In this document: positions 1 through 33,121 of the stretch, one piece after another
How the letters are laid out: every line of letters begins with the position of its first letter
How positions within the stretch are numbered: position 1 is the first letter of the stretch
Origin: an uncultured Bacteroidota bacterium
GTDB taxonomy: Bacteria > Bacteroidota > Bacteroidia > Chitinophagales > Chitinophagaceae
Assembly (NCBI GenBank): GCA_903929425.1
Contig: CAIYUO010000087.1
Coordinates: forward strand, 1-33,121
Length of the DNA stretch: 33,121 nt
Direction: 5' to 3'
Made by a program: the position numbers and the translations under genes
The notes under the pieces: model-generated
Seen by the model: only the letters and a program-made list of their open reading frames with translations
What the model was told of the DNA's origin: nothing
Database searches by the model: none

Positions 1-1857
1 CAAAATTATTGGATGGTTATTCATCCGCCCATTTTGTTCTTGGGATTTGCGTCAACCACTATTCCATTTGGATTTGCTGTTGCAGGCTTATTAAAAAAGG
101 ACAATAATTGGATGACAAATGCATTGCCTTGGGCGACTTTTTCAGCAGGTATTTTAGGACTTGGTATTATGATGGGTGCTGCATGGGCTTACGAGAGTTT
201 GACCTTTGGTGGTTATTGGGCTTGGGATCCAGTTGAAAATGCTTCCTTAGTGCCATGGCTTGTTTTGGTATCAGCTATTCATACTGCATTAATTTATCGT
301 AAAACTGGAACTGGATTAAGAGTCACCTATTTATTTTTTGGGCTTAGCTTTTTATTTGTCATTTATTCTACTTTTTTAACACGCAGTGGCATATTAGGGG
401 ATACCTCGGTACATGCTTTTACAGACCTTGGAATGAATGGTCAATTATTATCCTTTTTATTAGTGTTGGTATTGCCATTTTTCGTTTTATATTTTAGTAG
501 ATACAAATTCATGGCAGATCCATTTAAGGAAGACGCTGTTGATAGTAGAGAATTTTGGATGTTGGTTGGGTCCTTAGTTTTATTTTTATCAGCAATGGTA
601 ATTATTGCAATTACTTCCATCCCTGTTTTTAATAAAATATTTGGAACTAAAATCGCACCGCCAGAGGATCCAGCTTTTGCGCATAATCAAGTACAAGTTT
701 TTGTTGCAATCATCATTGGATTCCTAACGGCTATTGGTCAATATTTAAAGTATAAGGGAGGTGCTGTTAAAGGAAGTTTGTTCAAAACAATGCGACTTAC
801 ATTAGTCATTACTGCTTTATTAAGTGCAGTGATATTTATTTTTATTGGGGTTGCATTTAATGAAAAAGGTATTGGCTTTTTAGCTGCACTTTATGTAGCA
901 ACCGTTTCGTCGGTTTATACAATTGTGGCAAATGCTCATTATTGGGTAGTCATTTTAAAACTAAAATTCAAATCAGCTGGTGCAAGCATTGGCCATATTG
1001 GGTTTGGTATGGTGTTGCTTGGTATTGTCTTGTCATCGGCAAACAAAACTGTATTAAGTTGGAATACCACAGGGATTAATGTGATACAAAACGATCCTAA
1101 TAAAAAGAATCCTGCAGGTAATCCAATGGAAAATATTACACTGTTTGAAGGGGTGAATACGGATATGGGTAAGTACATGGTTACTTATGTTAGGGACACG
1201 ATTGATAATTTAGATAAAAAGTTTTTTGAATTAAAATTTGTTGAAAAGGGCGACAACAAATCACTTAAAGATTCTTTTTATTTATACCCTGATGTATTAA
1301 AAAATAACAAAGGCATGGAAGGATTTTCAGCAAATCCGTCTTCAAAACATTATTGGAACAAGGACATTTTCGTTTACGTAACTTCTTTCCAGGATCATAA
1401 GGACGAGGACACTGTATCTTTTAAATCAAATCAAATTAAAATCGGAGACTCCGTTTTTTACAGTAATGGTTATGTGAAATTGGAGAAAGTATTGGTGAAT
1501 CCAAATCCCAATAGGGGAGTTGGTGTAAATGAACTGGTTTTACAAATGGCAGTGCATAGTGTTACAGGATTAAAATATGAAGCAACACCCACTATTAGAC
1601 TGGAAGGGATGAATATGTCAATGATTCCTGATACCATTAAAGCACAAAATTTGATTCTTAATTTCAATAAAGTCATAGATCAAAGCAAGGGGATATTAGA
1701 AATCGGTGTAAAAGAGTCTTCTTCACTTTCCAATTTGATCACCCTAAAAGCCTATGAGTTTCCTTTCATTAATATATTATGGTTGGGTGTGATTGTAATG
1801 ACTTTGGGCTTTATGATCAGTACATGGGCTAGAATAAAACTGAATAATTCCAAATAA
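1..1857 (+). CDS. ccmF: Cytochrome c biogenesis protein CcmF/CcsA family, 5'-truncated
   Basis: This is an inner-membrane haem-handling protein of cytochrome c maturation. CcmF-type proteins present haem for ligation to apocytochrome c at the outer face of the cytoplasmic membrane. The frame is open from base 1 (Gln-Asn-Tyr-Trp, then Met at base 13), and QNYWMVIHPP matches an internal CcmF segment, so the true start lies left of the window and Met at 13 is not the start. The WWD-type signature reads FGGYWAWDPVENASLVPWL near bases 205-260. About 615 residues are visible. There are many hydrophobic segments, a soluble region at roughly bases 1080-1740, and a last membrane helix before the C-terminus (FPFINILWLGVIVMTLGFMI). 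The next gene follows 71 bases downstream on the same strand. The family call is firm. CcmF versus a CcsA-like naming is less certain without the N-terminus. Confidence 0.9.
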   Translation, partial: QNYWMVIHPPILFLGFASTTIPFGFAVAGLLKKDNNWMTNALPWATFSAGILGLGIMMGAAWAYESLTFGGYWAWDPVENASLVPWLVLVSAIHTALIYRKTGTGLRVTYLFFGLSFLFVIYSTFLTRSGILGDTSVHAFTDLGMNGQLLSFLLVLVLPFFVLYFSRYKFMADPFKEDAVDSREFWMLVGSLVLFLSAMVIIAITSIPVFNKIFGTKIAPPEDPAFAHNQVQVFVAIIIGFLTAIGQYLKYKGGAVKGSLFKTMRLTLVITALLSAVIFIFIGVAFNEKGIGFLAALYVATVSSVYTIVANAHYWVVILKLKFKSAGASIGHIGFGMVLLGIVLSSANKTVLSWNTTGINVIQNDPNKKNPAGNPMENITLFEGVNTDMGKYMVTYVRDTIDNLDKKFFELKFVEKGDNKSLKDSFYLYPDVLKNNKGMEGFSANPSSKHYWNKDIFVYVTSFQDHKDEDTVSFKSNQIKIGDSVFYSNGYVKLEKVLVNPNPNRGVGVNELVLQMAVHSVTGLKYEATPTIRLEGMNMSMIPDTIKAQNLILNFNKVIDQSKGILEIGVKESSSLSNLITLKAYEFPFINILWLGVIVMTLGFMISTWARIKLNNSK

Positions 1858-1928
1858 TTTAAATAAATCATAGGATTTCAATAAGGTTACTTTTTGTAAA
1901 TTAGCGTATCAAGGTTAAGTATATCAGC

Positions 1929-2537
1929 ATGAAAAGCGTTTTATATATATTACCATTTACAATTTTAATGCTATTTGTTCAATTAGCAAATGGACAAAAT
2001 AGTGTAGCTGATACAATGCGTGTGGAGGCTTATATTTCGCCCGAGGGAGATACTATACCTCAGTCCTGGCTTCCTACTGTTGAGGTAAAATCAGTGATGA
2101 CAGCCCAGCAAAAACTAAACATGCAAAACTGGACTCGTTTACGTAATGCAGTTTATGTTACCTATCCTTATGCATTAAGAGCAAGTGTGATTATCAATGA
2201 AGTCAATGGGCAATTGGTAAATATTACGGACGAGAAACAAAGAAAGGCGATCATTAAATTAAGGGAAAAAGATTTAAAGCGTGACTTTGCTGACAAGGTA
2301 ACTAACCTGTCGGTTTATCAGGGGAAAGTGCTCATGAAATTAATTAAGCGTGAGACCGGAAATAATTGCTACGAATTAATTAAAGAATATAAAGGCGGTT
2401 TTAATGCAGGCTTATGGCAAACGGTTGCTTTTTTATTTGGAAGCAATTTAAAGCAGCCTTATAATCCAATAGGCGAAGACCAAGAAATTGAAAAGTTTGT
2501 CAGAGAGGTTCGAAAGCTATATGGCTTAAGGGGTTAA
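1929..2537 (+). CDS. DUF4294 domain exported protein
   Basis: A 202-residue protein with an N-terminal signal peptide (hydrophobic stretch, then LANGQ at about residues 19-23). The Gln next to the cleavage site is typical of Bacteroidota. The body matches my memory of DUF4294: a VYVTYPYALRA segment, a K/R-rich helix around KLREKDLKRDF, GKVLMKLIKRETGNNCYEL, then WQTVAFLFGSNLKQPYNP near the C-terminus. The molecular function is unknown. Proteins of this family are small, periplasmic or secreted, and largely confined to Bacteroidota. It lies between ccmF and glnS in the same direction. A TA-rich block ending in TTTTTG at 1888-1896 could be its -7 region, but it deviates from TAnnTTTG by one base of spacing. 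Confidence 0.8.
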   Translation: MKSVLYILPFTILMLFVQLANGQNSVADTMRVEAYISPEGDTIPQSWLPTVEVKSVMTAQQKLNMQNWTRLRNAVYVTYPYALRASVIINEVNGQLVNITDEKQRKAIIKLREKDLKRDFADKVTNLSVYQGKVLMKLIKRETGNNCYELIKEYKGGFNAGLWQTVAFLFGSNLKQPYNPIGEDQEIEKFVREVRKLYGLRG

Positions 2538-2573
2538 ATACCAATTTAGGTAGGTTTTTGAGGTATGTTTTTG

Positions 2574-2581
2574 TACCTTTA
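2574..2581 (+). promoter_or_regulatory. Possible -7 box for glnS
   Basis: TACCTTTA matches seven of eight positions of the Bacteroidota TAnnTTTG -7 consensus and lies 20 bases upstream of the glnS start. No well-spaced -33 TTG element was found, so this is tentative. Confidence 0.3.
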
Positions 2582-2601
2582 CGCGAATAGCGTTTATTAT
2601 T

Positions 2602-4257
2602 ATGAGTGAAGAAAAAAGTCTGAATTTTATTGAAGAAATTATATCCCAGGATTTAGCTGCAGGGAAATATAAATCTATTTTAACAAGGTTCCCACCTGAA
2701 CCCAATGGATATTTACATATTGGACATGCCAAAAGTATTTGCTTGAATTTTGGGCTTGCTAAAAGTTTTGGAGGAGCAACTAATTTACGTTTTGATGATA
2801 CCAACCCTGCGAAGGAGGATATTGAATATGTAGATAGCATTAAAGAGGATGTTAAATGGCTAGGTTTTGAATGGGTTAAAGAATGTTATGCGTCAGATTA
2901 TTTTGATCAGTTGTATAGTTTTGCGGTTCAATTAATTGAAAAAGGTTTAGCCTACGTTGATGATAGTAGTGCTGAAGAAATTGCACAACAAAAAGGTACG
3001 CCAACTATGGCTGGAACCGGCAATGCATTTAGAAATAGAAGCATCGCTGAAAACTTGGAATTATTTGCAGGTATGAAAGCAGGCAAATATGCCGACGGCG
3101 AAAAAGTTTTGCGTGCTAAAATTGATTTAGCAAGTCCAAATATGCACATGCGAGATCCATTATTGTATCGTATTAAACGTGCACATCATCATAGAACAGG
3201 TGATGCTTGGTGCATTTATCCAATGTATGATTTTGCACATGGACAAAGTGATTCAATCGAAAATATTACACACTCAGTATGTACTTTGGAATTTATTCCT
3301 CATAGGGCTTTATATGATTGGTGTATTGAGCAATTAGGAATTTATCCTTCACATCAATATGAATTCGCCCGATTAAACATGACGTATACCGTTATGAGTA
3401 AGCGTAAGCTATTACAATTGGTAGAGGAAGGACATGTTGAAAGTTGGGATGATCCTCGAATGCCAACCATTAGTGGTATGCGCCGTCGTGGTTATACGCC
3501 TGAAAGTATTCGTGATTTTTGTGATAGAATTGGTATTGCAAAAAGAGAAAATATCATTGATTTTAGTTTGTTAGAATTTTGTGTTCGTGAACATTTAAAT
3601 AAGGTAGCACAGCGAAGAATGGTGGTGACTAATCCTATTAAATTGGTGATTACTAATTTTGATAAGGGTGAGGAAATTTTACATTCTGAAAACAATCCAG
3701 AGGATCCAAATGGAGGAACACGTGATGTGCCTTTTAGTAATGAGCTTTGGATAGAGCGTGAGGATTTTATGGAAGAGCCTACTAAAAAATATTTTAGATT
3801 AGGACCTGGCTTATCGGTTCGTTTAAAGAGTGCTTATATTGTTACTTGTGAAAATTTTGAAAAAGATGAAGCAGGAAATATCACTAAAGTTTTTGCAACT
3901 TACAACCCTGATAGCAAATCAGGTCAAGATACAAGTGGCATTCATGTTAAAGGAACATTACACTGGGTGAGCGCTAAACATGCTGTACCTGTAACATTGA
4001 ATGAATATGATCGATTGTTTAGTGTTGAAGATTTGTCAAGTGCCGATGGGGATTTCAAAGATTATATTAATCCTAATTCATTAAATGCAGTTAAGGCATA
4101 TGCGGAACCAGCATTAGTGAATGATACATTGGATGCTAGATTCCAATTTTTAAGAAAAGGATATTTTTATCAGGATAAGAATAGTACAAAGGATAATTTA
4201 ATTTTTAATCGAACAGTAGGTTTAAAGGATGCATGGGCTAAGGAGCAAAAAAAATAG
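2602..4257 (+). CDS. glnS: Glutaminyl-tRNA synthetase
   Basis: Class I aminoacyl-tRNA synthetase that charges tRNA(Gln) with glutamine in the cytoplasm. It is 551 residues long, close to the 554 of the E. coli enzyme. The catalytic Rossmann fold shows PPEPNGYLHIGH at residues 31-42 with the HIGH motif at 39-42, LRFDDTNPAKE soon after, and the KMSKS-type loop VMSKR at 264-268, where GlnRS also carries VMSKR. The C-terminal beta-barrel anticodon-binding region is present (GIHVKGTLHWVSAKHAVP). The ATG at 2602 places the HIGH motif at the usual distance. tilS follows after 39 bases, so the two may be co-transcribed. A true GlnRS implies that glutaminyl-tRNA can be made directly. Confidence 0.97.
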   Translation: MSEEKSLNFIEEIISQDLAAGKYKSILTRFPPEPNGYLHIGHAKSICLNFGLAKSFGGATNLRFDDTNPAKEDIEYVDSIKEDVKWLGFEWVKECYASDYFDQLYSFAVQLIEKGLAYVDDSSAEEIAQQKGTPTMAGTGNAFRNRSIAENLELFAGMKAGKYADGEKVLRAKIDLASPNMHMRDPLLYRIKRAHHHRTGDAWCIYPMYDFAHGQSDSIENITHSVCTLEFIPHRALYDWCIEQLGIYPSHQYEFARLNMTYTVMSKRKLLQLVEEGHVESWDDPRMPTISGMRRRGYTPESIRDFCDRIGIAKRENIIDFSLLEFCVREHLNKVAQRRMVVTNPIKLVITNFDKGEEILHSENNPEDPNGGTRDVPFSNELWIEREDFMEEPTKKYFRLGPGLSVRLKSAYIVTCENFEKDEAGNITKVFATYNPDSKSGQDTSGIHVKGTLHWVSAKHAVPVTLNEYDRLFSVEDLSSADGDFKDYINPNSLNAVKAYAEPALVNDTLDARFQFLRKGYFYQDKNSTKDNLIFNRTVGLKDAWAKEQKK

Positions 4258-4296
4258 TTGAATGCACCTGATAAATTTTTTATTTGAACTTCCATT

Positions 4297-5718
4297 ATGC
4301 TAAATATAGAAACATTTAAAGCCTATTGGGATAAACAGTTTCCGGATGTTCGATTACGTCGCAGTCATTTTTTATTAGCTGTAAGTGGTGGGGTAGATAG
4401 TATCGTACTAGCACATTTAATGCAGGCTGTAAAAGCAAAGTGTACCATTGCACATGTCAATTTTCAATTAAGAGGAGCCGAAAGTATTAGGGATGAAAAA
4501 TTTGTTGAAAGCTTTGCTGCTCAATATCAAATTCCTTTTAAAGTATTTCATAGCGATACCAATGAATTTGCTAAAAAGCATAAAATGGCTATTCAACAAG
4601 CAGCGCGTGAAATCAGATATACATGGTTTGAAACATTGATGAAGGAAATAGACAAGAAAGAAAAGGAAGCGGAACCTGATGAAATAATTTCTAATTCAAA
4701 TCCTAAACCAAATCCTAAACCAGTTGTACTACTAACTGCACACCACGAAAATGATAATGTTGAAACTATTTTAATGCAACTGTTTAGGGGGACTGGTATA
4801 CATGGATTAACTGGAATTCCAGCAAGGCGCAACGATGAATTAAATTTGGCAAGACCTTTATTGGCATTTACTAAGGCTGAAATTATTGAATATGCTAATT
4901 CAAATGGCTTGTCCTATGTTGAAGATAGTAGCAATGAAAAGGATGATTACACCCGAAATTTTATCAGGAACACCTTATTGCCTCAAATGGCAACTATATT
5001 CCCGACAGTGAGTGAAAATATTATTTCAACTTCAAAACATATTAAAGAAGCTGAACAAATTGTAAACAATGCAGTAGCTACTTTTTGGAAAAAAGGGTTG
5101 AAAATTAAAAAAAGCAATTTGACCATTCCTGTTGCCTATTGGAAAAAGGTTATTGATAATGATACCTATACTTATTTGTTGATTATAAAATATGGGTTTA
5201 CACAGCATCAAATTGAAGAGGTTTATAAATTATTAAATGCAAAACAAGGAGCACACATTGATTCTGCAACGCATCAATTTATTAAATGGAATGATGAAAT
5301 TTTGATTGTCAATAAAGTAGCAAATAAAGAATATATATCTATTTCTGAAAATATATTTCTTAATAATGCTAAAATCCATACCACAAATGGAGGTTTAAGT
5401 TTTGAATACTTGACAAATGATACTACTTTAAATATTGAAGCCAATACTAAATTTGCATACTTGGATGCTGATAAAATTGAATGGCCTTTGTTATATAGAA
5501 CATGGGATATGACAGATTATTTTTACCCATTAGGGTTGCGTAAGAAAAAGAAATTAAATCATTTTTTGTCTGCCTTAAAATTAAGCCCATCGGACAAATC
5601 AATAATTTCTGTAATCTATTCTGGGGAAAAATTAGCTTGGGTTGTGGGCCATAGAATTGATGATAGGTTTAAAATTACGAATAACACCAAAAAAGTACTC
5701 AAAATCATCTCTCAATAA
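4297..5718 (+). CDS. tilS: tRNA(Ile)-lysidine synthase
   Basis: ATP-dependent enzyme that converts the wobble cytidine of the CAU-anticodon tRNA(Ile) to lysidine, changing its codon specificity from AUG to AUA. The N-type ATP pyrophosphatase P-loop SGGVDS is at residues 30-35, followed by the TilS-typical AHVNFQLRGAES and AHHENDNVETILMQLFRGTG segments, then RPLL, and YVEDSSNEKDDYTRN. The C-terminal domain (from about residue 380) ends with LAWVVGHRIDDRFKIT, as in long-form TilS. At 473 residues it is slightly longer than usual. Part of the excess is a charged and Pro-rich insert at about residues 113-143 that contains NPKPNPKP, encoded by a perfect 12-base tandem duplication. The insert lies between two catalytic-domain segments, probably as a surface loop. 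Confidence 0.93.
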   Translation: MLNIETFKAYWDKQFPDVRLRRSHFLLAVSGGVDSIVLAHLMQAVKAKCTIAHVNFQLRGAESIRDEKFVESFAAQYQIPFKVFHSDTNEFAKKHKMAIQQAAREIRYTWFETLMKEIDKKEKEAEPDEIISNSNPKPNPKPVVLLTAHHENDNVETILMQLFRGTGIHGLTGIPARRNDELNLARPLLAFTKAEIIEYANSNGLSYVEDSSNEKDDYTRNFIRNTLLPQMATIFPTVSENIISTSKHIKEAEQIVNNAVATFWKKGLKIKKSNLTIPVAYWKKVIDNDTYTYLLIIKYGFTQHQIEEVYKLLNAKQGAHIDSATHQFIKWNDEILIVNKVANKEYISISENIFLNNAKIHTTNGGLSFEYLTNDTTLNIEANTKFAYLDADKIEWPLLYRTWDMTDYFYPLGLRKKKKLNHFLSALKLSPSDKSIISVIYSGEKLAWVVGHRIDDRFKITNNTKKVLKIISQ

Positions 5719-5793
5719 TTTATTAGAAAGGGGTCTAATCCCATGTTATTTTAATATTTTTATAGACTAACAATCGTATAAGAATATTAAATA

Positions 5794-8700
5794 ATGTATT
5801 CATCTGTTTATTATAAAGTCATACTATTAAGCATTTTATGTTTGATCATTTCGCATGCAATTTTTGCGCAGGACTTTTCAAATAAAGGAAAAGATTTTTG
5901 GGTAGTCTATAGTGGACATATAGATGCTTTGAACTCAAGAATGGCTTTATATATTTCTTCAAACGTAAACACGAGTGGAACTGTTTCCGTAAACGGACAA
6001 TCTACAAATTTTACGGTAACAGCAAATCAAGTTACAGTTGTTCAATTAACCAGTTCCACAATACCAAGTAATGCAGACGCTTATTTGGCAAACAATAATG
6101 TAAATCAATTAGAAGTAATTGGAATAAATAAAGGTATACACATTGAGAGTCAAAATCCTGTAGTTGTATATTCCCATATATTAAATTCTGCACGTTCTGG
6201 ATCTACCTTAGTACTTCCTACTAAAGTATTGGGTCGTGAATATGTTGTTGCAACTTATAAATCAACTGGAAATATCGTTCCTATAACCGGGAATGGAGCA
6301 GAGAGCCAAAAAAATACTCAATTCGAAATTATTGCCACCGAAGATGGAACAAACGTAGAAATAACACCCACAAGCTCAGATTACAATAAACGTCATTTAG
6401 CAAATGTAACATTTGACACATTGTTAAATAAAGGAGATGTTTATCAATACCAAAGCTTTGAAGATTTAACTGGTACTAAAATAAGAACAGTGGCCGTTTC
6501 AAATTTATCATGTAAAAAAATTGCAGTATATGCTGGTTCAACATGGACTGCAATGGGATGTAGTTCCGCAGGTTCTGGAGATAACTTATATCAACAATTA
6601 TTTCCTACAAGTTCTTGGGGGAAACATTATTATACTTCACCTTCTATAAATCGAAAATATGATCTATTTAGAATTCTAGTTCAAGATCCTACCGCAATAG
6701 TTTATGTTAATGGAAATGCTTTAAGCACAGCTAATTTAATTAACAATTCATTTTATGAAATAAGTACCTTAGGAGATAATACCTACAGAGATATATATTC
6801 TGATCAACCTATTAGTGTAATACAATATTTTATAACCATGCAATGTGATGGTTCAAATGCTGGAGATCCTGAAATGATTGTTTTAAATCCAATTGAGCAA
6901 ACTTTGAATGATATAACAGTGATGTCTGCTAGAAGAGATTTAACTCCTCCAAATACTAATATTTCTAGTCATTTTTTAAATATAATATACAAATCAAGTG
7001 CATTTAGTTCTTTAAAAATTGATGGTGCAGCACCAACTGCAAACCCTATAGAGATGGGATCAACTGGCTATTCATATATTCAAGAAGATGTAACAAATTC
7101 AACTAATAGTTCACCTTCTCATAAAATTGTTTGTGATACAGGATTTATTTGTATTGCTTATGGATACGGAAATGTTGAATCCTATGGATACAACGCTGGG
7201 ACCAATGTTATTGACTTATATCAAAAATTAACAGTAAATAATGAATATGCTACAGTGAAACTTCCTGCAACTTGCAGAGGAACTCCTTTTAAAGCATCTA
7301 TTACATTACCTTATCAACCCTTATCGCTTGCCTGGAATATACCAAAGTATCCTAATATTCCTCCTGATAATTCTCCTAAGTATGATTCAACATATTTTGT
7401 AAATGGAAAGAACATTTATAGGTATACATTAGGTCAGTCTTTAATTTACGATAGTATAGGGATCTATACTATAAAATTAATTGTATACAATCCAACCGCT
7501 GATGGTTGTAGTGGGGAACAAACTATAGAATTCAATCTAGATGTATATAGTCCACCTAAAGCTGATTTTAAAATAAATTCATTGTATTGTTTAGGGGATA
7601 GTGTAATATTTAATGATAATACAATAATTGGGGAAAATGATCGAAAGCTTATATCTTATAATTGGAAAATTGATAATGGTTCCTTTATTGATGCCAAAAA
7701 ATTAGCTATTAAATCGAGTAAGGTAGGACAAACACCTTTCAAATATTTTGTAATCACTGATATTGGATGTTTAAGTGATACCATATCATCCAACTTTTTT
7801 ATTGATAGTATTCCTAAAGTTGATTTTAATACTCAACAAATAAAATGCGCAAGAAAGGATGTGTTATTTAAAGATAGTTCATTTGCAAGAAGTGGTACTC
7901 AGTTAGTGAATTGGATTTGGAATTATGGTGATAATAGTAATAAAGACAGTTTATTATCGAATATTTCAGTCACGCACAAATTTGACTCGGCTAAAAATTA
8001 TAATGTAAGTTTAGCTGTAGTTACTGCCAATGGATGTAGGCAAGAAAAAACAACAGTAATTAAAATTTCACCCAATCCAAAGGTTGGGTTTACATTACCT
8101 GAAATATGTTTAAATGATGCATATGCAGAGTTTAAAGACACTAGTAAAATTGCTGATAATACGAGTGGGTTTAAATATAATTGGGACTTTGGAGACCCCG
8201 ATAATAAAATTGCTAGTAATACTGACGTAGTATCCAATCCGAGACATAAGTATATAAATGCAGGTAATTATCAAGTGAAAGAAATAGTAACAAGCCAGGC
8301 TGGTTGTGTTGGGGATACTACTGAATCTTTTACGGTGAATGGTGCTTATCCTAAGTCAATTTTTACCATTGTTGATTCAAATGCAATTTGTTCAAATGTT
8401 GCTATGCAATTAAACAATGGTTCAACGGTAGATTTAGGAAATATAGGTAAAGTAATTTTATACTGGGATTATGCAAATAATCAGTTGGATACTACAGTGG
8501 ATGAAAATCCCGTGTTAAATAAAATATATAAACATAGTTTCACTAATTTCAAATTTCCCAATAAAATGCAATATGATATCCGATTAGTTTCCTATTCTGG
8601 TATCACCTGTTTTGATGAAGCTAAATCAATAATTAATTTAGTACCCCCTCCACAATCTTTTTCATTTAGTGCCTCCAAAGAATATGCATGTGTTGCAGAT

Positions 8701-9909
8701 TCAGTTTTGCTTATGCCAAATTTAATTGGGGGTACTCCATTATTTAAATATGATTGGACAACAAGTAATGAGGCATCAAAATTTAATCAAAATGTATTAA
8801 ATGGAATAAGTAATGGTAATGTTGACATTTCATTAAAAGTAACTGATGCAAAAAATTGTGTTTATCAATATAAGAATATCAAAAATATCGAAATAAAAGG
8901 TATACCCATTTCCTCCATAAAAGCAAAAGATACCATTATTTGTAATCAAGATCCTATTGTGTTACAAGGTATTGGTGGTGTCCAATATAATTGGTTTTTA
9001 GATAACAAATTAAATGCAAAAACGGTAATTGATACTTTTCAAACAGTAAATCCCGGGTATTATAAATTACAAGCAAACGATGGTTTTTGTAATTCATTAT
9101 TTTCTGATTCTATTTATATAAGTCAATACATAATACCAAAATATTCATTTACTACAAAAAACTATGTTTGTATTAATACTGATTTTCCAATTACTAGTAA
9201 TACGAAAGAAGCAAAGGGGACACATTTTTCATGGAATTTTGGTGATAGTATTTTTTCGGTATTGGCACAGCCTAAAACACATGCTTATTTAAAATATGGT
9301 AATTATCAAATTAAATTAAACTATACAAATGATTATTGTCACAGATATGATGATCATTTCGACGGGGATTCTATAAAAGTTGTTGACCCCATTAAAGCTA
9401 AAGAATTTACCATGTTCGTACTTTCTGATATGGATACATTATTAACAAACATTAAAATAGATAGTGGTTATACAAATTACCAATGGACACCTTATGCTAA
9501 TTTATCAAATCCAATGATTGCCAATCCTGTATTTAGGGGATTAAAATCAATAGACTATATTTTAACGCGAACTGATACTTCAAGTTTTTGTTATGTTGGC
9601 GATACCTACCATATTATTGTCTCCAATGATGTAGTAATTTCTGTCCCTAAAGCCTTTACGCCAAATAATGATGGACTAAACGACATTTTAAAATTAGAAA
9701 TGGGAGCAGGCTTGAAAAAAGTTAATGTTTTTAGAATATACAATAGATGGGGTAAATTAATTTTCGAAACCAATGATATCAATATTGGTTGGGATGGAAA
9801 ATATAATGGCAGAGACCAAGACATGGACGCGTATACTTATTTTTTGGATTATATCACTTTTAAAGATGAGCATGTTAAAAAAACTGGTTCAGTTATATTA
9901 ATTAGATAA
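5794..9909 (+). CDS. IgGFc-binding/PKD-domain surface protein with T9SS type B sorting domain
   Basis: A 1371-residue secreted or cell-surface protein. The signal peptide ends near HAIFAQ (residue 26). The next segment, from GKDFWVVYSGH to about residue 450, resembles the IgGFc-binding N-terminal domain common in large Bacteroidota and animal mucus-type proteins (LEVIGINKGIHIESQNPVVV, LPTKVLGREYVVATYKS). After it come several PKD-like beta-sandwich repeats with WNYGD/WDFGD/WNFGD motifs and the closing pattern HKY..AGNYQV. The last 90 or so residues form a gliding motility-associated/type B T9SS sorting domain: VPKAFTPNNDGLNDIL, then FRIYNRWGKLIFE, then GWDGKYNGRDQ. By family knowledge it should be exported by Sec, then by the T9SS, and held at the surface. 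The PorP/SprF gene begins on the next base after its stop. The ligand cannot be told from sequence alone, and IgG binding should not be assumed. Confidence 0.88.
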   Translation: MYSSVYYKVILLSILCLIISHAIFAQDFSNKGKDFWVVYSGHIDALNSRMALYISSNVNTSGTVSVNGQSTNFTVTANQVTVVQLTSSTIPSNADAYLANNNVNQLEVIGINKGIHIESQNPVVVYSHILNSARSGSTLVLPTKVLGREYVVATYKSTGNIVPITGNGAESQKNTQFEIIATEDGTNVEITPTSSDYNKRHLANVTFDTLLNKGDVYQYQSFEDLTGTKIRTVAVSNLSCKKIAVYAGSTWTAMGCSSAGSGDNLYQQLFPTSSWGKHYYTSPSINRKYDLFRILVQDPTAIVYVNGNALSTANLINNSFYEISTLGDNTYRDIYSDQPISVIQYFITMQCDGSNAGDPEMIVLNPIEQTLNDITVMSARRDLTPPNTNISSHFLNIIYKSSAFSSLKIDGAAPTANPIEMGSTGYSYIQEDVTNSTNSSPSHKIVCDTGFICIAYGYGNVESYGYNAGTNVIDLYQKLTVNNEYATVKLPATCRGTPFKASITLPYQPLSLAWNIPKYPNIPPDNSPKYDSTYFVNGKNIYRYTLGQSLIYDSIGIYTIKLIVYNPTADGCSGEQTIEFNLDVYSPPKADFKINSLYCLGDSVIFNDNTIIGENDRKLISYNWKIDNGSFIDAKKLAIKSSKVGQTPFKYFVITDIGCLSDTISSNFFIDSIPKVDFNTQQIKCARKDVLFKDSSFARSGTQLVNWIWNYGDNSNKDSLLSNISVTHKFDSAKNYNVSLAVVTANGCRQEKTTVIKISPNPKVGFTLPEICLNDAYAEFKDTSKIADNTSGFKYNWDFGDPDNKIASNTDVVSNPRHKYINAGNYQVKEIVTSQAGCVGDTTESFTVNGAYPKSIFTIVDSNAICSNVAMQLNNGSTVDLGNIGKVILYWDYANNQLDTTVDENPVLNKIYKHSFTNFKFPNKMQYDIRLVSYSGITCFDEAKSIINLVPPPQSFSFSASKEYACVADSVLLMPNLIGGTPLFKYDWTTSNEASKFNQNVLNGISNGNVDISLKVTDAKNCVYQYKNIKNIEIKGIPISSIKAKDTIICNQDPIVLQGIGGVQYNWFLDNKLNAKTVIDTFQTVNPGYYKLQANDGFCNSLFSDSIYISQYIIPKYSFTTKNYVCINTDFPITSNTKEAKGTHFSWNFGDSIFSVLAQPKTHAYLKYGNYQIKLNYTNDYCHRYDDHFDGDSIKVVDPIKAKEFTMFVLSDMDTLLTNIKIDSGYTNYQWTPYANLSNPMIANPVFRGLKSIDYILTRTDTSSFCYVGDTYHIIVSNDVVISVPKAFTPNNDGLNDILKLEMGAGLKKVNVFRIYNRWGKLIFETNDINIGWDGKYNGRDQDMDAYTYFLDYITFKDEHVKKTGSVILIR

Positions 9910-10911
9910 ATGAAAATAAGATGTTTAATATTATTCTTTTGCATTGCTTTTTCATTAAAGGCTAAATTATGTGCACAAACACCTTATTCCTCTCAAAATT
10001 TTTCGATGGTAAATTATTTAAATCCAGCAAATGTTGGTTTTAGTGTTAACAGCCAGTTTAATAGTTTTTTTAGAAATCAATTTGCTGGGGTAGGCGATGC
10101 TTTCAGAACAATTGGCGTAGCTGCTGATTTCAAACTTTTTAAACAAGCGGATGATGAGCCCAATATATTTGGTGTTGGCGTTCAAGCAGTTTCAGAAAAA
10201 GTTTTAGGTGGAGCACTCCAAACTAATTATATAACTGTAAATTTTGCCAATCGGGTTTTCTTCAATAAACTTAAAACTAAATACTTGTCACTTGGTATAG
10301 GTGGGAGTATGATTACAAGAAATTTAGATAAAACGCAACTTAGTTTTGGAGATCAATACAATTCTGGTAGATATTTTTTTAATTCATCCGCTGATTTTGT
10401 TGCTTCATTTCCTACAAAATATGCAACCAATGTTGGAATGATGTACAATAGTAGTGGTCAAAATATGTTTTTCCAACTAGGAGCGAGTAGTTATTATATT
10501 TTTAGAACCGCAGTGAATCAGTCTTATAACACGGTGAATCAAAATTTTCAAATGAATTATCTTTTTAATTTTGAACATAGAATATTAGAAGAAAATACAA
10601 TTCTATTTCATGCGGATTATCAAGAAAGATTGGAAGTAACCAATTATTATGTGGGTATGGCACTGGGTTTCCCAATACCAGATAAAAATGAAAATACGAG
10701 ACGAATTTATTTTGGGTGTTTTTATAGAATGAAAGATGCTACCATTCCTTATATTGGTTATTTATTTAATAAATATAAGTTTGGGATTAGTTATGACATT
10801 TATCAAAATAATATGACGACTGCAAATTTGCATCCACAAACAATAGAGTTTAATTTGACTAGAAGTTTAGGAAAAAATAAGTCAAATAAATTTGTAACTT
10901 TTTTTAATTAA
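9910..10911 (+). CDS. PorP/SprF family T9SS outer-membrane protein
   Basis: A 333-residue outer-membrane beta-barrel protein of the PorP/SprF family. Members assist secretion or surface attachment of type B T9SS cargo encoded next to them. The signal peptide ends at KLCAQ (about residue 23). The mature start is family-typical: TPYSSQNFSMVNYLNPANVGF, read in two parts as TPYSSQNFSMV and NYLNPANVGF. FFRNQFAGVGDAFRTIGVAADF follows, again in the family pattern. Many alternating aromatic strands come next, ending with FNLTRSLGKNKSNKFVTFFN. The ATG at 9910 directly follows the TAA of the upstream cargo gene, which indicates one transcript and probable translational coupling. Its stop is only seven bases from the end of the converging rhomboid gene. 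Confidence 0.9.
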   Translation: MKIRCLILFFCIAFSLKAKLCAQTPYSSQNFSMVNYLNPANVGFSVNSQFNSFFRNQFAGVGDAFRTIGVAADFKLFKQADDEPNIFGVGVQAVSEKVLGGALQTNYITVNFANRVFFNKLKTKYLSLGIGGSMITRNLDKTQLSFGDQYNSGRYFFNSSADFVASFPTKYATNVGMMYNSSGQNMFFQLGASSYYIFRTAVNQSYNTVNQNFQMNYLFNFEHRILEENTILFHADYQERLEVTNYYVGMALGFPIPDKNENTRRIYFGCFYRMKDATIPYIGYLFNKYKFGISYDIYQNNMTTANLHPQTIEFNLTRSLGKNKSNKFVTFFN

Positions 10912-10925
10912 AACTTAATTAAAAC
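10904..10925. repeat. Two tandem 11-bp units at a convergent gene junction
   Basis: TTAATTAAAAC occurs twice back to back (10904-10914 and 10915-10925). The first copy contains the stop codon of the porP/sprF-like gene. The second contains, on the other strand, the stop codon of the rhomboid gene. Each unit holds the self-complementary TTAATTAA. No GC-rich terminator hairpin is visible here. Confidence 0.7.
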
Positions 10926-11572
10926 TTATTTAAATAAATTTTAATTTGCTCCACAAAGGAATTAATAACATCCGATTGTCCTTCAATCCCTGCAACTTTC
11001 GACGCAACAATTAAAAATACAATTCCATAAAAAGCACCCCATAAGTGAGCACTATGATTGATGGATCCTGGACCATTTTTTGATAAGTAAACAGTGAGCG
11101 CTAAATAAAGTGGGCCAAATACAAATCCAGGGATAATCGGTGGAATAATGAAAAAACCAATTTGTAGTGTTGGCTGTAAAAATATGCCCACAAAAACAAT
11201 TGCTGATACCGCTCCTGACGCACCTAAACTTCGATACCTATATTGTTTATAATGTTGCAGGTAAGTAGGAATAATACAAACCACTAATGCGGATAGGTAT
11301 AATAGCACATAAAATACACTGCCGAGTGAACCAAAAATGAGTTCAAAAAATTTCTCTATAAAGTCTCCAAACATGTAAAATGAAAACATATTAAAGGCCA
11401 AGTGCATAAAATCGGCATGAATAAATCCACAAGTTATAGAACGGTACCATTGTGATGGGTCTTTAGCAATAGTATAAGGATGAAATATGAGTTTATCCAT
11501 TAACTGATCATTTTTCATTGCAAGGAATGAAATAATTACAGTGATGATTACTATTACAATGGTTATGGACAT
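10919..11572 (-). CDS. Rhomboid family intramembrane serine protease
   Basis: A 217-residue polytopic membrane protein that cleaves substrates inside the membrane with a Ser-His dyad. The family signatures are present: HADFMHLAFNMFSFY at about residues 52-66 (rhomboid HxxxHxxxN region), the catalytic GASG at 117-120 with Ser119, and HSAHLWGA with the probable catalytic His176. Hydrophobic segments fit a six-helix core. The ATG is nine bases after the rlmH stop, so it is very likely the third gene of a minus-strand operon. The substrate is unknown. It converges with the PorP/SprF gene, leaving a seven-base gap. Confidence 0.9.
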   Translation of the reverse strand: MSITIVIVIITVIISFLAMKNDQLMDKLIFHPYTIAKDPSQWYRSITCGFIHADFMHLAFNMFSFYMFGDFIEKFFELIFGSLGSVFYVLLYLSALVVCIIPTYLQHYKQYRYRSLGASGAVSAIVFVGIFLQPTLQIGFFIIPPIIPGFVFGPLYLALTVYLSKNGPGSINHSAHLWGAFYGIVFLIVASKVAGIEGQSDVINSFVEQIKIYLNKF

Positions 11573-11581
11573 GTTTTATAT

Positions 11582-12046
11582 TTATTCGTGATGATACTTT
11601 TCGTAAGCCAAGATACTGCAAGCACGGTAAATTTGTTCAGCTAAAATTAAGCGTACTAACATATGCGGGAAAACTAAATCAGAAATACTCCAGGTGAAAT
11701 TGGCACGTTTTTTAATTTCATCGTCAACACCATAAGCGCCACCAATTAAAAAAACAATGCGTTGAGCACTTTGGTTGGCCTTTTGTTGAATCAAATTAGC
11801 CAAACCAGGGGAACTTAACATTTTACCTTTCTCGTCCAATAAGATTAGTACATCGGTTGCATTTAAGGCTTTCAGAATACTAATTGCTTCGGCTTTTTTT
11901 ATTTGATGAGCATCGGTTAATTTACTAGGGATTATTAATTGCCAATCAATGGGGTAGTAATGTGTGATTCGTTTGGTGAATTGATCAACTCCTTCCTTGA
12001 TATATGAATCGTGGGCTTTCCCAACCGAGAATATCGATAGTTTCAA
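11582..12046 (-). CDS. rlmH: 23S rRNA (pseudouridine1915-N3)-methyltransferase RlmH
   Basis: SPOUT-class S-adenosylmethionine methyltransferase that modifies pseudouridine 1915 in helix 69 of 23S rRNA on assembled ribosomes. It is 154 residues long, against 155 in E. coli. Motifs include LDEKGKMLSS, the SAM-binding knot FLIGGAYG, and the family-typical C-terminus HMLVRLILAEQIYRA then EKYHHE (YHRE in E. coli). The start is TTG at 12044-12046. The only in-frame upstream codons before a TGA are AAT, TCA, AAA and GCA, and the resulting MKLSIFSVGK aligns with MKLQLVAVGT of the E. coli protein, so TTG is the real start rather than a wrong call. It lies 30 bases after the small gene upstream and nine before the rhomboid gene. 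Confidence 0.95.
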   Translation of the reverse strand: MKLSIFSVGKAHDSYIKEGVDQFTKRITHYYPIDWQLIIPSKLTDAHQIKKAEAISILKALNATDVLILLDEKGKMLSSPGLANLIQQKANQSAQRIVFLIGGAYGVDDEIKKRANFTWSISDLVFPHMLVRLILAEQIYRACSILAYEKYHHE

Positions 12047-12076
12047 TGCTTTTGAATTTCATCAAATTTAATGAAA

Positions 12077-12307
12077 TTACTGTATAGTAAATTCCCTGGT
12101 ATTTGTTTCTCCTAATGAGAATGTGTACTGGCCTTTTTTACAATCTCCAACGTAAAGGCAGGTTCTTTGTGTATTTCCTGAAATTTTACCTTGTAAAATA
12201 TCCACACCATTTGCATTTGTAATGGTGTAAATTTTACTTTCACAATCCTCAAGTGAGAACTGCACTTCTAAAATGCCATCCTTAACTATTTCAGTTAATG
12301 TGAACAT
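12077..12307 (-). CDS. Small conserved-looking protein of unknown function
   Basis: A 76-residue protein. I chose the ATG at 12305-12307 rather than the in-frame TTG six bases upstream. It has no signal peptide and no membrane segment. It is predicted to be all-beta, with a pattern of alternating strands: KIYTITNANGVDILQGKI, then CLYVGDCKKGQYTFSL, then a closing REFTIQ. This resembles the strand order of T9SS type A sorting domains (Gly-turn, 'G.Y...' strand, terminal strand), but without any exported passenger. It has three cysteines. It is the first gene of a likely operon with rlmH and the rhomboid gene. I do not recognise the family by name. The gene is supported by spacing, strand and plausible composition rather than by a certain homologue. 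Confidence 0.6.
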   Translation of the reverse strand: MFTLTEIVKDGILEVQFSLEDCESKIYTITNANGVDILQGKISGNTQRTCLYVGDCKKGQYTFSLGETNTREFTIQ

Positions 12308-12450
12308 AAGCAAGCAATCGTTTTGTATCTAAGTAATAGACAATATAAATTTAGGGAATATTCTAATTTCTAAAGCTAGATTTATATCTAAAATGAAAGG
12401 GACTAAATTGAAACATCCCAAATTGAGTTTATTGCTAGTTCTTAAATAAT

Positions 12451-12468
12451 TATAGAATTAATTCTATA
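12451..12468. promoter_or_regulatory. Perfect 18-bp palindrome, candidate operator
   Basis: TATAGAATTAATTCTATA is a perfect inverted repeat 70 bases upstream of the response regulator ATG. Its core, TAGAA-TTAA-TTCTA at 12453-12466, has the same half-sites and the same four-base spacer as a site upstream of the giant gene at 16235-16248. The centre lies about 60 bases upstream of the predicted transcription start, a position that suits an activator. The binding protein is inferred, not shown. Confidence 0.5.
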
Positions 12469-12504
12469 TGCTTGAAAATCAAAGTATTTGCCACAAACTC
12501 TGCC

Positions 12505-12512
12505 TAAATTTG
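12505..12512 (+). promoter_or_regulatory. -7 box of the response regulator promoter
   Basis: TAAATTTG is an exact match to the Bacteroidota -7 consensus TAnnTTTG and lies 26 bases upstream of the ATG at 12538. No convincing -33 TTG at the usual 19-21 base spacing was seen, which would fit activator dependence. Its position also argues against the upstream TTG at 12517 as a start codon. Confidence 0.45.
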
Positions 12513-12537
12513 TTCATTGCCAATTAAACAAGCCATA

Positions 12538-13143
12538 ATGGAAGTAAAAGTATTAGTAGCTGAGGATCATAGCATTGTGAAAATGGGTTTAACTGCTATT
12601 TTGAATAAATTATCAGTTCATACCGTTGGGGATGTTAGTACTTGCGGTGATTTAATGAATGAACTAGCTATAAATGAATATACTCATTTGATATTGGATA
12701 TTATATTGCCTGATGGGAATACCTTGGAATATATCGAGACCATAAATGAAAAATACCCTGATATGTCCATCCTGGTTCATTCCATGCAACCAATTGAGGT
12801 TTATGGTAAAATATCAAATAAGTTTAAAATCCATTCTTACTTACATAAAGGTGCTTCGGAAAGTGAGATCAATTATCATTTAGAGTTATTTATTAAGAAT
12901 CAGCCGCTTAGTATCAAGAAAAAAAATGAGGATACAGGTAATCCTTTTTCTACATTGGCAGTTAGGGAATTGGAAATACTTCACTATTTATTGAACGGCT
13001 ATAGAACCAAAGAAATTGCTAATTTATTGGGATTGAAAATGAATACGGTTTCTACTATTAAATCAAATATATTTGACAAAGTAAAAGCGGACTCATTTAC
13101 GCACCTATTACAGTTGGCACATGTACATCAAATTAGTTACTAA
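12538..13143 (+). CDS. NarL/LuxR-type two-component response regulator
   Basis: A 201-residue DNA-binding response regulator. The receiver domain shows the acidic pair Glu9-Asp10, the phospho-acceptor Asp54 in LILDIILPDG, the conserved Ser in ILVHS and the Lys in YLHKGAS. The C-terminal LuxR-type helix-turn-helix runs from about residue 138 (LAVRELEILHYLLNGYRTKE, then IANLLGLKMNTVSTIKSNI). I use ATG at 12538, which gives the canonical MEVKVLVAEDHS start, rather than TTG at 12517, which would overlap the predicted promoter. Its last 23 bases overlap the start of the sensor kinase gene, so the two are surely co-expressed partners. The palindromes upstream of this gene and of the giant gene are candidate binding sites, by inference only. 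Confidence 0.92.
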   Translation: MEVKVLVAEDHSIVKMGLTAILNKLSVHTVGDVSTCGDLMNELAINEYTHLILDIILPDGNTLEYIETINEKYPDMSILVHSMQPIEVYGKISNKFKIHSYLHKGASESEINYHLELFIKNQPLSIKKKNEDTGNPFSTLAVRELEILHYLLNGYRTKEIANLLGLKMNTVSTIKSNIFDKVKADSFTHLLQLAHVHQISY

Positions 13144-16135
13144 TAATTTATTACGCACCTTATTAAGTGCCTTTTTTCTTTTTTGTTTTCAATTAAGCAT
13201 TGCTCAATTACCGTATAATTTTGAAAGAATTAATACCGAAAATGGTTTGCCTACTAATGCAATAAAGGGATTACTTTTTGATGCCAATACTAGATTTTTA
13301 TGGGTAGCCACTGAATCAGGAATTGTTCGCTATAATGGATATGGTTTTCAAAGTTTTGGTGATAATGAAAACAATGCCGTACTAAATGGAAGAATTGTAT
13401 TTTTTGAAAAGACAAAGGATGGCAGATTGTTTGGAAAATTAATGAATGAAAGGGTTTTCGTTATTAAAGAAAATAGGCCTGTTATTAATGATCCAAATAA
13501 AAAGCTTAGTACGGAAGCGGATTATTTGACTTTTAAATACAAATTAAATGCTATTGTTAAGGATAAGTTTAATATGCCTATTGAAACAAGAGACTATTTG
13601 GTAAAAAATCATATTTATACAAAGTTTGATTTTAAACTATATCAATACACTCCCCAAAAATTAGCATTTAAAATAGCACTACCCGATGATGAGTCTGGAT
13701 TTGTCATAGATGATCAATTATTTTTTCTAAAGAAAGATGGTAGTGTTTTTGAATCGTTAACAACAAATGGAACATTTAGGTTAAATAAAATTGCAGACTT
13801 TGGAAAAACATTATCATATGATGCTAAAAATGCATTCACACATATTAAAGTATTTCAAAGTGGCCCCAATGAGCCCGTTTATTTATTAGCTAGTAATAAA
13901 TTATTTAAAATTGGATATAGTAATCAAAAATGTAGGTTAACATTAATTACTGATCAGTTTCCCATTAATGAGTTTGTTAATTTTATTCAAATTGACAATT
14001 TAACGCATGTCATATATATTGGAACTGATAATAGGGGATTGATTGTAGGTAGACCCAAGTATTTTAAACGTGTGATACCCGAAAACGCCATTGAAGGTAT
14101 TAGTACTTCGGCATATTCTCAATTACAACTAAGTAATGGAACGATTCAAATTAATTCGGGTCAGGTTTTTGGTGAAGCAGCCGTTCCTTCAACCAAAGTA
14201 TTTTATAGAAAATCAGAACCAGGAACTTTCATTTCCAAAGAAAGTATTCTTTTCATGACCAACTCTGATGGTATTGTTGAATTTGATTTAAGAAATAATA
14301 GAATCCTTAACATATCTAATAATATTTCTTATAATAGAAATTCATTTATTGAAGTAGGTCATAAAATTTATGCCTTTAATGAAAAAGGTATCGCTGTTAA
14401 AAATAAACAATGGGCCTATTTATTGACATTTGGTAAAATGCCGTTTAGTTTTATTGTTTTTGGATTACAGCAAATGAATGATACTGAAATATTAGCTGCC
14501 ACTTCGGATGGATTATATAAGTATGATTTAAAGAAAAATACTTTTTCCTTATTTTATAAAGATAAAGACAACGCTAATTTCAGAACAATTTATAATTTAA
14601 ATGGCTATTATTTAATTGGCACTTATGGCGGTGGCGTTTATATGTATTATAAAGACAGTATCAAGAAAGTGCCATTGGATCAGAATAAATATTTAAATTA
14701 TACACATTGCTTTCTACAAGATAAAAAGGGCAATATATGGGCGAGTACCAATAAAGGATTGTTCATGTCGCCAGGACAGTCATTAATTGATTTTTGGAAT
14801 AAAGGTCCTGGAAATATTAAATTCAGGTATTTTGGTAAGTCCGAAGGAATTGATGAATTAGAAATGAATGGTGGATGCTCTCCTTGTGCAATACAAATGC
14901 GTAACGGGAATTTTTCTTTCCCTGGAATTGATGGATTAATTCAATTTAACCCCGATAGTATTCCTAATTTTAAAATTCAGCCCAAGGTATACTTGGATAA
15001 ACTTGTTGTAGATAATAAGTTACTTGATATTCAAATGTTGAAAAATGAATTTGTTTCAGGGGTAAAGAATATAGAGTTGCAATTAGGCATTTCTGGGATG
15101 TTATCTCAAGAAAATATCATGTTGGAATATAAGTTTGATGAGGAGGCTTGGGTGAGGTTAAATGTCAAAAATCCAATTATAAAATATAGTAACCCCGGAT
15201 ACGGTTCACATAAAGTAAGCTTTAGATTAAGGAATACAATTGATGGGAAATGGGAAACCACAGAATATCCATTTACGATCAAATATCCATGGACCTTACA
15301 TCCATTAATGTATTTAGTTTACTTGTTAATTTTAATAGGTATCATTTTATTGTATATACGTTTTAAAACAATTATATATCAAAGAAGACAAAAGATTTTA
15401 GAAAAAGAAGTTGCTGCGAAAACGCTGTCTTTAAATAATTTAAATGATTATTTATTAAAAAGAAATCAAGCAAAAGATCATGTTATTGCCATCATGAATC
15501 ATGATATTTTAACGCCTTTAAAATATTTACATATCACTGCAAAAAATATTGCTGAAGTAAGTAATGAAGCAAACGTGAAATCTTCCATTAAACAAATCGC
15601 AAAAACTTCAAAGGATTTAGAGTATCTCACTTCCAACATGCTTAATTGGGTGAAGTTTGACAATATTGAAACCTTACCCAATAAACAACCAGTTGATTTA
15701 TTTATATTGGTTAATGATTTGGTTGAATTCGTTGAACCGTTTAAGCAAAATGATCAAGTTCAAATCATAAATGATATTTCTGAAGGATTAATAATACAAA
15801 ACTGGGCTGATTCATTAAGGGTATTATTGTATAACTTAATTATAAATGCCATTCATTCTACGAACAAGGGAAGTATTCACATTTCCTATGAATCAAATGA
15901 AAATGGATATCAAATTAAGGTAACTGATACGGGTATTGGAATGAGTGAATCAATGATTCAATATTTGTTGCAAGGCAAGAATAAAGACGAGGTTGAACAA
16001 ATACCTAAATACAAAAAAGGGAATGGTGTAGGATTTCAAATTATTAGAAATATTGTTCAATTAATGGGTGCAACTATACAAATTCATAGTATAGAACAAG
16101 AAGGAACATCCGTCTCAATAAAATTAAAAAATTAA
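13121..16135 (+). CDS. Reg_prop/Y_Y_Y sensor histidine kinase
   Basis: A 1004-residue membrane sensor. The signal peptide ends at about residue 29 (LSIAQ). The periplasmic part is a two-component regulator (Reg_prop) beta-propeller, with blades such as FLWVATESGIVRYNG and NIWASTNKGLFM, followed by a Y_Y_Y domain (about residues 640-720: YKFDEEAWVRL, FRLRNTIDGKWE). A single transmembrane helix lies at about 727-748 (LMYLVYLLILIGIILLYI), then a coiled coil. The HisKA box is NHDILTPLKYL with phospho-accepting His794. The ATPase domain has an N-box (NLIINAIHST), G1 (DTGIGMSE) and G2 (GNGVGFQI). This is the input architecture of hybrid two-component sensors, but here it ends after the kinase. No receiver or AraC domain is fused, and the regulator is the separate, overlapping upstream gene. 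The ATG at 13121 gives a good signal peptide. The ligand is unknown. Confidence 0.92.
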   Translation: MYIKLVTNNLLRTLLSAFFLFCFQLSIAQLPYNFERINTENGLPTNAIKGLLFDANTRFLWVATESGIVRYNGYGFQSFGDNENNAVLNGRIVFFEKTKDGRLFGKLMNERVFVIKENRPVINDPNKKLSTEADYLTFKYKLNAIVKDKFNMPIETRDYLVKNHIYTKFDFKLYQYTPQKLAFKIALPDDESGFVIDDQLFFLKKDGSVFESLTTNGTFRLNKIADFGKTLSYDAKNAFTHIKVFQSGPNEPVYLLASNKLFKIGYSNQKCRLTLITDQFPINEFVNFIQIDNLTHVIYIGTDNRGLIVGRPKYFKRVIPENAIEGISTSAYSQLQLSNGTIQINSGQVFGEAAVPSTKVFYRKSEPGTFISKESILFMTNSDGIVEFDLRNNRILNISNNISYNRNSFIEVGHKIYAFNEKGIAVKNKQWAYLLTFGKMPFSFIVFGLQQMNDTEILAATSDGLYKYDLKKNTFSLFYKDKDNANFRTIYNLNGYYLIGTYGGGVYMYYKDSIKKVPLDQNKYLNYTHCFLQDKKGNIWASTNKGLFMSPGQSLIDFWNKGPGNIKFRYFGKSEGIDELEMNGGCSPCAIQMRNGNFSFPGIDGLIQFNPDSIPNFKIQPKVYLDKLVVDNKLLDIQMLKNEFVSGVKNIELQLGISGMLSQENIMLEYKFDEEAWVRLNVKNPIIKYSNPGYGSHKVSFRLRNTIDGKWETTEYPFTIKYPWTLHPLMYLVYLLILIGIILLYIRFKTIIYQRRQKILEKEVAAKTLSLNNLNDYLLKRNQAKDHVIAIMNHDILTPLKYLHITAKNIAEVSNEANVKSSIKQIAKTSKDLEYLTSNMLNWVKFDNIETLPNKQPVDLFILVNDLVEFVEPFKQNDQVQIINDISEGLIIQNWADSLRVLLYNLIINAIHSTNKGSIHISYESNENGYQIKVTDTGIGMSESMIQYLLQGKNKDEVEQIPKYKKGNGVGFQIIRNIVQLMGATIQIHSIEQEGTSVSIKLKN

Positions 16136-16142
16136 ATTATAA

Positions 16143-16156
16143 TCGAATTAATTCTA
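16143..16156. promoter_or_regulatory. Candidate operator 1 upstream of the giant gene
   Basis: TCGAA-TTAA-TTCTA matches nine of ten half-site positions of TAGAA-N4-TTCTA. The 13 bases GAATTAATTCTAT at 16145-16157 are identical to 12455-12467 in the regulator promoter region. It lies just past the kinase stop, so it could alternatively be part of a 3' structure. Confidence 0.35.
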
Positions 16157-16160
16157 TCAA

Positions 16161-16190
16161 TATTCTATTAAATATTTTTTAAATAGAATA
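16161..16190 (+). terminator. AT-rich hairpin downstream of the kinase gene
   Basis: TATTCTATT (16161-16169) and AATAGAATA (16182-16190) are perfect inverse complements with a 12-base loop, 25 bases after the kinase stop. The stem has only two GC pairs in nine, so it would be weak as an intrinsic terminator. The half-sites also match the operator motif, so a protein-binding role is an equal alternative. Confidence 0.3.
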
Positions 16191-16197
16191 AATTCAA
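16184..16197. promoter_or_regulatory. Candidate operator 2 upstream of the giant gene
   Basis: TAGAA-TAAA-TTCAA matches nine of ten half-site positions with the same four-base spacer as the regulator-promoter palindrome. It overlaps the right arm of the 16161-16190 hairpin. An isolated half-site ATAGAA also lies at 16215-16220. Confidence 0.3.
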
Positions 16198-16234
16198 TAA
16201 ATGTTGATAAACAGATAGAATTTACTCGCGTTTA

Positions 16235-16248
16235 TAGAAGTTATTCTA
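16235..16248. promoter_or_regulatory. Candidate operator 3 upstream of the giant gene
   Basis: TAGAA-GTTA-TTCTA matches all ten half-site positions and the spacer length of the palindrome at 12453-12466. It is 53 bases upstream of the giant-gene ATG. If the TA-rich block ending in TTTTG at 16270-16279 serves as the -7 region, this site is centred about 45 bases upstream of the start point, the classic place for an activator touching RNA polymerase. Confidence 0.45.
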
Positions 16249-16268
16249 ATCGCGATTCATGCAATAAA

Positions 16269-16301
16269 CTAGACTTTTGTACGATCCAAAAACCCGTCTA
16301 G
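16269..16301 (+). promoter_or_regulatory. Inverted repeat ending at the giant-gene start codon
   Basis: CTAGAC at 16269-16274 pairs with GTCTAG at 16296-16301, and TTTTG at 16275-16279 pairs with CAAAA at 16287-16291. The result is a stem with a four-base bulge (ACCC) and a seven-base loop that ends on the base before the ATG. The final TAG is also the in-frame stop just before the ATG. It may be a leader hairpin, or chance overlap with the promoter. Confidence 0.35.
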
Positions 16302-19300
16302 ATGATTAAGTATTGTGTGCGAATTTGTTTCAGTTTAAGAACTGTTTTAATATTAGGTTTATTCCAATTTATAAGTGTTTTTGCGAATGCGCAAACACCA
16401 TGTACTGCTCCTTATAATCCAACCCCCGCATCTAGTTGGGGAATGGTACAAAAATTTCAATCTAATACTGTTATTTGGAATGGAGGAACACCTACAGCTG
16501 CAGATTTAAATGGAGACAATATATCAGAAATTTTAGCACCTGCTAATGATTATTCAGGTTACTATGTTTACAAAGGGGATGGAACAAATAAAACTTCAGC
16601 AACTAAGGATTTTGTTATTACGACTTCTAGTGTAAGATCGGTACAACCAGCTATTGCGAATATTATTGGTAATGCATCTTCAGCACCTGAAGTTGTTATG
16701 GTTAACTCCGCAGGGTTTCTTTATATTTTTGCTAGTACTGGGGGTACAGAAACTAATTTTTTATTCAAATCTACAACCGCTTCTCAATACAATACAGATG
16801 TAACTCCATATATAGTTGATATTGATGAGGACGGTTCTGCTGAAATAGTTTTAGGTAGCGATGTGTTTGGAATTGTAGGAAATGCTTTGGTAAAAAGAGT
16901 AGCAGGACCAGCATTAGGTTATGTAGGAGCAACTGCAGGAAGTACAGGAACGCCGATTGATGTGATTGTTGCTGATATTATTTCAACCAACCCTGGTAAA
17001 GAATTAATTTATGGTTCAAGAGTATATGGCGTTAATTTATCTACTGGTGTTACTAACATTTTAAAAGATTTAAGTACCATTGTTGGAACAAGTATAATTG
17101 CGACAAATGACAATGGCCCCACTGCTATTGCTGATATGAATGGGGATGGGAAATTAGATATCGTATATAATGGTTCAACGTTTGTTGTTATGTGGGATCC
17201 AAATGGAACGACTGCAGCAAATACTCTTTTGTTTAGAAGAATACCTCCAAGTTTCAATTATGGTACTAGAGGGTTGCCTTTAATTGCCAATGTATACAAT
17301 GATAAAACTACAGGAGGCAAATCAACTGATTTGCCAGAAGCAGTGATTATCAATTCAGTTAGTGGATCCGCTGGTATTGTTACTGCCTATAATTTAAATT
17401 ACAATTCGACAACAGGAACTGCGACTCAGCATATATGGTCTTTAGGAACAAACGACATGTCCGGTTGTACAGGTATTACAGCATTTGACTTTGATGGCAA
17501 TGGTATTAGAGAAATTGTATATCGTGATCAATCTACTTTAAGAATTATAAATGGAAATTTAGCCACACCAGTCAACTATGCAACTGCTGCAGTTTCTTCT
17601 TCAACATGGGGTGAGTATCCAATTGTGGCTGATTTAAATAATGATGGTCAAGCCGAAATAGCTGTTACTGGAAATACCATGTTGCAAGTATTTGGTAGTG
17701 ATCCAGCTACATTTCCATGGAGAGCTGCTCCTAATTATTGGAACCAACGTAACTATCGTATTGTAAACATTAATAGTGACTTAACGGTACCGGCTACTGA
17801 AATTAATGCAGCAAGTTCGGTTGCTTATAATAATAATGAAGCACAGTTACAATTAGCTGATGCAGTTGGGAATGGCGTGCCTAGTGGTTACACTTATTCA
17901 CCTGATGCATCTATTACAATCAATAACATTGTTGGAACTTGTCCTAACATGATAGTTTCCGCAACCATTAGCAATACAGGATCTTATTTATTGCCTGCTG
18001 GAACTTATGTTGCTTTGTATGATGCAAATCCTACAACAGGTGCTGCTAATTTAATTGGGACTTATCAAACAATTGCAACAATAGCTGCTGGTGGCTCAAT
18101 GACAGTAAGCATGACTGCCAATTTAGTTGGGGCTTCTTCGCTTATTCATGCAGTAGTAAATGATAGAGGTACAACTACAAGACCATTTAATTTAAGCACT
18201 TGGACCACTAACACAGGTTTGAGTGAGTGTAGTTATACAAATAATATAGATTCTAAAACATTTACTTGTACCGATACGGATAGCGATGGAGTTTCTGATT
18301 ATGTTGATATTGACGATGATAATGATGGGGTACTGGATGAGGTTGAAAATGCATGGTGTAAACCTTTGTTCGCTAACTCTATTTTGCCAGTTGGTAAAAC
18401 ATATGGCGTCACTGCAGCATCATTTGGAAGTTATATGCCAGCCGTTACTGCTGGATTAGATGCAACCACATGTATGAGTCCGGGACAAATTACTACTTTA
18501 ACTTATGAGTTTGGTAAAACAGTCAATAATCCTATCATTGGTTTTTATGGAGTTGATTTTGCTAAAGAAGAGTGGTTTGATTTAAATGACAATCCTGTTC
18601 AATTACGTATTTTAGATGCTAGTGGACCTACAGTTGTATCAAATAACATTTTAACATTATCAACAAGTCCAGTTGCTGGAGCAAATACTGCATCCACTTC
18701 AGCGATGGGAAGGATACAAGTATACGGCAATGTAACTGGATTAAAAGTGAAACATACCTGGTTATTGACTGCAAGTAATTGTGATAATCATGGTTTTTCA
18801 TTTCTTGAACCATTAGACTGTATTGGAGGGCCTAATCCTGACATAGATAACGACGGTATTATTAATAGTTTAGATTTAGACTCTGATGGTGATGGATGTC
18901 CGGATGCTAGGGAAGCAGCCGTTACTGGAACCTTGAATTCGGGGGTAGTAAAAAATGGACTAAATGGTGCTGTTACTATTACTAACACATTACCTAATGC
19001 AATTGCTGCAGGGTCTTATGGTACTAATGGTTTTGCAAACAGTTTAGAAACAGCTGTTGACAATGGTATTGCCAACTATGTTAACACCTATGTTTATGCA
19101 ACTATGCGTGCATACGCTGCTTGTGCTGATGCAGACAATGATAACATAAATGATTTACAAGATATAGACGATGATAATGATGGTGTAAAAGATATAGATG
19201 AGTTATCTTGTATTTCTCCATTAAATGCAATTGCGCCATCAGCTACAGGAGCATTAACTATTTTTTCAGATAATAATACTGGAAACTTTATAAAGTTAAC

Positions 19301-22300
19301 TGGAACAATTACTAAAGTAGCAACAACACTTTACAGTAAAGACATTGATGTATTACAATTAGCCGCCACCAGTTCTGGATCTGTAACATTGAATAATGCC
19401 TATCAGCTTTTAAAGTTGACGGTTGCTGATTTGGATCAAAGTGAATCAGTAACCCTAAAGGTATATGATCTTCAAAATAACCTTATCCCTTTTAATGCTA
19501 GTAATATTTTAGATAAGGGGACTTATGTAAATCCAACTTATCCAACTGGTTCATCTATTGTCTTAACGGCAGGAGGTACTGCAACTTATAATGGTGCTAC
19601 AAATAGTGCTCCCAATATTTTGTTGGGGATTCCAAATAATGCTAAGCGAATAGAATTTTATAAAACTGCAGGTGCTAACAATACTTGGATTGGTTTATTG
19701 GCTGGTTGTAATGATTGGGATTTAGATAATGATGGAATTCCAAATCGCTTGGACCTTGATTCCGATAGTGATGGTTGTAGTGATGCTTTAGAATCAGGCG
19801 CTACGAATATTACCACTGCGAACTATGCTTTTTCAGGAACGATGGGTGCAAACGGTTTAGACAACAGTTTGGAAACAGTTGCAGATAATGGAATAATAAA
19901 TTATACATCAACATATATTGTATACTCCGTTGATAATTTAATTAATGCTTGTCTTGATACTGACGGTGATGGACTTAGAAATATATTTGATATTGATGAT
20001 GATAATGACGGTGTATTAGACACAACTGAACAATATTGTAGCACTATTGGAGCATTAGCAGACCTTTATGGACCTACTTATTGGAAATCTATTTCTTGGA
20101 TTGGTGGAGCTTATTTAGCACAATATTCTTATGCTACTCCTGACATTTATATCGATGGTGTTTTAAATAATGGAGTTGAAGTATTTAGACCTGGTACAGT
20201 TGACAATCCGATAGATGGCGATGATTTTACAGCAACACCTATTATTTATACTTTGGTAACTCAAAATCCGCTGCATGCAGATGGTTTCTCTATCGTGAAT
20301 GATTATGGAGCCGCAGGGGATAATATTTTAAAAGCCGACATAAAATTATATACTGGTTCAGTAGCAAATCCTACTTTGATGGGAATAGAAACGATTGATA
20401 ATATGCAAGACGTTTCCTCTACTATCCGTTATCCATTTACCAAAGGCTATAATAATATCACCTCCATCAAAATACTTGTATATAAAACACTGCCAGCAGG
20501 TACGCAAGCTGCTAATGGTATGCAAATGGGGGAACTAGGACTTTATTCAAATGCCGGAACTTTTTGCGCTGATATAGATACGGATAACGATGGAACACCT
20601 AACCGTTTAGACCTTGATTCAGATGGGGATGGTTGTAGTGATGCTTTAGAATCTGGAGCCACAACTATTACAACAGCTAATTATGCATTTACAGGAACAA
20701 TGGGTACCAATGGTTTGGATAATAGCTTAGAAACAGTTGCTGATAATGGAGTGATTAATTATGTGTCTTCCTATCCATTTGCGATTGCAGGTAATTACGC
20801 TGCTTGTAATGATTCGGATGGAGACGGCGTTAATGATGTTGCAGACATTGATGATGATAACGATGGAATTTTAGATGCAGTAGAATCTCCTGCTTGTTTC
20901 TTTAAAGAGTATGAGTGGAATACTGCGGACAAGTCTAGCTATGTAAAGGTTACATCAGAATTAACCACAACAAATACGTTTTCATCTCAGTTATTAACTG
21001 ATAATAATACAACAACTTCCACAACTTTTTCAACTGCAACAGCCCAGTCTCAAATTGGTAAGGCTATTTTTACAGTCAACTTTAATGCACCTGTAAAATT
21101 AGATGCTTGGTATATATTAAAAACGAGTGCAACGCAAATTTTTGCTACTACTGCAAGTAGTTTAATGGTGCAAGGATCAAATAATAATTCCAGTTGGACA
21201 AATTTATTATCATCGCCAATTGCTTCTCCATCGAATGCAACAAATACGACTGCGAATGGTAGTGTTGACTTAGTTAACTCCAATAAATTCACCATAAGTG
21301 CTAATGCGGGCTATTATAAATATTACCGAATTTTTGGAGTTGGAGCTACAGCTGCGAATATATTAGGAGGATCAGCCGCTGATTTTTATTTTGATTTTAA
21401 TACAAATAGTTACAATGCATCGCAATATCCTAAGCCAACATGTGTAAGTGATACTGATGGTGACGGCATTCGTAATCATTTGGATTTAGATTCAGATGGT
21501 GATGGTTGTCCTGACGCAAAAGAGGCTAGTATAAAAGGTGCTTTATTATCTGGAACAATAAGAAATGGAACACCTGCAAATTTAATTACAACTGCAAATG
21601 TGGCTAGTGCTGTTGTATCTGGTACATATGGGGCAAATGGTTTTGCAGACGCTTTAGAAACTTCGTCAGAGTCGGGCATTTATTCTGGAACCTATACATA
21701 TGAGTATGTAATTTCTAATAAATTTAATGCTTGTTTAGATTCTGATAATGATGGATTGAATGATGTATTTGATATTGATGATGACAATGATGGCATTTTA
21801 GATTTGCAAGAACAAGTATCATGTGTGTCTTACGGACTGAATTTAGATAATATATATTTTACGGGTACTTCTGTAACCAATAAAACAAGTAATTCTCTAA
21901 CTACCAATAATAATGGCTGGACCACATCTTATTCTTCAGAGAATTTTACACTTCCTTTATCGCTCAAATTTAATCGTTTAAAAACAGAAGGAACAGTAAT
22001 GTTTGGTTTAATCCCTTCCGCTATATCTCAAACACCAGCGAATTACAATGATCTTGGTTATAAATTTAATTTAGCAGCTACACAAGCTTATGGTTATTTT
22101 AATGGGGGTGTTTGGAGCTTTGCACATGGTGCAATAAATGGGGGCGAAGAATACAGCATTGATATATCTGCTACTGGATATGTTACGGTGAAAATTAATG
22201 GAATACAAAAACAAGCATACCAAGGTGTTAACTCAAGCTATAAATTAGCTGTATCGGCAGGTTCAGTAGCATCCGAACTTTCAAATATTCGTTTTACAAA

Positions 22301-25300
22301 TAATACCTACCTAGAAAAATCATTCTGTTCTGATCGTGATACAGATGGGGATGGTATTCCTAACCGTTTGGATTTAGATTCTGATGGAGATGAATGTAGT
22401 GATGCATTTGAAGGAGGAACCACTACGAATCGTACTACCAATTTTGCACATCCTGCACCTTATGGAAACAATGGTTTTGCGAATGCATTAGAAACGGTTG
22501 CTGATAATGGAACGTATAGTGGAACGTATACTTTTTTAAATGTCATAGATAGAAATGCAAAAGCTTGCTTGGATTCAGATAGTGATGGCGTGAGCGATGT
22601 TTACGATCTTGATGATGATAATGATGGTGTTTTAGATAGTGAAGAGTGTAATGCACCTTTTTTTGACAACTGGGTTGATTTAGCAAGCTTTAAATCTAAA
22701 TTAATGAGTTCTGCATTTCACGGAACCCTATTTAGAAGTGCTAAAGGTAATTATTATGTGGCAGGTAGTTTTGCAAAACCCGATGGAACCGATCAGCCAA
22801 TACCTACTTTAGTTACTCCAGCGAATGGATATAACTATACTGGAGAAATTATTGATATCGCTGGTGTAGGTTCAAGTAGTAGTTATGCAATTGCGACTAC
22901 AAAAGGTATTTGGGTTTGGGGTTATTTAAATGACAATTTTATTTTACCTGGTACAACAACTACGGTTGGTGGCTCTCCTTTTCAAAAAGTAATGTTACCA
23001 GCTGAAATTGATCCTAAAAACATTAAATCAATCAGCGCTTCAACAAATAATTTCTTAATCCTATTACAGGATGGTACTGTCTATGCATATGGTATGGCGA
23101 ATGCATCTTTAAATGGTGCAGGTTTATCAACAGCTTCTAAGGGATTTACCCAAGTTCTAGTAGGGCCTAATACACCATTAACGAATATATCGCAAGTTGA
23201 GGCCACTTCTGGTGGTACCATTGCCGCAGATATCACTAACAATAAACTATATACATGGGGTACTAATGTTTATTTAGGTAATGCTACAGCATTTACAACT
23301 AAAAATTATGCTACCGAAATGACTAATCCATTGCCAAATGGTATTAGGATCGCGATGATTGATGGAACTTATAGTACTAGTATGACCTATTTGTTGCTAG
23401 GGACAGATAAAAAAGTGTATGCATTAGGTTCAGGTTCAGAAGGTATTTTAGGACAGAATAGTACCTCTAATTCCACATCTTGGTTGAACGTAAAAGGTAA
23501 AGATGGGGTAGGCGTTTTAGAAAATGTTGAATATTTAAGTGCTCAAAATTCAACAGATCAATATACTTCTGCTTCCGTTATTTTAAATACGGGTAAGCCA
23601 TTGTCATGGGGATCGGCTGGAGCACAAAATATGATTGGGTTAGGAAACGTGAGTGCGTTGGTTCCTGGTACACCTAATGGAATTGTAGATACAGATGTTA
23701 TTTATGTTATTGAAAATGGAGGACACTTAACTCCAATGTTAAATGATGATGGTGAGATTGGTAATGTGGGTCACAATGTAGCTGGTGCTTTTGCAGATGG
23801 AACATCATCAAATAGAGCAGTATATGTATTTAATCCCTTTGAAAGAGGTACGGATTATTCTGATAATATCGCAGCTTCCTGTAATCCAGATATTGATGGG
23901 GATGGCATTCCGAATCGTATGGATTTGGATACAGATGGAGATGGATGTAGTGATGCTAAAGAATCCAATGTAAAAGGAACCTTGATCACTGGTAATCTAG
24001 TTAACAAAGTAAATGGAACTTTAACTTCTATTAATGTTAACAATGCCATCGCACAGGGGACTTATGGGGCTAATGGTTTTGCAAATGGGATTGAAACTGC
24101 TAGTGAGTCAGGAATTTATACAGGCACTTATTTTTATAAATATGCAACGAATGCGGCAGTAAACGGATGTACCGATTCGGATGGGGATGGTGTTTCAAAT
24201 ATTTTTGATTTAGATGATGATAATGATGGAATATTAGATTTAAATGAACAAATAAATTGTATTCCAGTTGGTATTGATTTAGATAAATTAACTTTTACAG
24301 GATCTTCGATTATTGCAAATACAAGTAATTCTTTAACGACGGATGGGGGAGATGTTTGGAAATCATCTTATTCTTTTCAAAATTTTAAACTTCCCATTTC
24401 TTTAAAGTTTAAGCATGCTTCTACGACGGGTTATGAAATGTTTGGCTTATTGCCAGTAGCAAATGCGCAAACGCCAGCCAGTTGGAATGACGCAGGATAT
24501 AAGTTTTATCCTCAAACAACCAATACCTATGGTTATTTTACTTCTGCCTGGGACTTTGGGCCAATAGCTATTTTGCCTACTGATGTATTAAGTGTGGACA
24601 TTTCTAGTACAGGATATGTCACTGCTGCTATAAATGGCGTTGTTCAAAAAGCATATCAAGGAGTAGTCTCTGATTATAAATTAGCCATAAGCTCCTATAG
24701 AGCTTCGTCCTTAACAGATATCATTTTAACGGATGCAAAAAATTTAGCAGAATACGTTTGTACTAATTTAGATAGCGATTTAGATGGTATTCCGAATCAC
24801 TTGGATTTGGATTCAGATGGTGATGGTTGTCCAGATGCAAAAGAAGCAGGTGTAAAAGGAACGCTTACTACTGGGGATGTTGTTAATAAAGTTGGCAGTA
24901 CAAATACTACAACGGCGAATGTTGCCAATGCTATTGCTGCAGGGCCTTATGGTGACAATGGTTTTGCAAATTCAATCGAGACAAATACTGAATCGGGATT
25001 GTATTCAGGTACTTATACCTATAGTTATGTAGTTGATGCAACAGTTAGTGCATGTTTAGATACTGACAATGATGGTGTTACTGATATTAAGGATTTAGAT
25101 GATGATAATGATGGTATATTGGATTTAGTGGAATGTCCATTAAATAATATTTTAGTTAATGGTGATTTTGTTGGTAATACAACAGGATGGACAGCGAATG
25201 CAAATTGGGTTTGGAAAACAGGAGATTTTATTTGGAACTCAGCTGACAATGTTTCGAATAATTCAATTTCACAAACTTTTGGAAAACCTGTTATTAATGC

Positions 25301-28300
25301 AGAATCTTCATCCGAAGATATTGCTTTTGATTTTGGTACAAATGGAACTGGATGGGCCATTTCAAGTTCTGGCATAGCTACGATGGATGTAGCCATAAAT
25401 AATATTGTTTATGCTACTTTAACAAATCCAAATGGAGGAACTACTGCTAGTATTGTTGCGAAGAATGGAGCATCAGTGAATTTGTCAAGTGTAAATATCA
25501 TCACTACCAATGTACCTTCTTCTAGAATTATAATCACAGTACCAAAAAGTATTTTTACTAATTCAAATACAATTGATTTTAATTTCTCTGCAACTACCGA
25601 TGATATTGGAATAGATAATGTATTTATTGGAACACAAATAACAACATGTGATACAGATGGAGATGGAGTTGTAAATAGTAAAGATTTAGATTCAGACGGA
25701 GACGGCTGTCCTGATTCTAGAGAAGCTGGCGTTTATGCACCATTAACTAGTGGAACTGTAATTAACAAAGTAGGTACTGTGACAAGTACAACAACAGTAC
25801 CAAGTGCAGTTGTTTCAGGAACATTTGGCATGAATGGTTTTGTTAATAGTGTTGAAACTGCTTCTGAATCTGGTTTGTATTCTGGTACCTATACCTATGG
25901 TTATGCTACTGATGCAAGTGTGAGTGCATGTGTGGATACAGATGGTGATGGAGTTACAGATGTTAACGATATAGATGATGACAATGATGGGGTATTGGAC
26001 ACTTTGGAGCAAGAAATATGTAAAATTAATTTTGATTTCTCAGCAATAGGGACTACTGCACAGTCTATTAGCTTGGGTGGGGGATTAACGGTAAGCCAAA
26101 TTAGTTCTGTAGCAACTGTTGCTGGCTCAGATAACAATAGTAATCTAGCACTGTCTGTTGGTAATACTGCAACCTTGACTTTTAATAGGCCTGTTTCATT
26201 GACGATCAAGCATGCAAACAATTCAGCAGTTAACTTTGATAATGGCGATCGCTGGAATATTAGTTCAACTGGAGCAACATTTAAATTAAGTGATCCGAAT
26301 TTAGATTTAACCTTAAATGCTAATCCAAATGGAGTTATCGATTTTACACCAAAAGCGACTTCAAATAATGATGCAGAACCATGGGTAATTACTACTTCTA
26401 AATTAAGTACTATCACATTTAATTTGGCGGTTGGTAATACTTTTTCTGATTTAAAAATCGAATTAGCTTGTGGAAGTGATATTGATACAGATAGTGATGG
26501 TATACCTAATCGTTTAGATTTAGATTCAGATGGCGATGGTTGTACTGATGCAATTGAGGCAGGCAGTTCAACTTCTTCAACAAGTACATCAGTTTATCCA
26601 ACAGGAACGGATAATAATGCAAATGGGTTACTTAATGTTTATGAAAGTTCAACCAATGGTACAATTAATTATTCATCCTACTATACTGAATATGCTTTAA
26701 CAAATACTTTAAACGCATGTACTGATTCGGATAATGATGGGGTTAAAGATATTTTAGATTTAGATGATGACAATGATGGTATTCTTGACAACATTGAATC
26801 TCCAAATTGCTTTACAACAATTGCTGATTTTGCAAAACCAATTGCAGTAAGTTCAGAATTGTTGCCATACACAACTTATATTATTGGAAATTCGATTGAT
26901 GCTAGTTCAACTTCAGCTTCTGCATTTGACCCAAGCCAAAACTGGGTAGGTAAAGAAATTTTTAAATTTACAGCCAAGACTAATATTGCTATCACAGGCA
27001 TGTCTTTTAATTTGGTGAACTGGGCACTCTCAAATCTTTCCACCAATACATTTAAATTACAAGGTTCTATTGATAATGTAGTATGGGCTGATTTATCTAC
27101 AGCAGTTGCCTCAACGGCTACTACTGGCGTATTTACAATTACAAATAGCTTAGCTACTTCGTCTAAGTTTAAATATTATAGATTACTAGGTGTAGCAGGT
27201 ACTAGTTATTATGGAGGAGTGCTTAATGCTTCCTTCAATGTAGTTTCCACTACTTTACCAATGCCAATTGCTGGATGTACCAATGATACAGATGGCGATG
27301 GCAAATTGAATCATTTAGATTTAGATTCAGATGGAGATAGCTGTCCTGACGCTATTGAAGAAGGTACTGCAGCTTTTGGGACATCAGCTTACAGTAGTAC
27401 AAGTTTTTTAAATTCGACCACTACAGGGGCGAATGGATTTGCGAATAATTTAGAAACAGCGACTGAAAGTGGCATTTACAGTGGCACGTATAAATATATA
27501 AGAGCAGTAATATCAACTCTAAATGCTTGTTTAGATACCGATGGAGATGGTGTTCCAAACTTAGATGATATTGATGATGATAATGATGGAATAGTAGACC
27601 TATCAGAAATGTCTTGTTCGCCTATTGTAACCAATGCAACATGTTTAGCAGCCCCATTGGCTTATGGTATAACGAGTCACTGTTCTGGTTGGAAAGGTTT
27701 TGATTATGATCCATCACCAACAGTAAATATCATTTCGAATTTCGATTACATGGGCCTTACTGGTGGAATTCCTTATTTCGATTTTCAAGGTTCTACTGGA
27801 AGTAGTGCTACCACTCAACTATGTGGTAAAATATATAAAGACTTTGTTACCATTCCAGGTGTGACTTATACTTTCTCTGTTAATTTGATGAGTAGTTTTG
27901 TAGATGCAGAAGGCATTAAGCCGAATTTAAAAGGGGTTGATGCATCAACAGGTTTTGTATTAGGAACTACTTATTTAAATGGTACTGGTGTTCGCTCTGT
28001 AACATTTACTGCCATTGGTACAACTACTACTATTACATTAGGATTAGATACCCGCACATCTTTAACTTATGCAGGAGGAAATCAATTTTGGCACGAAGTT
28101 GGCTTTACTATGAATGGAGCAACTTATCAAAACTGTACTATTTTAGATACGGATGGTGATGGTACACCAAACACATTGGATTTAGATTCCGATGGTGATG
28201 GTTGTGCTGATGCTGTAGAAGCAAAAACAACTTATCATCCTGGTGCAGGATTAACTGGGTCTGCAAAATTAACTTCAAGTACTATACCAGGAACGGTGGG

Positions 28301-31300
28301 TGCAAATGGTTTTGTAAATGCATTAGAGACTGTTGCAGAAAGTGGAATATACAGTGGCACTTATACTTATTCAAGAGCTACTGATCCATCATTGAAAGCA
28401 TGTTTAGATTCTGATTTTGATGGAGTACCAGATATTGATGATTTGGATGATGATAATGATGGTATTTTAGATACCATTGAATGTGTTAACAATCAAATAT
28501 TTTTAGAAAATTTTGAAACTGCAACTGTTAATCCATATAGATCGGCTGCGGTTTATCAACCTGGTGTGTCCTTAAATGGCCAGTTGGCTTCTGGTGGTGC
28601 AAATGGAACATCTAAATCTTTATTTCATAATACTGGCACTGGAACTTATGTAGTTGGAGATATTTTTTGGGGAACTAGAACTCCAATTACTGTAAATCAA
28701 AATAGTACTTACGAGATAAGTTACTATATGAAAGACAAAAACGGGGTGTCTTTGCCAAGTGTAGAAAATTGGGTTAATAATGTGAAAATTGGTAATGCAA
28801 CTACAATTACCACCTCTTGGGTAAAATATACCATTACTTGGAATAGTGGATTAAATTCAACGCTAGACCTTTCACTTAAAAACTTAAATATTTCTGGAGT
28901 AGGGAACGATTTCTATATAGATGAAATAGCTGTTATAGCCATTTGTGTTGATGGAGATGCAGACAATGACGGAATACCAAATCGACTGGATCTTGACTCA
29001 GACGGCGATGGCTGTTCTGATGCGAATGAAGCATACGCAACAACCACTGCACAAGGAACAGATGGTAACCAAACTTATGGAACCAATCCAATTACCGTAG
29101 ATGCAACTGGTAAAATTACCAGTGCGAGTTACACTAGTACAAGTAATAATTATTTAACTGTTGGATCTTCTAGTACCATAACTACGCAGCCAACGGATCA
29201 ATCTGTAACACCAGGTGCTAATGCAGTCTTCTCTGCAAATGTAACTGCAGGAACAGGTTCTACCACTTATCAATGGCAGCTTAGTACGGATGGTGGAAGT
29301 ACTTGGAATAATGTTACTAATTCTGTGACTTATGCAGGTGCAGGTACAACTACTTTAACGGTGAGCAATGTGACCATTGCCATGAAAGGGTATCGATATA
29401 AATTATTAATAACGCAATCCAATTATGTTTGTGGAAGTATTAGTTCCAATGTTGCTAAATTAAATATGGACAACACGCCTGTGGTGGTGGATGATGCAAA
29501 AACAGGAACAGAAGATACGCCAGTAACTGGGAATGTTTTAACCAATGATAAAGGTTCTGGTTCACCAGCTGCTGCGTTAACGGTTTCATCTTATACCATT
29601 GGTGGCGTGAGCTATCCTGCAGGAACGAGCGCAACAATTGCAGGAGTGGGAAGTTTTGTTATGAATGCAAATGGTACTTACACATTTACGCCAACAGCAA
29701 ATTATAATGGTACAGTTCCAGCTATTGATTATACAGCCACAGATGCAAATGGTGGTTCAGATATTGGCACTTTAAATATTACTATCACAGCCGTAAATGA
29801 TGCGCCAATTGCGGTAGATGATAATAAATCAACGCCTCAAAATACTGCCGTTTCAGGAAATGTATTAACAGATGGTACAGACGATAGTGATGTGGATGGA
29901 AATACTTTAACTATAGCTCAATTTGCCATTGCAGGGGTTGCTTATAATCCTGGAGACAATGTAAATATTCCTGGTGTTGGTTCCTTTACTTTAAGTGCTA
30001 ATGGAAATTACACTTTTACACCATTGAATGGATATTATGGAGCAGTTCCGACTGTTGAATATATAATAAGTGATGGCAATGGTGGGTCTGATGCTGGAAA
30101 TTTAAATATTACAGTTACTGATGTGAATGATGCTCCATTGGCAACTGATGATATTAAAACCATATTGCAAGGTTCAACAGCAACAGGTAATTTACTAACC
30201 AATGATGCCGATGTTGATGCAGGTGCAACATTAACCATTACACAATTTGTTTTCACCATAAATGGAACTACTTATACCAACACAGCGGGTTCAAATATTG
30301 TAACCATGCCTGGTATCGGTACGATTCAAATTTTAACTAATGGTGCTTATAGTTTTGTTCCAACAGGTACTTATACTGGAACTGTTCCGCCAATAACTTA
30401 TACTTTAAGTGACGGAAGTTTAACGGACAATGCTTTGTTAGATATTTTTGTATCACCAGTTAATGCGAACCCAGTTGCAAATAATGATGCACAAACAACG
30501 AATGAAGAAGTACCAGCCACAGGAAATGTTTTAACAAATGATACCGATTCGGATGCAAATACACTCGTTGTAACTGAATATTCCTTTACAGTTGCTGGAA
30601 TTACTTATACTTATCCAGCTGGATCAACGAATTGTATTTACAATGTGGGAACCATTTTGATGAATGCAAATGGTACATACACATTTACACCTTATGCTAA
30701 TTATAACGGAAACGTGCCGGCTATTACTTATGCAATTAGTGATGCACATGGTGGTACCGCAACATCAACTTTAGCAATCACCGTCACTCCAGTAAACGAT
30801 TCGCCAATTGCGGTGAATGATGATAATAAAACAACACCTGAGGATACACCGGTAACTGTGAATGTATTAACAAACGATAGCGATATTGATGGTAATACTT
30901 TATCCGTAACACAATTTACAATTGCAGGTATAGTAGGTACGTTTACAAACTCTGCAGTGATTCCTGGAAAAGGAACATTAACTGCTAATTCAAATGGAAA
31001 TTTCACATTTACACCTTTTGCAAATTTCAATGGAGTTGTACCAACCATCACTTACACAGTGACTGATGGAACTTCAACTAATACTGCGTTTGTAAATATT
31101 ACAGTTACCCCTGTGAACGATGCGCCAGCAGTAGCAAATGAAACAACAACTACACTTGAAAATGTTGCGAAAACTGGGAATGTATTAACAAACGATACGG
31201 ACATTGAAAGCAATACACTTTCTGTTACAACAGTCACCATTAATGGGGTTACTTATGCAGCAGGAACAATAATTGATATTGCAGGAGTTGGAACTTTAAT

Positions 31301-33121
31301 TGTAAATGCAAATGGTAGTTATATATTCACGCCATTACAAAATTATTTTGGAACAGTACCTGTAATAACCTATGCTGTTTCCGATGGTAATGGAGGAGTG
31401 ACTAATGGTACGCTTACAATTGCAGTAATTCCTGTGAATGATCCTCCAATTGTAGTAAATGAATCAGTGAATATTCAGGAGGATGGAATTGCTTCAGGTA
31501 ATTTATTATCCAATGATTCTGATCAAGAAAATAATCCTTTAACCATAACGCAATTTACCATAGCAGGTATTAGTGGTACATTCACTTCAACAGCAACCAT
31601 TCCAGGAGTAGGTACTATAACGATTAATGCAAATGGTACTTATACATTTACACCAACTGCAAATTATAATGGTATTGTTCCTGTTATTGAATATACAGTG
31701 AGCGATGGTCAAGGTGCAACAACTAATGGTACTTTAACCATTGTCGTTTCTCCTGTGAATGATGCGCCATTAGTAGTAAACGAAACATTATCTGCTCCTG
31801 TTAATACGGCAATTACAAATAATGTATTGACCAATGATAGAGATGTTGAAGCTGCAACTTTAACTATTACTAATATTACCATTGCAGGTGTTAGTTATCC
31901 AGTTGGTCAACTAACAACAATCACCGGAGTTGGAACTATTTTAATGAATGCTGATGGTAGTTTTGTATTTACTCCTGCCAATAATTATGTGGGTTCAGTA
32001 CCTGCAATTACGTACACCGTTTCTGATGGAACAACAACAAGTACAGGTACTTTAAGTTTAACCATTACACCTATAGACACCGATGGTGATGGAATTCCAG
32101 ATGCCACAGAAAAAGGAAATGGAATAAACCCAATTGATACGGATAATGATGGCACACCTGACTGGTTAGATTTAGATAGTGACAATGATGGCATACCAGA
32201 TAGTATCGAGGATGCGGTATGTATAGGTTTCTTACCATGTACACCAACCGATTCTGATAGTGATGGCACACCTGATTATCGCGATACCGATAGCGATGGT
32301 GATGGAATTTTAGATGCCACAGAAGATGCAGGTTGTACAGGTGCTGCACCATGTACGCCAACAGATACCGATGGCGATGGCACACCAAACTATTTAGATT
32401 TAGATAGTGATGGTGATGGAATTACAGATGCGATTGAAAAAGGACCTAATGCTTCACCATTGGATACTGATAATGATGGCACGCCTGATTATTTGGATAC
32501 GGATAGTGATGGTGATGGTATTTCAGATAATACTGAAAAAGGTGGAAGTTCCACTCCTATGGATACTGATGGCGATGGCATTCCTAATTATCGTGATGTA
32601 GATAGTGATGGTGATGGCATTCCTGATAATGTTGAAAGAGGCTCGGGTACGAATCCTTTAGATACCGATGGAGATGGTACACCTGATTATTTAGATACCG
32701 ATAGTGATGGGGATGGTATTTTAGACAATGCCGAAGATAATGGTTGTACAGGAACTGCGCCATGTACGCCAACAGATACCGATGGTGATGGTACACCAGA
32801 TTATCGTGATTTAGATTCAGATAATGATGGTATTCCAGATAGTGTTGAAGGTGGTGCAGATACAGATGGCGATGGTATTCCTAATTTTAGAGATTTAGAT
32901 AGTGATGGGGATGGAATTTTAGATGTGATTGAAAAAGGAACTAATGGTGCAACACCTTTAGATACCGATGGTGATGGTACACCAAACTTTTTAGATACCG
33001 ATAGTGATGGCGATGGCATTCCTGATAGTATTGAAAAGGGAACAGCATCAACGCCTAAAGATTCAGATGGTGATGGAGTACCTGATTATTTAGATACCGA
33101 TAGTGATGGTGATGGCATTCC
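16302..33121 (+). CDS. Giant modular calcium-binding surface protein, 3'-truncated
   Basis: An open frame of 5606 complete codons with no stop in the window. An in-frame TAG directly precedes the ATG, so the start is fixed. Signal peptide to ANAQ (residues 28-31). Residues about 45-480: FG-GAP/VCBS-like propeller with ADLNGDNISEI, VDIDEDGSAEIV, ADMNGDGKLDIV, FDFDGNGIREIV and ADLNNDGQAEIAV, followed by YWNQRNYRIVNINSDLTVP. Residues about 527-646: CARDB-like domain. Residues about 655-4287: twelve calcium-cassette/passenger modules. Then an Ig-like domain (about 4288-4390), eight tandem-95 repeats (about 4390-5257) and a TSP3-type DxDxDG array from about 5258 to the edge. Such proteins in Bacteroidota are usually T9SS cargo acting as adhesins, and a sorting domain is expected beyond the window. 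The closest functional parallel is the giant gliding adhesin SprB, but the repeats here are not obviously SprB-like. It probably belongs to the neighbouring two-component system's regulon (inference). Confidence 0.93.
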   Translation, partial: MIKYCVRICFSLRTVLILGLFQFISVFANAQTPCTAPYNPTPASSWGMVQKFQSNTVIWNGGTPTAADLNGDNISEILAPANDYSGYYVYKGDGTNKTSATKDFVITTSSVRSVQPAIANIIGNASSAPEVVMVNSAGFLYIFASTGGTETNFLFKSTTASQYNTDVTPYIVDIDEDGSAEIVLGSDVFGIVGNALVKRVAGPALGYVGATAGSTGTPIDVIVADIISTNPGKELIYGSRVYGVNLSTGVTNILKDLSTIVGTSIIATNDNGPTAIADMNGDGKLDIVYNGSTFVVMWDPNGTTAANTLLFRRIPPSFNYGTRGLPLIANVYNDKTTGGKSTDLPEAVIINSVSGSAGIVTAYNLNYNSTTGTATQHIWSLGTNDMSGCTGITAFDFDGNGIREIVYRDQSTLRIINGNLATPVNYATAAVSSSTWGEYPIVADLNNDGQAEIAVTGNTMLQVFGSDPATFPWRAAPNYWNQRNYRIVNINSDLTVPATEINAASSVAYNNNEAQLQLADAVGNGVPSGYTYSPDASITINNIVGTCPNMIVSATISNTGSYLLPAGTYVALYDANPTTGAANLIGTYQTIATIAAGGSMTVSMTANLVGASSLIHAVVNDRGTTTRPFNLSTWTTNTGLSECSYTNNIDSKTFTCTDTDSDGVSDYVDIDDDNDGVLDEVENAWCKPLFANSILPVGKTYGVTAASFGSYMPAVTAGLDATTCMSPGQITTLTYEFGKTVNNPIIGFYGVDFAKEEWFDLNDNPVQLRILDASGPTVVSNNILTLSTSPVAGANTASTSAMGRIQVYGNVTGLKVKHTWLLTASNCDNHGFSFLEPLDCIGGPNPDIDNDGIINSLDLDSDGDGCPDAREAAVTGTLNSGVVKNGLNGAVTITNTLPNAIAAGSYGTNGFANSLETAVDNGIANYVNTYVYATMRAYAACADADNDNINDLQDIDDDNDGVKDIDELSCISPLNAIAPSATGALTIFSDNNTGNFIKLTGTITKVATTLYSKDIDVLQLAATSSGSVTLNNAYQLLKLTVADLDQSESVTLKVYDLQNNLIPFNASNILDKGTYVNPTYPTGSSIVLTAGGTATYNGATNSAPNILLGIPNNAKRIEFYKTAGANNTWIGLLAGCNDWDLDNDGIPNRLDLDSDSDGCSDALESGATNITTANYAFSGTMGANGLDNSLETVADNGIINYTSTYIVYSVDNLINACLDTDGDGLRNIFDIDDDNDGVLDTTEQYCSTIGALADLYGPTYWKSISWIGGAYLAQYSYATPDIYIDGVLNNGVEVFRPGTVDNPIDGDDFTATPIIYTLVTQNPLHADGFSIVNDYGAAGDNILKADIKLYTGSVANPTLMGIETIDNMQDVSSTIRYPFTKGYNNITSIKILVYKTLPAGTQAANGMQMGELGLYSNAGTFCADIDTDNDGTPNRLDLDSDGDGCSDALESGATTITTANYAFTGTMGTNGLDNSLETVADNGVINYVSSYPFAIAGNYAACNDSDGDGVNDVADIDDDNDGILDAVESPACFFKEYEWNTADKSSYVKVTSELTTTNTFSSQLLTDNNTTTSTTFSTATAQSQIGKAIFTVNFNAPVKLDAWYILKTSATQIFATTASSLMVQGSNNNSSWTNLLSSPIASPSNATNTTANGSVDLVNSNKFTISANAGYYKYYRIFGVGATAANILGGSAADFYFDFNTNSYNASQYPKPTCVSDTDGDGIRNHLDLDSDGDGCPDAKEASIKGALLSGTIRNGTPANLITTANVASAVVSGTYGANGFADALETSSESGIYSGTYTYEYVISNKFNACLDSDNDGLNDVFDIDDDNDGILDLQEQVSCVSYGLNLDNIYFTGTSVTNKTSNSLTTNNNGWTTSYSSENFTLPLSLKFNRLKTEGTVMFGLIPSAISQTPANYNDLGYKFNLAATQAYGYFNGGVWSFAHGAINGGEEYSIDISATGYVTVKINGIQKQAYQGVNSSYKLAVSAGSVASELSNIRFTNNTYLEKSFCSDRDTDGDGIPNRLDLDSDGDECSDAFEGGTTTNRTTNFAHPAPYGNNGFANALETVADNGTYSGTYTFLNVIDRNAKACLDSDSDGVSDVYDLDDDNDGVLDSEECNAPFFDNWVDLASFKSKLMSSAFHGTLFRSAKGNYYVAGSFAKPDGTDQPIPTLVTPANGYNYTGEIIDIAGVGSSSSYAIATTKGIWVWGYLNDNFILPGTTTTVGGSPFQKVMLPAEIDPKNIKSISASTNNFLILLQDGTVYAYGMANASLNGAGLSTASKGFTQVLVGPNTPLTNISQVEATSGGTIAADITNNKLYTWGTNVYLGNATAFTTKNYATEMTNPLPNGIRIAMIDGTYSTSMTYLLLGTDKKVYALGSGSEGILGQNSTSNSTSWLNVKGKDGVGVLENVEYLSAQNSTDQYTSASVILNTGKPLSWGSAGAQNMIGLGNVSALVPGTPNGIVDTDVIYVIENGGHLTPMLNDDGEIGNVGHNVAGAFADGTSSNRAVYVFNPFERGTDYSDNIAASCNPDIDGDGIPNRMDLDTDGDGCSDAKESNVKGTLITGNLVNKVNGTLTSINVNNAIAQGTYGANGFANGIETASESGIYTGTYFYKYATNAAVNGCTDSDGDGVSNIFDLDDDNDGILDLNEQINCIPVGIDLDKLTFTGSSIIANTSNSLTTDGGDVWKSSYSFQNFKLPISLKFKHASTTGYEMFGLLPVANAQTPASWNDAGYKFYPQTTNTYGYFTSAWDFGPIAILPTDVLSVDISSTGYVTAAINGVVQKAYQGVVSDYKLAISSYRASSLTDIILTDAKNLAEYVCTNLDSDLDGIPNHLDLDSDGDGCPDAKEAGVKGTLTTGDVVNKVGSTNTTTANVANAIAAGPYGDNGFANSIETNTESGLYSGTYTYSYVVDATVSACLDTDNDGVTDIKDLDDDNDGILDLVECPLNNILVNGDFVGNTTGWTANANWVWKTGDFIWNSADNVSNNSISQTFGKPVINAESSSEDIAFDFGTNGTGWAISSSGIATMDVAINNIVYATLTNPNGGTTASIVAKNGASVNLSSVNIITTNVPSSRIIITVPKSIFTNSNTIDFNFSATTDDIGIDNVFIGTQITTCDTDGDGVVNSKDLDSDGDGCPDSREAGVYAPLTSGTVINKVGTVTSTTTVPSAVVSGTFGMNGFVNSVETASESGLYSGTYTYGYATDASVSACVDTDGDGVTDVNDIDDDNDGVLDTLEQEICKINFDFSAIGTTAQSISLGGGLTVSQISSVATVAGSDNNSNLALSVGNTATLTFNRPVSLTIKHANNSAVNFDNGDRWNISSTGATFKLSDPNLDLTLNANPNGVIDFTPKATSNNDAEPWVITTSKLSTITFNLAVGNTFSDLKIELACGSDIDTDSDGIPNRLDLDSDGDGCTDAIEAGSSTSSTSTSVYPTGTDNNANGLLNVYESSTNGTINYSSYYTEYALTNTLNACTDSDNDGVKDILDLDDDNDGILDNIESPNCFTTIADFAKPIAVSSELLPYTTYIIGNSIDASSTSASAFDPSQNWVGKEIFKFTAKTNIAITGMSFNLVNWALSNLSTNTFKLQGSIDNVVWADLSTAVASTATTGVFTITNSLATSSKFKYYRLLGVAGTSYYGGVLNASFNVVSTTLPMPIAGCTNDTDGDGKLNHLDLDSDGDSCPDAIEEGTAAFGTSAYSSTSFLNSTTTGANGFANNLETATESGIYSGTYKYIRAVISTLNACLDTDGDGVPNLDDIDDDNDGIVDLSEMSCSPIVTNATCLAAPLAYGITSHCSGWKGFDYDPSPTVNIISNFDYMGLTGGIPYFDFQGSTGSSATTQLCGKIYKDFVTIPGVTYTFSVNLMSSFVDAEGIKPNLKGVDASTGFVLGTTYLNGTGVRSVTFTAIGTTTTITLGLDTRTSLTYAGGNQFWHEVGFTMNGATYQNCTILDTDGDGTPNTLDLDSDGDGCADAVEAKTTYHPGAGLTGSAKLTSSTIPGTVGANGFVNALETVAESGIYSGTYTYSRATDPSLKACLDSDFDGVPDIDDLDDDNDGILDTIECVNNQIFLENFETATVNPYRSAAVYQPGVSLNGQLASGGANGTSKSLFHNTGTGTYVVGDIFWGTRTPITVNQNSTYEISYYMKDKNGVSLPSVENWVNNVKIGNATTITTSWVKYTITWNSGLNSTLDLSLKNLNISGVGNDFYIDEIAVIAICVDGDADNDGIPNRLDLDSDGDGCSDANEAYATTTAQGTDGNQTYGTNPITVDATGKITSASYTSTSNNYLTVGSSSTITTQPTDQSVTPGANAVFSANVTAGTGSTTYQWQLSTDGGSTWNNVTNSVTYAGAGTTTLTVSNVTIAMKGYRYKLLITQSNYVCGSISSNVAKLNMDNTPVVVDDAKTGTEDTPVTGNVLTNDKGSGSPAAALTVSSYTIGGVSYPAGTSATIAGVGSFVMNANGTYTFTPTANYNGTVPAIDYTATDANGGSDIGTLNITITAVNDAPIAVDDNKSTPQNTAVSGNVLTDGTDDSDVDGNTLTIAQFAIAGVAYNPGDNVNIPGVGSFTLSANGNYTFTPLNGYYGAVPTVEYIISDGNGGSDAGNLNITVTDVNDAPLATDDIKTILQGSTATGNLLTNDADVDAGATLTITQFVFTINGTTYTNTAGSNIVTMPGIGTIQILTNGAYSFVPTGTYTGTVPPITYTLSDGSLTDNALLDIFVSPVNANPVANNDAQTTNEEVPATGNVLTNDTDSDANTLVVTEYSFTVAGITYTYPAGSTNCIYNVGTILMNANGTYTFTPYANYNGNVPAITYAISDAHGGTATSTLAITVTPVNDSPIAVNDDNKTTPEDTPVTVNVLTNDSDIDGNTLSVTQFTIAGIVGTFTNSAVIPGKGTLTANSNGNFTFTPFANFNGVVPTITYTVTDGTSTNTAFVNITVTPVNDAPAVANETTTTLENVAKTGNVLTNDTDIESNTLSVTTVTINGVTYAAGTIIDIAGVGTLIVNANGSYIFTPLQNYFGTVPVITYAVSDGNGGVTNGTLTIAVIPVNDPPIVVNESVNIQEDGIASGNLLSNDSDQENNPLTITQFTIAGISGTFTSTATIPGVGTITINANGTYTFTPTANYNGIVPVIEYTVSDGQGATTNGTLTIVVSPVNDAPLVVNETLSAPVNTAITNNVLTNDRDVEAATLTITNITIAGVSYPVGQLTTITGVGTILMNADGSFVFTPANNYVGSVPAITYTVSDGTTTSTGTLSLTITPIDTDGDGIPDATEKGNGINPIDTDNDGTPDWLDLDSDNDGIPDSIEDAVCIGFLPCTPTDSDSDGTPDYRDTDSDGDGILDATEDAGCTGAAPCTPTDTDGDGTPNYLDLDSDGDGITDAIEKGPNASPLDTDNDGTPDYLDTDSDGDGISDNTEKGGSSTPMDTDGDGIPNYRDVDSDGDGIPDNVERGSGTNPLDTDGDGTPDYLDTDSDGDGILDNAEDNGCTGTAPCTPTDTDGDGTPDYRDLDSDNDGIPDSVEGGADTDGDGIPNFRDLDSDGDGILDVIEKGTNGATPLDTDGDGTPNFLDTDSDGDGIPDSIEKGTASTPKDSDGDGVPDYLDTDSDGDGI
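20890..21440 (+). other. Passenger 4: discoidin-like domain, sibling of passenger 10
   Basis: This region of the giant protein has a discoidin/F5-8C-like feel: VQGSNNNSSWTNLLSS, then YYKYYRIFGVGAT. The passenger at about 26800-27280 repeats the same features in the same order (LQGSIDNVVWADLSTA, then KFKYYRLLGVAGT). The two are probably diverged copies of one domain. A carbohydrate-binding role is possible but not shown. Confidence 0.55.
21825..22330 (+). other. Passenger 5, duplicated as passenger 7
   Basis: This domain and the one at about 24250-24765 share TSNSLTT, LPLSLKFNR against LPISLKFKH, MFGLIPSAISQTPANYND against MFGLLPVANAQTPASWND, YGYF, and ISATGYVTVKINGIQKQAYQG against ISSTGYVTAAINGVVQKAYQG. 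They are clear paralogues about 2.4 kb apart with the RCC1-bearing module between them. I do not recognise the fold by name. Confidence 0.75.
22660..23850 (+). other. Passenger 6: RCC1-like beta-propeller inserted in the module array
   Basis: About 400 residues of RCC1-type blades: SSYAIATTKGIWVWGYL, FLILLQDGTVYAYGMAN, NNKLYTWGTNVYLGN, YLLLGTDKKVYALGSGSEG, then GKPLSWGSAGAQNMIGLGN. The pattern 'DG.VY.WG....G.LG' repeats at 50-70 residue spacing. It accounts for the single double-length module (1602 bases). RCC1-like propellers occur in bacterial surface proteins, probably as protein- or ligand-binding scaffolds. Confidence 0.75.
29163..29470 (+). other. Ig-like domain joining module array and tandem-95 repeats
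   Basis: About 100 residues with TITTQPTDQSVTPGANAVFS, YQWQLSTDGGSTWNNV, and YKLLITQSNYVCGSISSNVA, the usual bacterial Ig-like (I-set type) pattern of a Trp core and a closing strand. It replaces the usual linker after the twelfth DGC cassette and therefore marks the end of the module array. Confidence 0.7.
29470..32073 (+). repeat. Eight tandem-95 / cadherin-like repeats
   Basis: Eight copies of a repeat of about 100-112 residues, each with 'GNVLTNDxD...LTIT.F.I.G', then 'G.I..NANGTYTFTP..NYNG.VP.ITYT.SDG', and ending in PVNDAP or a variant. Copies end near 29808, 30138, 30474, 30804, 31128, 31446, 31767 and 32073. This is the Big_9/Cadherin_5-like tandem-95 family found in giant bacterial adhesins. 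The third copy ends with VNANP and the eighth stops at TITPI before the calcium array. The Asp-rich turns at VLTNDxD could bind calcium. Confidence 0.85.
32076..33121 (+). repeat. TSP3-type DxDxDG calcium-binding array, running off the window
   Basis: A run of about 11 units of 27-42 residues. Each pairs 'DTDGDGTPDYLD' with 'TDSDGDGI.D..EKG'. I count one single and ten paired cassettes before the edge. Three units carry a short Cys loop ending in PCTPT (VCIGFLPCTPT, GCTGAAPCTPT, GCTGTAPCTPT). The DNA is itself strongly repeated: the 20 bases TTAGATACCGATAGTGATGG recur at about 32691, 32991 and 33090. The array probably forms a rigid, calcium-stiffened stalk near the cell-surface end. Confidence 0.9.

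Follow-up and report, generated by a model that had tools for sequence, protein, structure and literature searches.

The giant gene described here, probably of Bacteroidota origin, likely encodes a surface rack, in which cassettes predicted to bind calcium alternate with diverse domains, and single domains are replaced or missing in relatives. The window, meaning the whole 33,121-nucleotide stretch of DNA that was analysed, carries this gene as one open frame at 16302..33119 (5606 amino acids, still open at the contig end); it lies on the forward strand, as do all features given below. A preliminary description had placed the protein at 18270..29160. Twelve repeated units do lie there, but the protein is longer, running from 16302 past the last cassette at 29030 to the end of the contig.

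The protein begins with an N-terminal head (16302..18263) of FG-GAP repeats (FG-GAP_3, 62.6 bits; cut-off 26.9), and a signal-like peptide is visible by eye at its start. Two conserved neighbours precede the gene, a LuxR-type response regulator (12517..13143) and, directly upstream, a Reg_prop sensor kinase (13121..16135). The rack is followed by a stalk (29178..32070, ends approximate) that comprises an Ig-like match, weak and under the Pfam cut-off, and then eight cadherin-like, tandem-95 or CshA-type repeats. These repeats exceed curated cut-offs (NF012211, 341.4 versus 90 bits; TIGR04225, 157.9 versus 60), and the stalk piece scores 172.4 against NF045619 adhes_GNV_Cterm, slightly under the cut-off of 180. 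A TSP3-like DxDxDG array (32076..33119) comes last, truncated where the contig ends.

The four-part unit that had been proposed is present twelve times. Each unit proceeds from a D(I/L)DDDNDG (A) cassette through a passenger to a DLDSDGDGC-type (B) cassette and a linker, and the cassettes are strictly ordered ABAB in the window. The twelve A cassettes share a single frame from 18306 to 28440, at the spacings claimed (855, 828, 855, 927, 834, 1602, 885, 876, 789, 810 and 873 bases); the single long unit of 1602 bases results from the RCC1-like repeats of passenger 6. The first A cassette (18264..18347) opens slot 1, and the last B cassette occupies 28956..29030. Between them lie eleven frames, each composed of a B cassette, a linker and an A cassette: 18840..19202, 19719..20030, 20577..20885, 21450..21812, 22338..22646, 23889..24248, 24771..25133, 25650..26009, 26484..26798, 27285..27608 and 28146..28481. 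When aligned, these frames have 29 invariant columns and a mean identity of 60%, a degree of repetition far beyond chance.

Comparisons between genomes and between unlike passenger families, made on a sample of one in five pairs, give identities of 65-66% for A cassettes, 77-78% for B cassettes, 42-43% for linkers and 25% for passengers. The linker described earlier as constant is thus conserved, but not constant. Because DxDxDG motifs are present and yet the Pfam TSP3 cut-offs (PF02412, PF18884) are not reached in the frame, we call it only TSP3-like. The best match in the rack is TSP3_bac at 16.4 bits (cut-off 25), in the piece with slot 6; the piece with the C-terminal array gives 21.6 bits, and the matches listed for the two remaining rack pieces include no TSP3 model.

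The passengers are 158-188 amino acids long, except in slot 6, which holds 414. They are listed here with their family in the same-genus set and their cluster in the larger one: passenger 1 (18348..18839; family G, cluster 30), 2 (19203..19718; D, 9), 3 (20031..20576; H, 11), 4 (20886..21449; A, 1), 5 (21813..22337; B, 2), 6 (22647..23888; L, 10), 7 (24249..24770; B, 2), 8 (25134..25649; I, 8), 9 (26010..26483; P, 17), 10 (26799..27284; A, 1), 11 (27609..28145; E, placed in cluster 1 of the large set through single linkage only) and 12 (28482..28955; Q, 23), which occupies the last slot. As had been noted, most are unlike one another: in pairwise comparisons the only clear paralogues are passengers 5 and 7 (51% identity) and passengers 4 and 10 (27%, E 6e-10), and passenger 8 groups with no other passenger of the window protein. 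Within 147 genomes of the genus, passengers 2 and 8 have four and three matches, respectively, all within these rack genes.

Two sets of relatives were compared. The same-genus set consists of 15 gene pieces from 14 of the 15 matched genus genomes, leaving out G013, a second G153 contig and a weak G005 match, and its 101 passengers fall into 28 families. The larger set derives from a search limited to proteins whose length was between 0.55 and 1.75 times that of the query, in which the 1117 candidates sharing most words were scored and the best 120 of 267 matches were listed; five of 135 proteins yielded no unit by the patterns and add nothing to the counts. Racks of up to 19 slots were found by this pattern search. 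The 1094 passengers form 98 to 128 clusters depending on the threshold (115 at one setting, including 59 singletons). These counts are approximate because single-linkage clusters merge distant members at this scale; cluster 1, with 429 passengers, includes passenger 11, which has its own family in the same-genus set.

Cysteines close to the passenger ends are a feature recognized here that the preliminary description had missed. Both ends carry one in 1021 of the 1094 passengers (0.05% expected), and one or both are missing in the remaining 73. A further cysteine precedes the A cassette in 979 of 996 cases, outside the cassette search pattern. The B-cassette pattern itself demands a cysteine, and so that residue was pre-selected; those at the passenger ends and before the A cassette were not.

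Passengers probably fold on their own, and some of them probably bind glycans, as judged from structural models and profile matches. The model of passenger 10 is a confident domain with a discoidin-like jelly roll, for which the best Foldseek match is a CBM32 structure (4lpl, E 2.8e-7); a profile match to another CBM32 chain (2w1q, E 0.0067) agrees with this fold, and the passenger scanned alone has no Pfam match. Passenger 4 scores 24.4 bits against PF00754 (cut-off 28.2). Passengers 4 and 10 are therefore probably CBM32 or F5/8 type C-like domains and putative sugar binders. The model of passenger 7 is likewise a confident domain, a SPRY/CBM66-like sandwich that resembles SPRY protein-binding domains as well as lectin-type folds, and both passengers 5 and 7 were classed as concanavalin-like sandwiches. 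Passenger 12 has a weak CBM_4_9 match. None of 29 passengers scanned singly against Pfam exceeded a cut-off; passenger 6 alone passes, within a larger piece (RCC1_2, 39.1 bits; cut-off 22). Foldseek and VIA comparisons cover the passengers, and the frame, modelled with AlphaFold2 from 7-19 sequences, is of low confidence (pLDDT mostly under 50). The separability of passenger and frame is thus supported in part, by two passengers confidently modelled as domains beside a frame model of low confidence; a fold shared by passenger and frame appears unlikely.

Passenger order is not fixed, since the 15 same-genus gene pieces arrange their 28 families in differing orders. Comparison of orthologous loci also revealed the anticipated differences in passengers between otherwise conserved frames. 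Relative to the close relative P0001, the window protein has three slots replaced and one unit extra, and the other slots and frames align; passengers 1 and 8 have counterparts of other families in P0001, and passenger 3 is absent from it. Slot 1 also holds another family in G145 and G166, which agree with each other there, and the window passenger is 19-21% identical to theirs (32-34% in DNA). On one side of this replaced passenger, the head (residues 32-554) is 89% identical to that of G145 and 87% to that of G166, falling to 74-78% across the final 100 residues; on the other side the B cassette and linker are 76-80% identical.

Among 181 related pairs, an unrelated passenger occupies 15 of the 223 slots in which both linkers are conserved, with slots aligned by a custom scoring scheme and with pairs that are not phylogenetically independent. 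Exchange is therefore only occasional, because the passenger is kept in 202 of these 223 slots. A fixed multidomain adhesin, whose old passengers are inherited in order and diverge faster than its calcium cassettes, would account for this retention, and it is also in keeping with G145/G166 and P0013/P0019 (slots aligned from 3/1 to 9/7), which keep all compared slots and show similar divergence of frame and passenger. However, unrelated passengers (12-25% identity) lie between linkers or flanks that are 60-100% identical, passengers 69-76% identical lie beside linkers at background, and units are missing in register between relatives, which together make such an adhesin very improbable. A strictly fixed order is contradicted by the variable order and by the replaced slots seen with P0001, among the 181 pairs and with G145/G166.

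Both whole-unit and passenger-only exchange patterns are present. Frames flanking passengers at least 65% identical are themselves 70-74% identical, versus a background of 57%, which suggests that on average frames travel with closely similar passengers, and in the conserved run of G145/G166 linkers travel along with passengers. The converse pattern is exemplified by pairs hand-picked from the same-family list: both linkers are at background in G034.5/G018.2, G000.7/G009.14 and G120.3/G145.3, and just one is in G144a.4/G144b.3 and in G009.4/G018.1, where the passenger is 89% identical, the previous linker 83% and the next linker at background (43%). The proposal of a display scaffold that gains, loses or swaps binding domains is thus supported by these sequence comparisons with regard to swapping; binding is predicted from folds, and gain and loss are not distinguished.

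Replacement is concentrated at one end of the rack. The last slot, which adjoins the stalk, is a hypervariable position, with unrelated passengers in 20 of 29 comparisons versus 9 of 176 for internal slots (both flanks conserved, at least 600 amino acids of stalk). When each protein is counted once with one flank, the fractions are 7/13 and 4/43 for the same pairs (Fisher P 0.0015). A looser one-flank count that includes proteins cut at contig ends gives 25/39 for the last slot; elsewhere this rule gives 46/425 (left) and 74/415 (right) for internal slots and 2/51 for the first. The two largest clusters also occur in last slots (15 and 10 times), and several last-slot clusters are rare elsewhere.

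These data also bear on the source of new passengers. Antigenic or phase variation within one lineage, in which slots recombine inside the gene rather than import passengers from other cells, would be consistent with paralogous passengers in one gene, such as 5 and 7, with family E on two G144 contigs (87% identical, linkers unlike), and with cassettes that share 70-73% nucleotide identity with one another and exact runs of up to 23-24 bases. Yet the three replaced slots of the window and P0001 hold clusters that occur once per gene, and the rarity elsewhere of several last-slot clusters likewise argues against it. No silent store of passengers is seen, as the organism's own genome (about 90% complete) has no passenger copies elsewhere at E 1e-5. 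We consider this source unlikely.

A different explanation for the variability is escape from phages, predators or rival bacteria that recognize the protein, rather than acquisition of new ligands. Rapid turnover of one slot would suit either pressure. Against escape, both modelled passengers resemble carbohydrate-binding or lectin-type folds (the second also SPRY), and slot size and end cysteines are maintained, as suits working domains. Neither observation decides the matter, and we regard escape as the less probable driver, though a somewhat stronger contender than variation within one lineage. The least probable explanation is an assembly artefact, in which metagenome repeats join strains and mimic swaps. 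It is true that the window and most relatives derive from metagenome assemblies and that 12 of the 15 pieces of the gene extend past an end of the DNA read. However, ABAB racks occur in records not titled as metagenome-assembled genomes (e.g. Chryseobacterium defluvii, Aquirufa lenticrescens), two Flavobacterium ammonificans records of this kind, with contigs over 2 Mb, differ in slots, G145 and G166 carry the same slot 1, and complete frames are found in G009 (193 kb contig), G110 and G161 (108 kb each).

The probable route to the surface was read from two intact relatives, as the window's C-terminus, shuttle gene and sorting signal would lie off the contig. In G009 and G110 the protein ends in a TIGR04131 (CHU_C) type B sorting domain (41.6 and 45.6 bits; cut-off 35), and the next gene downstream is PorP_SprF (254.8 and 250.6 bits), presumably the cognate shuttle. 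The gene after that has TPR, PD40 and OmpA matches and scores 184.7 and 191.6 bits against NF052230 T9SS_PorE (cut-off 600, not reached); the match to NF053607 CHU_0125_OmpA is slightly better, likewise below cut-off. Because two intact relatives combine a type IX secretion system (T9SS) type B end with PorP/SprF and PorE-like genes, the giant protein is probably surface-anchored.

Several known systems share parts of this design. Thrombospondin carries a single lectin-like C domain with its TSP3 wire, whereas the rack carries many different domains, each between cassettes. Cellulosome scaffoldins and dockerins also combine DxDxDG calcium motifs with a modular carbohydrate-binding rack, but there the heads are docked, and here they are built into one chain. 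Matches to CshA, tandem-95 and cadherin-like adhesins and to the BapA/Bap/LapF large-adhesin model are confined to the stalk. Rack pieces match part of BamM (NF053691) at 84.4 and 86.8 bits, far below the cut-off of 315, in eight stretches per piece around positions 227-312 of 376, presumably via calcium-type repeats.

Further parallels come from RTX adhesins. AhLap of Aeromonas hydrophila, for example, is an RTX adhesin with ligand-binding domains that bud from split domains (PMC12077191). Both designs are giant fibres in which unlike binding domains (predicted ones in the rack) with neighbouring ends sit on a companion frame; the RTX fibre depends on calcium, whose binding is predicted for the rack, and includes a carbohydrate-binding module among its binding domains (PMC12077191). 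The RTX adhesin carries three of these domains towards one end, two of which emerge from Ig-like split domains, and uses type I secretion (PMC12077191), unlike the rack with its up to 19 slots, its cysteine-bearing TSP3-like frame and the T9SS type B route of its relatives. Rack passengers sit between two cassettes and bear end cysteines, although the comparison with split domains involves a frame model of low confidence. RTX nonapeptide models are absent from the Pfam and NCBIfam matches of the protein up to the contig end. Single-slot replacement across relatives is observed for the rack; words beginning with 'swap' or 'recombination' do not occur in the main text of the RTX paper (PMC12077191).

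Type B substrates of the T9SS, SprB among them, combine a TIGR04131 end with an adjacent PorP_SprF gene (PMC9143113, PMC12618676), as do the two relatives. SprB and the rack protein resemble each other in being very large and repetitive. Unlike the SprB arrangement, a PorE-like gene, below the curated PorE cut-off, follows in the rack relatives, and these sources tentatively tie a PorE-type arrangement to cell-wall anchoring rather than to the movement associated with SprB (PMC9143113, PMC12618676). Among the open-licence papers listed by literature searches, none describes the present architecture.

We propose that the type B C-terminal domain is likely exported by the adjacent PorP/SprF-type shuttle and that the PorE-like partner probably ties the protein to the cell wall, with the cadherin-like stalk likely lifting the rack off the surface. 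A calcium-loaded A cassette would open each slot and a B cassette would close it, and the cysteines observed near each passenger end would probably form a disulfide clamp. Any domain with neighbouring ends would then fit a slot. Recombination between cassettes of different slots or strains might exchange, insert or delete a single passenger with the frame retained; the products of exchange are observed, and in pair comparisons differences are most frequent in the last slot, which adjoins the stalk. A bolder reading, which we advance tentatively, is that Bacteroidota might draw on a common mobile pool of over 100 kinds of lectin-like plug-in domains that live only in the cysteine-closed slots of T9SS racks, with cassettes as standard recombination joints and the stalk-side slot as a dedicated, fast-changing position for retargeting cells.

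Giant modular adhesins are common, and repeats usually obscure how they have evolved. In the rack, the sequence directly reveals the slots, the frames and their boundaries, and it allows single-domain replacements in an otherwise conserved rack to be counted. Mostly unexplained giant genes of many Bacteroidota thus become a catalogue of more than 1000 ready-cut domains, some of them predicted carbohydrate binders, and a prediction arises as to which slot alters a cell's target fastest. If the clamp and cassette rules are true, the rack would represent a natural design for the display of unrelated domains on one fibre.

The giant protein is encoded by a single open frame (16302-33119, 5606 aa) that runs to the contig end, the window being one entire contig (G000:C87) of a 2.23 Mb, 110-contig genome of ~90% completeness. 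An FG-GAP head is followed by a rack of twelve units, each comprising an A cassette (D(I/L)DDDNDG type), a passenger, a B cassette (DLDSDGDGC type) and a linker, with no A cassette after the twelfth. C-terminal of the rack lie a weak Ig-like match, eight cadherin-like repeats (341 bits with the tandem-95 model, cut-off 90; 158 with the CshA model, cut-off 60) and a TSP3-like array (32076-33119) inside which the contig ends. This array is of low complexity (DxDxDG), and the contigs of several relatives likewise stop within the giant gene. The twelve-unit anatomy proposed in the preliminary description is correct: the 12 A cassettes are spaced 789-927 bases apart, with one exception of 1602 bases, and RCC1-like repeats occupy this long unit.

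The frame (B cassette, linker and next A cassette) had been called constant, and conservation is indeed evident among the 11 aligned frames of the window (29 invariant columns, mean column identity 60%). However, the linker, also described as constant, is its least conserved portion. In a sample of one in five same-genus pairs carrying unlike passenger families, mean identities between genomes were 65-66% for A cassettes, 77-78% for B cassettes, 42-43% for linkers and 25% for passengers. Passenger pairs within the window are mostly unrelated, as had been noted, with the exceptions of passengers 5 and 7 (51% identity) and 4 and 10 (27%).

A frame-profile search matched 15 of 147 genomes of the genus at E 1e-12 or better, and a single-frame search matched 10 of 60 at 1e-3, the source genome included in both. 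Gene pieces from 14 of the 15 profile-matching genomes were compared, 15 in all with the window included, and A and B cassettes alternate along the rack in every one of these pieces; one A cassette in the relative G034, spelled DLDNDNDG, was overlooked by the pattern, and three stray A-pattern matches lie beyond the rack, in G009 and G114. Upstream DNA is present in eleven relative pieces and absent from the other three. In 10 of the eleven, the sensor kinase (43-81% identity) and response regulator seen in the window also precede the giant gene, the eleventh (G153) having a distant pair (28%); RlmH and rhomboid genes further upstream are common to 5 of the 11. The giant gene thus occupies one conserved genomic place. 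In the window, the pair is a LuxR-type regulator and a Reg_prop sensor kinase (12517-16135), which may control the giant gene.

Same-genus racks hold 101 passengers of 28 families, in an order that varies: G D H A B L B I P A E Q in the window, M W A N A H A B L F in G120 and C D A J B in G145. The run H A B L is common to some racks, and other runs are not shared. The comparison of related loci that had been suggested also revealed a passenger replaced between conserved flanks. Over residues 32-554, the N-terminal heads of G145 and G166 are 89 and 87% identical to that of the window, with 78 and 74% for the final 100 residues. The passenger in slot 1 then bears no relation to that of the window (protein identity 19 and 21%, DNA identity 32 and 34%), and similarity resumes in the B cassette and linker (76-80%) and in slot 2 (66 and 65%). 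Exchange may extend to the head: in G034 (L043/L044), 77% identity to the window head (16302-18263) over the initial 31 residues is followed by no convincing similarity.

On average, frames travel with close passengers, flanking frames being 74 and 70% identical where passengers are at least 65% identical, versus a background of 57%; where passengers are 35-50% identical, the flanking frames are at background (58 and 56%). There are clear exceptions in which both linkers are at background: G034.5/G018.2 (passenger 76%, linkers 46 and 36%), G000.7/G009.14 (72%; 44 and 46%) and G120.3/G145.3 (69%; 38 and 28%), where the number after the point is that of the passenger. One-sided breaks also occur, as in G009.4/G018.1 (passenger 89%, linkers 83 and 43%). 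Two contigs of G144, C23 and C160 (L053, L052), each carry a family E passenger (87% identical, linkers 31 and 58%), possibly through recent copying between slots.

A wider protein search, using residues 840-2115 as query, scored 1117 candidates, of which 267, all giant proteins, reached E 1e-10 or better, the 120 matches listed including Flavobacterium, Chryseobacterium, Aquirufa, Algoriphagus, Belliella, Daejeonella, Pedobacter and others. These best 120 and the same-genus pieces form a set of 135 proteins, 5 of which yielded no unit by our patterns, with 1094 passengers in total and a maximum of 19 units per protein. One match, P0025, is filed under Daphnia sinensis and is probably from a bacterium living with, or contaminating, this animal. 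Frame-like matches (E 6e-14 to 3e-10, computed among candidates only) also occur in records titled Thiodiazotropha, Granulosicoccus, Lyngbya, Synechococcales and Hydrococcus (L072, L081, L082, L090, L103). Four giant proteins (P0111, P0112, P0115, P0117) have long A-type cassette runs and no B cassette by our patterns; three carry PF18962, two bear T9SS type A protein names, and all four are perhaps racks without slots.

Among close relatives in this set, both replacement and unit differences are seen. P0001 shares the window head (87%) and has no unit 3; its passengers in slots 1 (17%), 8 (21%) and 12 (15%) are different ones, and the remainder are 53-90% identical. In P0003 (head 88%), units 1, 2 and 8 are missing and other passengers fill slots 9 and 12 (25% each), the rest being 82-96% identical. 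P0046 and P0060 share six slots at 92-99%, followed by a one-unit difference and a last passenger at 20%. Two Flavobacterium ammonificans records differ in several slots, and their rack genes are assumed to be the same gene from two aligned slots near the end (92 and 95%). Both records come from contigs of 2.3-2.4 Mb, so draft metagenomes are not the only assemblies to show the pattern.

Replacement was counted in 181 pairs, from 75 proteins, with at least three similar passengers. Where both linkers were at least 70% identical (223 slots, aligned by our own scoring and counted as comparisons rather than independent events because pairs share proteins), the passenger was kept (at least 60%) in 202, intermediate in 6 and unrelated (below 35%) in 15. 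The last slot, where both flanks were conserved and 600 aa or more followed, was unrelated in 20 of 29 comparisons versus 9 of 176 for internal slots; with each protein used once and the left flank only, the counts were 7 of 13 versus 4 of 43 in the same pairs (Fisher P 0.0015). First slots with a conserved right linker were unrelated in 2 of 51 comparisons; the same rule gave 74 of 415 for internal slots. Some passenger clusters are nearly restricted to last slots (cluster 12, 9 last and 1 internal; cluster 24, 5 and 0), and the two largest clusters occupy last slots too (15 and 10).

Of the 1094 passengers, 1021 carry a cysteine both among their first 8 residues and among their last 13, versus 0.05% expected from inner cysteine frequency; proline is the second most enriched end residue, at 4 times expectation. 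Both end cysteines are present in 100 of the 101 same-genus passengers, 80 of which have exactly two cysteines, as do 94 of 95 same-genus frames (88 with both at the expected positions). These residues suggest one disulfide closing each passenger and another closing each linker; structure models resolve none of these putative bonds.

In G009 and G110, the C-terminus carries TIGR04131 above cut-off, and the rack gene is followed by a PorP_SprF gene and then a gene whose product matches TPR, PD40 and OmpA models and is similar to PorE at a score under the PorE cut-off. In PMC12618676 and PMC9143113, type B substrates are paired with cognate PorP/SprF shuttles, and PorE is proposed to belong to a cell-wall-anchored set. 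From these descriptions and the genes of G009 and G110, we infer that the T9SS would export the rack, which would then stay anchored instead of being moved, as happens in gliding. The window holds another type B-like pair at 5794-10911, an IgGFc_binding, PKD and CHU_C protein followed by PorP/SprF, and G034 keeps both upstream (72 and 52% identity).

Passenger copies elsewhere in the source genome (~90% complete) were searched for and not found, and two passengers tested across 147 genus genomes each matched within such rack genes only (4 of 4 and 3 of 3). The window cassettes have mean nucleotide identities of 70% (A) and 73% (B), with exact runs of up to 23 and 24 bases. Homologous recombination with the DNA of other strains, or between slots, would be the simplest reading for the exchange. 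The analysis extends the preliminary description with the cysteines at passenger ends, direct evidence that slots are replaced and units lost or gained, a fast-changing last slot, a type B route in relatives and the extent of the passenger pool. Its interpretation of the protein as a scaffold that gains, loses or swaps passengers holds in the main, slot replacement and the loss or gain of units both being seen among relatives.
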